A stretch of DNA of 64,000 nt, from assembly GCF_022627325.1 (NCBI RefSeq), contig NZ_JAETZZ010000010.1:1-64000 (forward strand). The letters are read 5' to 3'. This document shows positions 1 to 64,000 of this stretch, in pieces (position 1 is the stretch's first letter; every line of letters starts with the position of its first letter). The position numbers and the translations under genes were made by a program. The notes beneath the pieces were generated by a model. That model did not search any database. It was not told where the DNA came from and was given only the letters and a program-made list of their open reading frames with translations. This DNA is from Pseudomonas putida. Its GTDB lineage: Bacteria; Pseudomonadota; Gammaproteobacteria; Pseudomonadales; Pseudomonadaceae.

Positions 1-2
1 CG

Positions 3-107
3 ACCCAGGCGTTGGTAATTCTGGCCAGGAAGCTCGCACGAGTGGCATTCGCCCTGATGAGAAATCAGGACGAATACGTTACCAAAGGCGGGAAAATGGC
101 TTGCTGA
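3..107 (+). mobile_element. C-terminal tail of a probable IS110/IS1111-family transposase (partial, cut by window edge)
   Basis: An open frame entering from the left edge ends at a TGA at 105-107. Its 34 residues contain ILARKLARVAFALMRNQDEY, which resembles the C-terminal helix of IS110/IS1111 transposases, where a run of the type A-R-K-x-A-R-x-x-x-A-L-x-R precedes the stop. Only this tail is visible, so catalytic DEDD and Ser residues cannot be checked. No terminal inverted repeat was recognised in 108-269. The assignment rests on a short motif and is tentative. Confidence 0.45.
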
Positions 108-269
108 GAACCATAGAATCTCCCACAGGGGTCGCGCCAGCTTTTAGACGTTGAGCAAGACAGTTGCGACCAAAGATATGTGGGTTGCTCCTCAAAAATG
201 GACAGGTTCAAGCTGCAGTATGAGCTCTGTGCTGCTCAGGGCTGAGCCAGCAGTGGCGCTGCCGGCGGC

Positions 270-298
270 TTGCCGGACATAGGGCCTGTGGGTACAGT
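270..298 (+). promoter_or_regulatory. Candidate sigma-70 promoter of the MFS/HlyD operon
   Basis: TTGCCG (270-275) and TACAGT (293-298) are separated by 17 bp, each matching 4 of 6 consensus bases. Transcription would begin near 305, directly at the ATG at 306. There is no Shine-Dalgarno before that ATG, so a leaderless mRNA is possible. Seen by eye only. Confidence 0.35.
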
Positions 299-305
299 CT
301 GCGCC

Positions 306-1955
306 ATGGATAAATACACCCCTCACCAGTGGCTGCCGCACGAAAAGCCCAGCCTGCCCGGTTCCCCTTCCACGCCCCTGCATACACCGGCCAAACGCCT
401 GGCCTTCGGCATGGTCGGGCTGCTGGTGGCGATCACCGGCGGCCTGGGCAGCGCGCTGGTCACCGCCAACCTGGTGTTTCTGCAAGGGGCCCTGGGCGCG
501 ACCACTGCGGAAATGGCCTGGTTACCCGCCGCCTATGTCATGACCAACGTGTCGATGAACCTGCTGCTGGTCAAGTTTCGCCAACAGTTCGGCCTGCGCG
601 CCTTCACCGAAGTATTTCTGGTGCTTTACGCACTGGTCACTTTCGCCCACCTGTTCGTCAACGACCTCAACTCGGCCATCGCCGTGCGGGCCGCTCACGG
701 CATGGTAGGGGCCGCGCTGAGTTCGCTGGGCCTGTACTACATGATTCAGGCGTTCCCCGCGCAGTGGCGGCTTAAGGCCATGGTGCTGGGCCTGGGCGCC
801 TCGCAGCTGGCCCTGCCGCTGGCGCGGATTTTCTCCGAAGACCTGCTGCAGATCGCTGAATGGCGCGGCCTGTACCTGTTCGAACTGGGCCTGGCACTGG
901 CCGCGCTCGGTTGCGTACTGCTGCTCAAGCTGCCCCCCGGCGACCGCTTCAAAACCTTCGAGCCGCTGGACTTTCTGACCTTTACCCTGATGGCCAGCGG
1001 CACCGCCCTGCTCTGCGCCGCCCTGTCCCTGGGGCGCATCGACTGGTGGCTGGAAGCGCCGTGGATAGGGGTCGCCCTGGCCGCGTCGATCGCCTTGGTG
1101 TTCAGCGGCCTGGCCATCGAGCACAACCGCCAGAACCCGCTACTGATGACGCGCTGGCTGGGCAGCGGCGCGATCATCCGCCTGGGCCTGTGCGTGATCC
1201 TGATTCGCATGGTCACCTCCGAGCAGTCCACCGGCGCCGTGGGGTTTCTGCAGGTGCTGAACATGGGCAGCGAACAGATGCGCACGCTGTACTGGGTGAT
1301 GCTGTTCGGCGCGGTGGCGGGCCTGGCCACCAGCGCCCTGACCATCAGCCCCAACCACCTGGTGATCCCGCTGTTCATCTCGTTGCTGGCCATGGCCACC
1401 GGGGCGTTCATGGACAGCAGCTCGAGCAACCTCACCCGGCCGGCGCAGATGTACCTCAGCCAGTTCCTGCTGGCCTTTGGCAGTACCTTCTTCCTCGGCC
1501 CGTCCATGGCCCTGGGCATCAGCCACGTGCGCGCCAACCCGCGCAACCTGGTGAGTTTCTCGGTGCTGTTCGGCATCTGCAACAACCTCGGAGGCCTGAT
1601 CGGCGCCGCGCTGCTGGGGACCTTCCAGACCTGGCGCGAAAAATTCCACTCCAGCCACCTGGTCGACCGCCTGAGCTACCTCGAACCGCTGGTCAACGCC
1701 CGCGTGCAAAGCGGTGGCAGTGGTTATGCCGGTATCCTCGCCGACCCGGCGCTGCGCAGCGAGGCCGGCCTGCGCGTATTGGCCAACGCGGCCACGCGTG
1801 AGGCCAACGTCATGGCCTACAACGATGTGTTCATGCTGATCGGCAGCATCGCCATCCTCACCATGATCTGGATTTGCATCCGCGGTTCCTGGCTGTGGTA
1901 CACAGCCCGCCAGGCCGCTTCACCCGATTCCTCCAGCGGTACTACCAACCGATGA
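306..1955 (+). CDS. MFS drug-efflux transporter, EmrB/DHA2-like, 14 TM
   Basis: The 549-residue protein has a hydrophilic N-terminus of about 30 residues and then alternating hydrophobic segments to the C-terminus, fitting a 14-helix DHA2-type major facilitator. The ATG at 306 is preferred to the in-frame upstream start at 270 because it begins a normal cytoplasmic N-terminus. The stop overlaps the start of the next gene (ATGA, 1952-1955), which encodes an HlyD/EmrA adaptor, so the two form a tripartite-type efflux pair that would need an outer membrane channel from elsewhere. Energy would come from proton antiport. The substrate cannot be told from sequence, and no regulator gene is adjacent. 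Confidence 0.85.
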   Translation: MDKYTPHQWLPHEKPSLPGSPSTPLHTPAKRLAFGMVGLLVAITGGLGSALVTANLVFLQGALGATTAEMAWLPAAYVMTNVSMNLLLVKFRQQFGLRAFTEVFLVLYALVTFAHLFVNDLNSAIAVRAAHGMVGAALSSLGLYYMIQAFPAQWRLKAMVLGLGASQLALPLARIFSEDLLQIAEWRGLYLFELGLALAALGCVLLLKLPPGDRFKTFEPLDFLTFTLMASGTALLCAALSLGRIDWWLEAPWIGVALAASIALVFSGLAIEHNRQNPLLMTRWLGSGAIIRLGLCVILIRMVTSEQSTGAVGFLQVLNMGSEQMRTLYWVMLFGAVAGLATSALTISPNHLVIPLFISLLAMATGAFMDSSSSNLTRPAQMYLSQFLLAFGSTFFLGPSMALGISHVRANPRNLVSFSVLFGICNNLGGLIGAALLGTFQTWREKFHSSHLVDRLSYLEPLVNARVQSGGSGYAGILADPALRSEAGLRVLANAATREANVMAYNDVFMLIGSIAILTMIWICIRGSWLWYTARQAASPDSSSGTTNR

Positions 1956-3085
1956 CCGACCAAAGCCGCACTACCACCACCACTGCGCTTGCCGAGACCC
2001 CGGAAGGCGCCACACCGCCCAGCGAACCCACCAGCCCGGTGCGTACGCGACGGGTGCGTATCCTGTCTTCGATCATGTTTGCCTGCGTGGCCCTGGCCGG
2101 CATCCTGCTGGTGCTCTATGCCTGGCGCCTACCGCCGTTCGGCAGTGCCATCGAAAGTACCGAAAACGCCATGGTACGCGGCCAGGTCACCATCATCGGG
2201 CCGCAACTGAGCGGTTATGTGGTCGCTGTGCCTGTACATGACTTCCAGTTCGTCAAGGCCGGCGATTTGCTGGTGCAACTGGACGACCGCATCTACAAAC
2301 AACGCCTGGCCCAGGCCATCGCCCAATTGCAACAGGAGCAAGCGGCGCTGGCCAACAACCTGCAGCAGCGCAACAGCGCCGAAGCCACCATCGCCCAACG
2401 TCAGGCCGCCATCGGCGATGCCAAGGCCCAGGCGGACAAGGCCCGCGCCGACCTCAGCCGCAACCAGGCACTGGTCAGCGATGGCTCGGTGTCGCGCCGC
2501 GACCTGGACGTCACCCGCGCCAGCCAGGCCGCTGCCGTCGCCACCCTGGCCCAGGCCAAAGCCGCGCTGGCCATCGCCCGTCAGGACCGCGAGACGGTCA
2601 TCGTCAACCGCGCCGCACTGGAGGCCTCGGTGGAAAACGCCAAGGCAGCCGTGGAGCTGGCGCGCATCGATCTGGACAATACCCGGGTCACAGCCCCGCG
2701 CGATGGCCAACTGGGGCAGATCGGCACGCGCCTGGGGGCCTACGTCAACTCCGGCGCTCAACTGATGGCGCTGGTACCCGATACCGTGTGGGTCATTGCC
2801 AACATGAAGGAAACCCAGATGGCCAATGTGCGTATCGGCCAGCCGGTGACCTTCACCGTCGACGCCCTCAACCACCTGAAGCTGCGGGGCCATGTGCAGC
2901 AGATTTCACCGGCCACAGGCTCCGAGTTCGCTTTACTGCAAGCCGACAACGCCACCGGCAACTTCGTCAAGATCGCCCAGCGAATACCCGTGCGCATTAC
3001 CGTCGATGCCGACCAGCCAGCGGCCAGGCGTCTGAGCCCTGGGATGTCGGTGGTGGTGAGTATCGATACCCAGGATGAAAGATGA
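1952..3085 (+). CDS. HlyD-family periplasmic adaptor, EmrA-like
   Basis: The 377-residue membrane-fusion protein has a Thr/Pro-rich cytoplasmic N-terminus, one transmembrane anchor (about residues 36-57), a split biotinyl-lipoyl domain (GQVTIIGPQLSGYV ... GQLGQIGTRLGAYV) flanking an Ala/Gln-rich coiled-coil hairpin, and a beta-barrel containing the segment VWVIANMKETQM typical of EmrA. The ATG at 1952 overlaps the stop of the MFS gene, indicating translational coupling. It would link the inner membrane pump to an outer membrane channel. The reading frame extends upstream to 1874, but that part lies inside the MFS gene. Confidence 0.88.
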   Translation: MTDQSRTTTTTALAETPEGATPPSEPTSPVRTRRVRILSSIMFACVALAGILLVLYAWRLPPFGSAIESTENAMVRGQVTIIGPQLSGYVVAVPVHDFQFVKAGDLLVQLDDRIYKQRLAQAIAQLQQEQAALANNLQQRNSAEATIAQRQAAIGDAKAQADKARADLSRNQALVSDGSVSRRDLDVTRASQAAAVATLAQAKAALAIARQDRETVIVNRAALEASVENAKAAVELARIDLDNTRVTAPRDGQLGQIGTRLGAYVNSGAQLMALVPDTVWVIANMKETQMANVRIGQPVTFTVDALNHLKLRGHVQQISPATGSEFALLQADNATGNFVKIAQRIPVRITVDADQPAARRLSPGMSVVVSIDTQDER

Positions 3086-3213
3086 CTGGACCGGCCCGCG
3101 ATGAATCTGAGAACTACGTCGAGATGCCGTCTTGCCACGATTGCGCCGCTCTAGCCCGTGGGTTCTAATTCTGACCAACCGGTTTTATCTTCGCCATCCA
3201 AGGACGCTTGATC

Positions 3214-3846
3214 ATGTACAGGAAGCTCGTACCGCTGGCGCTGCTGGCCACTATGGCTGGCTGCTCGGACACCACGGACACCCGCGAAACCCATTTCCAG
3301 AACGCAGCGCAAGCCTACCTCGACACCCAGTACCCCCACTGCTTCGTGGTCACCTCTTTCCCCGCCAAGACCCAGGATTTCGACACCAGTGGCACCAACA
3401 AGGCGCTGCACGCGCTGGCGCAAGTCGGCGTGGTCAGCGAGAAGGAAATTTCCCGCACTGAAGTGCCAGAACGCCTGTGGCAGCCGGCACGCACCGACAT
3501 CTATTACGCCTACGACCTTACCGATGAAGGCCGCAAGTACTACAAGGCTGACGCGCAGAAAACGCTCAACGGCAAAACCCGCGGCGGATTGTGTTTCGGC
3601 AAGGCGCAGGTCACTGCGATCGAGCGCTTCACCGAACCGGGTGAGGTGATGGGCCAGACGATTTCCAATGTCACCTACGCCTACAAGATCACCGGCCTGC
3701 CGGCCTGGGCGGCGGACGACGAAGTGCAAGCGAACATTCCCACGCTGCATGAGGCCGTGGCCACCAACCAGGCGCCGGTCAAGGAAACAACAGCGATGGT
3801 GCTGACCGACAAGGGCTGGGTGCACGAGCGCTTGTTCGACAAGTGA
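3214..3846 (+). CDS. Putative lipoprotein of unknown function
   Basis: This 210-residue protein begins with a lipoprotein signal ending in LATMAGC (Cys17), with Ser at +2, which predicts outer membrane sorting. The ATG at 3214 is chosen over the TTG at 3208 because AAGGA (3200-3204) sits 9 nt upstream. The mature part is soluble, with no repeats and three further Cys residues. No family is recognised. A short gap of about 130 bp separates it from the pump genes, so it may have its own promoter. Confidence 0.7.
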   Translation: MYRKLVPLALLATMAGCSDTTDTRETHFQNAAQAYLDTQYPHCFVVTSFPAKTQDFDTSGTNKALHALAQVGVVSEKEISRTEVPERLWQPARTDIYYAYDLTDEGRKYYKADAQKTLNGKTRGGLCFGKAQVTAIERFTEPGEVMGQTISNVTYAYKITGLPAWAADDEVQANIPTLHEAVATNQAPVKETTAMVLTDKGWVHERLFDK

Positions 3847-3853
3847 GGTGCCT

Positions 3854-3876
3854 ACCGGCCCCTTCGCGGGGCCGGT
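3854..3876. terminator. Bidirectional terminator hairpin
   Basis: ACCGGCCCC (3854-3862) pairs perfectly with GGGGCCGGT (3868-3876) around a 5-nt loop, between two convergent genes. There is no clear T-run, so efficiency is uncertain. Confidence 0.55.
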
Positions 3877-3880
3877 CAAG

Positions 3881-4756
3881 TCAAAGCCACCAGGCCAGCA
3901 CCAGCGGCAACCAGGCAAACGACAACACGGTCGAGCACATCACCAGGTTGGCCACCTGCTCCGGCTCACGGTTGGCGCGCACCGCCATCAAGTAGTTGAA
4001 CACCGCCACCGGCATGGCCGACTGCAGCATCAGCACCGCCCGCTCCATCTGCTCCAGCCCCAGCGCCATGCCCACTGCCCAACCCACACCCGCCCCCAGC
4101 ACGATGCGCACGCCGCCCAGCACCAGGCCGCTGGCGATGTGCTGCGCGCGGATGCTCGCCAACGACACGCCCAGGGTCAGCAGCATCAGCGGAATCGACA
4201 TGCCACCGAGCAGGTCTGCCGTATTGGCCAGCCAGCGCGGCAGTTCGAAGTCCAGGAAGATGATCGGCATGGCCCCAGCCAGGCTGATGACGATGGGGTT
4301 GCGCAGCAGCGCCTTGAACGAGGCTGCCGTACCGGAGATAGCCATGCCAAGCGTGAACTGCACGATCGACAGGGTAAGGAAGAACGCTACCGCCAACGCC
4401 AGCCCATGCTCACCGAAGGCATACAGGCTGATGGGCAGGCCCATGTTGCCGGTGTTGGGGAACATGAACGCCGGCACCAGCACGCGCCAGTGATGGCCCG
4501 AGGCGCGGCACACCAGCCAGCCGCCCACCGCCATCGCCAGGGTGCACAGCAGGCAGGCCATTGCCATGCTGGTGAAAGCTGCCGGGTCCAGTTCGGTACG
4601 GCTGAGGGTCGACAACACCAGCGAAGGCGTGCCCACGGTCATGACCATGCGCGCGACGAATGCGGTGGGGTAATCCAGGCCTTTGCGGGCCCAGGCGTAG
4701 CCGATGCCGGCGACGATGAAGACCGGGGCCAGAACGGCGAACAGTGAAGCGAGCAT
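3881..4756 (-). CDS. AEC-family (auxin efflux carrier-like) transporter
   Basis: The 291-residue protein is almost entirely hydrophobic, with about ten helices in two halves. The conserved N-terminal segment FMFPNTGNMGLPI is the characteristic AEC/MdcF signature around the helix break. The family exports or exchanges small carboxylates such as malonate or malate in bacteria, but no metabolic neighbour indicates a substrate. AAGGAAGG lies ahead of the ATG at 4756. A second AEC gene lies at 10055. Confidence 0.85.
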   Translation of the reverse strand: MLASLFAVLAPVFIVAGIGYAWARKGLDYPTAFVARMVMTVGTPSLVLSTLSRTELDPAAFTSMAMACLLCTLAMAVGGWLVCRASGHHWRVLVPAFMFPNTGNMGLPISLYAFGEHGLALAVAFFLTLSIVQFTLGMAISGTAASFKALLRNPIVISLAGAMPIIFLDFELPRWLANTADLLGGMSIPLMLLTLGVSLASIRAQHIASGLVLGGVRIVLGAGVGWAVGMALGLEQMERAVLMLQSAMPVAVFNYLMAVRANREPEQVANLVMCSTVLSFAWLPLVLAWWL

Positions 4757-5194
4757 GGGGTAAGCCTTCCTTGGAAAGGGTGCAGGGCGACATTATGCAG
4801 CAGGCGTCAAGGCCCTGCGGCTGATTTGCTGCTCTCTTGAATACCGGGTAAGGCTCAAAATGGCCCCCTTCCGACCTGCGGCGTCGCGTCGCAGCCCCTG
4901 GCCCCTTGGGTAAATCGTGCGCAGGCCGTAGAATCGCGCCTCCTTTTCGCCCGTCGCCTTGAACGGTGGCAACCGGCAGCAACGACAGAGTCCGTGCCTG
5001 ACCACATGCCCGTCATGTGAAATAGGCTCAACCGACCCCGCCCGGCCCAGCGCTTCATGCTGCCAGCGGTTGAGTCTTGCCCAGGTCGCATCCAGCCCAG
5101 GCACACCCGTGCAACCTCGCGGCCCTCATTGGGCCTGTTTGGCGTGCGCGTTCGAAAAGGCGCTCTCTCACCGCCACTCCAACTTGAGGTTTGT
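4757..5194. other. 438-bp intergenic region between divergent transporter genes
   Basis: No convincing coding frame is present; the open frame entering at 5057 is the in-frame extension of the MFS gene and lacks a start signal. The region holds the minus-strand Shine-Dalgarno for the AEC gene and a plus-strand promoter candidate at 4906-4934. If that promoter is used, the downstream gene has a leader of about 255 nt. No known riboswitch was recognised. Confidence 0.5.
4906..4934 (+). promoter_or_regulatory. Candidate sigma-70 promoter with long leader
   Basis: TTGGGT (4906-4911), a 17-bp spacer and TAGAAT (4929-4934, five of six consensus bases). It points to the MFS gene that starts 260 nt downstream. 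The -35 element is weak. Confidence 0.35.
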
Positions 5195-6487
5195 ATGTCT
5201 GCGCGTTTGCTGGCCATGGCGCTGGCGCCCCTGCTCGGGCTGTTCATCATTGCCCTGGGCAACGGTTTCATGTCTTCCCTGACTACCCTGCGCCTTGGCG
5301 CTGCCGGTGAATCGGCAACGATGATCGGTATCGTTTCGTCGAGCTACTTCCTGGGCCTGACCCTGGGCGCAATCTTCAACGACCGACTGATCCTGCGCAT
5401 CGGCCATATCCGCGCCTACTCCAGCTTCGCCGCGCTGATCGCCGCGACCATCCTGCTGCAGGGCCTTTTCTACGACACCACCTGGTGGTCGATCCTGCGC
5501 CTGATCAACGGCTGGGCTGCGGTGGGCGTGTTCCTGGTGATCGAGAGCTGGCTGCTGCTGGCGGGCGACGCGAAGATCCGCGGCCGGTTGCTGGCGCTGT
5601 ACATGATTGCCTTCTACGGCGCCGGGGTGATTGCCCAGGCCGGTTTGGGCGAAATCACGCACCTGGGTGACAGCGCACCGTTCATGCTGGCCGGCATGCT
5701 GGCCGCGTTGTCGGTGCTGCCGATCGTGATCCTGCCGCGGGTATCGCCGCTGCTGGACCAGGTCGAACCCTTGAAGCCACGCCAGTTGCTGGGTGTGGCG
5801 CCGTCCGGGCTGGTCGGTTGCTTCGGTTCGGGCGTGGCCATCGCCGGGATCTACGCCTTGCTGCCGCTGTACCTGCAGCGCATCGGCCTGGACGTGGGCG
5901 AAGTCGGCAACATGATGGCCTGGGTGATCCTGGGCGCCATGCTGTTGCAGTATCCGGTGGGGCGCTGGTCCGACCGCAAGGACCGCCAGGACGTGCTGAT
6001 CGCCCTGGCAGCGCTGTGCGTGGTGCTGTCGTTGATCACCGTGTTCCTGCCCTCGCAGTCACCGTTACTGCCGGTGATGCTGTTCCTGCTCGGTGGTGGG
6101 GTGTTCGCGCTGTACCCGGTTGCGGTCAGCCATGCGGCCGACCGGGCCCCGTCCGATGCGCTGGTGCCGATGATCCAGGGCCTGCTGCTGATCAACTCGC
6201 TGGGGTCGGCCATGGCCCCGCTGGCGATTTCGCCAGCCATGACCGAGTTTGGCGAGGCGGGGCTGTTCTGGGCCTTCGCCGTGGTCAACCTGGGCATGGT
6301 GTGCTTTTTCCTCTGGCGCCGCGGCAAACGGCCAGCGGCGGAGCACCCGGCACCGTTTACCGCCTCGACCACGTTCTCGCCGACTGGCGCAGAATTGCGC
6401 GTGACCGAAGATCTGAAGCAGGCGGCGCAGGAGCACCCGCCGCTGGAGCCAGCAGAGGCTCCGGCCCCAGGCGTCAACGCCCACTGA
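5195..6487 (+). CDS. MFS transporter, YcaD-like, 12 TM
   Basis: The 430-residue protein has 12 hydrophobic segments and resembles the YcaD subgroup of major facilitators. The loop-2 segment NDRLILRIGHIRAYSSF and the cytosolic loop motif GRWSDRKDRQD after helix 8 are typical. The last 60 residues are a hydrophilic Pro/Glu/Ala-rich cytoplasmic tail. ATG at 5195 is chosen because TTGAGGT (5184-5190) precedes it; the reading frame is open back to 5057. No substrate can be assigned. Confidence 0.82.
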   Translation: MSARLLAMALAPLLGLFIIALGNGFMSSLTTLRLGAAGESATMIGIVSSSYFLGLTLGAIFNDRLILRIGHIRAYSSFAALIAATILLQGLFYDTTWWSILRLINGWAAVGVFLVIESWLLLAGDAKIRGRLLALYMIAFYGAGVIAQAGLGEITHLGDSAPFMLAGMLAALSVLPIVILPRVSPLLDQVEPLKPRQLLGVAPSGLVGCFGSGVAIAGIYALLPLYLQRIGLDVGEVGNMMAWVILGAMLLQYPVGRWSDRKDRQDVLIALAALCVVLSLITVFLPSQSPLLPVMLFLLGGGVFALYPVAVSHAADRAPSDALVPMIQGLLLINSLGSAMAPLAISPAMTEFGEAGLFWAFAVVNLGMVCFFLWRRGKRPAAEHPAPFTASTTFSPTGAELRVTEDLKQAAQEHPPLEPAEAPAPGVNAH

Positions 6488-6492
6488 AGCCA

Positions 6493-6513
6493 GGGGGCTG
6501 CCGGGCGGCCCCC
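6493..6513 (+). terminator. Possible terminator hairpin
   Basis: GGGGGC (6493-6498) and GCCCCC (6508-6513) form a GC-only stem directly after the MFS stop codon. No T-run follows. Confidence 0.35.
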
Positions 6514-6598
6514 AGGGTGACCGCCCGTCGCCCCAAGGGCACCCGGCCATCATTGGCCAGCCAAACGAATGACAGATCATCCGCACAGGAGATTCGCC

Positions 6599-6910
6599 AT
6601 GATCCGCATTCGCCCCCTCCCCCTGCTCTTCACGCTCGCCCTGGGCCTTGGCTCGGCTACCAGTTTCGCCGCTTCTGACACCTCTAATACCAACACCGAC
6701 GCCTACCCGAAAACCGACCAGCAAGGCGGCAAGACTGCCGGTGACGGTAGCAGCGTCAACAGCCCCGGCAGCAGCCGGGATAACGACAGCGCCAACACTG
6801 GCGGCGATGCGGCCGATGGCGCCGCAGGCGGCTCCAACAGCACTGGCGAAGCGACGGGGTCTGGCGCTGGGCATACCGGCGGCACTGCCGAGGACCAGGA
6901 CAGCCGCTGA
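6599..6910 (+). CDS. Small secreted low-complexity protein of unknown function
   Basis: The 103-residue product has a signal peptide (positively charged start, hydrophobic core, likely cleavage after SFA) followed by about 75 residues made almost only of Gly, Ser, Ala, Asp, Asn and Thr. It contains no Cys and is probably disordered. AGGAG at 6587-6591 places the start at 6599. Small Ser/Gly-rich exported proteins of this kind are common in Pseudomonas, but no function is known to me. Confidence 0.6.
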   Translation: MIRIRPLPLLFTLALGLGSATSFAASDTSNTNTDAYPKTDQQGGKTAGDGSSVNSPGSSRDNDSANTGGDAADGAAGGSNSTGEATGSGAGHTGGTAEDQDSR

Positions 6911-6958
6911 CGGCAGCCTGGGCTACACTGCGGCGAGTCGCCCTGCCAAGGAATCGCC

Positions 6959-7510
6959 ATGAACCTCAAACCCTGGCTGCTCGCCGCGCTGCTGCCCTGC
7001 ACCGCCCTGGCTGCGGGCAGCGACTCCGGTGCGCTGTCGATCAGCTCATCATCGTTCACCGATGGGGGCGTCATCGCCCTGCAGCAGGTCGGGCCCGACC
7101 CGGCCTGCGGCGCGGGCGAGGAGCTTACCCCGCAGTTGAGCTGGATGAATTTGCCTGCCGGCACGCGCTCGCTGGCTTTGGTGATGTTCGACCCGGACGG
7201 CGGCAAGGGTATCGGGGTGGTGCATTGGGTCGCTTATAACATCGACCCTGAGCTGGGTAGCCTCAAAGAAGGCAAGTACGCCTTGACCACCAAGGGTGTG
7301 ACCGTGGGCCGTAATTCGCGCGGCACCCTCACCTACCGCGGGCCGTGCCCCCCAGCCGGGGACAACCCGCACCACTATGCCTTGACCCTGATAGCCACGG
7401 ACATACCCATCGGCATCTTGCCCGAGGGGCTGGATCGCAATGGCCTGATGGAGTTGCTGCAAGGGCATGCATTAGGTGCGCAGAGCCTGGTTGGCAAGTA
7501 TGGACATTGA
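6959..7510 (+). CDS. YbhB/YbcL-family (PEBP, Raf kinase inhibitor-like) periplasmic protein
   Basis: A signal peptide ending in ALAAG is followed by a complete phosphatidylethanolamine-binding protein fold of normal length (183 residues in all). Conserved elements are LTPQLSW, the ligand-site segment MFDPDGGKGIGVVHWVAYNI and YRGPCPPAGDNPHHY, corresponding to the D-P-D, HW and GP(C)PP-HxY signatures. Bacterial members have no settled role. AAGGAA precedes the ATG at 6959. Confidence 0.85.
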   Translation: MNLKPWLLAALLPCTALAAGSDSGALSISSSSFTDGGVIALQQVGPDPACGAGEELTPQLSWMNLPAGTRSLALVMFDPDGGKGIGVVHWVAYNIDPELGSLKEGKYALTTKGVTVGRNSRGTLTYRGPCPPAGDNPHHYALTLIATDIPIGILPEGLDRNGLMELLQGHALGAQSLVGKYGH

Positions 7511-7554
7511 GTCTGAGCGTACCGGCGTTGTCGCAGGCAACCCCGGAGGCCACC

Positions 7555-8226
7555 ATGCCCTCACCTGAAGCAGCCCTGCGCCTTAGCTGGCAGCAAAACG
7601 CCCAGCGCTGGATCGAAGCCGTGCGCAGCGGGGCTATCGAAAGCCGGCGGCAAGTCACCGATCAAGCCATGCTGTTCGCGATACTGGGCCGCCAGCCTGA
7701 GCGCGTTCTGGACCTGGGTTGTGGTGAGGGGTGGCTGCTGCGCGCCTTGGCCGACCGCGGCATCGATGCCACCGGGGTGGATGGCGATGCCGCGCTGGTT
7801 GAGGCAGCACGCAAAGCAGGCTCGCCGAAGGTGCACCTGGCCAGCTACCAGCAACTGTGCGATGGCGCGGCCCAGATCGGTACGGGTTACGACCTGATCT
7901 GCAGCAACTTCGCCTTGTTGCATCAGGACATCATCCCGCTCCTGGTGGCGATCAACGGGCTGTTGGCCCCTGGCGGCGCGCTGGTGATCCAGACACTGCA
8001 CCCCTGGAGTGAGGCGCACGGGGATTACCAGGATGGCTGGCGTGAAGAGTCGTTTGCCGGGGTAGCCGGGAAGTGGCAACCCATGCCGTGGTATTTCCGC
8101 ACCCTGGCCAGTTGGTTGAACGCGTTGGACATGGCAGGTTTCAAGGTGGTGAGCTTACAAGAGCCGCAACACCCACAAAGCACAGCGCCGCAGTCATTGT
8201 TAATGGTGGCTGATCGGGTGGGTTGA
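7555..8226 (+). CDS. Class I SAM-dependent methyltransferase
   Basis: The 223-residue protein carries motif I RVLDLGCGEGWLL (about residues 50-62) and an acidic loop TGVDGD that binds the SAM ribose, then YDLICSNFALLHQD and LAPGGALVIQTLHP as motifs IV-VI, so the Rossmann domain is complete. GGAGG (7545-7549) fixes the ATG at 7555; the frame is open back into the previous gene without a better start. The acceptor is unknown. Confidence 0.85.
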   Translation: MPSPEAALRLSWQQNAQRWIEAVRSGAIESRRQVTDQAMLFAILGRQPERVLDLGCGEGWLLRALADRGIDATGVDGDAALVEAARKAGSPKVHLASYQQLCDGAAQIGTGYDLICSNFALLHQDIIPLLVAINGLLAPGGALVIQTLHPWSEAHGDYQDGWREESFAGVAGKWQPMPWYFRTLASWLNALDMAGFKVVSLQEPQHPQSTAPQSLLMVADRVG

Positions 8227-8402
8227 CTCTGGACCAGGCAGGCACAGCGAAGCAGCCTGCCATTCAGCAATCAAATACTGCGCATTCCAACATTTAATTT
8301 GTGGATGTGCAGCGCAGGCCCCTATGCTGTCCATGCATCCCCTGCACGCACCGGCCGGTGTGGTCCAAGGCATGGGGAGAGAACAACAAGTCGAGATCGT
8401 TC

Positions 8403-9239
8403 ATGTCGAATCACTCCTACTTCGCCCCCCACGGTGGGCACCCGGCTCAAACCGAGCTGTTGACTGACCGTGCCATGTTCACCGAAGCCTACGCCGTTAT
8501 CCCTAAAGGTGTGATGCGTGACATCGTCACCAGCCACCTGCCGTTCTGGGACAAGATGCGCATGTGGGTCATCGCACGCCCACTCACCGGCTTCGCCGAA
8601 ACCTTCGCCCAGTACATCGTCGAAGTGGCCCCCGAAGGCGGCAGCGAGCGCCCTGAGCTGGACTCTAACGCCGAAGCCGTGGTATTCGTCGTCGAAGGCG
8701 AAATCGACATCACCGTCGAAGGCAAGCATCACACTCTGGGCCAGGGCGGTTACGCGTTCCTTGCCCCGGGCGCCGAGTGGAGCCTGCGCAACAACAGCAA
8801 ATCCAATGTCACCTTCCACTGGCTGCGCAAGCACTACCAGAAGGTCGAAGGCCTGGACATCCCTGAGTCGTTCGTCACCCACCGTGACAATGCCACTGTC
8901 ATCGAAATGCCGGGTACCGAAGGCCGCTGGGTCACTACCCGCTTCGTCGACATGGCCGACATGCGCCACGACATGCACGTCAACATCGTCACCTTCCAGC
9001 CCGGCGGCGTGATTCCGTTCGCTGAAACCCACGTCATGGAACATGGCCTGTATGTGCTGGAAGGCAAGGCGGTGTACCGCTTGAACCAAGACTGGGTCGA
9101 AGTGGAAGCGGGCGACTTCATGTGGCTGCGTGCATTCTGCCCGCAAGCCTGCTACGCCGGCGGCCCCGGCAAGTTCAGCTACCTGCTGTACAAAGACGTC
9201 AACCGTCACGTGCACCTGACCCTGAACCCACAGCGTTAA
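8403..9239 (+). CDS. (S)-ureidoglycine aminohydrolase, bicupin
   Basis: The 278-residue protein has two cupin barrels. The second contains the metal-site segment GGVIPFAETHVMEHGLYVLEGKAVY, and the start region SYFAPHGG, PKGVMRDIVTSHLP and the end CYAGGPGKFSYLLYKDVNRH match the ureidoglycine aminohydrolase family, which releases ammonia from ureidoglycine in allantoin catabolism using Mn(II). The gene is alone here: no allantoicase, allantoate amidohydrolase or ureidoglycolate genes are in the window. The Shine-Dalgarno is poor, so the start at 8403 is chosen by homology to the family N-terminus. Confidence 0.85.
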   Translation: MSNHSYFAPHGGHPAQTELLTDRAMFTEAYAVIPKGVMRDIVTSHLPFWDKMRMWVIARPLTGFAETFAQYIVEVAPEGGSERPELDSNAEAVVFVVEGEIDITVEGKHHTLGQGGYAFLAPGAEWSLRNNSKSNVTFHWLRKHYQKVEGLDIPESFVTHRDNATVIEMPGTEGRWVTTRFVDMADMRHDMHVNIVTFQPGGVIPFAETHVMEHGLYVLEGKAVYRLNQDWVEVEAGDFMWLRAFCPQACYAGGPGKFSYLLYKDVNRHVHLTLNPQR

Positions 9240-9258
9240 GCCCTCGATGTTGTCGCAG

Positions 9259-9286
9259 AGCCCGCCACCTGGCGGGCTTTGTGTTT
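9259..9286 (+). terminator. Rho-independent terminator
   Basis: AGCCCGCC/GGCGGGCT stem (9259-9266 with 9271-9278), 4-nt loop, followed by TTGTGTTT. It lies 20 bp after the ureidoglycine aminohydrolase stop. Confidence 0.8.
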
Positions 9287-9338
9287 GCGGCACACCGGGT
9301 CAAGGCCTGCCGACGTCGCCCTCAACGCTTAAGGCAGC

Positions 9339-9854
9339 CTACTGAACCACCCCGCAAGCCACCCGCGCACCACCGCCACCGAGCTTCTCGGGGTGGTCAC
9401 TGTGGTTGTCGCCCCCGGCATGCACCATCAGCGCGTGCCCTTTGAAGTCCGACGCCTTCAGGCGTGGGGCCAGTACCGGGTAGGTGGCCTTGCCATCCGC
9501 GCCCACATACAGCGCCGGCAGGTCACCGCGGTGGCCGCTGTCGTCGTAAGGGCCCTTGTGTGCATTGGTCGAGTCCGGATCCCAGTGGCCGCCCGCTGCA
9601 CCTGCAGGCACAGGCTTGCCATTTTCCTCGGCAGGTGCGCATGAAGGCTTCTGGTGCAGGTGGAAGCCGTGGATACCCGGTGGCAAGTCTTTGAGGTCTG
9701 GGGTGAGCACGGCGCCGTACTTGCTCTGTTCGATGCTGACGGTGCCAATCGTTTTGCCTGGGCCATCCGGAGTGGCCAGTTGCAGTTCCACGGTCTGCGC
9801 AGCCTGGGCCAGGCCGGCCGTGGCCAGCAAGGCACTGAATACCACTGCTTTCAT
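9339..9854 (-). CDS. sodC: Periplasmic Cu/Zn superoxide dismutase
   Basis: The 171-residue precursor has a signal peptide cleaved after AQA. Metal ligands are all present: His65 and His67 (GFHLH), bridging His90 (GGH), Zn ligands His99, His108 and Asp111, and Cu ligand His145 (MVH). Cys72 and Cys167 can form the structural disulfide. The enzyme dismutates superoxide in the periplasm. GGAG precedes the ATG at 9854; the frame is open upstream to 10016, but that part would place residues ahead of the signal peptide. It is transcribed divergently from an AEC transporter. Confidence 0.95.
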   Translation of the reverse strand: MKAVVFSALLATAGLAQAAQTVELQLATPDGPGKTIGTVSIEQSKYGAVLTPDLKDLPPGIHGFHLHQKPSCAPAEENGKPVPAGAAGGHWDPDSTNAHKGPYDDSGHRGDLPALYVGADGKATYPVLAPRLKASDFKGHALMVHAGGDNHSDHPEKLGGGGARVACGVVQ

Positions 9855-10054
9855 GATGTATCTCCATGGTTTGAGGTGAACGGTTACCCACATAACAGGT
9901 GGGACTGCACAGGTTGGCAGGCATTCAATCCGGCCACAGAATGAAATACTTCCACCCAAACCCAACAGCGCATCCTTCAGAGCCAAAACAAGCGTTTCAT
10001 CCAACCCGCCAGCCACGCTAACCTGTGGCCGTTACCCGGCCACGGATCCCGCCC

Positions 10055-10972
10055 ATGCTCCACCTCCTGCTGACCACGCTGGTTCCCATCATCCTGCTGA
10101 TCGCCCTGGGCACATTCCTGCGCGTACGCGGTTTTCTTGCCGAAACCTTCTGGCCTGGTGCCGAACGCCTGAGCTACTACGTGCTGCTGCCATCGCTGTT
10201 CCTTCATGGCCTGGCGACCGCCAACCTCGAAGGTGTGCCGGTGCTGGGCATGGTCGGTGTGCTGATGCTCTCCACCGTGCTCGGCGCCGCGCTGCTGGTG
10301 CTGTATCAAGCTGCGGTGAACCACGATGGTGCAGACTTCACCTCGGTGTTTCAGGGTGGTGTGCGGTTCAACAACTATATTGGCGCTACCCTGGCCGCCG
10401 GGCTCTACGGCAGTGCGGGCATTGCCCTGGCAGCGGTGGCCAATGCCGCCATCGTGCCGTTGGTGAACCTGCTCTGCGTGCTGGTGTTCGCCCGCTTCAG
10501 CGCACGCCACAGCTCCCCGGCCACCGTGCTGCGGGCGATCTTCGCCAACCCGCTGATCGTTGGCTGTGCCGGCGGGCTGCTGCTGCGCGTCACGGGGTTG
10601 GGGCTACCCGCGGGCATCGAGCCAACGATCAAGGCGCTGGGCCAGGCCGCCCTGCCCCTGGGCCTTTTGTGTGTCGGCGCGGCACTGGGCGGCGCCAGCG
10701 TCGGCCAACAGGTGCGCCCGCTGCTGGCGGCGTCGACCTTCAAGTTCCTGGTCATGCCGCTGACCACCTGGGGCCTGTGCCGCCTGCTCGGCCTGAGTGG
10801 CCAGGCGGCGGTGGTGGCGGTGTTGTTCCAGGCATTGCCTACAGCATCGTCGTCCTATGTCATGGCGCGGCAAATGGGCGGCAACGCGCCGTTGATGGCG
10901 ACCATCATCGCCTTGCAGACCGTAGCCGCCGCGGTAACCCTGCCTTTGGTGTTAATGCTTTCGCTCAATTGA
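10055..10972 (+). CDS. AEC-family transporter
   Basis: This is a second auxin-efflux-carrier-like permease in the window, 305 residues with about ten hydrophobic helices. The segments GGVRFNNYIGATLA and ANPLIVGCAGGLL correspond to the conserved halves. ATG at 10055 is preferred to the in-frame GTG at 10025 since it gives the usual short N-terminus; neither has a good ribosome site. No substrate can be deduced. Confidence 0.82.
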   Translation: MLHLLLTTLVPIILLIALGTFLRVRGFLAETFWPGAERLSYYVLLPSLFLHGLATANLEGVPVLGMVGVLMLSTVLGAALLVLYQAAVNHDGADFTSVFQGGVRFNNYIGATLAAGLYGSAGIALAAVANAAIVPLVNLLCVLVFARFSARHSSPATVLRAIFANPLIVGCAGGLLLRVTGLGLPAGIEPTIKALGQAALPLGLLCVGAALGGASVGQQVRPLLAASTFKFLVMPLTTWGLCRLLGLSGQAAVVAVLFQALPTASSSYVMARQMGGNAPLMATIIALQTVAAAVTLPLVLMLSLN

Positions 10973-11020
10973 ATACGCTTGGCTAGACTGAGGATCAGCC
11001 CACACCTCGGAACCTGCACC

Positions 11021-11632
11021 ATGCGCCTATCGTGGATGGTAATCGGCTTCACCTCAGCCCTGCTCGCAGGCCCATTGAATGCTGCTGACACTGCCAAGGC
11101 CACCGTTGCCGAGGACAAAGCCGAGGTGCTTGAAGAGAAGGTGGTCGACGATGCGCCTGCACCGAAAAAAGCCGAAACCCTGACGCCCAGCGAGGTCAAA
11201 GCAGTCGACCCCGCAGGCCAGGCACCGCTGGACGACAGCATCACCTGCCTGGCACGCACGATCTACTGGGAAGCCAAAGGTGCCGATGAACAGGACATGA
11301 GCGCTGTGGCCAGCGTGGTGCTCAACCGCCTGGGCAAGGACGGTTTCCCCGACACCATCTGCGGTGTGGTCAAGCAAGGGGTGGAGAGCAAGTCCTGCCA
11401 GTTTTCCTGGTGGTGTGACGGGCGCGCCGACCAGGTCGAGGAGCCGCAACGCTACGACATCGCCAAAGAGATCGCGCGCAAGGCGCTCAACCAGCAGCTC
11501 AAGGACACCACCGGCGGCGCGCTGTACTTCCACGACCGCACCGTGCACCCCGACTGGGCCAAGGCCTACCGCAGGACCGCCCAGACAGGGCGCTTCTTGT
11601 TCTACAAACCCAACCAGGCGTTGGCACGCTGA
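11021..11632 (+). CDS. Exported cell wall hydrolase, SleB-like (Hydrolase_2 domain)
   Basis: The 203-residue protein has a signal peptide (cleavage near LNA-AD), a charged Lys/Glu/Ala linker of about 50 residues, and a Hydrolase_2 domain beginning TCLARTIYWEAKGADEQDM. The Glu of YWEA and the pattern VASVVLNRL ... FPDTICGVVKQ ... CQFSWWCDG are the hallmarks of SleB/CwlJ-type peptidoglycan hydrolases. In non-sporulating bacteria such enzymes act on the sacculus. The C-terminal YFHD and WAKAY segments complete the fold. Confidence 0.85.
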   Translation: MRLSWMVIGFTSALLAGPLNAADTAKATVAEDKAEVLEEKVVDDAPAPKKAETLTPSEVKAVDPAGQAPLDDSITCLARTIYWEAKGADEQDMSAVASVVLNRLGKDGFPDTICGVVKQGVESKSCQFSWWCDGRADQVEEPQRYDIAKEIARKALNQQLKDTTGGALYFHDRTVHPDWAKAYRRTAQTGRFLFYKPNQALAR

Positions 11633-11877
11633 GCCGGGTGATCGTCGCGCCCTGACGCCAACGAACGTTTACCCACGCCGTGCAGTCAAACTCAAGCCCC
11701 GGTAATGCGTGGCAACTCATCGCACTTTTACGGCGGCCCGCGGTCTACCACCTCTTTTGTCGCCTGCAAGCCATTGCTGGTGTTTTCATTGCTTTGCACG
11801 ACACCGGGCCAAAAGCCTTGGGCTTGTGTAGGATGAGCAGCGCATACCAAGACGCTGCCAGTCACAGGGAGATCCAC

Positions 11878-12729
11878 ATGCGCGTCCTGTCATCCGTTGC
11901 CGCCTTGTCGTTAAGCCTGGCCGTTTCGACTTCGAGCCTGGCTGCCAACGGCGAAGAAGCGCAACTGATCGATTCGATCAATGCCTACCGCAGCCAGGCC
12001 CAACCCTGCGGCGATGAAGCATCGCTTGAGCTGCCGCCGTTGAACAGCGACACCCGCCTGGCGCTGTCGCCCGAAGGAACGCGCGACCTCCAGCAGGCCA
12101 TGACCCGCGCGGCCTACCCCATGGTCAACGTTCAGGCCATCAGCCTGTCCGGCCCGCGCGATGCGCGCGCCGCCATGCATGCCATCCAGGAAAGCTTCTG
12201 CCAGGTGGTGCTCGACCCACAGTTCGTCGACATCGGCGTCAGCCAGGAAGGCCGTGACTGGCGCATCGTACTGGCGCGCCCATTGCTCAGCGGGCGCCTG
12301 GGCGACTGGCAGGCTGAGGGGCAAAAAGTCCTGCAGGCGATCAACACTGCGCGCAAGGCACCACGGCAATGCGGCGGCCAACCTTTTGCCCCGGCACCCG
12401 CGCTTGGCTGGAGCACTGTGCTGGCGGGGGTGGCGGCCAACCATACCAGGGCCATGGCCAACCAGAATTTCTTCGACCACATCGACCGCGACGGCCGCAC
12501 CCCAGGTGATCGCGCTGAACTGGCCGGCTACCTGTACCAGCAGATTGGTGAGAACATCGCAGCCGGGCGCGACTCGGCGCAGAAGGTGGTGGATGGCTGG
12601 TTGGCCAGCCCCGGGCATTGCGCAACCTTGATGAACCCAGACTTCCGCGAAATGGGTGCCGCCTATGCCGTGGACCCAAAGAGCGATGCGGGCATCTATT
12701 GGACGGGGTTGTTCGGCACACCGCAGTGA
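11878..12729 (+). CDS. Secreted CAP (SCP/PR1-like) domain protein with a degenerate N-terminal repeat
   Basis: The 283-residue precursor has a signal peptide ending SSLAA. The C-terminal half (about residues 150-283) is a bacterial CAP domain of the YkwD type: AINTARK, WSTVLAGVAANHTRAMANQNFFDHIDRDG, IGENIAAG and WLASPGHCATLMNPDFREMG, with the His and Glu residues expected. The N-terminal half starts with a similar IDSINAYRSQAQPCG and ends with FVDIGVSQEGRDWRIVLARPLL, which looks like a degenerate copy lacking the catalytic-site histidines. AGGGAG precedes the ATG at 11878. Bacterial CAP proteins have no common known activity. Confidence 0.82.
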   Translation: MRVLSSVAALSLSLAVSTSSLAANGEEAQLIDSINAYRSQAQPCGDEASLELPPLNSDTRLALSPEGTRDLQQAMTRAAYPMVNVQAISLSGPRDARAAMHAIQESFCQVVLDPQFVDIGVSQEGRDWRIVLARPLLSGRLGDWQAEGQKVLQAINTARKAPRQCGGQPFAPAPALGWSTVLAGVAANHTRAMANQNFFDHIDRDGRTPGDRAELAGYLYQQIGENIAAGRDSAQKVVDGWLASPGHCATLMNPDFREMGAAYAVDPKSDAGIYWTGLFGTPQ

Positions 12730-12817
12730 GCCCTGTTATGCAGCACCTACGCGTTGCGGCTGGCGAACGGTCGCTGGACTGAACAGCTGAACACACCGAT
12801 AAGAAAAGGCGCACGAC

Positions 12818-13429
12818 ATGGCTCTTGATACCTGGCTCATTTACCTGCTGGCAAGCATCGGCCTGTCGCTGACCCCAGGGCCGAACAGCTTGCTGGCACT
12901 GACCCATGGCGCGCTGTATGGCGCTCACCGCACCTTGTTCACCATCGTTGGCGGCGTGTTCGGCTTCAGTGCGCTGATCGCCCTGGCCATGTTCGGGCTG
13001 ACGGCCCTGCTGCAAACGTCAGCGGCGCTGCTGACGGTGTTGAAGTGGGTCGGTGGCGCCTACCTGGTGTGGTTGGGGATCGCGCTCTGGCGCAGCCCCG
13101 CCTTGCACCTTGAGATGGACGCGCGAGCCGCGCAGCTGAGCAATGTCGGCCTGTTCCGCCAAGGCCTGCTGTCGGCCATGGCCAACCCCAAGGTACTGCT
13201 GTTCTACGGCGCGTTCCTGCCGCAGTTCATCGACCCCCAGCGCGGCTTGCTCATGCAGTTCCTGATCATGGCTGCCACCTTCGCCAGCGTGGAATTCATG
13301 GTCGAATACCTGCTGGCGCGGTTGGCGTTTCGTATCAGGCCCTGGCTGGCCAGAGGTGGCAAGGGTTTCAATCGCTGCTGTGGGGGGATGTTCGCATTGA
13401 TCGGGGTGGCACTGCCGCTGGGCCGCTAG
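12818..13429 (+). CDS. LysE/RhtB-family amino acid exporter
   Basis: The 203-residue protein has six hydrophobic helices and the family N-terminal signature SLTPGPNSLLALTHG. The cytoplasmic loop segment FRQGLLSAMANPKVLLFYGAFLPQFID is also diagnostic. Members export amino acids or homoserine lactones. AAAAGG precedes the ATG. It converges with an MFS gene only 3 bp away. Confidence 0.88.
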   Translation: MALDTWLIYLLASIGLSLTPGPNSLLALTHGALYGAHRTLFTIVGGVFGFSALIALAMFGLTALLQTSAALLTVLKWVGGAYLVWLGIALWRSPALHLEMDARAAQLSNVGLFRQGLLSAMANPKVLLFYGAFLPQFIDPQRGLLMQFLIMAATFASVEFMVEYLLARLAFRIRPWLARGGKGFNRCCGGMFALIGVALPLGR

Positions 13430-13432
13430 GGC

Positions 13433-14641
13433 TCAACGGGCAGGTTCGCGGCGTTCCACCAGAAGGAACACCAGCAACGCCAGGCCCGGTAACGCAGCCC
13501 CCAGTACTGCCACACCCTGCCAGCCATAATCGGCAAACACCGCGCTGGCCGCTGCCGAACCCAATGCACCGCCGAGGAAAATGCTCGTCATGTACAGCGC
13601 ATTGAGCCGCCCACGGCTGGCCGGGTCCAGCGCATAGACCTCGCGCTGGCCGATGACCATGTTCATCTGCACGGCAAAATCCAGCAGTACCCCGGTCGTT
13701 GCCAGGCCGATGACGCTATAGCCCGGTGCGGTCAACCCCAGCAGCAACGCCACAGGCGCCAACACCAAGGCCAGCAGTGAAGCGGCGCGGGCATGGCCGG
13801 CATCAGCCAGGCGCCCGGCCAGTGGCGCGGCAATGGCCCCGACTGCACCCACCAGGGCAAACAGCGCGATCTGGCTCTGCGAAAGGCCATGCTCTGCCAC
13901 CAGGAACAGCGGAACCGCCGTCCAGTACAGGCTGAACGACGCGAACATCAACGCTTGGTACAGCGAGCGCTGGCGCAACACCGGGTACTGTCGCAGCAGT
14001 GCGCTCAACGAGCGCATCAGTGCCGCGTAGCTGGCCTTGTGGTCGGGTACCCGGCGCGGCAGGGTCAGCACCAATAGCAAGATGATCGCCAGCATCAGGC
14101 CCGCAGCACCGATGAACACCATGCGCCAGCCGAAATGGTCAGCCACCAGGCTCGACAGCGGCCGCGCCAGCAGGATGCCCAGCAACAGGCCGCCCATGAT
14201 GTTGCCGACCACACGCCCGCGCTGCTGCTCCGGTGCCAGGTGCGCTGCCAGGGGAATGAGCATCTGCACGGCGACCGAACTGAAACCGATCAGCAGCGCG
14301 TACCCCAGGAACAACAGCCCCTGGCCAGCGCTGCTGGTCCCTGCCAACACCAGGCTGGCGCAAGCGAGCGCGGCGGTGAAGATCATCAGCCGGCGGTTTT
14401 CGACCAGATCGGCCAGCGGTACCAGCAACAGCAGGCCCAGCGCATAACCCAACTGGGTCAATGAGACGATCAGGCTGGCGCGCTCTGCCGACAGCCCAAG
14501 GTCCGGGGCAATCAAACCGACAATCGGCTGGGCGTAATAGATATTGGCGACGATAGCACCGCAGCAGAACGCCAGCAGGGTGATCAGGCCACGACTCAGT
14601 ACTGGAGCTGTAGCCTGCGCAGCGGCTAGGGAGGGATTCAT
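13433..14641 (-). CDS. MFS transporter, sugar-efflux/YgaY-like
   Basis: The 402-residue protein has 12 TM segments and the signature FCCGAIVANIYYAQPIVGLIAPDLGLS found in the arabinose-efflux permease-like branch of the MFS. Motif A appears as PLADLVENRRLM. GAGGAAC precedes the ATG at 14641. A LysR-type regulator ends 114 bp upstream on the same strand and probably controls it. Substrate unknown. Confidence 0.85.
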   Translation of the reverse strand: MNPSLAAAQATAPVLSRGLITLLAFCCGAIVANIYYAQPIVGLIAPDLGLSAERASLIVSLTQLGYALGLLLLVPLADLVENRRLMIFTAALACASLVLAGTSSAGQGLLFLGYALLIGFSSVAVQMLIPLAAHLAPEQQRGRVVGNIMGGLLLGILLARPLSSLVADHFGWRMVFIGAAGLMLAIILLLVLTLPRRVPDHKASYAALMRSLSALLRQYPVLRQRSLYQALMFASFSLYWTAVPLFLVAEHGLSQSQIALFALVGAVGAIAAPLAGRLADAGHARAASLLALVLAPVALLLGLTAPGYSVIGLATTGVLLDFAVQMNMVIGQREVYALDPASRGRLNALYMTSIFLGGALGSAAASAVFADYGWQGVAVLGAALPGLALLVFLLVERREPAR

Positions 14642-14754
14642 GCGAAGTTCCTCGGCATCAGTTGGAATATGCAGGGCACCTTAGCGGTAGATCCCCGGCA
14701 GGAGAATCCGGCCTGGGCGCAACGGGGCTTTGCACCCTGCGCAACGCCAGTGCC

Positions 14755-15654
14755 TCAGGGCACCAGCAGCGCTTCGCAGAACCTGACGAAGGCCTGCACG
14801 CGGCGCGAACCGCGATGGTTGGGCAGGTACAAGGCATTGATGCTGGCGTTGGCGGTGCCTGGGCTGACCTGCCAGGTATCGAACAGGCGTTGCAGGCGAC
14901 CGGCCGCGACATCTTCGCGCACCAGCCAGTCAGCCAGCAGCGCGATGCCGCTGCCGGCCAGCGCAGCTTCACGCAGCAGATCCGCATTGGCGCTGCGCAG
15001 GGGGCCCCTGACATCCAGCTCCAGCACCTCATCGCCCAGCCGCAAACGCCAAGGCCGCACCACCTGCCCATAGCTGAAGCGCAGGCAGGCGTGGTCGAGC
15101 AACTCACCAGGGTGCTGCAAGGGCTGGCGACCGGCCAGATAGTCAGGGCTTGCTACCAGCCAGCGCTCGAAGCGGCCCAGTTGCCGGCACACCAGTTCAT
15201 CGCTGGGCGCAGGGTCGCCAAGCCTGATGGACACGTCGTAACGGCCGCCCAGCAGGTCATCGACCCGGTCACTCATGTCGATGTCCAGCTCCAGCGCGCG
15301 ATGGCGCGCCAGAAACTGCCCCAGGTGTGGGGCAATCACCCGGCGGCCGAACTCAACCGGCAGGCACAAGCGCAGCACACCCACCGGTTCCTCGCCCCGG
15401 TCGGCGACACTGGCATCGGCTTCATCCAGCGCGTCGAAGATTTCACGTGCACGGGCGTAGTAACGGGCACCGGCTTCAGTCAGGGTGACCTGGCGCGTGG
15501 AGCGGTTGAGCAAGGTTGCCCCCAACGCCGACTCCAGCGCATCGACCAGCCGGGTGACCGACGAAGTGGCAACGCCAAGCTGGCGCGCTGCGGCGGAAAA
15601 GCCCTGGGCGTCGACAGTGGCAGCGAACATCTTCATTGCCAGAAGCTTGTCCAT
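14755..15654 (-). CDS. LysR-type transcriptional regulator
   Basis: The 299-residue protein has an N-terminal winged helix (MFAATVDAQGFSAAARQLGVATSSVTRLVDALE) and a periplasmic-binding-type effector domain. It resembles the CrgA/DmlR group of LTTRs. It is placed upstream of an MFS gene on the same strand and divergent from a cupin gene across a 117-bp intergenic region that contains TCTC and GAGA arms about 25 bp apart, a possible operator. Targets are inferred from position only. Confidence 0.88.
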   Translation of the reverse strand: MDKLLAMKMFAATVDAQGFSAAARQLGVATSSVTRLVDALESALGATLLNRSTRQVTLTEAGARYYARAREIFDALDEADASVADRGEEPVGVLRLCLPVEFGRRVIAPHLGQFLARHRALELDIDMSDRVDDLLGGRYDVSIRLGDPAPSDELVCRQLGRFERWLVASPDYLAGRQPLQHPGELLDHACLRFSYGQVVRPWRLRLGDEVLELDVRGPLRSANADLLREAALAGSGIALLADWLVREDVAAGRLQRLFDTWQVSPGTANASINALYLPNHRGSRRVQAFVRFCEALLVP

Positions 15655-15771
15655 ATGAGTCCTTTGGCGTTTTGTCTCAGAAAAGTCTTACATTCGAGAT
15701 AGGTGGTCAAGAAGCGCGCCGCATTTCGATCCAGTCCATAGTGCAACACCTCCCCTACAGCGAGATCTGCC

Positions 15772-16125
15772 ATGACACCTGCCAACGTCCTGACCCACCT
15801 CCCGCCGTGTGACCCTGGCGCACCGGAATGGGTCGATGACCTGCTGAAACGCCCGGGCCTGCGCATCGAACGTATCGTTTCCAGCGGCCAGTGCAGCCCA
15901 CCCGGGTTCTGGTACGACCAGCCCGAAGGCGAATGGATCGTGCTATTGAGCGGCAGCGCCGGCCTGCGCCTCGAGCACGAAGCCTACACACGCTTGCTGG
16001 GGCCGGGAGATTGCCTGGACATCCCGGCCCATTGCCGCCATCGCGTGGAATGGACCGCCAAAGGCACGCATACCGTGTGGCTGGCCGTGTTCCATAGCAG
16101 TGAAAAACCCTGGCCGGCCTGCTGA
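15772..16125 (+). CDS. Small cupin-domain protein
   Basis: This 117-residue single cupin barrel has the motif-1 and motif-2 layout (EGEWIVLLSGSAGLRLE and GPGDCLDIPAHCRHRVEWT) with His residues for metal binding in the second motif. Such proteins are often annotated as cupin or phosphoribosylaminoimidazole-like small proteins without a known substrate. It is followed after 41 bp by alkB on the same strand, so the two may be cotranscribed. Confidence 0.75.
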   Translation: MTPANVLTHLPPCDPGAPEWVDDLLKRPGLRIERIVSSGQCSPPGFWYDQPEGEWIVLLSGSAGLRLEHEAYTRLLGPGDCLDIPAHCRHRVEWTAKGTHTVWLAVFHSSEKPWPAC

Positions 16126-16166
16126 GCGCGTTAGAATGGCCACACACATCCCTCGACGTCACGACC

Positions 16167-16811
16167 ATGATCCAGTCCGATCTCGACCTGTTCGGCCCCC
16201 AGCCACAACGCTTGGCCAGCCACACCGTGCTGCTGCCCGGCTTTGCCCTTGCGCACGTCGAGCAGCTGCTCGACGCCCTGCGCCCGGTGCTTCGCGCAGC
16301 CCCCTTCCGGCACATGCGTACGCCCGGCGGGCTGCACATGGCGGTGGCCTTGACCAACTGCGGTGCGTTGGGCTGGGTCAGCGACGCCCAGGGTTACCGA
16401 TACAGCCCGACCGACCCCGTCAGCGGCGAGCCTTGGCCAGCCCTGCCTGAAGCGCTGCTTCAACTGGCCGGGCGCGCTGCGGCCGCGGCAGGCTTCGACG
16501 GGTTCGTGCCTGATGCCTGCCTGGTCAACCACTACCTGCCCGGCACCCGCCTGAGCCTGCACCAGGATCGCGATGAAGCGGACTTCGGCCAGCCAATCGT
16601 GTCGGTATCGCTGGGCTTGCCGGCAGTGTTCATGCTGGGTGGTTTCCAGCGCTCGGACAAGACCAGCCGCATAGCGTTGAGCCATGGCGATGTGCTGGTC
16701 TGGGGCGGTGAGGATCGCTTGCGCTTCCATGGGGTATTGCCGATCAAGCCGGGCGTGCACCCACGGATGGGCGAGCGGCGGATCAACCTGACGTTGCGCA
16801 AGGCGGGGTGA
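16167..16811 (+). CDS. alkB: DNA oxidative demethylase AlkB
   Basis: The 214-residue protein aligns in spacing with E. coli AlkB: Fe(II) ligands His132, Asp134 (HQDRDE) and His188 (RFHGV), and the 2-oxoglutarate arginines Arg205 and Arg211 in RRINLTLR are each one position from their E. coli equivalents. The nucleotide-lid segment LTNCGALGWVSD and NHYLPGTRLSLHQD are also conserved. It repairs 1-methyladenine and 3-methylcytosine by oxidation. No ada gene or Ada box was seen next to it. Confidence 0.93.
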   Translation: MIQSDLDLFGPQPQRLASHTVLLPGFALAHVEQLLDALRPVLRAAPFRHMRTPGGLHMAVALTNCGALGWVSDAQGYRYSPTDPVSGEPWPALPEALLQLAGRAAAAAGFDGFVPDACLVNHYLPGTRLSLHQDRDEADFGQPIVSVSLGLPAVFMLGGFQRSDKTSRIALSHGDVLVWGGEDRLRFHGVLPIKPGVHPRMGERRINLTLRKAG

Positions 16812-16924
16812 TGCAGTCAAAAAGCCACCCGACATTTCTGCCAGTAGACGCGCGCCGTCCTGCTCCCGGTTAATTGTGCTGACGCCGCCACTCCCCGGGC
16901 GGCCTGGTTCAAGGGAGCGAACCC

Positions 16925-17647
16925 ATGCGTGTGATGACAACCACCCTGCTACTGCTGACCCTCGTCGGGGCAACCCGCGTCATGGCGCTGGATCGCAATG
17001 AAGAGGCCTATGTCGATGCACCGCCCTCCAGGTACCTGGTCTACTCCGTCACCTGGCAACCCACGTTCTGCATCATGCGGCCCTCGACAGAAGGGTGTGA
17101 ACAGGCACCGCAACGCTTTCTCACCCACGGTATATGGCCCTACAGCGAAAGCATCGGCAAACTCACCAACCGTCACCCCCAATACTGCACCCAGTCCCCT
17201 GACTGCACCAACGGCGAGGCCTGTGCAATGAGCGCCGATGACATGAATGCAGTGCTTGCCAACAAAGCCCTGCGGGACATCGTCACCCGCGAGCCAAAGG
17301 GCATGTTCGCGCATGAGTGGCAAAAGCACGGTACCTGCTCAGGCAAGGGAAGGCAGGCTTACTTTCAGGACTTCGTCGACTTGAGAAAAGTCGTGCGTTT
17401 TGACAATGAAGCCTTCAATGCGATGGTGGGGAACGCTACCGCGTTCTCGAAGATTCGCGAGGCCTTCCCTGAAAACACGGCGTTCAGATGCTACCAGGAT
17501 CCGCAGGGCAAACAGTACCTGCACGAGGTGTTCTACCTGGTCGACGACAACGGCACCCCCTACACGGAAGAAAAAAATCTGCAGATCGGCGTTCAATGTG
17601 AAGCGAAGCAAACCTGGATCCCGGCGGGTGCCAAGCCTGCGTCCTGA
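16925..17647 (+). CDS. Ribonuclease T2 family enzyme (periplasmic, RNase I-like)
   Basis: The 240-residue precursor has a signal peptide (cleaved near VMA). Both catalytic segments are intact: CAS I FLTHGIWP (His68) and CAS II FAHEWQKHGTCSG (His130, Glu131, His135). Multiple Cys residues (CAS II Cys138 and others) suit a periplasmic, disulfide-bonded enzyme. It would cleave RNA to 3'-phosphates through 2',3'-cyclic intermediates. AAGGGAG precedes the ATG. Confidence 0.92.
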   Translation: MRVMTTTLLLLTLVGATRVMALDRNEEAYVDAPPSRYLVYSVTWQPTFCIMRPSTEGCEQAPQRFLTHGIWPYSESIGKLTNRHPQYCTQSPDCTNGEACAMSADDMNAVLANKALRDIVTREPKGMFAHEWQKHGTCSGKGRQAYFQDFVDLRKVVRFDNEAFNAMVGNATAFSKIREAFPENTAFRCYQDPQGKQYLHEVFYLVDDNGTPYTEEKNLQIGVQCEAKQTWIPAGAKPAS

Positions 17648-17682
17648 AGCCAGGGTTCAGGTGGGCAAAGAAGGCAATCCCA

Positions 17683-17711
17683 AGGTACAGCGCGCTCGTG
17701 GCGCTGTACCT
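17683..17711. terminator. Hairpin terminator between convergent genes
   Basis: AGGTACAGCGC (17683-17693) pairs perfectly over 11 bp with GCGCTGTACCT (17701-17711), 7-nt loop. It separates the RNase T2 gene from csgG. Confidence 0.65.
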
Positions 17712-17736
17712 GTGAAGGTCGGGCCCGTGTGCATGG

Positions 17737-18588
17737 TCATTTCGCCTGCGACTGGCTCAGGTACTTGTCCACCTCAGCCTTGCCCTCCCCTGCATCCCCT
17801 GCCACCTGCCACAATCGCCGCTCGATGCCTTGTGCCAGCAAATGCCCTACCGCCGACTCGATAGCTGACAGCACGCACAACTGCGCCGGTTCGTTGGTGG
17901 TGTAGCCCACTTCTGCCTCGAGCAGTTTCTTGAACTCGATGAACTTGAACACCCCAGCGCTACGCCCCACCGAGTAGATGGTCTTGCTGGTCATCACGTT
18001 GGCCAGTACCTGCCCGGTGCGCACGTCCACCGCCCGCAGGTTGACCGTGACCTGATCGACACGGTACTCGCGGGAGATATCGATGCCCAGGTAGCGCGCC
18101 CCTTCCCCGCCGCTGCGCACATTGGTGTCATAAGCGATGATGCCGCCTTCGAGCATCAGATTGGCCGCTTGCAACGGCGGTAGCTCGGTCTGGATGTTCT
18201 CGGGTACGTCGGCCTTTTTCTGCGAGGCGCGGATGATCTTGCGTTCGGTCAGCAGGTTCTGCAGGCCTTCACGCTCCAGCACCACGAACCAGCCACTGGC
18301 ATTGAGGGCATCCATCAGCATGCTCGCCGCCCCTTGGGTGACGCTGGTGGAGAACGAGCTGGCCGGGGTCGGCTTGTATTGCCCCGTCTGGTCACGGAAG
18401 CCGTACACCACTGCCATCAGCCGGCCTTTGGGGCGTGGCATGTTGATCAGGTCATAGTAGGTCGAAGCGCGCGGGGTCAGGGTCGGGCTCTCCGAGTCCT
18501 GTTCAGCCGACATCGGCTCGCGCAGGCTGCAACCTTGGAGGCCTTGCAGGGCGGCGAGGATCAGCAAAGTGCTCAGCAGACGTTTCAT
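17737..18588 (-). CDS. csgG: Curli export pore lipoprotein CsgG
   Basis: The 283-residue lipoprotein (lipobox LQGC, Cys20) shows the CsgG fold: RPKGRLMAVVYGFRDQTGQYKP, ASGWFVVLEREGLQNLLTERKIIRA, PLQAANLMLEGGIIAYDTNV, the GARYLGIDISREYRVDQVTVNLRAVDV strand pair of the barrel, and a C-terminal helix. CsgG forms the nonameric outer membrane channel for amyloid curlins. GGGGAGAG lies ahead of the ATG, 33 nt after csgF. It is the last gene of the minus-strand operon that starts at 27.3 kb; no curlin gene (csgA or csgB) follows, only a terminator and a convergent RNase gene. Confidence 0.93.
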   Translation of the reverse strand: MKRLLSTLLILAALQGLQGCSLREPMSAEQDSESPTLTPRASTYYDLINMPRPKGRLMAVVYGFRDQTGQYKPTPASSFSTSVTQGAASMLMDALNASGWFVVLEREGLQNLLTERKIIRASQKKADVPENIQTELPPLQAANLMLEGGIIAYDTNVRSGGEGARYLGIDISREYRVDQVTVNLRAVDVRTGQVLANVMTSKTIYSVGRSAGVFKFIEFKKLLEAEVGYTTNEPAQLCVLSAIESAVGHLLAQGIERRLWQVAGDAGEGKAEVDKYLSQSQAK

Positions 18589-18621
18589 GGTGTTCTCTCC
18601 CCAGATAACAACCCTTCCCTC

Positions 18622-19035
18622 TCAGGGGTTCAGGCCGCTGACCTCAATGATCGAAACTTCGCCTGTGACGCGGTCGGTGACCTTGATGCTCAGGGCACCG
18701 GAGTCATCGATCACATCGATCAGGAAGGCATCGGTGGCCATGCTGCCGGTCTGGCCATTGCTGATGTTGTCCAGCAGCTGCGACAACATCCGCGACTCCA
18801 GCTGGTTGCTGAAGCGCTCCAGGGCCGAGGTGCCGCCAAAAGCGGAGGTGCGGTCCTTGAGGTCGGGGTCGTCATAGTCGTTCTGCGCCTGGGCGTTGTT
18901 CAGCAGCCAGGTGCCGTTGAGCGGGTTGCCGCCGAACGCCGGGTTGACCGGGGTATACACCAGTTCAGTGGCCTGGGCGGTAACGGCGCAGGCCACGAAA
19001 CAGGCGGCGATGCAGTGCGGAATACGCGTGTTCAT
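18622..19035 (-). CDS. csgF: Curli assembly protein CsgF
   Basis: The 137-residue secreted protein has a signal peptide (ending AQA) and the CsgF N-terminal signature LVYTPVNPAFGGNPLNGTWLLNNAQAQN, the segment that inserts into the CsgG pore, followed by the C-terminal beta domain. CsgF couples CsgG to nucleation at the cell surface. Its ATG overlaps the csgE stop as ATGA (19032-19035). Confidence 0.93.
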   Translation of the reverse strand: MNTRIPHCIAACFVACAVTAQATELVYTPVNPAFGGNPLNGTWLLNNAQAQNDYDDPDLKDRTSAFGGTSALERFSNQLESRMLSQLLDNISNGQTGSMATDAFLIDVIDDSGALSIKVTDRVTGEVSIIEVSGLNP

Positions 19036-19439
19036 AGCTCGTCCCTCTCCAGATCAGTGGTGTCCTGGAGCAGGCGTTGCAGCTTGCGCTGAATGACCTC
19101 CTGCTTGACCAGGTCGGCGGCCGCGACGGCCTCTTCTTTCAATTGGGTGACGTTGGGTGGCAGAAAGCGGCGGTACAACACGTCGCGCTCGAACTCCACC
19201 GTGATCAGGCTGCCCCAGCGGGCATCCGGGCGTTCGCGCACCACCAGGTTGAAATCCAGGCGGCTGGTGGCGCGCAGGCGGTCGGCGAAGTAGTAGTAAA
19301 AGTCGTGCCCGATGTGCGAGATGGTGTTATCGACGATGAAACCCTTCATCTCGTCTTCGGCATTGGCCCGCACCACATTGGGCACCCCGGCGGCCAACAG
19401 CAGGCCAAGGCTCAGGCAAAACACGTTCAGGCGTTTCAT
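19032..19439 (-). CDS. csgE: Curli export adaptor CsgE
   Basis: The 135-residue precursor has a signal peptide and the CsgE core: GFIVDNTISHIGHDFYYYFADRL, LDFNLVVRERPDARWGSLITVEF and VLYRRFLPPN. CsgE caps the periplasmic side of CsgG and selects substrate. Its start overlaps the stop of the preceding pseudopilin gene by ATGA (19436-19439), so CsgE is translationally coupled to the secretion operon, which is unusual. Confidence 0.93.
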   Translation of the reverse strand: MKRLNVFCLSLGLLLAAGVPNVVRANAEDEMKGFIVDNTISHIGHDFYYYFADRLRATSRLDFNLVVRERPDARWGSLITVEFERDVLYRRFLPPNVTQLKEEAVAAADLVKQEVIQRKLQRLLQDTTDLERDEL

Positions 19440-19963
19440 GGCGTGCCCCCCGGGCTGCTGTGGGTTTGTGCGTCAGTGGCGCTTTGGCTGAAGGCCTGCT
19501 CGGCGACGAACTGCCAGTCGCTGTAGCGCTCGAGGCCTTCGAAGCCCGACCACTGGGTGTCGAACCCACTGCGTTTGAACGCAGGGGCGTCGGAGCGGCT
19601 GTGCACACCCGTGATGCGCCCGTCGATCGAACGCAGCAGCCCCCATTCATCACTGCCGGTGACCGGGTCCGGGTACAGCCGGCGGATGTGCCGTTTCGGC
19701 TCGGGGAAACGGTTGTCCTCCACCAGGTCGGCCAGCGCCTGCGGGTACTGCGCCAGGCCTGGCGAAGCGCGGTAGTAACTGCGCAGGGCCTGGGCATACT
19801 GGCCCCCCACCCACAGCAACTGGCGCTCCTTTTCGCGCTGCGCCGCGCTGGCCCACAGCGTGCCGCTGGACGCCAGGGCCACGCTGCTGGCTGCGATCAG
19901 CAGCAATACACCCAGGTAGGTGAAGCCTTCGCAGGCCTTACCATTCAGCGAAGTGGCTGCCAT
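19436..19963 (-). CDS. Minor pseudopilin lacking Glu at +5
   Basis: The 175-residue protein has a type IV prepilin leader of 14 residues (MAATSLNGKACEG) and then FTYLGVLLLIAASSVAL. The residue at mature position +5 is Gly rather than the usual Glu, a feature of tip-type minor pseudopilins such as GspK. The C-terminal domain holds SYYRASPG, YPQALADLVEDNRFPEPKRHIRRLYPDP and DEWGLLRSIDGRITGVHS, similar to GspG/H-like small pseudopilins. GGGAGGG precedes the ATG at 19963. It overlaps the previous gene by 26 nt and csgE by 4 nt. Confidence 0.75.
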   Translation of the reverse strand: MAATSLNGKACEGFTYLGVLLLIAASSVALASSGTLWASAAQREKERQLLWVGGQYAQALRSYYRASPGLAQYPQALADLVEDNRFPEPKRHIRRLYPDPVTGSDEWGLLRSIDGRITGVHSRSDAPAFKRSGFDTQWSGFEGLERYSDWQFVAEQAFSQSATDAQTHSSPGGTP

Positions 19964-20324
19964 CTCGTGCCCTCCCTGTTGCACCGCTCTTGATGTCGGC
20001 CACGCCACCGGCCACGCCTTCAGGCGGCGGCAGCAGTTGCCAGGCATCACCGCGTTCGGTGATCGGGTCGACCGGGGTGTTGCGCAGGTAGCGCTGCTCG
20101 ACCAGTTGCTCCAGCGAGTCCGGGTAGCGACCGGTGTCGCCGTAGTAGTGGTCCAACGCCTCACGCAGTACCGCCAGGCTCTGGCGCAGGGCAGCTTCAC
20201 GGGAGCTTTCCAGGCTGTTGAAGTAACGCGGCATGGCAATGGTCATCAGCGTGGCGATGATTGCCATCACCACCAGCAGTTCGATCAGCGTGAAACCTCG
20301 GCTGCGCTTCATGGCCGTCACCAT
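19938..20324 (-). CDS. GspG-like pseudopilin
   Basis: This 128-residue pseudopilin has the cleavage motif RG-FTLIELLVVMAIIATLMTIAMPRYFNS with Glu at +5, and the GspG-like DHYYGDTGRYPDSLEQLVEQRYL region and PVDPIT. The ATG at 20324 overlaps the stop of the previous gene; an internal ATG at 20312 would give a shorter leader (MKRSRG) and is an equally possible start. It should be processed by a prepilin peptidase that is encoded elsewhere. Confidence 0.8.
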   Translation of the reverse strand: MVTAMKRSRGFTLIELLVVMAIIATLMTIAMPRYFNSLESSREAALRQSLAVLREALDHYYGDTGRYPDSLEQLVEQRYLRNTPVDPITERGDAWQLLPPPEGVAGGVADIKSGATGRARDGSHFAEW

Positions 20325-20791
20325 TGCCCGTAGGGGATGTTGTTGAGGCCTTTGCCGCGGGCCTTGGAGTACACGTCGTAAACATCTTCGCCTTCACGCG
20401 GGTCGTCCGGCCCGCTGTCATAGGCGCGCACGCCCCAGCCACCGCCGTCATCGTCCTTTGCCGCCACCAGCGGGTCGTGCGGGATGCGCCGCAGGAAGTA
20501 GAACTTGTTGCCCTTGGCGCTGCGCACATCGCGCACCCCGTCGACCAATACCTGCAGGTTTGGCGGGTAGCCACTGGCGTCCAGGCCTTTCTCGATGAAA
20601 CCTGCGTCGAAGGCACGCTTGTAGGCATCGATGGCATCGCGGATCTGGTACAGCGCCTGACGCAATTGTTGCTCCTTGGTGCGGCGCACCACGGTTTCGG
20701 TCAGCGGTGCCGCCATGCTGGCGAGCAGCCCGAGCAATGCCAGGGTCAGCACCACCTCGATCAGGCTGAAGCCTTGCACGCGGCGTTTCAT
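20318..20791 (-). CDS. GspG/PulG-like pseudopilin
   Basis: This 157-residue prepilin-like protein has leader MKRRVQG followed by FSLIEVVLTLALLGLLASMAAPL with Glu at +5. The soluble part contains AIDAYKRAFDAG, ASGYPPNLQVLVDGV and RIPHDPLVA, in line with GspG-type pseudopilins whose loop binds Ca(2+). Its start overlaps the secretin stop by ATGA (20788-20791). It is one of three pseudopilins in a row. Confidence 0.82.
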   Translation of the reverse strand: MKRRVQGFSLIEVVLTLALLGLLASMAAPLTETVVRRTKEQQLRQALYQIRDAIDAYKRAFDAGFIEKGLDASGYPPNLQVLVDGVRDVRSAKGNKFYFLRRIPHDPLVAAKDDDGGGWGVRAYDSGPDDPREGEDVYDVYSKARGKGLNNIPYGQW

Positions 20792-22665
20792 GGCCGTGGG
20801 CCCTTGCTGGCAGGCACCACCGCCATCTGGCTGTCGACAACCGGTGCATCGCCAGGCGCTTGGCCCGGCTCATCGGCCGGCAGCGCGCCGGCCGGCAACG
20901 GCTGGGCCAGTTGGCGCACCTGCATGCTCGATTCGGTACCGGTGGCGAACTCCATGTCCGAGGGGCTCTGGTAAGGCAGGTTGCGCACGATCCGCGGGGT
21001 GATCGCCAGTACCAGTTCGGACTTGCTCATGTCATCGCGGTTGCTGCCGAACAACCGGCCCAGGCCAGGGATATCGCCCAGCCCGGGGATCTTGTTGCCG
21101 CTGGAGGTCTTGTCGTTGCGCACCAGCCCCGCCAGCACCTGGGTTTCGCCGTCGTGCAGGCGCAGGCTGGTCTGGGCATTGCGGGTGTCGACCTGGACCG
21201 GGATGGTGCCCTGGCGGGTAGGCTCCAGCGGTGTGGCGTTGCTGACCTCCAGCGCCACCTTGATCGCCACCTCGTTGTTCAGGTGCACGGTAGGCTGCAC
21301 TTCTAGCTTCAGGCCGACATCCAGGTAGGTGACGCTTTCGGTGATCACCGGCCCTTGGGTGGAGGGGACCGAGGTGGCGCTGATGATCGGCACACGCTGG
21401 CCGATGTGGATGCGCGCCTGCTCGCGGTTGCTGACGCGGATCACCGGGCTGGCCAGGGTGTTGATGTCCTTGTCCTGGGCGTTGATCTTGGCCTGGGGCG
21501 CCGGCGAGATGCTGATACGCCCGGAGTTGATGCCGCGCAACTGGTCCAGCACGCTCACCGGGTTGCCCTCATCGCTGAGCACCCCGAAGGTATTGGGCCA
21601 TTGCAGGCCAAGGTCGAGGATGCGCGAGCGGGCCACCTCCATCACCTCCACTTCCAGCACCACCTCAGGGTTGGACTGGTCCTGCGACTGCAGCAGCTTT
21701 TCAGCCATGCGCACGGCGTCGGGGGTGTCGCGCATGGTCAGGGTATTGAGGCGCTCGTCAACGAATACATCGCGGGTCTTGAGCATGGTCTTGACCATGT
21801 TCAGGGCGGTATTGGCATCGATGCTGGTCAGGTAGAAGGTGCGCATGACCAGTTCCTGGTAGTCCTTGGTCTTCTGCGGCGAGTCGGGGTAGACCAGCAA
21901 GGTGTTGTCGTTGACGATCTTCTGGCGCAGCTGGTTCTGCTCCAGCAACAAGGCGATGGCATCCTCGATGCGCACCTCGCGCACGAAAATGGTGGCCTTC
22001 ATGTCCGGGCGCAGGTCCTTGTCGAAGATGAAGTTGATGCCGGCCACCTGGGACAGCACTTCGAAAATGATCTTCAGCTCGGCGTCACGAAACTCCAGGG
22101 TCACCGGGCGTTCCAGCTTGCTGCGCAGTTGCGGGAAGGGCTGCGCCGTACGCGCCTGGACGTTCTCGATATCGCTGCGCAGCATGATGCCCTTCTGGTT
22201 TTGCGGGTCCAGGCGCAGGACTTCACGCATGTAGCGCTCGGCGCCGAACAGGTCGCCCTGGCGCAGCGCAGCCTGGCCCAGCGCCACGCGGTCATCGAGG
22301 GTGCGCATCAGTTCCAGCTGGCGGATGCCCTCCTGGGCGCGGCGGTTGTTCGGTTCCAGGGTGAGCACGCGGCCGTAACCCAGGCGCGCACTCGCAAAAT
22401 CGTGGCGCATGCGGTCGCTGTCGGCCTGGCTCAGCAGCGCCTCGACCGCTTGCTGGCGGCCTTGGGCCAAGGCAATGTTCAGTTCGGTGTCGCGTGGGTC
22501 GTCGCGCAACGCCTCTTCCAGGCGAGCGATACCGGCCTCGTACTGGCCTTCTTTCATCAGCGCCTGGCTGTCTTTGCGTACCGCGCTCGACCCGCAGCCG
22601 GCAATGGCCACGCAGAGCGCCAGCAGCATGAACGGAGCAGGCTTGCACAACTTCGATGGCTTCAT
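20788..22665 (-). CDS. Secretin lipoprotein with N-terminal TPR domain (GspD/PilQ-like)
   Basis: The 625-residue protein is a lipoprotein (lipobox AIAGC, Cys24). Residues about 30-150 form tetratricopeptide repeats (EGQYEAGIARLEEALRDDP, LGYGRVLTLEPNNRRAQEGI, FGAERYMREVLRLDPQNQKG). Then follow N1-type secretin domains (VTLEFRDAELKIIFEVLSQVAGINFIFD) and the C-terminal pore (VPIISATSV, LDVGLKLEVQPTVH, IPGLGDIPGLGRLFGS). A lipid anchor can let a secretin reach the outer membrane without a separate pilotin. It overlaps the upstream PilP-like gene by ATGA. The last 60 residues are Pro/Ala-rich. Confidence 0.9.
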   Translation of the reverse strand: MKPSKLCKPAPFMLLALCVAIAGCGSSAVRKDSQALMKEGQYEAGIARLEEALRDDPRDTELNIALAQGRQQAVEALLSQADSDRMRHDFASARLGYGRVLTLEPNNRRAQEGIRQLELMRTLDDRVALGQAALRQGDLFGAERYMREVLRLDPQNQKGIMLRSDIENVQARTAQPFPQLRSKLERPVTLEFRDAELKIIFEVLSQVAGINFIFDKDLRPDMKATIFVREVRIEDAIALLLEQNQLRQKIVNDNTLLVYPDSPQKTKDYQELVMRTFYLTSIDANTALNMVKTMLKTRDVFVDERLNTLTMRDTPDAVRMAEKLLQSQDQSNPEVVLEVEVMEVARSRILDLGLQWPNTFGVLSDEGNPVSVLDQLRGINSGRISISPAPQAKINAQDKDINTLASPVIRVSNREQARIHIGQRVPIISATSVPSTQGPVITESVTYLDVGLKLEVQPTVHLNNEVAIKVALEVSNATPLEPTRQGTIPVQVDTRNAQTSLRLHDGETQVLAGLVRNDKTSSGNKIPGLGDIPGLGRLFGSNRDDMSKSELVLAITPRIVRNLPYQSPSDMEFATGTESSMQVRQLAQPLPAGALPADEPGQAPGDAPVVDSQMAVVPASKGPRP

Positions 22666-23159
22666 GGTGCGCTCCCGACAGACAACGTCTGTGACTGGTG
22701 CAAAGGCAGGTAGACCAGGCCCAGCTCATTGGCCGAAACCCGATCGAGGCGGTAGGTGTCGTCAATCACATCGCCCTGGCGCACGACGTAGAGTTTTTCG
22801 CCGCTGCGCAAGAAGATCTGCAGGTCGTCGCGATCACCCAGGCGGCCGACGAACTGGAACGGCAGCGCCGGCGCTGCAGGGGCAGCGGCGACCACCGCGG
22901 TGGCGACCACAGGTTTTTCGGTGACAGTGGTCACGGCCTTGGGTTTGGTCCACTGCTGGCGCGGGAACAGGTCACGGGTGGCCTGTTCTGGCTTGGTCGC
23001 TGGTACGCTCGCCCCCTCGGCAACCGTTTGTGTGGGCGCCTGCTTGCCAGCGCTCAGGGCCACCTCGCTGTTCTCGCCGAACCAGTGCCCCGGCGCCCAG
23101 GCCAACGCACCGGCAAGCCCCAGAAACCCCACCCACACCACTGCACGCTGAGTGTTCAT
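22662..23159 (-). CDS. GspC/PilP-like inner membrane protein
   Basis: The 165-residue protein has one N-terminal TM anchor, a Pro/Ala/Thr/Val-rich linker and a C-terminal HR-like domain (FQFVGRLGDRDDLQIFLRSGEKLYVVRQGDVIDDTYRLDRV), the fold by which GspC and PilP touch the secretin. The ATG at 23159 forms a TGATG overlap with the previous stop; the GTG at 23162 is an alternative. Confidence 0.8.
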   Translation of the reverse strand: MNTQRAVVWVGFLGLAGALAWAPGHWFGENSEVALSAGKQAPTQTVAEGASVPATKPEQATRDLFPRQQWTKPKAVTTVTEKPVVATAVVAAAPAAPALPFQFVGRLGDRDDLQIFLRSGEKLYVVRQGDVIDDTYRLDRVSANELGLVYLPLHQSQTLSVGSAP

Positions 23160-23722
23160 CACGACCTCGACAGGTAAAGGGTCATGCGCAGGCGGCCATT
23201 GAGCTCACTGTCGCCAATGCGCTTGCGCTGCAGCTCCATGTCTTCGAGCACCAGGGTCGGCAACTGGCCCAGCAGGCCGCGGACGAAACCGCGGATCTGC
23301 GGGTAGCTGCCGCGTACCGGCAGGACGATCTGGTAACGCGCCAGCTGGGTCTTGGGGTCGATACCCAGGGCGTACTCACCACGGGCCAGGCTGATGCGTT
23401 CGGCGCTGGCCAGGCGGTACAGGCGCTCGATCAGTTCGCTGGCTTCAGGTTGCCCTGGCAGTCGCTGACGCAGGCTGTCCAGCGCCTGCTGCTCTGGCTT
23501 GACGGCGATTTTCAGCTCGCCGCGCCGCACCCGCTCGACCTGGGCGCTGGCATCGGCCTCGCTGGCGCGCAGCTCGCGCAGGGCCTGCCACTGCGGCAGC
23601 ACCCCGGCCAGCGCCAGGGCGACTGCCAGCACGGCCACTGCGGCGCCGGCCAGGCCGACCGGGCCAATACGGCGCAGCTGCTCCTGCAGGATCAGGGGGC
23701 TTATCGAGTCAGGGGCGCGCAT
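23159..23722 (-). CDS. PilO/GspM-like assembly platform protein
   Basis: The 187-residue bitopic protein has a short cytoplasmic N-terminus, one TM helix (about residues 22-43), a coiled coil and a ferredoxin-like C-terminal domain (RYQIVLPVRGSYPQIRGFVRGLLGQLPTLVLEDMELQR) characteristic of PilO. With the PilM- and PilN-like neighbours it would form the inner membrane alignment complex. It overlaps the previous gene by 14 nt. Confidence 0.78.
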   Translation of the reverse strand: MRAPDSISPLILQEQLRRIGPVGLAGAAVAVLAVALALAGVLPQWQALRELRASEADASAQVERVRRGELKIAVKPEQQALDSLRQRLPGQPEASELIERLYRLASAERISLARGEYALGIDPKTQLARYQIVLPVRGSYPQIRGFVRGLLGQLPTLVLEDMELQRKRIGDSELNGRLRMTLYLSRS

Positions 23723-24251
23723 GGCCGGTCTCCCAGGTGGCAGTCAGGGTGAAGCGCACCGGGTGCTCGGGTTGGCCCGCCACCACCTCATGGTTGAGCA
23801 GCGAGACATCGCTGAGCTCGGTGCTCTGCTCCAGGCGGTGGTGGTATTGCAGCATCGCTTCCAGGTTACGGGCCTCGGCGGCAATGCGGACCTGGCCCTT
23901 GCGGGCATCAGGGGTCAGGCTGAGCAGGGCCACGTCCGCCTGGGGTTGCGCTTCAAGCATGGCGAACAGTTGCTGCCAGGGCCGTTGCAGTTGTTGGGAA
24001 ACGCTACGCATCTGCGCCAGGCGTTCGGCCTGCTCGCGGCTGGCGGCGCTGCTCTGCGGGGCGGCCGTGGCCGAGCGGCGGCCCAGTTGCAGCTCCAGGC
24101 TGTGCAGCCGGGCCTCAAGGTGGACCTGCTCGGCTTGCAGGTGCTGTTGCAGCAGCACCATCACGGCCACCACGGCGCCGCCCAAGGCCAGCAGTGACCA
24201 GGCCAGCGGGCTGCTGCGCCGGGGTTGGAATTCCAGGTCGAGGCGGCGCAT
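23709..24251 (-). CDS. PilN/GspL-C-like assembly platform protein
   Basis: The 180-residue bitopic protein starts MRRLDLEFQPRR, then one TM helix (WSLLALGGAVVAVMVLLQQ), a coiled coil and a small periplasmic domain (LLSLTPDARKGQVRIAAEARNLEAMLQYHHRLE) like PilN. The ATG at 24251 lies 1 bp after the stop of the PilM-like gene. The split into separate PilM and PilN parts follows the type IV pilus rather than the fused GspL arrangement of classical T2SS. Confidence 0.75.
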   Translation of the reverse strand: MRRLDLEFQPRRSSPLAWSLLALGGAVVAVMVLLQQHLQAEQVHLEARLHSLELQLGRRSATAAPQSSAASREQAERLAQMRSVSQQLQRPWQQLFAMLEAQPQADVALLSLTPDARKGQVRIAAEARNLEAMLQYHHRLEQSTELSDVSLLNHEVVAGQPEHPVRFTLTATWETGHARP

Positions 24252-24252
24252 G

Positions 24253-25047
24253 TCAGGCCACCGCCCGCCACATGGCGCACAGCGGGTCGGTTTCGCTGGC
24301 CGGCTGGCACAGCTGCACCGCCGCCAGTTGCGGCACGTCGCCCCGCCCAGGGGCATGCAGGTAGACCTGCGGCATGTGCTCGCCATACAGCTCGCACGTC
24401 CGCTCGATCAGCGCCTGCAGGGCTTGGTCGCTGTCGGCGCAGCCTTGGGTCAGCACCTGCTGCCAGGCACCTCCGGCGGCCAGCAGCAGCACGCTGCGCC
24501 GTGGCTCGGCGAGGACAAACAGGAAATCCCCTGCCTGCAATTGCGCTGAGCAGCGGTTGTAGGCAGCCATCAGGTACGGCTGCACCGAGCGCAGGCGCAA
24601 GCGGTTGTCCTGGGCCAGTGTCTGCAGGCCCTGCAGCAATGCCTCGGGCAACGCCGTGGCGATACGCGCGGCACCGGCTGGCTCTGGCGAGAGGACGATG
24701 CGCCAGCCGTCGAGCGGCTGGGCATAGAGGTTCTCGAAGCAGGCTTGGGCGTAGGCCTGCAGCTCGCGTGGATGGCTGATGGCAGCGCTCCATGGCACCA
24801 GGCAGAAGCGGCTGTAACGCGCCGACAGCAACACCTGGCATTGGCCTGCGCGTACGGCATGCTCGCCCAGCAGCGCAGCCAGGGCCGGCAGCGCCGCTGC
24901 CCAGGCCGGTTCGCCGGCGTCACTGGTGAAGGCGCGGCTGCCCAGCCACTGGTGCTGGTTGCCGTGCCAGCGGCCCACACCGACGCCTTCGGCGCCGAGC
25001 ACGATGCAATAACGGGTAGAGGCATGATCACGCAATGAATGTGACAC
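24253..25047 (-). CDS. PilM/GspL-like cytoplasmic protein
   Basis: The 264-residue soluble protein has an actin-like layout (YCIVLGAEGVGVGRW at the start, LFVLAEPRRSVLLLAAGG in the second subdomain) and lies between the ATPase and the PilN-like gene, as expected for PilM or the GspL cytoplasmic domain that recruits GspE. GTG at 25047 is chosen because GAGGAG lies 7 nt upstream; the TTG at 25062 is part of that ribosome site. It overlaps the end of gspE by 20 nt. Sequence similarity is weak, so the call depends mainly on position. Confidence 0.65.
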   Translation of the reverse strand: MSHSLRDHASTRYCIVLGAEGVGVGRWHGNQHQWLGSRAFTSDAGEPAWAAALPALAALLGEHAVRAGQCQVLLSARYSRFCLVPWSAAISHPRELQAYAQACFENLYAQPLDGWRIVLSPEPAGAARIATALPEALLQGLQTLAQDNRLRLRSVQPYLMAAYNRCSAQLQAGDFLFVLAEPRRSVLLLAAGGAWQQVLTQGCADSDQALQALIERTCELYGEHMPQVYLHAPGRGDVPQLAAVQLCQPASETDPLCAMWRAVA

Positions 25048-26707
25048 GGTTGATCTCCTCAAGCGTGGTACGGCCCTCGCGGACCAGGTCCAGGGCGGAT
25101 GCGCGCAGCAGCCGCAGGCCGCGCTGGCAGGCCAGCGCCTTGATCTGCGCCAGTGGGCGACGTTCGACGATCATCTGCCGCAGGTCATCGTCCAGGTGCA
25201 GCAGTTCGGCGATGGCACTGCGGCCGCGGTAGCCACTGCCGCGGCACTGGCCACAGCCCGGGGCACGGACGAACGTCCAGCCCTGCACGGCGTCACGGGT
25301 AAGGCCAGAGGCGGCCAGGGTTTCGTCATCGGCCTCGCACGGCGTGCTGCAATGCGGGCAGGCCAGGCGGATCAGGCGTTGGGCCAGCACGGCGTTGAGG
25401 GCGGAGACGAAGCTGTAGGGGTCGACCTGCATCTGGCTGAAGCGGCCGATCACATCGAACACGTTGTTGGCGTGGATGGTGGTGAACACCAGGTGGCCGG
25501 TGAGTGCCGACTGCACGGCGATTTGCGCGGTGTCGGGGTCGCGTATTTCGCCGACCAGGATCTTGTCCGGGTCGTGGCGCAGGATCGAACGCAGGCCACG
25601 GGCGAACGTCAGGCCTTTCTTCTCGTTGACCGGGATCTGCAGCACGCCGGGCAGTTGGTACTCGACCGGGTCTTCGATGGTGATGATCTTGTCCACCCCG
25701 TGGTTGATCTCGCTGATCATGGCGTACAGGGTGGTGGTCTTGCCGCTGCCGGTGGGGCCGGTGACCAGGATCATCCCGTAGGGCTCGGCGGCCAGGCGGC
25801 GCAGGGCGCGCAGGGTTTCATCGGCAAACCCCAGGGCCTGCAGCTGTACGCCGCTGACCCGGTCGGACAAATCCTGCTTGTCGAGCACCCGCAGCACGGC
25901 GTCTTCACCGAAGATGCTGGGCATGATCGACACGCGGAAATCGATCTGGCGTTCGCCTACGGCAACCTTGAAGCGGCCATCCTGTGGCACGCGCTTCTCA
26001 CCGATATCCAGCTCGGCCATGACCTTGATGCGCGAAATCACCTGGTCGGCGAAGGCGCTGCCACTGGCCTTGCCGGCCGCATTGAGCACGCCGTCGATGC
26101 GGTATTTGATGGTCAGGCCCTGGCCGGTCATGCCCAGGTGGATATCGCTGGCATGCTGCTTGAGGGCGTCGTAAAGGGTTGAGTTGACCAGCTTGACCAC
26201 CTTGCTCTGGTCTTCGCTGATGCTGGTCAGCGACAGCCGTTGCAGCGGGTCGCTTTCGCTGTTGGCTTCGGCGTCGTGATCCAGGGCATCGACGGCGTGA
26301 AAGCTTTCTTCGTGGCGGGCCAGGAACGTGGCCAGGTCGGCGGCGTGGGCCAGGTACAACGGCGCCCCTTGCAGCACATCGTCGATCCAGGCCAGGCGGG
26401 CGTGGTCGAAGGGGTCGGCGAACACACCCCACAGTTCACCGCCCTGCTCTATCAGCACGAACTCGCGCTTCAGGCATTGGGCCAGGCTGATCTTGTCGAA
26501 CCGGGGGCTGCTGGCCAACAGGCGCTGGCTGTCCAGCACCGGGTAATGCAGGGTGCTGCCCAGGCGGCGGATGAAGGTGTCGGGGGTGTCGCAGGCGAGG
26601 CGCTCCAGGCAGTTGAGCAGGCGCTCGTCGCCGGCTTGCAAGCGGGCCTGGGCCAGCAGGTCGCGGGGGTATCCCGAGATTGGCAGAGGTTGTACTGCAT
26701 CGGACAT
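25028..26707 (-). CDS. gspE: Type II secretion/type IV pilus assembly ATPase GspE
   Basis: The 559-residue protein has a T2SSE N-terminal domain, Walker A GPTGSGKTT (317-325), the Asp box IITIEDPVEY (341-350), Walker B LVGEIRDPDTA, the His box HIL-type segment LTGHLVFTTIHANN, and a zinc site made of CPHCSTPC and CGQC. It powers pseudopilus growth at the inner membrane. It is the first secretion gene after the response regulator (57 bp apart). AGCGGAG precedes the ATG. No gspF platform gene is found in the operon. Confidence 0.92.
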   Translation of the reverse strand: MSDAVQPLPISGYPRDLLAQARLQAGDERLLNCLERLACDTPDTFIRRLGSTLHYPVLDSQRLLASSPRFDKISLAQCLKREFVLIEQGGELWGVFADPFDHARLAWIDDVLQGAPLYLAHAADLATFLARHEESFHAVDALDHDAEANSESDPLQRLSLTSISEDQSKVVKLVNSTLYDALKQHASDIHLGMTGQGLTIKYRIDGVLNAAGKASGSAFADQVISRIKVMAELDIGEKRVPQDGRFKVAVGERQIDFRVSIMPSIFGEDAVLRVLDKQDLSDRVSGVQLQALGFADETLRALRRLAAEPYGMILVTGPTGSGKTTTLYAMISEINHGVDKIITIEDPVEYQLPGVLQIPVNEKKGLTFARGLRSILRHDPDKILVGEIRDPDTAQIAVQSALTGHLVFTTIHANNVFDVIGRFSQMQVDPYSFVSALNAVLAQRLIRLACPHCSTPCEADDETLAASGLTRDAVQGWTFVRAPGCGQCRGSGYRGRSAIAELLHLDDDLRQMIVERRPLAQIKALACQRGLRLLRASALDLVREGRTTLEEINRVTFIA

Positions 26708-26764
26708 GGCCTGCGACTCCGCTCAGGGGGCGCGTCGCAGGCTCGGTGAGGGCTGCGGGCGCCG

Positions 26765-27295
26765 CTATTCCCCGGTGAGCAGTTGGTCGTCGTCGGGTCC
26801 AGGGGGCTTGGCGCCATTACGGCGGCGGTCGGCCAGTACCCAGCTACCATCGTACAACTGCAAGGGGAACGATTCGTTCCTGTTCTGGCGTCGTTCGACG
26901 AACCCTTCTGCCGGGTTGTCCGTGGCCCTGCGCCGGCGCTCGATGCCCATCAGGTCGAAGATCGGGCGCGCCAGTTCCGAGAGCGGGAACGGCTTGAACA
27001 GGACATGGGTCACGCCAAGTTCGGCGGCTCGCTCACGGACCTCGGCGGTCGGGTGGGCGGTGATGAGCACGAAGTGGCACTGCCTGTTCTTGCGCACGGT
27101 CTGCAGGACCTGAAAACCCTCCATATCGGGCAAGCGGTAATCCAGCACAATCACATCCGGTGCCAGGCGTTCAGCCAGGCCGATACCACTGGCACCGTCG
27201 TGGGCAACATGGACTTCCAGGCCTTGCGCCTGCAGGTACGCTTGCAGGTTTTGCGCAAGGGTCTGTTCGTCATCGACTACCAATACTCTGTTCAC
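26765..27295 (-). CDS. Response regulator with receiver domain and no DNA-binding output
   Basis: A receiver domain (VLVVDDEQTLAQNL, phosphoacceptor in VIVLDYRLPDMEG, switch Thr in FVLITAHP, Lys in VLFKPFPLSEL) takes up the first 120 residues. The remaining 55 residues are Arg/Asn-rich and carry RNESFPLQLYDGSWVLADRRR; no helix-turn-helix, AAA+ or enzymatic domain is seen. The start is GTG 27295 or TTG 27298, both behind GGGAG. It heads the secretion operon, downstream of a sigma-54-type promoter. It may act by protein contact on the secretion ATPase or on an upstream phosphorelay. Confidence 0.82.
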   Translation of the reverse strand: MNRVLVVDDEQTLAQNLQAYLQAQGLEVHVAHDGASGIGLAERLAPDVIVLDYRLPDMEGFQVLQTVRKNRQCHFVLITAHPTAEVRERAAELGVTHVLFKPFPLSELARPIFDLMGIERRRRATDNPAEGFVERRQNRNESFPLQLYDGSWVLADRRRNGAKPPGPDDDQLLTGE

Positions 27296-27359
27296 CAAGG
27301 TCGACTCCCAAGAACTGCCCGGTTCCCCGGTCTGCGAAGTGCGGCCTTGGGAAGGCTTG

Positions 27360-27375
27360 AGCAGGCTTCGTGCCA
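27360..27375 (-). promoter_or_regulatory. Sigma-54 (-24/-12) promoter of the response regulator/T2SS/csgEFG operon
   Basis: On the minus strand the sequence TGGCACGAAGCCTGCT matches the sigma-54 consensus TGGCACG-N4-TTGC(A/T) at every position except the first T of the -12 element. The invariant GG and GC are present with correct spacing. Transcription would begin near 27350, about 55 nt before the response regulator start. Confidence 0.72.
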
Positions 27376-27457
27376 GGCATGAATAGTCATGTTGCACCAC
27401 GTCAAGTTGTTGATTTTCAAAGCACCTTTGATAGCCCTACGAACAGGCCGAGGCCCG

Positions 27458-27477
27458 CTGCCCCACATCCGGGGCAG
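27458..27477. promoter_or_regulatory. Palindrome CTGCCCC-N6-GGGGCAG, putative enhancer site
   Basis: Perfect 7-bp arms around ACATCC, centred 106 bp upstream of the -12 GC of the 27.36-kb promoter. Its core CCCCACATCCGGGG matches the site at 39156-39169 in 13 of 14 positions and in the same orientation to the promoter. Confidence 0.65.
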
Positions 27478-27502
27478 TTGATGGCACTTTGCCAAGCCGT
27501 TA

Positions 27503-27520
27503 TTCCCCAGGTTTGGGGAA
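27503..27520. promoter_or_regulatory. Palindrome TTCCCC-N6-GGGGAA, second putative enhancer site
   Basis: Six-base arms around AGGTTT, 44 bp centre-to-centre from the preceding palindrome. Since it starts 16 bp after the stop of the SurA-like gene, it could also act as a terminator hairpin, although no T-run follows on the minus strand. Confidence 0.5.
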
Positions 27521-27535
27521 ACGCCATCGCAGGCT

Positions 27536-28177
27536 TCAGTCAGCGATTTCCACTTTAGCGGATTCGCGCAAACGTTGGCGCGCCGCTTGCCGTGCCTGCG
27601 CCTGCAATTGGCTGATGAGCGAAGCCCTGGCCAGCACCAGGCCCTGTTCGCGTATGACCGAAGAATTATCACTTTGGTTCTGCGCTCCTTGCAGCCTCTG
27701 TTGGTTGGCCTGATAAAACGCTTCCACCTCGGCCTGGGTGGGTTCGGCTACCGCGCTGAGCTGGGCATACACCTGTTGCGCTGCCAGCTCCCGGTGCAGG
27801 TAGTCAGCGTATGCTGCGCGGTCGAACCCTGCATCTGCAAGCCGTCGTTCAAACAGCGCCGGGTCACCGAATGCTGCTTCCACTTCACCTAGCTGCGCCG
27901 ACACCTGCTCATCGCTGATGGCGATGCCGCGGCGCTGGGCTTCTTGCCAAAGCAATTCCTTGTCGATCAGTTCATCCAGCGCCTGGCTACGCAGACGCTT
28001 GTACAGCGTGGGGTTACGGATGCTGGTCACAGCCCGCCCCTGTGCCTGCAGATATTCACTGAAATAGCGCTCCAGGCGCATCAGCCCGATGTCCACACCA
28101 TTGACCCGCGCCGCCGGGCTATCGGCCCAGCCCGCCTTGGCGATCAGCAGCAACAGGCACAGCATCACGATACGCAT
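27536..28177 (-). CDS. SurA-like periplasmic chaperone (SurA_N only, no parvulin domain)
   Basis: The 213-residue precursor has a signal peptide (ending GWA) and a SurA/PpiD-type N-terminal chaperone domain: ARVNGVDIGLMRLERYFSEYL, LDELIDKELLWQEAQRRGIAISDEQVSAQL. The C-terminal helix (VYAQLSAVAEPTQAEVEAFYQANQQRL onward) matches the part that normally continues after the parvulin domain, but the isomerase domain itself is absent. GGAGG just before the ATG at 28177 decides the start. As the last gene of the mnxG operon it may help fold or escort the giant oxidase in the periplasm (inference). Confidence 0.8.
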   Translation of the reverse strand: MRIVMLCLLLLIAKAGWADSPAARVNGVDIGLMRLERYFSEYLQAQGRAVTSIRNPTLYKRLRSQALDELIDKELLWQEAQRRGIAISDEQVSAQLGEVEAAFGDPALFERRLADAGFDRAAYADYLHRELAAQQVYAQLSAVAEPTQAEVEAFYQANQQRLQGAQNQSDNSSVIREQGLVLARASLISQLQAQARQAARQRLRESAKVEIAD

Positions 28178-28189
28178 GGCAACCTCCAT

Positions 28190-29716
28190 TCATGGGCTGA
28201 CCGGCACAGGCCGATAGGGTGCGACAGCGGTAAAGCGTGGCCCAGGCAGCGCCACTGCCACCACATGGGCACCGGCCAGGCCCTGGCGCTGGCCTGGCCC
28301 GAAACCCAGCGGCGGGGTCAGGCCGGTATCGATGTCATGCAAGCCCTCCAGCGCCGCGACCAGGCGTTCGCGGCTGGCATCACGGCCGATCTGCTTGAGG
28401 GCTTCGCCAAGCAGGCGCAGTGCGCACAGGGTACTGACCTGCAACGAGGCCTGGCGTGGGTCGAGGCCTTGGCGCTGCTGCAGGCCGGCCAAGGTCGCCA
28501 TGCCTTGTTCGGTCCAGTCGCTTGGCACGAACGGATAGGCCAGGAACACCCGCTGCGACCACTGGACCGGCAGCGAGGCGACGGCGCCGGCCACCTGGCT
28601 GGAGGTGGCGAACAGGTAGGGTTTACGGCCTGCCGCTTGCAACGCCGCAGCCAGCTCGGCAAAGGCCTGGGCGCGGCCGACGAACACAATGCCCTGCCCC
28701 TGCACCGCCTGGCCACTGAAGGCCTCGATCGGCCCCGGCGCCCAACCCTGCTGCTGCAGGCGCCCGCGCACCTGTTCGGCCAGCATTGCCTGGTCATCGC
28801 CGGCGTACACAACGCGCAAGCCATCTGGCGCCAGGCCCAGCGTTTCGCGGGCATGCACGGCCAGGCTCAGCAACTGCGTGGCAATGCCTGGCAAGGGGTC
28901 GAAGATGTGCGCGTTGCCGCCGCTACGCGGTGCACTGCCAACCAGGGGCACGCCGTGTTGTTCGAGCAGCAGCGCCAGGCGCGAGTCGAGCATCGGTGCC
29001 AACGGGCTGATCAGCGCAAATACCCGCTGCTGCCCGAGCAACTGGTGCAGCGCATGCTCGGCACTTGCCGCGTCGCTGCCGGGGTCGACCACCACCAGCG
29101 CCAAGCGCCGGCCATGCACGCCGCCCTGTTGATTGAGTTGGGCCACCCCGTCTTCGAGCACCGCGCGCACCACGTGCCCGGCCTCGGCCAACGGCCCGCT
29201 GGCGGGCAACAGGGTCCCCAGGCGTAGCACCCCTTCTTCCACGCCGGGGTCGCGCTCGTCAGCCAGGCGCTTGAGGTAGGCGGTTAGGTTGCGCTGGTCA
29301 GCCAGGGTGAGCTCGAAACGAGGCATGGCTGGGTCCAGGCGGTTGCCGGCGGGGTCCAGACCGTGCTGGATGGCGCGGGCCAGGCTGTTATCGGTGTAGG
29401 CCGGGTAGCTGCGGCCGTTGCTTTGGCGTGCACCCTGGCCCAGGGCCAGGCGCTGCCAGTCGAGGCTGGGCGGGCGCACCCCGCCTTCGGCGCGGCCTCG
29501 GCCGTCATTGCCGTGGCAACTGGCACAGGGCAATACACTGGCGGGGACGCTCATGTCACTGGCACCTACCCGGGCCATCAACTGTGCATCGCTGCTGGAT
29601 ACGCCTTCGCGGTACAGGCGTTTACCGGCTTGCTCGTGGGCGGTGAGGTCCAGGGCAAGCACCTGAACGCAGCAGGTCAGGCCTAGCGCCAAGCAAAGTG
29701 ATCTCGCTGTGTTCAT
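28190..29716 (-). CDS. Cytochrome c fused to a LivK-type periplasmic binding domain
   Basis: The 508-residue exported protein has a signal peptide, a class I cytochrome c domain with heme motif CASCH (Cys64, Cys67, His68) and likely axial Met131 (PAMPRF), then a full type I periplasmic binding protein from about residue 165 (LRLGTLLPASGPLAEAGHVVRAVLEDGVAQLNQQGGVHGRRLALVVVD) as in branched-chain amino acid binding subunits. No ABC permease is nearby. The fusion suggests electron transfer tied to ligand sensing, possibly taking electrons from Mn oxidation. GAGG precedes the ATG. Confidence 0.85.
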   Translation of the reverse strand: MNTARSLCLALGLTCCVQVLALDLTAHEQAGKRLYREGVSSSDAQLMARVGASDMSVPASVLPCASCHGNDGRGRAEGGVRPPSLDWQRLALGQGARQSNGRSYPAYTDNSLARAIQHGLDPAGNRLDPAMPRFELTLADQRNLTAYLKRLADERDPGVEEGVLRLGTLLPASGPLAEAGHVVRAVLEDGVAQLNQQGGVHGRRLALVVVDPGSDAASAEHALHQLLGQQRVFALISPLAPMLDSRLALLLEQHGVPLVGSAPRSGGNAHIFDPLPGIATQLLSLAVHARETLGLAPDGLRVVYAGDDQAMLAEQVRGRLQQQGWAPGPIEAFSGQAVQGQGIVFVGRAQAFAELAAALQAAGRKPYLFATSSQVAGAVASLPVQWSQRVFLAYPFVPSDWTEQGMATLAGLQQRQGLDPRQASLQVSTLCALRLLGEALKQIGRDASRERLVAALEGLHDIDTGLTPPLGFGPGQRQGLAGAHVVAVALPGPRFTAVAPYRPVPVSP

Positions 29717-29725
29717 TCTGGCCTC

Positions 29726-29748
29726 ATCGCCGGCAAGCCGGCTCCCAC
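29726..29748. repeat. REP-like palindromic element
   Basis: The core GCCGGC-AA-GCCGGC with flank CTCCCAC is like the common Pseudomonas REP sequence family. It lies in the 110-bp gap inside the mnxG operon. Confidence 0.5.
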
Positions 29749-29752
29749 TTTG

Positions 29753-29822
29753 TTCTGCGCCGCTGCACAGATCCTGTCAGTGTTGCCACTGCGTTCTGCG
29801 CCGCTGCGCACAGGCTGTCAGT
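29753..29822. repeat. Imperfect direct repeat, two 29-bp copies
   Basis: Copies at 29753-29781 and 29794-29822 share TTCTGCGCCGCTGC at the start and CTGTCAGT at the end, spaced 41 bp apart. Together with the REP-like palindrome they fill the only large gap within the mnxG operon. Confidence 0.6.
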
Positions 29823-29826
29823 ACAT

Positions 29827-30492
29827 TCAGCGTCCGGCCAACGGCTGGGCCAGCAGCTTCATGCGCTGGGCAATCGCCGCTGGCGGTGCATCGGGGCGGA
29901 TCTTGCTCCAGCGCTTGCCCGCCACGTCACCGGCTATCAGCTGGGTCGAGTGCTGCTCGGGGCTGGGCAGGAACTGGCCGATACGCCCCAGCACCACGTC
30001 GACGCTGGCTTTGTCGCCGGTCAGGAACAGCCAGTTGGCGCTGTCCACCCCTTGTTTTTCAGCAAAGGCCTTGAGCGCAGCGGGGGTGTCGTTGAGCGGG
30101 TCGCTGCTGATGGACACGAAGGTCACCTGGCTGGCCAGCTCAGGGCCCATGGCCTCGCGCACCTCACGCAGTTTGCGGGTGATCAGCGGGCAGGCATCGG
30201 TGCAGTGGGTAAAGATGACGTTGAGCATCACCACCTTGTCTTTGAGCACATCGCTGTAGAAGCGCAACGCGCGGCCGTTCTGGTCCTGGAGCACGGTGTC
30301 GGTGAACCAGGTCTGCGCGTCGCGGGTGCCTTCGCCACTGGCCATCGCCGGTGGCGAAGGCTGAGGGCTGGGCGCGCTCGGTGCGTGGCCTTCATGGGCC
30401 AGGGCCACCGACGCGAAGATCCACAGGCAACCGGCCAGGGCCAGCCAGTCGAAGCTGCGCATGCCGACACGACAGGACGCTTGGCTGCTCAC
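29827..30492 (-). CDS. SCO1/SenC copper chaperone (second copy)
   Basis: The 221-residue thioredoxin-like protein has the copper site Cys97-x3-Cys101 (THCTDACP) and His181 (EQHSTQL). A GTG at 30492 is the start because AGGAGG lies just upstream; it overlaps the stop of the previous gene by GTGA. The membrane anchor or signal is residues about 15-32, followed by a His-rich HEGHAPS stretch. SCO proteins deliver Cu to cytochrome oxidase; here a role in loading MnxG is likely from the context. Confidence 0.88.
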   Translation of the reverse strand: MSSQASCRVGMRSFDWLALAGCLWIFASVALAHEGHAPSAPSPQPSPPAMASGEGTRDAQTWFTDTVLQDQNGRALRFYSDVLKDKVVMLNVIFTHCTDACPLITRKLREVREAMGPELASQVTFVSISSDPLNDTPAALKAFAEKQGVDSANWLFLTGDKASVDVVLGRIGQFLPSPEQHSTQLIAGDVAGKRWSKIRPDAPPAAIAQRMKLLAQPLAGR

Positions 30493-31142
30493 GGTTGCAC
30501 CTCCTGGTGTTCGGCGATGGCCGTGCTCTTGGCATGCACCCGACGTGCGCTGAGGCGGTTGATTTCGTCGATCAGCACGGCCGGGTCGGTGAAGCCGTAA
30601 TAACGCGTCCAGTGCCCGCTGTGCCCGTCACCCACCAGAATCAGCGGCGGGTGCTGGCTGAGGTCGGCACTGAAGCTACCCAGGCCTTTGAGGGTCTCGG
30701 TGATGGCATAGGGCGAGCCGGTCAGCCAGCTCCAGCCTGGGCCATGCTGGAAGGCCTTGGCGTAACTCTGCAAGCGTTTGGAGTCGTCACGTTGAGGGTC
30801 CACGCTGATCGACACCAGGCGCACTTCCTCGCCTACCCGCCCCCCCAGTTGCTGCTGAACCTTGCCCATGATCGAAGACACCACCGGGCACACCGTGGTG
30901 CAACTGGTGTAAATGAAGCCCATCACCACCAGATGATCGCCGACCAGGTCCTTTTCCAGGCGCACCGGCATGCCATCCTGGTCAAGCAGTGAAACATCGG
31001 CGAAACGCACGCTGGCTTTCTCCTGATGTGCCGCTGGCGGCTGCGCATGCCCACTGTGGTCATGGCCCGCGTGGGCCAGGGCGAGTTGGCTGGCCATGGC
31101 CATGGAAAGTACGAGCAGCTTGCAAGAATGTCTGGCGTTCAT
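30489..31142 (-). CDS. SCO1/SenC copper chaperone (first copy)
   Basis: The 217-residue protein has a signal sequence, a His-rich segment right after it (HAGHDHSGHAQ), the copper motif Cys81-x3-Cys85 (SCTTVCP) and His164 (SQHPPLIL). It is complete and lies between the propeller protein and the second SCO, with 4-nt ATGA/GTGA overlaps on both sides. The two SCO proteins differ enough to be old paralogues. Confidence 0.9.
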   Translation of the reverse strand: MNARHSCKLLVLSMAMASQLALAHAGHDHSGHAQPPAAHQEKASVRFADVSLLDQDGMPVRLEKDLVGDHLVVMGFIYTSCTTVCPVVSSIMGKVQQQLGGRVGEEVRLVSISVDPQRDDSKRLQSYAKAFQHGPGWSWLTGSPYAITETLKGLGSFSADLSQHPPLILVGDGHSGHWTRYYGFTDPAVLIDEINRLSARRVHAKSTAIAEHQEVQP

Positions 31143-33121
31143 TGCACATTCCTCACTTCAGTCTGGGAGGCGGTAGACGCTGCGGCCGGCAGGACACGCA
31201 GGCTGGTGTAGTTCTCTTCGGCAAACTTGTGCCCCAGCGATGGCGACTGCACATGCAGGTACCACGCGCCGGCTTCAGGCAGCATCAGTGCAGCCTGGTA
31301 AACCCCCTCGCCCACCTCTTCCAGGCGCAGGTTGCGCGGCATCGATGACGGCGCCAGGAAGTAGCGCAGGGTCAGGTCGTCCAGGCCCACCCGGGGGCGG
31401 CCGTCGTCACCGAAGATGCGCACTTTGGCGGTGATGGCGCGGTGCTGCGCCAAGGGCTGGTCGAGGCCGATGAACTCGGCATGCGCGCCCTTGCGCTTGG
31501 CCGCATCCGGCACGGCGGCCACGTCGGTGCTGAAACAGTGAATGATCTGCGGCTGGTTGAGCAGGAACGCCACGTCGAACTTGCCCGACGCCGGCATCTT
31601 CACCGTCGAGCCATACACCCCCGGGGCCAATTCGCGCAGGCTGCGGTCGATGACGATGGCGGCGCGGGCCTGGTGGCCGCGGTTGTTGTAACCCGACATC
31701 GGTGCATTCATGCCTTCGGTATAGAAGTACGTGGTGTTGTCCACCGGGTTGACCACGAACACCGAATTGTCATCGCGTGACACCGACAGCGCCTGGGCCA
31801 GCGGCAGGTCGCCGGCCTGGCGCGGCGCGGCGGGGCCGGCATCGAAACCCTGGACGATCGGCTGACGGCCTTCGCCCAGGCTGCTCAGGTTGATCATGCT
31901 GACCTTCGAAGACGCCAGGCCGCGCACGTAGGCATAAGCTTTGGTGAACGTCAGTTGGTACGGCTCGGCGGCCACCGGGATGCGGTGGATCAACCTGTCG
32001 GTACTGGCATCGATCACCAGGGCCTGGTTTTCCAAGGTGTTGAGGACGATGCCGTAACGGCCATCGCTGCTGAAGCGCATCGGCCCCAGGCCTTGCTCGG
32101 CCTGGACGGTATGGCGCAACTGATGGCTGCGGGCATCGTACACCCGCACCGTGCCCTCTGAACCATCGCTGACGTACACCGCCTGCGACAGCGCCGAGTA
32201 GGCCACAGCCAACGGATGCGGGCCGACTTCCAGGGTGTTCACCAAGCGCATCTCGGGGATGTCGATAATGCTCAGGGTGCCGCCGTCGCGGTTGCTGACG
32301 AAGGCGTAGCGCGAATCGGCGCTGAAAGCGATTTCGTGGTGCCCGGAGCCGGTGGCGAAGCTTTTCAGCATGCTGCGGCTGTGCACATCGATCACCGTCA
32401 CCCCGCCCTTGGCCGGGTCATCACTGTTGTTGCCGACCCACAACCGGCGCTGGTCCGGCTGCAGGGCTACACGCAGCGGCATCTCGCCAGCCTCCAGGTT
32501 GGCCACACGGGTAAAGGTTTCGGTGTCGATCACCGCGACCTCGCCGCGCTCAGGTATCGACACGAATACCTGCTTGTCATCGGCGCTAGCTACCCAGTCC
32601 ATGGGTCGCCCCGGCAGTTCGATGCGTGCCAGGGTGCTGGTGACACCGCCCACCGAGACGGTCGGGTCGATCACCGTCAGGCTGGCATCCTTGTTCAGCA
32701 CCAGCAGGAAGTAACTGTTCAGATCCAGCAGCGGCCTGGCACCGATGCTGCTCTTGAGAAACAGCGCCACCCGGGCCTTGCAGCTCTGGTCACGGCTGCT
32801 TTCCTGCGGTGCCGCTTGTGCCGGGTCGATCCACGCCCCTGGCGCCATCCCCGACAGCGGTTGGCCGCTGTTCTGGTCGGTGACCTTGAAGCGAATATTG
32901 GCGAAGGCGCCTTCGCGCAACTCGCTCCCGGCCAGCGGCCGGGCCTCGAACTCCACGGTCACCCCATCCCGGCTGAGCCGGTGCAGCGCCTGCGGGTCGG
33001 CAGGCGCCTGCAGCAGCTCGCGCGGGTCGCACCAAAGCTCCTCGTAGGCCACGCCCAGGCCGATCAACGCCGCGCCCAGCAATACCCCCAGCACGGCGGG
33101 GCGGGTTTTCTTGTTATGCAT
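31139..33121 (-). CDS. Periplasmic YncE-like beta-propeller protein with flanking YtkA/FixH-like domains
   Basis: The 660-residue protein has one N-terminal TM/signal anchor, a beta-sandwich-like region (VTVEFEARPL ... IRFKVTDQNSGQPLSGM), then a seven-bladed propeller with YVTN-type repeats (DKQVFVSIPERGEVAVIDTETF, RRLWVGNNSDDPAKGGVTVIDV, SRYAFVSNRDGGTLSIIDI, QAVYVSDGSEGTVRVYDA) and a C-terminal YtkA-like domain (ITAKVRIFGDDGRPRVGLDDL ... YLHVQSPSLG). AAGGGG fixes the ATG at 33121, 17 bp after mnxG. It probably partners the oxidase in the periplasm or on the surface; its own ligand is unknown. Confidence 0.8.
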   Translation of the reverse strand: MHNKKTRPAVLGVLLGAALIGLGVAYEELWCDPRELLQAPADPQALHRLSRDGVTVEFEARPLAGSELREGAFANIRFKVTDQNSGQPLSGMAPGAWIDPAQAAPQESSRDQSCKARVALFLKSSIGARPLLDLNSYFLLVLNKDASLTVIDPTVSVGGVTSTLARIELPGRPMDWVASADDKQVFVSIPERGEVAVIDTETFTRVANLEAGEMPLRVALQPDQRRLWVGNNSDDPAKGGVTVIDVHSRSMLKSFATGSGHHEIAFSADSRYAFVSNRDGGTLSIIDIPEMRLVNTLEVGPHPLAVAYSALSQAVYVSDGSEGTVRVYDARSHQLRHTVQAEQGLGPMRFSSDGRYGIVLNTLENQALVIDASTDRLIHRIPVAAEPYQLTFTKAYAYVRGLASSKVSMINLSSLGEGRQPIVQGFDAGPAAPRQAGDLPLAQALSVSRDDNSVFVVNPVDNTTYFYTEGMNAPMSGYNNRGHQARAAIVIDRSLRELAPGVYGSTVKMPASGKFDVAFLLNQPQIIHCFSTDVAAVPDAAKRKGAHAEFIGLDQPLAQHRAITAKVRIFGDDGRPRVGLDDLTLRYFLAPSSMPRNLRLEEVGEGVYQAALMLPEAGAWYLHVQSPSLGHKFAEENYTSLRVLPAAASTASQTEVRNVQ

Positions 33122-33138
33122 GTTCGTACGCCCCTTTC

Positions 33139-36100
33139 TTATTGTGCTGGCGCCGTTGCCGGCGGTGCGTCGTCGGTAACCCGCAGAATCCCCCACAGCC
33201 CCGATGTATTGCCGTAGGCGGCGTAGTCACGGAACAGGTAGTCGCCCGGTACGGCGTTGGCGCCCCCGGCGCTGGGCAACATGAAGCTGAAGTGCGCGGC
33301 GGGCAGCACGCTCTCCTGGGCACCGATGTACATCGACATCGGGTTGTAGCCAAAGCGTACCGAGCCGATACCAGGCTGCTTCATTGGGTAGCCATCGAGG
33401 TCATTTTTCTCGGCCTGGAAGGCATGCAGCGGCCACAGGTGCCCATCGAGCTGGTAGGTGATGCCACGGCTGCCGCCACTGGGCATCACCACATGGCTGC
33501 GCACCGGTTGGCCGGGTTTGGCGTACAGCACCGGGGTTTGCGGGTCGCTACCCACCAGGGCATTGCTGTAGGCCATGTGCGCGTTGGGTACATCGCCGAA
33601 GCCAAAGCCATCGGCACGGCCGAACGGAGCGTCCGGTGCCAGGCCGAAGCGCAACCACAGCGGCTCGGTCTTGTAGTTGATGGCCATGTTGCCGTTGTCT
33701 TTCGGGTCACCCGGCACACCGTTGCCTTCGGTGGCGATACCCTCTACCGGGCGGCCGTCGGCCCAACGCATGTTCAGCGCCCGCTGCCAGACGGTGACGA
33801 AGTCACGGTAGTCTGGCTGGCCACTGACCTTGACCGAGGCTTGCGCCCGGCTGGCCGCGTCCTCGGTAAAGGTAGCGGTCTGCGGCAGGATGCTCATGGC
33901 ACCGACCAGGCCTTTCTGCGGTTGCTTGATGACATCCGCCGGGGTCAGGTTGAGAGCGCCGAACTCGATTGCCGTGGTGCGGATGTTGTCCACCGTGCGG
34001 CCCAGTTGCAGCACCGGCTTGCCTTCGCGCTCCAGGTGGCCGGCATAGTACTGGTACACCCTGGTCGGGTAGGCACCGCTGTTACCGCTGCGCGGCGGTA
34101 CGGTCTGCACCGGGTTGAGGCCGACGTTGACGCCATCGGACTTGGTGATGTCATAAGCCAGCAGTTGGGCGTGCAGGCCGACGTGGCTGGAGGGCCGCAT
34201 CAGGTTGTTGTTGAAGGCGGTGGAGCCTTCGCTGTCGTTGCGGTCGCGCTTGACCACGTTCTGCATCACCGCCGTGCTGGGCAGGTCCGGCATCACCAGC
34301 GGCAGGCGGTTCTCCAGGGTGATGCTGATGCAGTCCCCGGCATTGGCGCGCAACACCAGAGGCTCGACCGGCACCCCAGCCTTGAGCTTGCCGGTGCTGG
34401 TATCCAGGTCGGCCTTGCGCACGTACAGCACGGCGGTGGGGTCGTGCAGGGGCGCGCTGTGGCCACCCACGGTGAAGGTGGTGCCATCCTCCTCGTCGGT
34501 CACCGTCACCTGCGGGATGCTGGTGGTACGGCTGTTGAATACCAGGGTGCCGCCATCGGCCTTCAGCGGGCCGCCGACGTGCTGGCCGATACCGGCCGGG
34601 TCGCTGATGCTCACCCCATGGCGGTTTTCCAGGATGTCGTTGGCCAGCGCGGCGACCACTTCGTAGTTGCGCTTGACCGTTGGCCGGCTGCCGACGCCGC
34701 TGGGGTTGGCCGTGGTTCTCGGGCAGATACCGTCGAAGTTGATGGTGTTGCGCATGGCTACCGGCTGCGGGTTGTTCGGCAGCGCGAACAGGTCGGCCCG
34801 TTGCGCGGTGTAGTTGCGCATGACGCCCCAGATGCCGTTCCAGTAGCCTTCCAGCGCCGCGTCCAGCGAATACAGGTAGTCACCATTGGTGGCTGCCGAG
34901 CTGGAGATCATCGATACCGGCGCCAGGAAGCCCAGTTGCTCGGAAATGCCGATCATCTGCGAGGCCTTCCACCCCGAGTTGGAGCTGCTGCCGTAGCCGG
35001 TGCCGTTCTGCAGCCATTTGACGCCGTGCATCGTGACGTTGTGCTCCTCCTCATAGCCGCCAGCATGCATACGCAACCGCACGTTGTCGCCAGAGTAGGT
35101 GCGCAGCATCGGGGTGAACGGGTCGCCTGGCTCGCTGCCTGCTGTGTTGATGTGCGGTGGGAACAAGGTGGTGCCACCCGTGGGGCCAACCGCCGAGTTG
35201 ATCGCCGAGGGGGCCAGGTTCATGGCCGGGATGGCTCGGTCGGTGCGGCTCTGCAGGGCATACCCCAGGTCGCCCCCCAGGCCGTCGGCCTGCATGCCGC
35301 GTTTGCCATCCGGCGCCACCTTGTTCGGGTCGAAGACGCGCAGGGCCAACGGCTCGTTGCGGTAGTTGACGACGAACATGCCCGGGTCATCCACCGAGAT
35401 CGCCTGTGGGCATGGCCGGGTCGGGCAACCCGGGTTGAGGCCACCGCGTGATTCGACGATCGACTCCAGCAGGTTCGAGGCTTTCTGCCGCACGGGCGGG
35501 TTGATGGCGTAGCGGAAGCTGTCGGCCGAGGCTGGGTAGGCCTGGGCGTTGGGCACGCCATCGGGGCCGGCGCCCACATACACGCCTGCTTCATAGGCAT
35601 GCTGGAAGTCGCTGTACTCGAGGAAGAACTCGCGATAGCTGTCGTTCTTGCCATCGCCGTCATTGTCGCCGGTATTGATCACCGCCTGCCACGAGGTCGG
35701 GCCACCGTCCTGGCGCAGTGCCGGGTTGTACAGCTGCTCGCCGGTTTCGGCGTGGTGCCAGGTAGAGCCGGCAGGCTCGGCCAGCACAGTGGCGTACAGG
35801 CCCAACTGCTGGTGGGTCGATGGGCCGAAGTGGTCATGGGTGAAGATGGTGCCCAGGCCCCGGTCGACGTTGTGCACGTTGACCAGCGGGTCGGCGAACC
35901 AGCGCTGCATGGCCGTGCGCGCGCCCACCCAGTCGGCCCGGCCAAAGCGGCCGAAGTACGGGTGCGGCTTGGCCGTCGGGCAGGCTGCAGTGCCGTCGCG
36001 GCTGTCGCCCTCGGAACAGCCATTGAACGCACGGATGGCACGCACGCGTTCCACCACGCTGCCGGGCGAGAGGACACCGTCTTCGTAGTTCCAGCCGTTG

Positions 36101-39027
36101 GCCGAACCATCGGCTGAGGTCAGGTCCCACTTGGGCAGGTGGATGTGCTGGCCGATCACATCGGTCGGTGTACGCACCTGGTAGTCGTCCATTTCATAGA
36201 ACGCCGGGATCAGGTTGGTCTGCTGGTACATGGTGCAGTCGAAGGTGTTCATGCGCATCACCAGCGGCTCTGGCGGGCGCTGCTTGGTGATCACCGGCCA
36301 GGCGTCTTCCCACAGCGCAAGGATGCGCGTCTGCGGGAAGTGATAGCCGACCTTGTTGAACACCGCGTCGAACTGGATATTGGCCGCCTTGTAGATGCGA
36401 GGACGGTCGGCAGTGAACGTGGAGGCACCCCGGAAGCTGATGCTGCTCAGGCTTTCGCCGCTGTTGTATTCGCCCGTGGACGAGGCTTGGGTCAGACGTT
36501 TGCCGCGGTCATCCATGCACGGCTCGAAGAACGGGGCGCCGGCGGTTGGCAGAGCACCATTGGTGCGAAACGCCTTGGCCACCGGCTGGCTGCCAGGGAT
36601 CAGGGCAAAGCTTGGGTGCTCGGCCTTGGCGTGGAACTGCATGGCGGCCTGCTCGACCTCGGTGCCCTCCTCGGGCAGGTAGATCGGTTTGGCCTTTTCT
36701 ACCACCTTCGAGAAATCGAGCTTGGTGGTGGTGGTCACGGCTTCGCCCCCAGCGGAGACGCCATCGAGCGCATGTCGGCCCAGGCCGCCGTCCCATCCGT
36801 CGACCTGGTTGCCGTCGAGGTTGGCCCACAGCGCTGCGCCGCTGTCCTTGAGCTGGCGAGCCATGGCCGGGTCGAGCATGTCCAGCGGCGGGGTCGGCGG
36901 ACGCTGGCCGACGCTGCTTTCCATACCGCCGATCCAGAAGGGGTAGCCTGGGTTTTTCAGGGTGCCATCAGCGTTGCGGTTGGTTTCACTGCGGTCGACC
37001 AGTGCCAGCGAGCCTATAGCCTTGGCCGCGCCCGGCGCACTGCTGTGATCGTCATCGCCATGATCTGGGTCTTCGTGATCGTCGTCACCTTCGGCGACCA
37101 GCTCTTGCGCCAGTTTCGGCACGACCACCACCTTGCCCGGCATCGGCGCCATGGCTTTGCCTGGCAGCGGCACGATCGCCGGTATCGGCGTACCCGCGAT
37201 GATTTCGCCGTCAGGCAGCGCACGTGCCCCGGCCGCCGGCTTGCCGCTGCGCAGGGCGAACGGCGTGTCATGGAAGCCATCCTGCCCCTGCCCGCTGACT
37301 TCCAGGCGGGTCCCCTCCTCGAACACATCGTGCACCCGCCACATGGCCCACATGCCTTGGGCGAAGTGCGGATAGAAGTGGCAATGGTAGATGGCATCGC
37401 CCGCCACACGGTTACGGTTGCCCGAGCCGCCGTTGGCTATCTCATAGGTGTACCCCACACCTGGGCCTATGCCCTGGGCATCGATGTAGTCGGAGTTGTC
37501 GTCATTGGGGTTGAACAGCCACTGGTGGCCGTGCAGGTGGAAAATGTGCTGCTCATGGCCGTTGTGGGTGTTGCGGAACTTGGTGAAGTCGCCAATGTAG
37601 CTGTGGTGCACGTTGGACGGCTCGGATGGGTACAACGCCATGCTGGCCTTGACGCCAGTGGCGCTGGCCGGTGGGGTATCGCCTGGGCGAATGTGTTCAA
37701 GGCCGACGTTGGCTGGCACGTCCACCAGGGTGCCGATATCACCCACGGTGTGCGCGCTGAGGAAGAACTCCTCGAAGGCGCAGGACAGGCAATCGTGCAT
37801 TGGCCCGACACCCAAGCGGTTGGCAACGACTTCAGCACCCATACCGCCCGAGCCGTAGTTGATCATGAAGGCGTCGCGCGCAGGCTCCAGCACATGGCCC
37901 ATCACAGGGTCAGCCCAGTAGCCGGGGAAGGCCTGGGTGGAGGCCACTTCATCGGCAAACTGCGAGGCGAAATCGCGAAACGCTTCCAGCCGGTTGGGCA
38001 AGGCCGGGTTGCGCTTGTTGATGCTTTCCAGTGGGTAGGTGGAACGTGGGAAGCTACCGTCCGGGTTGGGCCCCATGACGATGGCATCGGTTTCACTGCT
38101 GAGGATTTCGTTGCCGTCGACCATCGCGATGATCGGCTTGCCCGCCTTGCCTTCGGCGATCCACGGCTCAACCTGAGGGTAGCGGGCCTCATAATCGACC
38201 ACGGGCTGGCCGGTGGCGGCACGGCCGGTACTGGCCAGGCGCATCTCCTCTTCGCTCAGGGTGTTGCGGTAGGTGCGCCCACCTTTGGGCACCACGACCA
38301 CTTGGCCAAACAGGCCATTGGCTACGTTGCCTGCGTTACCCTGGCCGCCGAAGGTAGCGCCCTGGCTGGTGGCGGCGAAGGCACCTTCGCGTTCGGCATA
38401 AAGGGTGTAACTGCGGGTGGCGCCTGGGGCGATCAGGAAGTTGCCGTTGCGGCCGGTGTTGGCGGCAATGTCGCCGATGCTGTTGACCGCCTGCAGGCCA
38501 TTGACCTGAAAGCCGACGTGGCGATCAGTGACCTGCTCGTCGACAACGAAGTTGTCGCCGCCCTCATTTTCCACCTCTGCGGCTTCTTCGCCTTCTTCGC
38601 CTTCTTCGCCTTCTTCTTCCTCTACACCTTCGACCTCGTTTTCATCATGGTCGATACCGTGTTTATTGGGATTGGCCTGGTAAGCCAACAGGTTGGTCAG
38701 GTTGACCGTCAGGCAATCCCCCGCGGCCACCCGCAGCACTATCGGGCGCGGGCGTTTGTCCGGGCGCAGGGTTACCTTGCCCGGCACTGCGGCGCCCCCC
38801 TTGCTCAGCGGTACCTGGTGTTCGTCCACCACATCCTGGCGCAGGGCGAACATCATGCCGTTGGCGTTTTGCGCACCAAGGCGGTTGAACATCAGCGGCT
38901 GGTCCAGGGCAATCACGTTGGCCACCAAGGTGCGCTGGCATTGCACAGCCGCTTCGCTGGTTGCTGTAACGCTCAGCAGGGCCAATACAAGTGATGTGAG
39001 GACGGGGCCTCTATTGGGGGTCGACAT
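33139..39027 (-). CDS. mnxG: MnxG-type giant multicopper oxidase, putative Mn(II) oxidase
   Basis: The 1962-residue exported protein (signal peptide ending near SEA) has type 1/trinuclear copper motifs: His494-x2-His497-x-His499 (HIFHLHGH), His548-Cys549-His550-x3-His554-x4-Met559 (HCHFYPHFAQGMW), and His-rich partner motifs HDH at 1064-1066 and HNVTMHG at 1329-1335. Length and layout fit MnxG of P. putida GB-1 (one of its Mn oxidases) and MofA, rather than common 500-residue laccases. An acidic Glu/Gly run lies at about 130-158 and a Asp/His cluster (DDDHEDPDHGDDDHSS) near 647-662. GGAGGTG places the start at 39027. It heads an operon with SCO chaperones and a cytochrome. Confidence 0.93.
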   Translation of the reverse strand: MSTPNRGPVLTSLVLALLSVTATSEAAVQCQRTLVANVIALDQPLMFNRLGAQNANGMMFALRQDVVDEHQVPLSKGGAAVPGKVTLRPDKRPRPIVLRVAAGDCLTVNLTNLLAYQANPNKHGIDHDENEVEGVEEEEGEEGEEGEEAAEVENEGGDNFVVDEQVTDRHVGFQVNGLQAVNSIGDIAANTGRNGNFLIAPGATRSYTLYAEREGAFAATSQGATFGGQGNAGNVANGLFGQVVVVPKGGRTYRNTLSEEEMRLASTGRAATGQPVVDYEARYPQVEPWIAEGKAGKPIIAMVDGNEILSSETDAIVMGPNPDGSFPRSTYPLESINKRNPALPNRLEAFRDFASQFADEVASTQAFPGYWADPVMGHVLEPARDAFMINYGSGGMGAEVVANRLGVGPMHDCLSCAFEEFFLSAHTVGDIGTLVDVPANVGLEHIRPGDTPPASATGVKASMALYPSEPSNVHHSYIGDFTKFRNTHNGHEQHIFHLHGHQWLFNPNDDNSDYIDAQGIGPGVGYTYEIANGGSGNRNRVAGDAIYHCHFYPHFAQGMWAMWRVHDVFEEGTRLEVSGQGQDGFHDTPFALRSGKPAAGARALPDGEIIAGTPIPAIVPLPGKAMAPMPGKVVVVPKLAQELVAEGDDDHEDPDHGDDDHSSAPGAAKAIGSLALVDRSETNRNADGTLKNPGYPFWIGGMESSVGQRPPTPPLDMLDPAMARQLKDSGAALWANLDGNQVDGWDGGLGRHALDGVSAGGEAVTTTTKLDFSKVVEKAKPIYLPEEGTEVEQAAMQFHAKAEHPSFALIPGSQPVAKAFRTNGALPTAGAPFFEPCMDDRGKRLTQASSTGEYNSGESLSSISFRGASTFTADRPRIYKAANIQFDAVFNKVGYHFPQTRILALWEDAWPVITKQRPPEPLVMRMNTFDCTMYQQTNLIPAFYEMDDYQVRTPTDVIGQHIHLPKWDLTSADGSANGWNYEDGVLSPGSVVERVRAIRAFNGCSEGDSRDGTAACPTAKPHPYFGRFGRADWVGARTAMQRWFADPLVNVHNVDRGLGTIFTHDHFGPSTHQQLGLYATVLAEPAGSTWHHAETGEQLYNPALRQDGGPTSWQAVINTGDNDGDGKNDSYREFFLEYSDFQHAYEAGVYVGAGPDGVPNAQAYPASADSFRYAINPPVRQKASNLLESIVESRGGLNPGCPTRPCPQAISVDDPGMFVVNYRNEPLALRVFDPNKVAPDGKRGMQADGLGGDLGYALQSRTDRAIPAMNLAPSAINSAVGPTGGTTLFPPHINTAGSEPGDPFTPMLRTYSGDNVRLRMHAGGYEEEHNVTMHGVKWLQNGTGYGSSSNSGWKASQMIGISEQLGFLAPVSMISSSAATNGDYLYSLDAALEGYWNGIWGVMRNYTAQRADLFALPNNPQPVAMRNTINFDGICPRTTANPSGVGSRPTVKRNYEVVAALANDILENRHGVSISDPAGIGQHVGGPLKADGGTLVFNSRTTSIPQVTVTDEEDGTTFTVGGHSAPLHDPTAVLYVRKADLDTSTGKLKAGVPVEPLVLRANAGDCISITLENRLPLVMPDLPSTAVMQNVVKRDRNDSEGSTAFNNNLMRPSSHVGLHAQLLAYDITKSDGVNVGLNPVQTVPPRSGNSGAYPTRVYQYYAGHLEREGKPVLQLGRTVDNIRTTAIEFGALNLTPADVIKQPQKGLVGAMSILPQTATFTEDAASRAQASVKVSGQPDYRDFVTVWQRALNMRWADGRPVEGIATEGNGVPGDPKDNGNMAINYKTEPLWLRFGLAPDAPFGRADGFGFGDVPNAHMAYSNALVGSDPQTPVLYAKPGQPVRSHVVMPSGGSRGITYQLDGHLWPLHAFQAEKNDLDGYPMKQPGIGSVRFGYNPMSMYIGAQESVLPAAHFSFMLPSAGGANAVPGDYLFRDYAAYGNTSGLWGILRVTDDAPPATAPAQ
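38583..38618. repeat. 9-bp in-frame tandem repeat inside mnxG
   Basis: Three perfect copies of CTTCTTCGC (plus strand) and a partial fourth encode Glu-Glu-Gly units in the acidic linker of MnxG. Changes in copy number would keep the frame. Confidence 0.75.
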
Positions 39028-39065
39028 GCTGCACCTCCGGGACACAAAAACTGTGCAAGAGGGTC

Positions 39066-39081
39066 AGCAAGGTGTATGCCA
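39066..39081 (-). promoter_or_regulatory. Sigma-54 (-24/-12) promoter of mnxG
   Basis: The minus strand reads TGGCATACACCTTGCT: the -12 half TTGCT is perfect, and the -24 half TGGCATA matches TGGCACG in five of seven positions with invariant GG and GC correctly spaced. Transcription would start near 39056, giving a leader of about 29 nt that contains the GGAGGTG ribosome site. Confidence 0.75.
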
Positions 39082-39133
39082 GAAGAAAATTTTCTTTTAG
39101 ATCAACGCCTTGGATTGGCAATTGAACCAGATT

Positions 39134-39147
39134 GGGGAGGATTCCCC
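39134..39147. promoter_or_regulatory. Palindrome GGGGA-N4-TCCCC near mnxG promoter
   Basis: GGGGAGGATTCCCC is centred 73 bp upstream of the -12 GC and 22 bp from the next palindrome. Its arms are reversed compared with the CCCC-N6-GGGG sites, so its role is less sure. Confidence 0.4.
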
Positions 39148-39153
39148 GCTGCG

Positions 39154-39171
39154 ATCCCCACATCAGGGGAT
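39154..39171. promoter_or_regulatory. Palindrome ATCCCC-N6-GGGGAT, putative enhancer site of mnxG
   Basis: Six-base arms around ACATCA; core CCCCACATCAGGGG matches the site at 27461-27474 in 13 of 14 bases. It is centred 95 bp upstream of the -12 GC of the mnxG promoter. Confidence 0.65.
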
Positions 39172-39337
39172 GGTATTGGTTGTCATTGCGGGGGTGGCTC
39201 ACCAGGCAATGGGTATTCACTGATAGCTGGGGGGCCGGCGTGAATGTCCTGTCAACAACCTTAGAAAATAATTGAACGTCCGCGCTCACCCGCTTTCAAG
39301 ATGATGATTGAGACCAACTCCCTGGAGCCCCGCAACG

Positions 39338-39625
39338 ATGAAGATGCCCGGCCGCGCCCCGAACGCCAATGTGCAACTCGATTATGTGCGCGACACGCTG
39401 TTTGGCCCGGTCGCCCTGAGCGTTGAATGCCAGTGCCAGCTCGCCGCGCTTAATTTACAGGGCCGCCCTGCCCTGCGCTTGCACATCTGCCCGCCGCTTC
39501 CGGACAAAGTCGAGCGCGCGCACAGTGTGGCTTTCGTGTGGGATGGCCGCAGTTACCACGGCGTCGTTCGTGACAAGGGCAAATGCGGCGATGGCGGGCT
39601 TAATCTGCTGGTTGAATTGCAATGA
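39338..39625 (+). CDS. Hypothetical small protein, divergent from mnxG
   Basis: The 95-residue protein (ATG 39338 behind GGAG at 39324-39327; ATG 39344 possible) has no signal peptide or TM helix. It contains segments such as NLQGRPALRLHICPPLP and HSVAFVWDGRSYHGVVRDKG and four Cys residues. I do not recognise a family. Its promoter must lie in the region shared with mnxG, so coregulation is possible. Confidence 0.6.
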   Translation: MKMPGRAPNANVQLDYVRDTLFGPVALSVECQCQLAALNLQGRPALRLHICPPLPDKVERAHSVAFVWDGRSYHGVVRDKGKCGDGGLNLLVELQ

Positions 39626-39668
39626 AGCGGCGGTAAGCCAACTTGAACTGGCATGGGACTGACCTATA

Positions 39669-39702
39669 TGTGCCACGGCCAGCCTCGGCTGACCTTGGCA
39701 CA
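39669..39702. terminator. Long imperfect hairpin between convergent genes
   Basis: TGTGCCACGGCCAGCC (39669-39684) pairs with GGCTGACCTTGGCACA (39687-39702) with two mismatches. It lies between two convergent small genes and probably terminates both. Confidence 0.5.
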
Positions 39703-39710
39703 CCGTGTGG

Positions 39711-39971
39711 TCAGGCAGTGGCCCTTAGCGACGCTGGCTGACGGTCGCGCAGCGCATGCAGCTGATCGACCAGTTTCACCACGTCACGGCAACTGTTCAG
39801 GTCCTGCAATGAGACCCCACTGAGCGTCACGCCCTGTTCCATGTTCTGCCCATGAGCCAAACGAATGGTCAGGCTGGTGCCGTCCAGGCAACTGACTTCA
39901 CAGTGATCAGGCAGGCAGGCCTGTTCAATCATTTGCCTCATTTCCAGCATCGAAACGCCTATCAATGACAT
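39711..39971 (-). CDS. DUF1652 family protein
   Basis: The 86-residue protein has the DUF1652 pattern found almost only in Pseudomonas: SMLEMRQMIEQACLPDHCEV, a central LTIRL strand, and GVSLQDLNSCRDVVKLVDQL. Function unknown. The start at 39971 is set by GAGAGGG; the frame is open to 40082 but without a ribosome site. Confidence 0.75.
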   Translation of the reverse strand: MSLIGVSMLEMRQMIEQACLPDHCEVSCLDGTSLTIRLAHGQNMEQGVTLSGVSLQDLNSCRDVVKLVDQLHALRDRQPASLRATA

Positions 39972-40191
39972 TGTCGCGACCCTCTCTTGAGTGGATGGCC
40001 TGTTTATTGGAATACGCCTTTGGCAGGCGCGGTGCCAATTGATAATGAGCATGCCAGGGCGGCCGTCCATGCGCCGCGGCAATAGTGATGCGGAGAATCA
40101 TCTAGCACCTTAGTAAAAGAACGGGCGCGCCCTGCTACCGTTCGATCCAATCACGGCACTTCACGACAGGCGGTCAGCGGTGCAAGGCCGG

Positions 40192-41067
40192 TCAGTGTGG
40201 CTCAGCCGCCATCTGGCCGAAGCGCCCGGCATGGAAATCATCGAAGGACTCGGCAATTTCCGCCTGGGTGTTCATCACGAATGGCCCGTAGCCCACGATC
40301 GGCTCGTCGATCGGCTCGCCGCTGAGCAGCAGCACATTTGCGCCTTCCAGCGCCTCGATGGCCACGTCTTCGCCCGCTCGCTCCAGCAATACCAGGCTGG
40401 CCGGCCCGGCGTCACGCTCACCATTGACCCGCACAGTGCCACGCAACACCACAAGTGCAGCATTGCGGCCAGCAGCGACAGGCAGTTGCAGCGCAGCACC
40501 TGCACCCAGGCGCAGGTCCCAGACATCCATCGCGGTGAAGGTGCGCGCCGGGCCTGGGTGCCCTTGGTAGCTGCCGGCGATGACCCGCAGGCTGCCTGCC
40601 TGGCCCTGCAGCGGCACTTGCGGGATATCCGCTGCCAGTAGCGTCTGGTAACCGGCAGCGGCGCGTTTGTCCTGGGCAGGCAGGTTGACCCACAGCTGCA
40701 CCATTTCCAGTGTGCCGCCACTGCGGGCGAACGCCGGGGAATGGAATTCCTCGTGGAGGATGCCGTTGGCGGCCGTCATCCATTGCACATCGCCAGGGCC
40801 AATCAGGCCGCCGGCGCCGGTCGAATCACGGTGCTCCAGTTCGCCCTGATAAACGATGGTCACCGTTTCGAACCCACGGTGAGGGTGCTGGCCTACGCCA
40901 CGCCGGGCACTGGTGGGGGGGAAGGCATGCGGGCCGGCATAATCCAGCAGCAGGAACGGGCTGATCTGGCTGGCCAGGTTGTCGTAGGTGAACAGGCTGC
41001 GCACCGGGAAGCCATCCCCCACCCAGTGGGTGTGGGGGCTGCGGTGAATACCCAGGATCTTTTTCAT
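40192..41067 (-). CDS. Pirin family protein (YhhW-like quercetinase)
   Basis: The 291-residue bicupin has the pirin signature: HPHRGFETVTIVYQGELEHRDS holds the metal His residues, with GPGDVQWMTAANGILHEEF completing the site. Close relatives such as YhhW oxidise quercetin or sense iron redox state. AGGAGAC places the start at 41067; the frame extends to 41421 without a start signal. Confidence 0.88.
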   Translation of the reverse strand: MKKILGIHRSPHTHWVGDGFPVRSLFTYDNLASQISPFLLLDYAGPHAFPPTSARRGVGQHPHRGFETVTIVYQGELEHRDSTGAGGLIGPGDVQWMTAANGILHEEFHSPAFARSGGTLEMVQLWVNLPAQDKRAAAGYQTLLAADIPQVPLQGQAGSLRVIAGSYQGHPGPARTFTAMDVWDLRLGAGAALQLPVAAGRNAALVVLRGTVRVNGERDAGPASLVLLERAGEDVAIEALEGANVLLLSGEPIDEPIVGYGPFVMNTQAEIAESFDDFHAGRFGQMAAEPH

Positions 41068-41168
41068 GATAAGTCTCCTCTCTAAGGCTAAGTTAACCTT
41101 ACCAATGAGACCAATCGGCCGGTAGCCCGCGCAAATGGCATGCATCGTCCCAGCGATGGAACAGTGGT

Positions 41169-42041
41169 TCAGCCCTGCAGGTATTCCAGTACCTGCTGCG
41201 TTGCCATGCCGGGGTCTTCCTGCATGAAACAATGGCCTCCGGCGACCTGGCAGGCTTCGACACGGGGGTTGATCGACGCCAGCCGCTGCACCGAACGTGG
41301 CACGAAGGGATAGGTCTGCTCGCCATACAGCACCCGGGTGGGCGTTTGGATGGCGGCAAGATGCGCCCACATGCGCGTGGGGAACGAACTGAAAATTTCC
41401 ACTTCTCGGCTCGGCCGGCACTTGAGCACCACGCCTTCACCGCACTCACCGATGGCATGTTCGATGTAGGCCTGCAGCGCGGCATCGCTCCAGCCCTTGA
41501 AGATGCCCCGCCCCTGCAGCGAAGCCAGTGCCGCTTCGCGGTCGGGCCAATGGCTGCGGCGGTTGGCGGCCTTGCGTGCCAGGGCGTGCCGGCGGTGCAG
41601 CCCCATCAGCGCGGCAGCCCCCATGACCCCGATCATGCGCCGGCTGAACAATACCGGGTCGAGCAATACGGCGCGCTCGAACAACGCAGGCCTGCTGGCC
41701 AGGATGAGCCCCGTGAGCACGCCGCCAAAACTGTGCCCCAGTGCATAGCGAGGTACCTCGCCGTACTCGCCACGGCCTGCTTCGAAAGCCTCAACCGCCA
41801 ACTCAGCCGTGCGGTTCCAACCGCGGAACACACCGCCATGGTCACTGTCGCCATGCCCCTGCACATCACTGAGCCACAGGTCGAAGTGCTCGCCCAGACG
41901 CGCCAGCATCGGCTGGTAGGCCAGGCAGCAAAAGCCATTGCCGTGCAAAAAGTGCAGCAGCGGCTTGCCGCTGGCCGGCGAGCGCCAGCCGCGCAAGGTG
42001 AAACCTTCGGAGCATTGGTGAGACCAGGGGATCAACTGCAT
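41169..42041 (-). CDS. Alpha/beta hydrolase
   Basis: The 290-residue hydrolase has the oxyanion segment HFLHGNGFCC, nucleophile elbow GHSFGG (Ser about 105) and terminal catalytic His in AGGHCFMQEDP. A lid-like helical region follows residue 130. No substrate is indicated by the neighbours (pirin and LysE). Confidence 0.85.
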   Translation of the reverse strand: MQLIPWSHQCSEGFTLRGWRSPASGKPLLHFLHGNGFCCLAYQPMLARLGEHFDLWLSDVQGHGDSDHGGVFRGWNRTAELAVEAFEAGRGEYGEVPRYALGHSFGGVLTGLILASRPALFERAVLLDPVLFSRRMIGVMGAAALMGLHRRHALARKAANRRSHWPDREAALASLQGRGIFKGWSDAALQAYIEHAIGECGEGVVLKCRPSREVEIFSSFPTRMWAHLAAIQTPTRVLYGEQTYPFVPRSVQRLASINPRVEACQVAGGHCFMQEDPGMATQQVLEYLQG

Positions 42042-42062
42042 GGGTGTGCCGTACTCGACGCG

Positions 42063-42683
42063 TTACGAAAACGCCGATTCTACAAACAGCAGCGGGTAAA
42101 GCGATATCACCAGCAGCAAGGCCATCAGGACATTGAACAGCATCAGCCAGCGCGGGTTTTGCAGCAGGTTACGCAGCGCACTGCCAAACATCACCCACAC
42201 GCCGACGCTGGGCAGGTTGACCAAGGCGAACACAGCCGCGATGACGATCACGTTCATCACATAGCCCTGGGCCGGTGTGTAGGTGGTGATCGCCCCTACC
42301 GCCATGACCCACGCTTTGGGGTTGACCCACTGGAACGCTGCAGCCCCCCAGAAGCCAAGTGGCTTGCGGGCATTGGGCGAATTGGTGCTCAGCGGGCCGG
42401 AAGTGGCGATCTTCCACGCCAGGTAGAGCAAGTAGGCAGCGCCCACGTAACGCAGCACGGTGTACAACGCAGGCCAGGCCTTGAACACCTCGCCCAGGCC
42501 CAGGCCAACGGCCAGCACCAGGACCATGAAGCCGATGCTGATGCCCAGGGCATGAGGGATGGAGCGCCGCACGCCAAAGTTCACCCCTGATGCCAACAGC
42601 ATGGTGTTGTTGGGGCCCGGGGTGATGGAGGAAACGAAGGCAAACAGCACAAAGGCCATCAGCAGGTCGAAAGAGGCAAGCAT
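42063..42683 (-). CDS. LysE/RhtB-family amino acid exporter
   Basis: The 206-residue protein has six TM helices and the family motif SSITPGPNNTMLLASGVNFG near the N-terminus. The loop FQWVNPKAWVMAVGAI is typical of the YfiK/cysteine-exporter subgroup. It lies 21 bp before the hydrolase gene in the same direction, so the two are probably an operon. Confidence 0.87.
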   Translation of the reverse strand: MLASFDLLMAFVLFAFVSSITPGPNNTMLLASGVNFGVRRSIPHALGISIGFMVLVLAVGLGLGEVFKAWPALYTVLRYVGAAYLLYLAWKIATSGPLSTNSPNARKPLGFWGAAAFQWVNPKAWVMAVGAITTYTPAQGYVMNVIVIAAVFALVNLPSVGVWVMFGSALRNLLQNPRWLMLFNVLMALLLVISLYPLLFVESAFS

Positions 42684-42820
42684 GGCAGGCGTTCCAGAAT
42701 CGTTATGAGTGCTGTCACACTACGGCAGTCGCCTTCCGCGCGACCGGTACAGTTACATTAAATTACGCAGATACACATGACTGTATCGATGAAACACACT
42801 GCATTTCAAGGAAGCCCAGC

Positions 42821-43300
42821 ATGAGCCTTACCATTCGCCCCGCAGTACGCACTGACGCCGCGCAGATTCTTGCTTTCATCACCGAACTGGCCGATTACGA
42901 GCGGGCACGCCACGAAGTCATCGCCACCCTTGCCGACATCGAGCACAGCCTGTTCGATGAAGGCAGCACGGTGCACAGCCTGATCTGCGAGCGCGATGGG
43001 CAGGCAGTGGGCTTCGCCGTGTATTTCTATAGCTATTCGACCTGGCTGGGGCGCAACGGTATTTACCTGGAAGACCTGTACATCACGCCAGAACAGCGCG
43101 GCGGTGGCGCAGGCCGCGACCTGCTGCGGCACATTGCCCGCGAAGCCGTGGAGAACCGCTGCGGGCGGTTGGAGTGGAGCGTGCTGGACTGGAATGAGCC
43201 GGCGATCGGGTTCTACAAATCGCTGGGGGCCGAGCCGCAGGATGAGTGGGTGCGCTACCGATTGGATGGGGACAAGCTGCTGCAGTTTGCCCGGGGTTGA
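42821..43300 (+). CDS. GNAT N-acetyltransferase
   Basis: The 159-residue protein shows the GNAT acetyl-CoA site: YLEDLYITPEQRGGGAGRDLLRHIA (motif A with Q/RxxGxG/A) and motif B LDWNEPAIGFYKSLGAEPQDEW. It looks like the diamine/thialysine acetyltransferase (SSAT-like) branch. CAAGGAAG precedes the ATG. Divergent from lysE. Confidence 0.87.
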   Translation: MSLTIRPAVRTDAAQILAFITELADYERARHEVIATLADIEHSLFDEGSTVHSLICERDGQAVGFAVYFYSYSTWLGRNGIYLEDLYITPEQRGGGAGRDLLRHIAREAVENRCGRLEWSVLDWNEPAIGFYKSLGAEPQDEWVRYRLDGDKLLQFARG

Positions 43301-43387
43301 GCGGTAGCCTGGATGCCCTTGCCGGTTGGTCGGTCGCTGGCAGTGCCGGCGATGGGGCCAGTATTGCCTACATCAGTTTCACGCCCG

Positions 43388-44578
43388 TCAGGCGTCGCTG
43401 CGCACCCGCTGCATCACCATCCCCACCAACACCACATTGACCAAGGCCAATAGGCACAAGGTCACCAGCACCCCCATCGCGCCGAAGTGCTCGAACAGGT
43501 AGCCCCCCACCACGGGCGTCAACGCCTGCCCGATCAGCGAAGGCCGCGACATGCGCCCCATCAACAGCACGTATTGCGCAGGCGGCATCATCGCCAAGGG
43601 TAACAGCCCGCGCACGATCGCCCGCAAGCCATTACCACAACCGAACACCAGCAGGCCCACGGCCGTGGCCGCCGGGACCAGCGTCACCAGCAGCAGGCCG
43701 ACCAGCACCAGGCTGACCCAGGCCAGCGCCGTCCAGATCGGATGGCGTTGGCCGGCCAGAATCTGCAACACCCTGGAGGCCACCTGGCTGGGGCCGAGCA
43801 TCGCCGCCAGGCCGATGGCCACAGGCAACGAATGCCCAAGGCCCTGGAGCACGGCCACCAGTTGCACCGCAATGGCGGTCATGATGATCGCGCCAATGGC
43901 GAACATACCGGTCAACAGCAGGTAAAGCTGGCGATCGACCCCAATCGCGGTGCCTTGGCCCTGCGCCCTGCGTACCTCCACCCGCCCTCCGGCCGGCAAC
44001 ACTCGCCAATACAGCGGCGCCACCACCAACAGCAGCACCAGCGCATAGCAACCGCACGTGGTGCGCCAGCCCAGGTGTTCGATGGCCAGGGCCACGGTGG
44101 GCCAGGACAGGGTCGAGGCGAAGCCGGCGATCAGCGTGATCCCCGTGATGGCTTTGCCCGCACCCTCGCCATACAAACCGCCAAGGGTGGCGAACAGTGC
44201 CTCGTACAGCCCCATTGCCATGCCAATGCCGATCACCACCCAAGCCAGCAAGAACAGCGCCAGGCTCTGGCTGGTGGCCATGATCAGCAAGCCCACCGCG
44301 ACCACCGCGCCGCTGGCGGCCATCTGTGGACGGCCACCGAAGCGTGCGATCAGGCGGCTGGACAGCGGGGCGCACAGCGCCGAGACCATCAAGCTCAGCG
44401 ATAGCGCACCGTACACCCACTGGCTGGGCCATCCCGTATCGTGGCTGATCGGCTCGGCCATCACCGCCATGAGGAAGAACGAACCGCCCCACACCAGGAT
44501 TTGCAGAATGCCCAGGCAGACGATGCCAAGGGGCCCGGGGAGTTGGGGGGAGCTGTTCACGATCGGGCCTTGGGTCAC
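43388..44578 (-). CDS. MFS transporter, 12 TM
   Basis: The 396-residue permease has 12 hydrophobic helices; motif A appears in PLSSRLIARFGGRPQM. It resembles the oxalate/formate antiporter or CynX-like MFS branch. The start is GTG 44578 with no ribosome site visible. It is divergent from mexE across 161 bp. Confidence 0.8.
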   Translation of the reverse strand: MTQGPIVNSSPQLPGPLGIVCLGILQILVWGGSFFLMAVMAEPISHDTGWPSQWVYGALSLSLMVSALCAPLSSRLIARFGGRPQMAASGAVVAVGLLIMATSQSLALFLLAWVVIGIGMAMGLYEALFATLGGLYGEGAGKAITGITLIAGFASTLSWPTVALAIEHLGWRTTCGCYALVLLLVVAPLYWRVLPAGGRVEVRRAQGQGTAIGVDRQLYLLLTGMFAIGAIIMTAIAVQLVAVLQGLGHSLPVAIGLAAMLGPSQVASRVLQILAGQRHPIWTALAWVSLVLVGLLLVTLVPAATAVGLLVFGCGNGLRAIVRGLLPLAMMPPAQYVLLMGRMSRPSLIGQALTPVVGGYLFEHFGAMGVLVTLCLLALVNVVLVGMVMQRVRSDA

Positions 44579-44638
44579 ATGCGGGGAAGGATCAGAACGG
44601 GCACCCTACCATGCTCGCCATCGATGAAATATCCCGAC

Positions 44639-44657
44639 ATATCATTGCGCGTGATAT
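44639..44657. promoter_or_regulatory. Inverted repeat ATATCA-N7-TGATAT, putative operator of mexEF-oprN
   Basis: Perfect 6-bp arms in the divergent MFS/mexE region, 83 bp before the mexE ATG. The T-N11-A geometry suits a LysR-type regulator such as MexT, although the published MexT motif was not matched exactly. Confidence 0.5.
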
Positions 44658-44739
44658 TAACCTTCGCTGCGTTCGATTCGTGCGTCACGCGCAAGGCACT
44701 CACACTCCGCCCACTACTAATACTTTGGCGGAGTTCTCC

Positions 44740-45981
44740 ATGGACCACTCACTCAAACCCCTGCGCTTTCCCCTCGCTGCCCTGGCAGTGGTGGTGCTCA
44801 GCGCTTGTGGCCGCACCCCAGATGCCGTGCAGGCTCCCGCCGCGCCCAAGGTCACCGTCGCCAAGGTGATCGAGCAGCCGATCAACGAATGGGACGAATT
44901 CACTGGCCGCCTCGAAGCACCGGAAACCGTCGAAGTACGCCCGCGCGTGTCCGGCCAGATCGACTTGGTGGCCTTCACCGAAGGCGCCAAGGTCAAGAAA
45001 GGCGACCTGCTGTTCCAGATCGACCCCCGCCCGTTCCAGGCTGAAGTGCGCCGCCTCCAAGCCCAGTTGCAGCAGGCCAAGGCGACCGCGGTGCGCAGCG
45101 CCAACGAAGCCCGCCGCGGCGAGCGCCTGCGTGACAGCAACGCCATCTCCGCCGAACTTGCCGAATCGCGCAGCAGCGCAGCCGCTGAGGCCCGCGCCGG
45201 TGTCGATGCGATCCAGGCTCAGCTCGACCTGGCACGCCTGAACCTGAGCTTCACCCGCGTCACCGCGCCAATCAGTGGCCGCGTCAGCCGCGCCCAGTAC
45301 ACCGCCGGCAACATCGTCACCGCCGATGTCACGCCGCTGACCAGCGTGGTCTCCACCGACAAGGTCTATGCCTACTTCGATGCCGACGAGCGCGTGTACC
45401 TCAAGTACACCCAGCTGGCGCGTGAAGGCCAGCGCGGCCAGGCCACCCCGGTCTACCTCGGCCTGACCAACGAAACCGGCAACCCGCACCTGGGCCACAT
45501 GAACTTCGTCGACAACCAGGTCAACCCGCGCACCGGCACCATCCGTGGCCGTGCCGTGTTCGACAACCGCGACGGCCAGTTCACCCCTGGCCTGTATGCC
45601 CGCCTGAAGCTGGTGGGCAGCGCTCAGTACGACGCTGTGCTGATCAACGATGAGGCGGTGGGCACCGACCTTGGCAAGAAGTTCGTGCTGGTCATGGACA
45701 AGGACAACAAGGCCAACTACCGCGCCGTTGAATTGGGGCCCAAGCTCGAAGGCCTGCGTATCGTGCGCAGCGGCCTGGACAAGGACGACCGCATCGTGGT
45801 CAGAGGCCTGCAGCGGGTGCGCCCCGGCTCGCCAGTCACCCCCCAGGAAACACCGATGGCCAGCGAACAGACCCTCGCTGCCCTCGCCCAGCAGCGCCAG
45901 GCGCTGGAGGCCAGCAACCCGGCGCCAAAGGTGGCCGGCACCAATGCAAAAGTCGCCGGCGCCCAAGCGCCGCGCGGTTAA
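44740..45981 (+). CDS. mexE: RND efflux adaptor MexE
   Basis: The 413-residue lipoprotein (lipobox LSAC, Cys23) has lipoyl halves around a coiled-coil hairpin (DLLFQIDPRPFQAEVRRLQAQLQQAKA) and a membrane-proximal domain. The segment FDADERVYLKYTQLAREGQ and the Gln/Ala-rich tail are typical of MexE-type adaptors. ATG 44740 follows GGCGGAG; the frame is open from 44611. mexF starts 12 bp later. Exports fluoroquinolones, chloramphenicol and trimethoprim in P. aeruginosa; here by homology. Confidence 0.92.
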   Translation: MDHSLKPLRFPLAALAVVVLSACGRTPDAVQAPAAPKVTVAKVIEQPINEWDEFTGRLEAPETVEVRPRVSGQIDLVAFTEGAKVKKGDLLFQIDPRPFQAEVRRLQAQLQQAKATAVRSANEARRGERLRDSNAISAELAESRSSAAAEARAGVDAIQAQLDLARLNLSFTRVTAPISGRVSRAQYTAGNIVTADVTPLTSVVSTDKVYAYFDADERVYLKYTQLAREGQRGQATPVYLGLTNETGNPHLGHMNFVDNQVNPRTGTIRGRAVFDNRDGQFTPGLYARLKLVGSAQYDAVLINDEAVGTDLGKKFVLVMDKDNKANYRAVELGPKLEGLRIVRSGLDKDDRIVVRGLQRVRPGSPVTPQETPMASEQTLAALAQQRQALEASNPAPKVAGTNAKVAGAQAPRG

Positions 45982-45993
45982 GGGACAACACCG

Positions 45994-48900
45994 ATGAACT
46001 TCTCCAAATTCTTCATTACCCGGCCAATCTTCGCCGCGGTGCTGTCGCTGGTACTGCTGATCGCGGGCTCTATCTCGCTGTTCCAGCTGCCAATCAGTGA
46101 ATACCCGGAAGTGGTGCCGCCTACCGTGGTGGTGCGCGCCAACTTCCCGGGCGCCAACCCCAAAGTGATCGGCGAAACCGTCGCCGCACCGCTGGAGCAG
46201 GCGATCACCGGTGTTGAGAACATGTTGTACATGTCCTCGCAATCCACCGCCGACGGCAAGCTCACCCTGACCATCACCTTCGCCCTGGGCACCGACCTGG
46301 ACAACGCGCAGGTACAGGTACAGAACCGTGTCACGCGCACCCAGCCCAAGCTGCCGGAAGAAGTGACCCGTATCGGTATCACCGTCGACAAAGCCTCGCC
46401 CGACCTGACCATGGTGGTGCACCTGACCTCGCCGGACAACCGCTACGACATGCTCTACCTGTCCAACTACGCCATCCTCAACATCAAGGACGAACTGGCA
46501 CGCCTGGGCGGCGTGGGTGATGTGCAACTGTTCGGCATGGGCGACTACTCGCTGCGGGTGTGGCTCGATCCGAACAAGACCGCTTCGCGCAACCTGACCG
46601 CCGGCGACGTGGTCGCCGCCATCCGCGAGCAGAACCGCCAGGTGGCGGCAGGCCAGCTGGGCGCCCCGCCCGCCCCCGGCTCCACCAGCTTCCAGTTGTC
46701 GATCAACACCCAGGGCCGGCTGGTCAACGAGGAAGAGTTCGAGAACATCATCATCCGCGCCGGTGCCGATGGCGAAATCACCCGCTTGAAGGACATCGCC
46801 CGGGTCGAGCTCGGCTCCAGCCAGTACGCCCTGCGCTCGTTGCTGAACAACCAGCCCGCAGTGGCCCTTCCGATCTTCCAGCGCCCTGGCTCCAACGCCA
46901 TCGAGATCTCCGACGAAGTGCGGGCGAAGATGGCCGAGCTGAAGAAAGACTTCCCCGAAGGCATGGACTACAGCATCGTCTATGACCCGACCATCTTCGT
47001 ACGCGGCTCCATCGAAGCGGTGGTGCACACCCTGTTCGAAGCGCTGGTGCTGGTGGTGCTGGTGGTGATCCTGTTCCTGCAGACCTGGCGCGCCTCGATC
47101 ATCCCGCTGCTGGCTGTGCCGGTGTCGCTGATCGGTACCTTCGCCGTGATGCACCTGTTCGGCTTTTCGCTCAACGCCTTGTCGCTGTTCGGCCTGGTAT
47201 TGGCCATCGGTATCGTGGTGGACGACGCCATCGTCGTGGTGGAGAACGTCGAACGCAACATCGGGCTGGGCCTCAAACCGCTGGAAGCCACGCAAAAAGC
47301 GATGGGTGAAGTGACCGGGCCGATCATCGCCACCGCCCTGGTACTGTGTGCAGTGTTCGTGCCCGCCGCATTCATCTCCGGCCTTACCGGGCAGTTCTAC
47401 AAACAGTTCGCCCTGACCATTGCCATCTCGACCGTGATTTCGGCGTTCAACTCGCTGACCCTGTCACCGGCCCTGGCCGCAGTACTGCTCAAAGAGCACC
47501 ACGCACCCAAGGACCGTTTTTCGCGGTTGCTGGAAAAACTGCTGGGCAGCTGGCTGTTCTCCCCGTTCAACCGCTTCTTCGACCGCGCCAGCCACAGTTA
47601 CGTCGGTGGCGTGCGCCGGGTCATCCGCTCCAGCGGCATCGCCCTGTTCGTCTATGCCGGCCTGATGGGCCTGACTTACCTCGGCTTCTCGTCCACCCCG
47701 ACCGGCTTCGTGCCGGCCCAGGACAAGCAGTACCTGGTAGCCTTCGCCCAGTTGCCTGATGCCGCCAGCCTCGACCGCACCGAGGCGGTGATCAAGCGCA
47801 TGAGCGAAATCGCCTTGAAGCAACCTGGCGTGGCCGACTCGGTAGCCTTCCCGGGCCTGTCGATCAACGGCTTCACCAACAGCCCCAACAGCGGCATCGT
47901 GTTCACCCCGCTCAAGCCGTTCGATGAGCGCAAGGACCCAAGCCAGTCGGCCGCTGCCATCGCCGCAGCGCTGAACGCCCAGTTCGCCGACATCCAGGAT
48001 GCCTACATCGCGATCTTCCCCCCACCGCCGGTCCAAGGCCTGGGCACCATCGGCGGCTTCCGTCTGCAGATCGAAGACCGCGGCAACCTGGGCTACGAAG
48101 CGCTGTACAAGGAAACCCAGAACATCATCGCCAAGAGCCACAACGTGCCGGAGCTGGCAGGCCTGTTCACCAGTTACCAGGTCAACGTGCCCCAGGTCGA
48201 TGCAGCCATCGACCGGGAAAAGGCCAAGACCCACGGCGTGGCGATCACCGATATCTTCGACACCCTGCAGGTTTACCTGGGCTCGCTGTACACCAACGAC
48301 TTCAACCGCTTTGGCCGCACCTACCAGGTCAACGTCCAGGCTGAGCAGCAGTTCCGCCTCGATGCCGAGCAGATCGGCCAGCTGAAGGTGCGCAACAACC
48401 TGGGCGAAATGATCCCGCTGGCGACCTTCCTGAAGGTCAGCGACACCTCCGGGCCAGATCGGGTGATGCACTACAACGGTTTCATCACCGCGGAAATCAA
48501 CGGTGCGGCAGCCCCGGGCTACAGTTCCGGCCAGGCTGAAGCCGCGATCGAAAAACTGCTCAACGAGGAACTGCCCAACGGCATGACCTTCGAGTGGACC
48601 GACCTGACCTATCAGCAGATCCTCTCCGGCAACACCGCACTGTTGGTGTTCCCGTTGTGCGTGCTGCTGGCGTTCCTGGTGCTGGCGGCCCAGTACGAAA
48701 GCTGGAGCCTGCCACTGGCGGTGATCCTGATCGTGCCGATGACCCTGCTGTCAGCGATCACCGGGGTGATCGTGTCCGGTGGCGACAACAACATCTTCAC
48801 CCAGATCGGCCTGATCGTACTGGTGGGCCTGGCCTGCAAGAACGCCATCCTGATCGTCGAGTTCGCCAAGGACGAGCAAGCCAAGGGGCTCGACCCACTG

Positions 48901-49173
48901 GCTGCGGTGCTGGAAGCCTGCCGCCTGCGCCTGCGGCCGATCCTGATGACCTCGATCGCCTTCATCATGGGCGTGGTACCGCTGGTGTTCTCCTCCGGGG
49001 CCGGCTCGGAGATGCGCCATGCAATGGGTGTCGCGGTGTTCTCGGGGATGATCGGCGTGACGGTGTTCGGCCTGTTCCTGACCCCGGTGTTCTTCTTCCT
49101 GATTCGCCGTTTCGTCGAACGTCGCCAGGCGCGCAAGGCCGAACGCGTTCAATCGCTGGAGAACCACGCATGA
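45994..49173 (+). CDS. mexF: RND efflux transporter MexF
   Basis: The 1059-residue HAE1-RND pump has 12 TM helices and two large periplasmic loops. Proton-relay aspartates lie in GIVVDDAIVVVENVER (TM4), and motifs FFITRPIFAAVLSLVLLIAGSISLFQLPI, YPEVVPPTVVVRANFPGANP and GLACKNAILIVEFAKD are diagnostic. AAGGGACA precedes the ATG. Overlap with oprN is ATGA. Length equals MexF. Confidence 0.95.
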   Translation: MNFSKFFITRPIFAAVLSLVLLIAGSISLFQLPISEYPEVVPPTVVVRANFPGANPKVIGETVAAPLEQAITGVENMLYMSSQSTADGKLTLTITFALGTDLDNAQVQVQNRVTRTQPKLPEEVTRIGITVDKASPDLTMVVHLTSPDNRYDMLYLSNYAILNIKDELARLGGVGDVQLFGMGDYSLRVWLDPNKTASRNLTAGDVVAAIREQNRQVAAGQLGAPPAPGSTSFQLSINTQGRLVNEEEFENIIIRAGADGEITRLKDIARVELGSSQYALRSLLNNQPAVALPIFQRPGSNAIEISDEVRAKMAELKKDFPEGMDYSIVYDPTIFVRGSIEAVVHTLFEALVLVVLVVILFLQTWRASIIPLLAVPVSLIGTFAVMHLFGFSLNALSLFGLVLAIGIVVDDAIVVVENVERNIGLGLKPLEATQKAMGEVTGPIIATALVLCAVFVPAAFISGLTGQFYKQFALTIAISTVISAFNSLTLSPALAAVLLKEHHAPKDRFSRLLEKLLGSWLFSPFNRFFDRASHSYVGGVRRVIRSSGIALFVYAGLMGLTYLGFSSTPTGFVPAQDKQYLVAFAQLPDAASLDRTEAVIKRMSEIALKQPGVADSVAFPGLSINGFTNSPNSGIVFTPLKPFDERKDPSQSAAAIAAALNAQFADIQDAYIAIFPPPPVQGLGTIGGFRLQIEDRGNLGYEALYKETQNIIAKSHNVPELAGLFTSYQVNVPQVDAAIDREKAKTHGVAITDIFDTLQVYLGSLYTNDFNRFGRTYQVNVQAEQQFRLDAEQIGQLKVRNNLGEMIPLATFLKVSDTSGPDRVMHYNGFITAEINGAAAPGYSSGQAEAAIEKLLNEELPNGMTFEWTDLTYQQILSGNTALLVFPLCVLLAFLVLAAQYESWSLPLAVILIVPMTLLSAITGVIVSGGDNNIFTQIGLIVLVGLACKNAILIVEFAKDEQAKGLDPLAAVLEACRLRLRPILMTSIAFIMGVVPLVFSSGAGSEMRHAMGVAVFSGMIGVTVFGLFLTPVFFFLIRRFVERRQARKAERVQSLENHA

Positions 49174-50585
49174 AGCTGCTCAAACCCCTGACCCCGAGCC
49201 TGCTGGCCCTGGCCCTCGCGGCCTGCGCGGTAGGCCCGGACTACAAAGCGCCAGCCACTGAGCCTGCGCGTATGGCCAGCGACGTGCAGGCCAGGGCCTT
49301 CGACCGTAGCCGCTTCGAGAGCGTGTGGTGGAAGCAGTTCGATGACCCGGTACTGAACCAGTTGGTGCAGGCTTCGCTGGACGGCAACCGCGACCTGCGC
49401 GTGGCCTTTGCCCGGCTCAAGTCGGCACGGGCGATCCGCGATGACGCCGCGAACGACCCGTTGCCAGTGGTTACCAGCCGCGCCAGCAGTGAGATCGGCA
49501 AGGGCCAGGTGCCCGGCCAGACCGATCAGCGGGTCAACAGCGAGCGTTACGACCTGGGCCTGGACATGGCCTGGGAGCTCGACCTGTTCGGCCGTATTCA
49601 ACGCCAGATCGAGGCCAGCGACGCGCAGGCCGCGGCCGCCGAGGCCGACCTGCAACAGTTGCAGGTCAGCCTGATCGCCGAACTGGTCGACGCCTATGGC
49701 CAGCTGCGCGGTGCACAACTGCGCGAGAAGATCGCCGTGGCCAACCTCAAGACCCAGCAGGCGTCGCGCAGCATCACCGTGACCCTGCGTGACGCCGGGG
49801 TCGGCAACGAGCTTGACGTGGTACGCGCCGACGCCCGCCTGGCCGGCGTCGAAGCCACCGTGCCACAACTGCAGGCCGAGCAGGCACGGGCGCGTCATCG
49901 CATTGCCACCCTGCTCGGCCAACGCCCGGACGCCCTGAGCGTGGACCTCTCGCCCAAGGCCTTGCCGGCTATCGCCAAGGCCCTGCCGGTGGGCGATCCG
50001 GGTGAGCTGCTGCGCCGCCGCCCGGATATCCGCAGTGCCGAGCGCCAACTGGCCGCTGCCACTGCCAATGTGGGCGTGGCCACTGCCGACCTGTTCCCGC
50101 GGGTGAGCCTGAGCGGCTTTTTGGGCTTTACCGCCGCGCGCGGTTCGCAGATCGGTTCGTCGGCCGCCAACGCTTGGGGGCTGGGGCCAAGCATCACGTG
50201 GGCGGCGTTCGATCTGGGCAGCGTACGGGCCCGCCTGCGCGGTGCCAAGGCCGATGCCGAAGGCGCCTTGGCCAACTATGAACAACAGGTATTGCTGGCC
50301 TTGGAAGAGTCGGCCAACGCCTTCAGCGACTATGACAAGACCCAACAGCGGCTGCTGTCGCTGATGCGCCAGAGCGAGGCCAGCCGCAAGGCGGCTGACC
50401 TGGCCTCAGTGCGCTACCGCGAAGGTACGGTGGATTACCTGGTGCTGCTCGATGCCGAGCGTGAGCGGCTGAGCGCCGAAGATGCACAGGCGCAGGGCGA
50501 GGTTGACCTGTATCGCGGCATTGTTTCGATCTACAAGGCGCTGGGTGGCGGCTGGCAACCGGAAACGGTGGCCAGCGCGCGCTGA
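49170..50585 (+). CDS. oprN: Outer membrane efflux channel OprN
   Basis: The 471-residue TolC-type lipoprotein (lipobox LAAC, Cys19) has two OEP domains (VWWKQFDDPVLNQLVQASL ... and LLRRRPDIRSAERQLAAATANVGVATADLFPRVSLSG). It forms the exit duct of the MexEF pump. Its start overlaps the mexF stop (49170-49173). A terminator follows. Confidence 0.93.
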   Translation: MKLLKPLTPSLLALALAACAVGPDYKAPATEPARMASDVQARAFDRSRFESVWWKQFDDPVLNQLVQASLDGNRDLRVAFARLKSARAIRDDAANDPLPVVTSRASSEIGKGQVPGQTDQRVNSERYDLGLDMAWELDLFGRIQRQIEASDAQAAAAEADLQQLQVSLIAELVDAYGQLRGAQLREKIAVANLKTQQASRSITVTLRDAGVGNELDVVRADARLAGVEATVPQLQAEQARARHRIATLLGQRPDALSVDLSPKALPAIAKALPVGDPGELLRRRPDIRSAERQLAAATANVGVATADLFPRVSLSGFLGFTAARGSQIGSSAANAWGLGPSITWAAFDLGSVRARLRGAKADAEGALANYEQQVLLALEESANAFSDYDKTQQRLLSLMRQSEASRKAADLASVRYREGTVDYLVLLDAERERLSAEDAQAQGEVDLYRGIVSIYKALGGGWQPETVASAR

Positions 50586-50634
50586 GTCCTCTCTCTTCAA
50601 CGACTCCTTTGGTTGGTTCCTCCCCCAACCGTTT

Positions 50635-50667
50635 GCCCCGCTGGCCTTGGCTTGCGGGGCTTTTTTT
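50635..50667 (+). terminator. Rho-independent terminator after oprN
   Basis: GCCCCG (50635-50640) pairs with CGGGGC (50655-50660) and is followed directly by seven T residues. Confidence 0.85.
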
Positions 50668-50784
50668 GCCAGCTTTGCAGGCCGCTTTCGGCGCGGCCAG
50701 GCGCATGCTCCGATTGCCGTGGCGCCCTTGCAGCCCAGGTCAATCTGCCCCAAGCTTCCACTTCCTCCGCCATGGCCCCATCCG

Positions 50785-51840
50785 ATGCCCACACGCCGCC
50801 GCTACCTGATCGCTGTGTTTCTGCTGATTCTGGTATCAGTCGGCATCGCTTACCTGCGCCGGGAAACCCCGCCAGCACAACCGACTTTACCGCCGCACAG
50901 CTACGCCAAAGCCCTGCGCCAGGCGCATGATGGCCTACCGGGCGCCGCCCGCATGCTCTACCAGCAACTGCAACGCAACGACCTGGCGCCGATCCGGCGC
51001 GCCGCCCTGTATGCCGAGCTGCCCAATTACCCCTCGCCGCAAGCGCTGAAACTGGCCCGCATGGGCCTGGAAAACGATGAGCCCTTGGTTCGTCGTGCAG
51101 CGATCGCCAGCATCCGCCGCCTGCTGCCTGCCGCACAACGCAGCCTGGTGCTTGGCCCACTGCTCGATGATGCCGAGCAAAGCGTTCGCTTTGCCGCCGT
51201 CGATGCCTTGCTTGGCCTGGACCCTGACGCCATAGGCCTGTACTTCGGCCCACTGCAGGCGGCGCTGGAGCAGTACCAGCAAACGCTGGAACAGCAGCCC
51301 CAGGATGCTGCGGCCCAGGTCCACCTGGCACGCCTGTACCTGCACGAGAATGACTACACCGGGGCCGCGTCCGCCCTGCAACGCAGCCTGGCGTCCGACC
51401 CTGACAACCTCGAGGCCCTGGCGACCCAGGTCCGCTTGCTCGAACGTCAAGGCCAGCATGACCAGTCCCGGCAGGTGCTGGCCCAGGCGCTGGCGCTGCG
51501 TCCGGATTCGGCCTTTCTGCAACACGAACTGGGCCGCTGGCTGATCCGCCATGGCCAGCGCGAGTTCGCCCTGCTCGCGTTGTCCCGCGCAGTCGAGCTG
51601 GAGCCGGACAATGCCGACTATCGCTATAACCTGGCAGTGACCCTGCACGACTTGGAACAGTCCGATGCAGCGCAAAAGCAGCTTGAGACGCTGCTCAACC
51701 GGCAACCGGCCAATCGCCGGGCGCGGGTGTTGCTGATTCAATACTGGAAAGAAACAGGGCAGTTGCAGAACGTCCAGGTGCTGCTTGCCGAACTGGAGCG
51801 GCAGAACCCGGACGATCCGTTTCTGCAACAAGGGCTCTAG
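50785..51840 (+). CDS. Membrane-anchored TPR protein
   Basis: The 351-residue protein has an N-terminal TM anchor (about residues 6-24) and a periplasmic part with an N-terminal HEAT-like helical region and about five TPRs (LYLHENDYTGAASALQRSLASDPDNLEALA, LGRWLIRHGQREFALLALSRAVELEPDNADYRY and others). The start at 50785 is an ATG without good ribosome site. It lies just ahead of the kinase gene and may be in its operon. The partner is unknown. Confidence 0.75.
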   Translation: MPTRRRYLIAVFLLILVSVGIAYLRRETPPAQPTLPPHSYAKALRQAHDGLPGAARMLYQQLQRNDLAPIRRAALYAELPNYPSPQALKLARMGLENDEPLVRRAAIASIRRLLPAAQRSLVLGPLLDDAEQSVRFAAVDALLGLDPDAIGLYFGPLQAALEQYQQTLEQQPQDAAAQVHLARLYLHENDYTGAASALQRSLASDPDNLEALATQVRLLERQGQHDQSRQVLAQALALRPDSAFLQHELGRWLIRHGQREFALLALSRAVELEPDNADYRYNLAVTLHDLEQSDAAQKQLETLLNRQPANRRARVLLIQYWKETGQLQNVQVLLAELERQNPDDPFLQQGL

Positions 51841-51932
51841 ATGCGTTGAACCCCAAGCGATTGCCTGTGGTCCAGTGGGTATCGGACCACTCACGGCTTG
51901 GCCAGACATGGCAGCCCCCAAGGAGAATCGCA

Positions 51933-53546
51933 TTGGCCAGGTCGCTGTCGCTGGACGAACGTGCCTTGATTCTGGCACCCAGGCAACTTGCCACGCACGC
52001 CTCGACGTTTCTGACGAGCGCTGGCATCGACTGCCTGTGTTCGCGTGACATGAGCCACCTGCAAGATGGGCTGGGCAGTGGTGCGGGCTTGGTGGTCATC
52101 GACGAGCACATGCTCAACGGCAGCCAAAGCGGCCTGTTGCAGGCTTTCATCGACCACCAACCGCCCTGGTCGGACCTGCCCATCGTAATGCTCACGCAAA
52201 GCCCGCAGAACTCAACCAGCCCCCGCACGCCCGCCGACCATCCACTGGGCAACCTGACCCTGCTGGCCGTTCCGTTCGAAAATGAACAGCTACTGGCGCT
52301 GATCAAGGTGGCGCTTCGTCACCGTCGCCGCCAGTATCAGGCGCGCGACCAGTTACTGGACCTGGAGCAACGTCTGGAGGCACAAAGCGAGGCACTGCAG
52401 AGCGCCGAGCAAGCACGGCACCAGACCCGCAAGATGGACGCCATCGGGCAATTGGCCGGCGGTGTGGCACACGATTTCAATAACTTGCTGACCAGCATCG
52501 GGGGCAGTTTCGAACTGATCGACAGGCGGGTGAAACAGGGCAGCACCAAGGGGCTTGAAAGCCTGCTGCACAGGGGGCAGGAGGCCGTTTCGCGCGCAGC
52601 ACGCCTCACTCATCGTCTGTTGGCGTTTTCCTCCCGGCAGTCGCTGCACAGCCGTCGCATCGACCTTCGGGCACTGCTGCAGCCCCAGCGGCTGGAGACC
52701 GTACTGCAACCGGGCGTGAAACTGCAACTGACAGTGCCGGAAGACACCTGGCCGGTGGCCGGCGACGACACACAATTGCAAGAAGCGTTGGACAACCTGC
52801 TGCACAACGCCTGCGAGGCGATGCCCAACGGCGGCACGGTATTTGTCGAAGCCAGCAATCGAAAGGTCACCGCGCAACCGTTCGCCGATGGCAGCCTGGC
52901 GGCGGGCGACTATACCTGCCTGAGCGTTACCGACGAAGGCCAAGGCATGTCGCAGAGCACACTCGAACATGCCTTCGAGCCGTTCTTCAGCACCAAGCCG
53001 GTGGGCCAAGGTATCGGCCTGGGCCTTTCGATGGTCTACGGGTTCAGCAAACAGTCTCATGGGCATGTGGTACTGCATAGCCATATCGGCCAGGGCTGCC
53101 GTGTGGACCTTTACCTGCCGCGCCACCTGGAGCAGGAACAAGCGCAGGCCCCCGCAGCGCCCCCTCCTTCACGGCGCAACGGCCGCACGGTACTGGTGGT
53201 CGAGGATGACCCGGATGTGCGCCAGCTTTTGTGTCAAACCCTTCAGGAACAGGGCTTCCCGTGCCGCAGTGCCTGCAATGCCAGTGAGGCCCTGCAAGTA
53301 CTGCGTTCCTCCGAGGCGATCGACCTGCTGGTCAGTGACGTCGGCCTGCCAGGCATGAACGGCCGGCAACTGGCAGAAATCGCCCGTACCCTGCACCCGC
53401 ATCTGCCCATATTGTTCATCACTGGCTACACCGAAACGGCAATGGCACGGGAGGGTTTTCTCGGCGCAGGCATGCAACTGATGTGCAAACCCTTCGAACT
53501 GGCACAATTGCATGCCCGAGTGAAACAGATTTTCGGTGAGGCCTGA
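51933..53546 (+). CDS. Hybrid sensor histidine kinase (receiver-like/HisKA/HATPase/receiver)
   Basis: The 537-residue soluble protein begins with a receiver-like domain (ALILAPRQLATHAS ... GLVVIDEHMLNG), then HisKA (GGVAHDFNNLLTSIGG with phosphoacceptor His), HATPase (DNLLHNACEAMPNGG, DEGQGM, GIGLGLSMVYGF) and a C-terminal receiver (VLVVEDDPDVR, phosphoacceptor in LLVSDVGLPGMNG, CKPFE). TTG 51933 is preferred since AAGGAG (51920-51925) precedes it; the frame is open from TTG 51846. No TM or signal peptide, so cytoplasmic. Confidence 0.82.
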   Translation: MARSLSLDERALILAPRQLATHASTFLTSAGIDCLCSRDMSHLQDGLGSGAGLVVIDEHMLNGSQSGLLQAFIDHQPPWSDLPIVMLTQSPQNSTSPRTPADHPLGNLTLLAVPFENEQLLALIKVALRHRRRQYQARDQLLDLEQRLEAQSEALQSAEQARHQTRKMDAIGQLAGGVAHDFNNLLTSIGGSFELIDRRVKQGSTKGLESLLHRGQEAVSRAARLTHRLLAFSSRQSLHSRRIDLRALLQPQRLETVLQPGVKLQLTVPEDTWPVAGDDTQLQEALDNLLHNACEAMPNGGTVFVEASNRKVTAQPFADGSLAAGDYTCLSVTDEGQGMSQSTLEHAFEPFFSTKPVGQGIGLGLSMVYGFSKQSHGHVVLHSHIGQGCRVDLYLPRHLEQEQAQAPAAPPPSRRNGRTVLVVEDDPDVRQLLCQTLQEQGFPCRSACNASEALQVLRSSEAIDLLVSDVGLPGMNGRQLAEIARTLHPHLPILFITGYTETAMAREGFLGAGMQLMCKPFELAQLHARVKQIFGEA

Positions 53547-53551
53547 GGGCC

Positions 53552-55576
53552 TCAGTCGTCCAGCAACAACAGCGCCTGGTTGGCCAAGGTCGACAATTCG
53601 AAGGGCTTGATCAACAGCGCCGTGCCTGGCACGTCCAATATGTGCGGCTCCAGCGGCTGATCCACATAGCCGGTAATGAACAGTATCTTCTGGTCAGGGG
53701 TGATGGCGCGCATGGCTCTGGCCATCTGGCGACCACTGAAGCCTTCAGGCAGCCCGATATCGGTGATGACCAGCTCGTACGGGCCCTTGTGACGAAAACA
53801 CTCCAGCGCGGAATTGGCGTCTGTCACATCACTAACGGTAAAACCCCGCTCGCGCAGATACTCGGCCATGACTGCGCGCAGGCTGTGCTCGTCGTCGACC
53901 AACAACACCCGCTGCCCGCTTGCCCGTGACGCCTGCGGTACTGGCACAGCAGGGGCTTGCGGTATGGCTTCCAGGCATCGCGGGAACAGCATGCAGACCT
54001 TCGTACCTTGGTCGGGTGACGATTCGATCCACACGTAACCGCCTGATTGCCCGACGAAGCCATGCACCATCGCCAGCCCCATCCCAGAGCCCCGCCCAAT
54101 CGGTTTGCTGGTAAAGAACGGCTCAAAGGCCCTGGCCACATCCTCAGCCGACATGCCGTGGCCATCGTCGATCACCTGCAGCCCCAGGTAGTCCCCCGGC
54201 GGGAGCCCTCCTTCTTCAGGAAACGCCGAGGCCAACCGTGTGTTGATCGTGCGAATCGCAACATTGCCCCGGCCCAGGCAGGCTTCACGAGCATTGGCGC
54301 ACAGATTGATCAGGGTGGTTTCCAGTTGGCCGGCATCCAGGCACACGGTCCATGGCTCGACATCCATCTGCCACGACAGAGACACCTCAGCCCCAAGCAC
54401 ATGGCGCAACATCGGCTCCAGAGTGGTCAGGTGGGCATTCACGTTCAAAGGTGCCGGGGCAAGAGGCTGATGGCGGGAGAACGCCAGCAGGCGGTGGGTA
54501 AGGCTCATGGCCCGCTGCACCGAATCGCGCGCCATCTCCACGTAGCCTTCGATAGCCTCCGTCCGGCCTTGGCTCAGACGCCGTTGCAGCAACTCCAGGC
54601 TGCCGCCGATTCCTGACAACAGGTTGTTCATCTCGTGGGCCATGCCGCCAGCCACTTGACCGACAGCCTCCAGCCTTTGGGTGTTGCGCAACAGTATCTG
54701 GGACTGGCGCATGGCCTCTTCACGGTCGGCGGTAATGTCCCGCCCCACGGCAGTCAGCACCGAACCGTCGAAGCTGCCACTCCAGTGGAACCAGCGGTAA
54801 TGCCCGTCGACATGGCGCACGCGTGTTTCAAGCTCTGCAGGCCCTGTACCGTTGACGAAATCGATTGCAGCTGCCTCGACTTCTTCCCTGTCGGCCGGAT
54901 GAACCAAGTCCAGGATCGACAAGCCCTGTATCTGAAGCTCGCTCCAGCCCAGGGCGCGATGCCAGGCCGGATTTGCCCCGATCATCATGAGGTCCAGGCT
55001 CACCGTGATCATGACATCACGTGACAGGCGCCAGATGTAATCACGGTCAGCAATGTATCGCGCTATCTGTCGCTCGAATGACTGCGCCTGTTCGCGCCAC
55101 CTGTCATGCACTGCAGCGCTGGCAGAGCTCTGGATCACCGTATGCAGCATGCCGACTACTTCATAGTGCTCGTCACGAATCGGCGCATAGCTGAACACGA
55201 ACCACCCCTGGGCTCCCGTCTTTGCGCCTGTGATCTGATGAGGCTGATCCTCGACAAAACTGGTTGTACCTTCCAGCGCCTTGAACACCCACCGGCCGAT
55301 ATCGTTCCACACGCCCTTCCACAACGCATCGAAACGCATGCCCAGCGCGTGGTCCCGGTCACCGATCAGTGCGATGTAGGCATCGTTATGAACAACGTTC
55401 ATGTTCGGCCCCCAGACCACGGCACTGGGAAATGACGACGTCAGCATCATGTCGATTGCAATGCGCAAGGTGGCATCCCAGTGCGGCAAAGGCCCAAGGT
55501 CCGTATCCCGCCAATCGAACTGCACGATCTTCTCTCGCATGCCAGCCGTCGACTGTGGAGGGGTAGACAATGCCAT
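53552..55576 (-). CDS. PAS-containing hybrid sensor histidine kinase
   Basis: The protein (674 residues from ATG 55576) has an N-terminal PAS/GAF-like region (FPSAVVWGPNMNVVHNDAYIALIGDRD), a PAS domain (ISLDLMMIGANPAWHRALGWSE type), HisKA (AGGMAHEMNNLLSGIGG), HATPase (NLCANAREACLG, DDGHGM, GSGMGLAMVHGF) and a receiver (VLLVDDEHSLRAV, LVITDIGLPEGFSG, IKPFE). Upstream in-frame starts exist (TTG 55642), and the true start is not certain as no ribosome site is clear. It converges with the other kinase only 5 bp away and they look like paralogues. Confidence 0.8.
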   Translation of the reverse strand: MALSTPPQSTAGMREKIVQFDWRDTDLGPLPHWDATLRIAIDMMLTSSFPSAVVWGPNMNVVHNDAYIALIGDRDHALGMRFDALWKGVWNDIGRWVFKALEGTTSFVEDQPHQITGAKTGAQGWFVFSYAPIRDEHYEVVGMLHTVIQSSASAAVHDRWREQAQSFERQIARYIADRDYIWRLSRDVMITVSLDLMMIGANPAWHRALGWSELQIQGLSILDLVHPADREEVEAAAIDFVNGTGPAELETRVRHVDGHYRWFHWSGSFDGSVLTAVGRDITADREEAMRQSQILLRNTQRLEAVGQVAGGMAHEMNNLLSGIGGSLELLQRRLSQGRTEAIEGYVEMARDSVQRAMSLTHRLLAFSRHQPLAPAPLNVNAHLTTLEPMLRHVLGAEVSLSWQMDVEPWTVCLDAGQLETTLINLCANAREACLGRGNVAIRTINTRLASAFPEEGGLPPGDYLGLQVIDDGHGMSAEDVARAFEPFFTSKPIGRGSGMGLAMVHGFVGQSGGYVWIESSPDQGTKVCMLFPRCLEAIPQAPAVPVPQASRASGQRVLLVDDEHSLRAVMAEYLRERGFTVSDVTDANSALECFRHKGPYELVITDIGLPEGFSGRQMARAMRAITPDQKILFITGYVDQPLEPHILDVPGTALLIKPFELSTLANQALLLLDD

Positions 55577-55821
55577 GCCACGCGGCGAGATATCGCAAGG
55601 TGTACTGTTATCGGCCAAAACGTGGGTTCCACCGTTGCTCAAGGTTCAAGGACGTGCTCCTGCATCATCGACTCCATGGTCAAGCGCTGCAATAGGCTGT
55701 ATGCGGGTCGCAGCGATTTTGACAGCGATGCACCGCCAGTGTTTCCAACGCCAGCTATGCTTTATTGGCTTCCCGCGCCATGTGCTGGCTTCCCCGTTCG
55801 ATTACAGGCAGGAGTGCCGTG

Positions 55822-56505
55822 ATGAGCAAGAAAATTCTGGTGGTACTGACCAATACCGCCAAATATCCGACCCTTAATCGCGCAACCGGTTTATGGCTGG
55901 GTGAAGCTGTGCATTTTGTAGACGCGGTTCAGCAAGCAGGTCATACAGTGGACTACGTTAGCCCCAGCGGCGGATACGTGCCAATCGATCCGCACAGCTT
56001 GCAGATGGCCCCCGAGCTGGATTGGCGCTACTACACCGACAAGGCATTCATGAACCGCCTGGGCGCCTCGCTAAGCCCCGGCCAGGTCATGGGAGAGGAA
56101 TACTGTGCCATGTACTACACCGGCGGCCATGGTGTGATGTGGGACTTCCCTGACGACCCGCAATTGCAGGCGCTGGCGCGCAGGATCTACGAGAACAACG
56201 GCGTGGTGGCCGCCGTGTGCCATGGCGTCGCAGGGCTGCTGAACATCAAGCTCAGTGACAACAAGTTGCTGCTCAAGGACCGCCAGGTCACCGGATTCTC
56301 CAATACCGAAGAAAAGCTTGCCGAGCTTGAGGAGGTGGTGCCTTTCCTCACCGAAAACGAACTGGTCGCACGGGGGGGCAGTTACAGCAAACATGATGAT
56401 CCCTGGAAGCCCTTCGTGGTCTGTGACGGCCGCCTGATCACAGGGCAAAACCCCGCCTCGACGCATTCACTGGCAGAAAAAGTGCTCCAGGCGCTCAAGC
56501 CGTAA
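55822..56505 (+). CDS. DJ-1/PfpI family (type 1 glutamine amidotransferase-like) protein
   Basis: The 227-residue protein has the nucleophile elbow AAVCHGVAGL (Cys), the upstream Glu/His region TGGHGVMWDFPDD and terminal LITGQNPASTH. It fits the Hsp31/YhbO-like group, with possible glyoxalase or chaperone action. AGGAG places the ATG at 55822. Divergent from the PAS kinase gene. Confidence 0.87.
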   Translation: MSKKILVVLTNTAKYPTLNRATGLWLGEAVHFVDAVQQAGHTVDYVSPSGGYVPIDPHSLQMAPELDWRYYTDKAFMNRLGASLSPGQVMGEEYCAMYYTGGHGVMWDFPDDPQLQALARRIYENNGVVAAVCHGVAGLLNIKLSDNKLLLKDRQVTGFSNTEEKLAELEEVVPFLTENELVARGGSYSKHDDPWKPFVVCDGRLITGQNPASTHSLAEKVLQALKP

Positions 56506-56595
56506 CCATTCGTACGCGCCAACCGCGCGAATCCTCAGTCAAACACGGTTGGGGATTACAGTGGCGACTACGCAGAAAACATAGGCTCTCCGGTC

Positions 56596-56616
56596 AATTG
56601 TCCATCTCGGACAATT
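56596..56616. promoter_or_regulatory. Perfect inverted repeat AATTGTCC-N5-GGACAATT
   Basis: Eight-base arms around ATCTC, ending 7 nt before the AGGAGG ribosome site of the CSS-motif gene. It may be a repressor operator or a leader hairpin. Confidence 0.55.
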
Positions 56617-56639
56617 CGAACCAGGAGGGCTGCAATCCT

Positions 56640-57446
56640 ATGTCGAAATTCAAGGTTCTCGGTCGCAGCATGATGGCGCTGCTGCTGACACTGGCGATCA
56701 GTTTGATACCCGTTGCGTCAGGCTTGATGGTGATGATCTACCAGCACGATAACAAGCTCAAAGAGACGGCTCGCGTATCGTTGAAGGAAGCCATTTTTTC
56801 CATTGATCTGTCCCTCAACCGCTTGCACGACGCGGCCTTGGCGGCAATGCCACTGGCGGGCAGTGCTTGCGAGACAGCCAGGACGCACTTGCTGAAACAA
56901 ATTCAGGATGTTCGATACCTGCGAGCGCTGGCATTGGCTGTCGATGGCCGTACGTACTGTGACACGCTGGTTCCGCCGAGTGCACAAAACCGGTTTTCGC
57001 CTGACCTTGAGGCTCCGGTGCAACTGATCTTCGACTCGCCCGCAGCGCCTAATGAAGTGCTTGTGGCCTACCAGCTTCGTGATGAAAATCTGAGTGTGAT
57101 CGCATCGACCTCCGGCTTGGAACTGCGCAACGAACTGCGCGCATTTCAAACCGGGCTGGTGTTGCTCCTGGAGTTCGGGGATTTTTACATCTGGGCCGAT
57201 GGCGACAGCCGGGACCCTACCCGCCCCTCGCAGTCCGAGTTTTCAATGACCGGGACATCGGACAAGTACGGCTACACCGTGAAAGTCGGCTACCCCGACG
57301 GCTTTGCCGCTGATGAAAGGCGCCATATGCTGATGCAGATGCTGCCATCGCTTACGTTGATCGGCATCATCACAGGGTCGATCGTCTACTGGGGGCTGTT
57401 CAGGCAGTGGCGTAAAGCGGAACGTACCGCCGCCCCAAAAAAGTGA
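56640..57446 (+). CDS. Standalone CSS-motif membrane sensor domain protein (no EAL)
   Basis: The 268-residue protein has TM1 (about 10-34), a periplasmic CSS-type domain with Cys in MPLAGSACETARTHLLKQIQDVRYLRAL and in GRTYCDTLV, and TM2 (LPSLTLIGIITGSIVYWGLF), then stops 16 residues later. The CSS-EAL protein at 58837 has the same layout in its first 250 residues but continues into an EAL domain. AGGAGG (56623-56628) precedes ATG 56640 at a long 10-nt spacing. Possibly a regulatory partner of c-di-GMP phosphodiesterases. Confidence 0.78.
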   Translation: MSKFKVLGRSMMALLLTLAISLIPVASGLMVMIYQHDNKLKETARVSLKEAIFSIDLSLNRLHDAALAAMPLAGSACETARTHLLKQIQDVRYLRALALAVDGRTYCDTLVPPSAQNRFSPDLEAPVQLIFDSPAAPNEVLVAYQLRDENLSVIASTSGLELRNELRAFQTGLVLLLEFGDFYIWADGDSRDPTRPSQSEFSMTGTSDKYGYTVKVGYPDGFAADERRHMLMQMLPSLTLIGIITGSIVYWGLFRQWRKAERTAAPKK

Positions 57447-57455
57447 CGGCGGTAC
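57424..57455. terminator. Hairpin spanning the stop of the CSS gene
   Basis: GTACCGCCG (57424-57432) and CGGCGGTAC (57447-57455) form a 9-bp stem whose loop contains an A-run. It lies between convergent genes and overlaps the stop codon. Confidence 0.45.
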
Positions 57456-57462
57456 ACTTCAG

Positions 57463-58539
57463 TTATTGAACGTCGAGCACGCCCCGGCGAACCTGGTCGC
57501 GCTCGATCGACTCGAACAGCGCCTTGAAGTTGCCTTCGCCAAACCCGTCATCACCTTTGCGCTGGATGAACTCGAAGAACACCGGCCCGAGCAGGGTTTC
57601 AGAGAAGATCTGCAGCAGCAGGCGCTTGTCGCCGGCCTCGGAGGCGCCGTCGAGCAGAATGCCGCGAGCCTGCAGTTGGTCAACCGGCTCACCGTGCCCT
57701 GGCAGGCGCTCCTCGAGCATTTCGTAATAGGTCTGCGGCGGTGCAGTCATGAAGCGCATGCCGTAGCCCTTGAGTGCATCCCAGGTCTTGAGCAGGTCAT
57801 CGGTAAGGAAGGCGACATGCTGGATGCCCTCACCGTTGAACTGCATCAGAAACTCTTCGATCTGCCCGGCCCCTTTGGACGACTCCTCATTGAGCGGGAT
57901 GCGGATCATGCCATCCGGAGCGGTCATGGCCTTGGAGGTCAGGCCGGTGTACTCGCCCTTGATGTCGAAGTAGCGGATTTCGCGGAAGTTGAAGAGCTTC
58001 TCATAGAAGCCGGCCCAGTAAGCCATACGGCCGCGATACACGTTGTGAGTCAGGTGATCGATGATCTTCAGGCCTGCGCCGGCCGGGTTGCGGTCCACGC
58101 CTTCGATGAAGTTGAAGTCGATGTCATAGATCGAGCTGCCTTCTTCGAAACGGTCGATCAGGTACAGGGGGGCGCCGCCGATGCCTTTGATCGCCGGCAG
58201 GCGCAGTTCCATCGGGCCGGTTTCGATCTCGACGGGCTGGGCGCCCAGTTCCAGGGCACGGGCGTAGGCTTCATGAGCGTTGCGCACGCGGAACGCCATG
58301 CCACACACTGACGGCCCATGCTCGGCTGCAAAGTAGGAGGCGATGCTTTTCGGCTCATTGTTGAGAATCAGGTTGATGCCACCTTGCCGATACAGGTGCA
58401 CGTCCTTGGAGCGGTGTGTGGCGACCTTGGTGAAACCGAGCATCTGGAAGACGGGCTCAAGAACGCCTGGGGTTGGCGATGCCAGTTCAATGAATTCAAA
58501 GCCCATCAGGCCCATAGGGTTGTCGAAGATATCAGCCAT
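57463..58539 (-). CDS. hpd: 4-hydroxyphenylpyruvate dioxygenase
   Basis: The 358-residue enzyme has Fe(II) ligands His162 (IIDHLTHNV), His241 (GIQHVAF) and Glu323 ([11 protein letters not shown]), each one position from those of the P. fluorescens enzyme. It converts 4-hydroxyphenylpyruvate to homogentisate in tyrosine degradation. Homogentisate pathway genes are not adjacent. A weak PhhR-like box lies in its promoter region. Confidence 0.96.
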
Positions 58540-58836
58540 GTTCGTGTCCTCATCTGCAGCGAAAATTATTGTGTGCCGGGGATGTGGTACGAAAATGGCG
58601 GCGAGCAGGGGATGCCGCGCACGCTTCTGGCGAGGAAGTCACCAATGATCAGCTTGAACCCTTGGTTTGTCATATAGTCCCATTCTCGGTGGGGATGATC
58701 CTTCAGTGATGAAAGACCTTATTGTTGTAATCGTAAACCGATTCTACAGTGCGTAAATTTCTTTGTCGCGCATTCGTTCTCCGACTGCGCCGACAAACGG
58801 CTATCCTCAGTCATTTCAAGTCAAGATTACGCCAAC
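58540..58836. other. Divergent promoter region hpd / CSS-EAL gene
   Basis: No gene is seen. CGTAAA (58732-58737) and TCTACA (58743-58748) resemble the PhhR/TyrR box TGTAAA-N6-TTTACA but with 5-bp spacing and two mismatches, so it is only a weak candidate. The middle of the region is A/T-rich. Confidence 0.4.
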
Positions 58837-60423
58837 ATGCCCCTGCGCAGTAAAAGACCCGCCCGCTGGAGCTGGCGCACCCTCCTCCCATGGGGCGTTG
58901 GCATCTTGCCCCTGGCGTTCGGCCTGATCGTGATGCACTGGCAAATCGAGCGCGAACTGCGCGCCAGCAGCCAGGCCACCACACGGCAAGTGGTCGAACA
59001 GGTCGAGCATATTCTCGGCAGCCTTTCCGGTGCCGCTCAGACGCTGCTGCCATTGGCGGGCAGCCCGTGCGCGCAAGCCGAACTGGCCTTGCGCAAAGAG
59101 GTGACGCGCAACGCCTTCGTGCGCTCGACCAACCTGTTCCGGCAAGACACGCTGTACTGCACCTCGCTGTTCGGCGAATTCGACGAGCCGGTGGACCCCC
59201 GCGACTACAGCGATGGAAAGCTGTGGCTGATGAACGGCAACTCCGTGACACCAGGGCACCCATTGCTGGTGTATCGGGCCAGTGACGGCGACCGAGGCGC
59301 CATCACCACTGTCGATGGCGACCATTTGCTGACCGCGCTGCGCCTTATCGGCCCCAGCGAGGCACTGCATTTACGTGTCGGCACGGCGTGGATGGGCAAG
59401 GATGGCGTGGTGCATCAAGGCCTGCCACCCCCTGCAGCCATTGGCGACGTGACACTCGGGTCGACGCACTACCCTTTCAGCGTCCACGGCGGTTACACCG
59501 CCGACAAACGCAGCGAATTGCTGCGCAGCCGCTACCCGGCACTGCTCAGCTTGCTGCTGTTGCTCGGTGTTGCAGCCGGTTGCACCTGCCGCTGGCAAAT
59601 CCGCCGCGCCAACTCCCCCCGCGCCGAACTGCGCCGTGCGCTGGAAGCTGACGAGTTCCTGCCGTTTTTCCAGCCGGTTGTGCGCAAAGGCGATTATCGC
59701 TGGGCAGGCGCCGAAGTGCTGATGCGCTGGGATCACCCGCACGAGGGCCTGGTGCGCCCCGACCTGTTCATTCCCTATGCCGAACACAGCGGTCAGATCG
59801 TCGACATGACCCGGGCATTGATGCAGCACACTGCGCAAAGCCTGGCGCCTTACGCAGCATTGCTGGAAGACGGCTTCCACATCGGCATCAACATCACGGC
59901 CGATCACTGCCGTGACCTTGCCCTGATCGACGACTGCCGCACGTTCCTCGAACACTTCCCCCCCGGGCGGGTGGTGCTGACGCTGGAGCTGACTGAGCGC
60001 AAACTGATCGAGGCCAGCGCAGTGACCCTCGAACTGTTCGAACAGCTCCATGAGATGGGCGTGATGATCGCACTGGACGACTTCGGCACAGGCCAGTCCA
60101 GTCTCAATTATCTGCGCCAGTTCAAGGTCGACTACCTGAAGATCGACCAGAGCTTCGTGGCAATGATCGGCGGTGATGCGCTGTCACAGCATATCCTCGA
60201 CAGCATCATCGAACTGTCGGGGAAGCTGGGCCTGGGCATCGTTGCCGAAGGCGTGGAAACCGAAGTGCAGCGCGATTATCTGGCCCAGTATGACGTGGAC
60301 TTTCAGCAGGGCTATCTGTTCGCCAGGCCAATGCCGGCAGCGCAATTTCTCCAGGCGCTGGCCACGCGACCAGGCGTGCCGCGGTTGCCGCATGACGCGG
60401 CCCCTGAGATCATGCGCGGCTGA
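58837..60423 (+). CDS. CSS-motif EAL domain c-di-GMP phosphodiesterase
   Basis: The 528-residue inner membrane protein has TM1, a periplasmic CSS-motif domain (MPLAGSPCAQ-like LAGSPCAQAE and DTLYCTSLF Cys pair), TM2 (LLSLLLLLGVAAGC) and an EAL domain with AGAEVLMRWDHP, TLELTERKL, ALDDFGTGQSSL, LKIDQSFV and VAEGVE, so the catalytic metal and base residues are all present (EAL is EVL). Such proteins sense periplasmic redox by a disulfide and hydrolyse c-di-GMP. No Shine-Dalgarno is clear. Confidence 0.92.
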   Translation: MPLRSKRPARWSWRTLLPWGVGILPLAFGLIVMHWQIERELRASSQATTRQVVEQVEHILGSLSGAAQTLLPLAGSPCAQAELALRKEVTRNAFVRSTNLFRQDTLYCTSLFGEFDEPVDPRDYSDGKLWLMNGNSVTPGHPLLVYRASDGDRGAITTVDGDHLLTALRLIGPSEALHLRVGTAWMGKDGVVHQGLPPPAAIGDVTLGSTHYPFSVHGGYTADKRSELLRSRYPALLSLLLLLGVAAGCTCRWQIRRANSPRAELRRALEADEFLPFFQPVVRKGDYRWAGAEVLMRWDHPHEGLVRPDLFIPYAEHSGQIVDMTRALMQHTAQSLAPYAALLEDGFHIGINITADHCRDLALIDDCRTFLEHFPPGRVVLTLELTERKLIEASAVTLELFEQLHEMGVMIALDDFGTGQSSLNYLRQFKVDYLKIDQSFVAMIGGDALSQHILDSIIELSGKLGLGIVAEGVETEVQRDYLAQYDVDFQQGYLFARPMPAAQFLQALATRPGVPRLPHDAAPEIMRG

Positions 60424-60455
60424 TCCCACCGCCCACCCCGCTATTCGAGGCATTC

Positions 60456-61343
60456 GTGTCAAAAGGCATTCTCTGTTCGGTCATGGCCTCCTGCCTGTTC
60501 GCCGTGATGTACTTCTATACCTCCCTGCTCACTCCGCTCGATGGCGAAGAGATCTTTGGCTGGCGCACGCTGCTGACGCTGCCCTGCCTGACACTGTTCA
60601 TGCTGGCCAGCAAAGACTGGAAGCGGGTCGGTGACTTGCTCGCGCGCGTGCGCCAGACCCCAGCGCTGCTGCTGGGCATGGTGGGCACCTCATGGCTGAT
60701 GGGCGTGCAACTGTGGCTGTTCCTCTGGGCGCCCCTGCACGGGCGTAGCCTTGAGGTGTCGATGGGCTACTTCCTGCTGCCGCTGGCGATGGTGCTGACG
60801 GGCCGCCTGGTGTACGGCGAACGCCTGTCACGCCTGCAAAAAGTGGCGGTGGCCTGCGCTGCGCTGGGCGTGGCGCACGAGCTTTACCAGCACGGCAGCT
60901 TCGCCTGGGAAACCATGCTGGTGATGATCGGCTACCCCGTCTACTTCGTGCTGCGCCGGCGCTGCCGCACCGACCACCTGGGCGGCTTGTGGTGCGACAT
61001 GTGCCTGTTGCTGCCCTGGGCCCTGTACTTCGTCAGCCAAGGCCCGCTGTCCAGTGCTGACCTGGTCGCGCATCCTGGCCTGTACGGTTTGATTCCACTG
61101 CTCGGCGCGATCAGTGCCTCAGCCCTGATCGCCTATGTGCTGGCCAGCCGACTGCTGCCGTTCAGCCTGTTCGGCCTGCTCAGCTATGTCGAACCGGTGC
61201 TGCTGGTGGGCGTAGCGCTGCTGCTGGGCGAGACGATCGGCCCGGATCAGTGGCTGACTTACCTGCCGATCTGGGCCGCGGTCCTGGTGCTGGTGCTTGA
61301 GGGTTTCAAGCACCTGCTGCGCCAACGTCGCCGTTCGGTTTAA
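60456..61343 (+). CDS. rarD: RarD-type EamA permease
   Basis: The 295-residue protein has ten TM helices and the RarD pattern [30 protein letters not shown]-equivalent [22 protein letters not shown] and [21 protein letters not shown] at 60456 follows GAGG. It starts 32 bp after the EAL gene, so cotranscription is possible. It overlaps the convergent TerC gene by 38 bp at the 3' end. Confidence 0.85.
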
Positions 61344-62877
61344 GGCGCACCTGGCGCACCCGCCGTTCTTCCACCGCCACCACCGTCATGCTCCAGCCGT
61401 TCCAGGCCAGGTGGTCACCGACCACTGGCAGGCGGTCGAGCAGGCTCATCACCAGGCCGGCAAGGGTCTGGTAATCTTCGGTCGCACGCGCGCTGAAGCC
61501 GGTGCGCGCCTGCACCTGGCTGAGGTTCAGCGCGCCGCTGACGACGAAGCCATCAGCGTCTTCGACGATCGCCGGGCCTTCCACCTCGCTGGCATCCGGC
61601 AGCTCACCGGCGATCGACTCGAGAATGTCGGTCATGGTCAGCAGGCCGGTGAAGTCACCGAATTCGTTGACCACGAAGGCGATGTGCGTCGACTGGCTGC
61701 GCATCTGCTCCAGCGCGTTGAGGATGCTGAAGCTTTCCAGCAGATTCAACGGCGCCCGGGCCATGCGCTCAAGGTCTGGCTGGTTGCCAGAGAGCAGCTC
61801 TTTGAGCAGTTCTTTCTTGTGCACAAAGCCCAGCGGCTCGTCGATGCGGCCGTCACGGATCAGCGGCAGGCGCGAGTAAGGTGAGTTGGCCAACGCCTCG
61901 GTAATCGTCGCCGCAGGCTGCGCCAGGTCGAGGACGTCGACTTCGGTACGGGCAGTCATCACCGTGCGGATCGGCCGCTCGGCCAGGTTCAGCACACCAC
62001 TGATCATCACCCGTTCACGGCGGTCGAACAGCACATGTTCCTCACCGCCCGCGACCAGGTCAGCGATCTCCTCACCGACCTCGTCAGCCTCCACCCTGCG
62101 CCCGCCGAGCAGGCGCAGCACAGCGTGGGCGGTACGCTCACGCAGTGGCCGGTGCTGCTGCAGGCTACGCTTGCGGCGAGCACGGGCCAGCTGGTTGAAC
62201 AGCTCGATCAGGATCGAGAAACCAATGGCCGCATACAGATAGCCTTTGGGGATATGGAAGCCCAGGCCTTCGGCGGTCAGGCTGAAGCCGATCATCATCA
62301 AGAAGCCCAGGCACAGCATGATCACCGTCGGGTGAGCGTTGACGAAGCGGGTCAGCGGCTTGCTGGCGACGATCATGATGCCGATCGAGAAGATCACCGC
62401 GATCATCATCACCGACAGGTGTTCGACCATACCCACTGCAGTGATCACCGCGTCCAGCGAGAATACGGCGTCGAGCACCACGATCTGCGCCACGATGGGC
62501 CAGAACGCGGCATGGCGCACCGCGCCACTGGCTTGGGTGACATGGCCTTCGAGGCGTTCATGCAACTCCATGGTGGCCTTGAACAGCAGGAACACACCGC
62601 CGAACAGCATGATCAGGTCACGGCCGGAGAAGCTCTTGCCGAACACCTCGAACAACGGCGCGGTCAGGGTGACCATCCACGAGATACTGGCCAGCAGGCC
62701 CAGGCGCATGATCAGCGCCAGGCTCAGACCGATCACCCGCGCGCGATCGCGCTGATGCGGCGGCAGTTTGTCGGCCAGGATGGCGATGAACACCAGGTTG
62801 TCGATACCCAGCACCAGCTCGAGGACGATAAGCGTCAACAGGCCCAGCCAGGCCGTGGGGTCGGCTAGCCATTCCAT
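61306..62877 (-). CDS. TerC-like integral membrane protein with CBS and CorC-type domain
   Basis: The 523-residue protein has a TerC-like membrane part ([47 protein letters not shown] with Asp residues in the ion path), then two CBS repeats ([29 protein letters not shown] ... [29 protein letters not shown]) and a CorC_HlyC-like C-terminal domain ([19 protein letters not shown]). It belongs to the YegH/YoaE group. TerC-family proteins include Mn exporters in other bacteria, but that is not shown here. Confidence 0.9.
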
Positions 62878-63184
62878 TAGCGGGTACTCACGAAAGAAGC
62901 GTCACGAAGACGGGTGAAGGATGGCCAGGACGGCCGAAAACTGGGGGGTTCCGCGAAGGTGCTCATGGGGACCTGGATAGAAGATAGGGAAAATAATCCT
63001 ACAAGAGCGAAACATCATTCTGATAGCGCCAAACTATTACAAAACCTGTACGCGATTTGGCAATGGCAGCGTACGCGCTATCAACAGCTCGTGGGAAGGG
63101 GCGGCAGAGCACACCTGACGCCCATTCCAGCACGCGTTACCTCTGCAAAAGGTTTGTTCAACCGCCCCCTGACGCCAGTTCAGC
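62878..63184. other. 307-bp intergenic region upstream of the TerC-CBS gene
   Basis: No gene is seen. An A/T-rich stretch at about 62980-63060 is likely the promoter of the TerC gene. I looked for a yybP-ykoY Mn riboswitch and did not see its motif. No strong terminator for atoE was found. Confidence 0.4.
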
Positions 63185-64000
63185 TCAAGGCATCACCGGC
63201 GGCACATACTGCAAGGTCGTCCCCAACGCCCAGAGCAACACCAGCACCAGCGGCACGTGCACCAGCAGTTGCACGAACGAAAAGCCGATCAGGTCACGCG
63301 CTTTCAGGCCCAGCACCCCGAGCAGCGGCAGCATGTAAAACGGATTGATCAGGTTCGGCAGCGCCTCGGCGGCGTTGTAGATCTGCACTGCCCAGCCCAG
63401 GTGGTACTGCAGGTCATTGGCCACCAACATGACGTAGGGCGCTTCGATGATCCACTTGCCACCCCCCGAGGGGATGAAGAACCCCAGCACCGCCGAGTAC
63501 ACGCCCATGAGCACGGCATAGGTGTCATGGGTGGCGATCTGGGTGAAGAACAACGAGATGTGGTGGGCCAGGGTCTGCTCGTCGACTCCCTTCACCTGGG
63601 TGAGGATGGCGGCGATCGAGCCGTACAGCGGGAACTGGATCAACACCCCGGTGGTGGTCGGCACCGCACGTGCCACGGCGTCCAGGAAGCTGCGTGGGCG
63701 CCAGTGCAGCAAGGCGCCAAGCATGATGAACAGCAGGTTGTAGGTATTGAGCCCGGAGATTGCGGTAATGGCAGGCTTGGTGGCGAACTCTTGGTACAGC
63801 CAGCCGCCAGCCAGCGCCACCATCAGCAGGATCAGGATCGGGCTGTATTCCAGCCATTCACCCGGGCGCGTGCGCTGGGGTGCGGGCGGTGCGGTGAAGC
63901 TGGGGTCGACGCCGCAGTCTTCGGCACTGCGCGCACTGTTCGGGCCAGGTGCGGTGGCGTAGGCGATCACCAACGAGACGATGACCAGCGCGGCCAGCAA
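63185..64000 (-). CDS. atoE: Short-chain fatty acid transporter AtoE (partial, N-terminus beyond window)
   Basis: The 271 visible residues are the C-terminal part of an AtoE/TIGR00366 permease, with WIIEAPYVMLVANDL, FFIPSGGGKWIIEAPY, LPNLINPFYMLPLLG and GFSFVQLLVHVP. The first third is missing to the right. It takes up acetoacetate or butyrate. Confidence 0.88.
   Translation of the reverse strand: MLAALVIVSLVIAYATAPGPNSARSAEDCGVDPSFTAPPAPQRTRPGEWLEYSPILILLMVALAGGWLYQEFATKPAITAISGLNTYNLLFIMLGALLHWRPRSFLDAVARAVPTTTGVLIQFPLYGSIAAILTQVKGVDEQTLAHHISLFFTQIATHDTYAVLMGVYSAVLGFFIPSGGGKWIIEAPYVMLVANDLQYHLGWAVQIYNAAEALPNLINPFYMLPLLGVLGLKARDLIGFSFVQLLVHVPLVLVLLWALGTTLQYVPPVMP

Follow-up and report, generated by a model that had tools for sequence, protein, structure and literature searches.

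In a 64,000-nucleotide stretch of the Pseudomonas putida genome, hereafter the window, an almost identical palindrome stands before the mnxG operon and before a second operon with response-regulator and secretion genes, and the question is whether a common protein binds both copies, and which one. As an earlier note on this DNA had described, the two 14-mers, CCCCACATCCGGGG at 27461-27474 and CCCCACATCAGGGG at 39156-39169, differ in one base. Indeed, the word CCCCACATC(A/C)GGGG is found just twice in the 5.58-Mb genome, both times within this stretch, and a search of the 5.58 Mb with the exact pattern CCCCACATCMGGGG also returned 2 matches, both here, against 0 for the reversed control; the 14-mer is therefore not a common word at random genome positions. 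When a sigma54 promoter is included in the pattern (CCCCN6GGGG-N70-100-TGGCRYN6TGC), the genome contains 4 matches including these two, and the control 0. One site/promoter match is located at C18:6983, and a relaxed pattern gives three further matches, at C6:74715, C34:58164 and 27461 (+ strand). Within the window, CCCC-N6-GGGG occurs 5 times where 3.35 are expected, and a sigma54 consensus scan with 2 mismatches allowed amounts to noise (116 matches vs 123 expected).

The mnxG operon starts with mnxG, the gene of a multicopper Mn oxidase (33139..39027, - strand), and runs to 27536. The mnxG product has homologues in other genomes and a weak match to Cu-oxidase_3, under the curated cut-off, and the gene order agrees with Table 4 of PMC11409713. 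A sigma54-type promoter, TGGCATACACCTTGC, lies at 39067..39081 (- strand), with a match in all 81 mnxG regions, and the predicted upstream activating site, CCCC-N6-GGGG, occupies 39156..39169 on the same strand (CCCCTGATGTGGGG in gene direction). With at most one mismatch, this site is found near a modal distance in 79/81 regions, against an expectation of 1.8% from shuffles that preserve base composition only; “near” means within 3 bp of 83, 95, 106 or 120, positions picked after the distances were seen, and the modes were computed after merging overlapping G-tract registers. The site is exact in 63/81 regions, with 37 distinct cores among 65 exact sites, and an exact copy is absent within 190 bp in the other 18. 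For mnxG of L055 and L080, there is no site within one mismatch at modal distances; in L080, an exact copy lies at 127.5 bp. The second palindrome claimed for this region, GGGGAGGATTCCCC at 39134-39147, is present 22 bp nearer to the promoter with the opposite order of arms. This GGGG-N6-CCCC element (- strand, GGGGAATCCTCCCC in gene direction) is conserved, lying 70.5-74.5 bp from -12 in 67/81 regions; in G027, G060 and G042, the three most diverged MnxR genomes, mnxG retains it and has no CCCC-N6-GGGG at the usual position. An IHF-like site, GATCAACGCCTTG, at 39100..39112 (+ strand) has one mismatch to the IHF consensus WATCAANNNNTTR.

The second operon begins with a gene for a receiver-domain response regulator (PF00072; 26765..27295, - strand; GTG start inferred), and type II secretion/type IV pilus-like genes cover 20318..26707 on the same strand, among them those for an ATPase (25028-26707), PilN (23709-24386), PilO/T2SSM (23159-23722), a secretin (20788-22665) and an N-methylated pseudopilin (20318-20791). 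Its sigma54-type promoter, TGGCACGAAGCCTGC, at 27361..27375 (- strand) is matched in 69/69 regions, and an IHF-like site, AATCAACAACTTG, judged against the same consensus, is located at 27403..27415 (- strand). Two activating sites are predicted on the - strand, a proximal one at 27461..27474 (CCCCGGATGTGGGG in gene direction) and a distal one at 27505..27518 (CCCCAAACCTGGGG in gene direction); the latter is the second palindrome, CCCCAGGTTTGGGG, which is placed, as had been claimed, 44 bp from the first, centre to centre. CCCC-N6-GGGG is exact in 69/69 regions at the proximal position (window included) and in 68/69 at the distal one. The arms carry 2.00 bits, whereas the core carries 0.90 (proximal) or 1.15 (distal) and the flanks 0.33-0.55, and 49 distinct cores occur among the 137 exact sites. 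The near-identity emphasized in the earlier note is real in this strain, but the shared core carries little signal; near-identical cores were rejected as a signal because cores vary among relatives while the arms hardly do, and from this comparison the likeness of the two cores is a coincidence of this strain.

The word is also found at other promoters. For p442, which belongs to an operon of unknown secreted proteins and a curlin-like protein, the exact site is present in 24 of 29 loci; L301, the thirtieth, has an exact site and was left out because no promoter match was found there, and no exact site is seen upstream of p442 in G042. For gspG of the gspGF operon, it is exact in 18/19 (22 loci were given, of which L264, L271 and L272 are without a gspG match), and the promoter-like element has TG in place of GG at -24. 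The stand-alone mcoA gene of putida-type genomes, an additional check on the common site, carries the word with at most one mismatch in 15/16 cases, exactly in 2 and with one mismatch in 13. These 16 remain from 20 upstream stretches after excluding four fluorescens-type second copies (L250-L253): the distance to a sigma54 match is about 132 bp for an exact site in L251 and about 109 bp for a one-mismatch word in L253, L252 shows one-mismatch words without a sigma54 match, and L250 shows neither. Finally, mnxS2-mnxR has a site with at most one mismatch upstream in 20/22 loci. An accessory CCCC half-site at +N6 accompanies the word at gspG, p442 and part of mcoA. IHF-like sites with at most one mismatch are found in 43/81 mnxG and 43/69 second-operon regions, and in 0/29 p442 and 0/19 gspG regions.

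Across these promoters, the word lies about 83-120 bp ahead of the sigma54-type element and moves in steps of about 11 bp. In the window, measured from its centre to the G in the -12 GC, the distances are 94.5 bp (mnxG) and 105.5 bp (second operon), one turn apart as had been proposed. The spacing classes are about 83 (3 exact) and 95 bp for mnxG, 95.6 (43), 105.9 (14) and 116.7 (12) for the second operon, 84.5 (2 loci) and 95.5 for mnxS2, 98 (3) and 110 (21) for p442, and 109 (17) and 120 (1) for gspG. Shifts of roughly 10-12 bp are seen within five promoters, some with classes of 1-3 loci, as sites on the same helical face would give, and the phases of 16 distance modes are clustered (p about 0.006-0.02 vs uniform placement, with mnxS2 left out and the modes treated as independent). 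An exception is mcoA, whose classes of 92 and 107.5 bp are not one turn apart.

Among the 199 genomes, mnxG is present in 59, every one of which has MnxR, and the site-plus-promoter pattern is found in 60/61 genomes with MnxR vs 32/138 without, counts that are not independent events since the MnxR genomes are related clades. The matches number 158 in MnxR genomes (18 of them one repeated element in G005) vs 38 in the others, and those of the reversed control 1 vs 17. By eye, some matches in MnxR-less genomes resemble a tRNA (CCCCTTAGGAGGGG); some pattern matches resemble an insertion sequence (G005, G030), and some a terminator-like word near a VpsR-like gene. Outside Pseudomonas, just 3 distant mnxG genes (G231, G352, G499) are seen, without site or sigma54 match.

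The response regulator MnxR combines a receiver domain, a sigma54-interaction (AAA+) domain and a Fis-type helix-turn-helix, and its recognition-helix residues SRDMLRY are identical in the 37 entries listed (32 genomes). In L197-L199, the gene order mnxS1-MCO-SCO-mnxS2-activator equals the published mnxS1-mcoA-SCO-mnxS2-mnxR of MS-1/DSV-1 (PMC11409713, section 8). A dyad that is conserved ahead of -24/-12 promoters has the form of an upstream activating sequence, and the idea of a common enhancer-binding protein gains from the invariant arms and variable core at the second operon, the stepwise sigma54 spacing, the recurrence at functionally linked operons and the co-occurrence with the NtrC-type activator of a two-kinase operon. 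We therefore read CCCC-N6-GGGG, with a probability of about 0.8 and from sequence comparison, as the predicted upstream activating sequence of MnxR. The earlier note's candidate fits well as the putative binder, considering gene order, co-occurrence and the site copy before mnxS2-mnxR, and binding would presumably activate.

Another sigma54 activator could bind the site instead, above all a VpsR-like protein (L118:4961-6286), which has a VpsR domain, a sigma54 AAA+ domain and a Fis-type HTH and whose gene immediately precedes mnxG in L008 and L023 (2/80 loci); in Vibrio, VpsR controls biofilm and secretion, in keeping with such a role. In L036, a different activator of 630 aa occupies that position. 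The VpsR-like gene is, however, present in 164/199 genomes, so that at least 103 of its carriers lack MnxR, and in MnxR-less genomes the site-plus-promoter pattern is scarce; the pattern occurs in 92 genomes, 60 of them MnxR genomes, and the site stands before mnxS2-mnxR. As the site distribution does not follow its gene, the VpsR-like protein was rejected as the main binder, and a role of this kind is unlikely. Still less probable is FleQ: it has a known effect on GB-1 Mn oxidation, which is reported to change when fleQ is deleted, but flagellated pseudomonads are generally considered to possess FleQ, the consensus reported for it is A/T-rich, and the present site follows MnxR.

The palindromes might alternatively act as RNA hairpins or terminators. 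The mnxG site does extend to a 6-bp stem with a weak terminator-pattern match on the + strand, and in the window the proximal second-operon site reads CTGCCCC-N6-GGGGCAG; yet the second intergenic region has no terminator match, the sole listed + strand ORF ending shortly before the mnxG site (38693-39100) is antisense to mnxG, and pairing beyond the arms is not conserved at mnxG, p442 (3/24 at the first flanking position) or gspG, and the second operon retains it just in part (32/69 and 45/69 at the first two positions). On the terminator search and the flank pairing this reading was rejected, and the shift of promoter distance in helical steps also makes it as improbable as FleQ. Chance, that is GC-rich words in a GC-rich genome, can draw on the near-background number of CCCC-N6-GGGG alone genome-wide (60 sites vs 44 for the reversed control). 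It is contradicted by arms invariant in 69 regions, by the word's return at set spacing before five other linked promoters and by an exact pattern found just 2 times in the genome, and was rejected as scarcely credible.

Returning to MnxR as the binder, NtrC at glnA and XylR/IHF at Pu exemplify NtrC-type upstream activating sequences at sigma54 promoters. The present sites resemble these in being dyads about 80-160 bp upstream of -24/-12, often paired, helically phased and sometimes with IHF between; they differ in the word itself, in the CCCC half-site (gspG, p442, part of mcoA) and in the inverse-order element (mnxG). In P. putida GB-1, IHF and sigma54 sites have been predicted at PmnxG and PmcoA (PMC11930936), the same promoters with the same layout as here; the main text of that paper, as far as accessible, names no activator site and does not mention a palindrome, enhancer, upstream activating sequence or inverted repeat. 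The MnxS1/MnxS2/MnxR two-component pathway of GB-1, in which MnxR is reported to be needed for Mn oxidation (Geszvain and Tebo, via PMC11409713 and PMC8218464), shares with our proposal the candidate regulator and two target operons; the proposal adds a DNA site, puts forward the secretion, curlin-like and gspGF operons as candidates for MnxR control, and makes autoregulation probable.

Read from the sequence, the regulon would comprise the mnxG operon, the response-regulator/ATPase/secretin operon, gspGF, p442-p760-curlin-like, separate mcoA and mnxS2-mnxR, so that in putida-type genomes MnxR probably activates its own genes too. Once active, MnxR would dock on CCCC-N6-GGGG some 83-120 bp ahead of -24/-12 promoters, where in places a second site or else an accessory half-site joins in, would loop to sigma54 polymerase, with IHF assisting at some promoters, and would drive open-complex formation. 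The two-component pathway is reported as a positive regulator of mnxG and mcoA (PMC9765421), and rpoN as required for Mn oxidation in MS-1. A bolder proposal, to which we give slightly less than even odds, is a single self-amplifying sigma54 switch in which MnxR, via CCCC-N6-GGGG, would control the Mn oxidases, a dedicated type II secretion system, a curli-like layer and its own kinase/regulator genes. Positive feedback via the mnxS2-mnxR site would explain the all-or-none expression of PmnxG and PmcoA reported in a subpopulation of GB-1 (PMC11930936).

A defined regulator site makes it testable how and why bacteria choose Mn(II) oxidation. The regulon proposed here would link the Mn oxidases with a type II secretion system, with surface fibres and with surface proteins of unknown function. 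The site names probable MnxR targets, predicts autoregulation and would make the regulon readable from any Pseudomonas genome.

The block lies in a putida-type Pseudomonas genome (G000; 5.58 Mb, 79 contigs), and the named loci nearest to it come mostly from P. putida-group strains. Both of its operons are on the - strand: the first encodes MnxG, a beta-propeller/cytochrome d1-like protein, SCO1, a cytochrome c/periplasmic-binding protein and a SurA-like protein, in the same gene order as the GB-1 mnxG operon described in PMC11409713, and the second encodes a receiver protein, a type II/IV secretion ATPase, PilN, PilO, a secretin and a pseudopilin. Both 14-mers reported in the earlier note (39156-39169 before mnxG, 27461-27474 before the second operon) are present at these positions, as are both second palindromes (39134-39147 and 27505-27518) and both sigma54-type promoters. 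CCCCACATCMGGGG has two matches in the whole genome, both in this block. Since the bare pattern CCCC-N6-GGGG is frequent (60 matches genome-wide versus 44 for the reversed pattern), rarity alone is not decisive, and conservation decides.

The comparison used 81 regions upstream of mnxG and 69 upstream of the response-regulator gene, the window being one of each set; the other 80 and 68 loci come from named Pseudomonas contigs that were retrieved with the MnxG protein, without use of the motif. With distances taken between the midpoint of a site and the G of the -12 GC, 69/69 regions of the second operon have an exact site 94.5-118.5 bp upstream, and 68/69 have another one 41-45 bp beyond it. 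Information content is 2.00 bits in the eight columns of the arms, 0.90 and 1.15 in the cores and 0.33-0.55 in the flanks; the two outermost core bases show a bias too, so that the word reads CCCCR-N4-TGGGG at this promoter. Of the 81 mnxG regions, 63 contain an exact site within 190 bp; when one mismatch is allowed, 79 have a site within 3 bp of 83, 95, 106 or 120 bp, positions picked after the distances had been seen. The exact mnxG site is at about 120 bp in 25 regions, of fluorescens type, and three regions inspected (L057, L064 and L080) have an imperfect CCCG-N6-GGGG at 91.5-93.5 bp, L057 being without an exact site. A GGGG-N6-CCCC element is located 70.5-74.5 bp from the -12 in 67/81 mnxG regions, the window among them. 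IHF-like sites with at most one mismatch accompany 43/81 mnxG, 43/69 second-operon and 15/16 mcoA regions, and none of the 29 p442 and 19 gspG regions.

Among the sigma54 activators of G000 (26 PF00158 matches, 20 strong), listed as candidate binders of the site, the gene at L123:4728-6173 encodes receiver, sigma54 and Fis-type HTH domains and is preceded by two histidine kinases. In fluorescens-type genomes, its orthologue comes last in a run of genes ordered mnxS1, multicopper oxidase, SCO, mnxS2, activator (L197-L199), and because this order matches that reported for MS-1 and DSV-1 in PMC11409713, the gene was named MnxR. MnxR is found in 61/199 Pseudomonas genomes and mnxG in 59/199, every one with MnxR; the MnxR genomes without mnxG are G021 and G163.

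Other promoters of the system bear the site. The separate mcoA gene of putida-type genomes, which the earlier note had proposed to include in the search, indeed carries it (at most one mismatch in 15/16 regions, exact in 2/16) together with a sigma54 promoter in 16/16. Between mnxS1 and mnxS2, a TGG(C/T)-N7-TTGC promoter with a site, at 92.5-96.5 or 84.5 bp, precedes mnxS2-mnxR in 20/22 loci: nine sites are exact and eleven have one mismatch, including that of G000 (L123:7830-7843; promoter, L123:7740-7754). In the two loci without it, L271 and L272 (genomes G096 and G089), mcoA immediately precedes mnxS2. The p442-p760-curlin operon, which diverges from mnxS1 in L193, L198 and L199, encodes uncharacterised secreted proteins, the second with Ig/cadherin-like domains, and then a CsgA/CsgB-like protein. 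At L113:3566-7155, the two secreted proteins (442 and 760 aa) before the curlin-like gene are paralogous, with about 45% identity in the part common to both. The p442 gene is present in 60/199 genomes, all among the 61 with MnxR, and has an exact site at 97.5-112.5 bp in 24/29 upstream regions. For gspG-gspF, an exact site is present in 18/19 of the stretches that separate gspG from the lytic transglycosylase gene found upstream of mnxS1. Most of these sites are about 109 bp away from a conserved GTGCACGGCTGTTGC element that looks like a sigma54 promoter whose -24 is weak. In these 19 loci (L123:10073-10263 and 18 related ones), divergent sigma54-like elements face gspG and the transglycosylase gene; in the direction of the transglycosylase gene and mnxS1, the alignment shows a conserved CGGCAC-N5-TTGC, with the site CCCC-N6-GGGG downstream of it.

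When the 199 genomes were scanned with CCCCN6GGGG-N70-100-TGGCRYN6TGC, the pattern was found in 92: 60/61 with MnxR (missing in G027) versus 32/138 without (Fisher p ~ 5e-26, kinship ignored). Matches number 158 in MnxR genomes versus 38 in the others; the reversed control gave 1 versus 17. A single repeated element of G005 accounts for 18 of the 158. This element, which contains CCCCAAGTGCGGGG (18 copies in G005, one in G030 among the matches listed), mimics the site and promoter. Another candidate is a VpsR-like sigma54 activator, whose gene immediately precedes mnxG at two loci (L008:4375-5700 and L023, ~4377-5702); it occurs in 164/199 genomes, and the pattern distribution does not track it. 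In L008 it lies beside chelatase-like genes, and in L036 a different activator gene takes this place before mnxG. It counts against the reading of the site as an upstream activating sequence of MnxR that some mnxG genes lack an exact site, that the usual mnxG site is gone from G027, G042 and G060, the most diverged of the MnxR genomes, and that three mnxG relatives outside Pseudomonas have no site at all. The second operon of G042 keeps the site, as does p442 of G027 and G060; none was found at p442 of G042.

Distances shift by about one helical turn (mnxS2, 84.5/95.5; mnxG, 83/95; p442, 98/110; gspG, 109/120; second operon, 95.6/105.9/116.7 for the proximal and 138/150/161 for the distal site), the rarer classes comprising one to three loci each at every promoter except the second operon. 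Sixteen distance modes, mnxS2 excluded, share a common phase near 10.8 bp (p ~0.006-0.02 versus uniform placement); the mcoA distances, 92 and 107.5, fail the one-turn fit. A third arm, CCCC-N6-GGGG-N6-CCCC, is exact in 17/19 gspG regions and present with at most one mismatch in 26/29 p442 and 9/15 mcoA regions; it is barely seen at the second operon (1/69), which has two full sites, or at mnxG (2/67). This arm keeps the six-base gap and may mean that more than one dimer binds.

For PmnxG and PmcoA, PMC11930936 already predicts sigma54 and IHF sites and reports Mn-dependent, bimodal expression; rpoN dependence was demonstrated in MS-1 (PMC11409713). No paper on an MnxR site was among the literature matches listed, judged by title and abstract start, and an earlier mention in the original GB-1 papers is possible.

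A homologue of mcoA is found in 56/199 genomes and none in G000 at E <= 1e-100, so mnxG may be the sole multicopper Mn oxidase of this system there. After the second operon come csgG, csgF and csgE (window 17737-19439). With these genes behind the secretion operon and the CsgA/B-like gene in a separate site-bearing operon, the arrangement suggests a split curli-like system within the same regulon.
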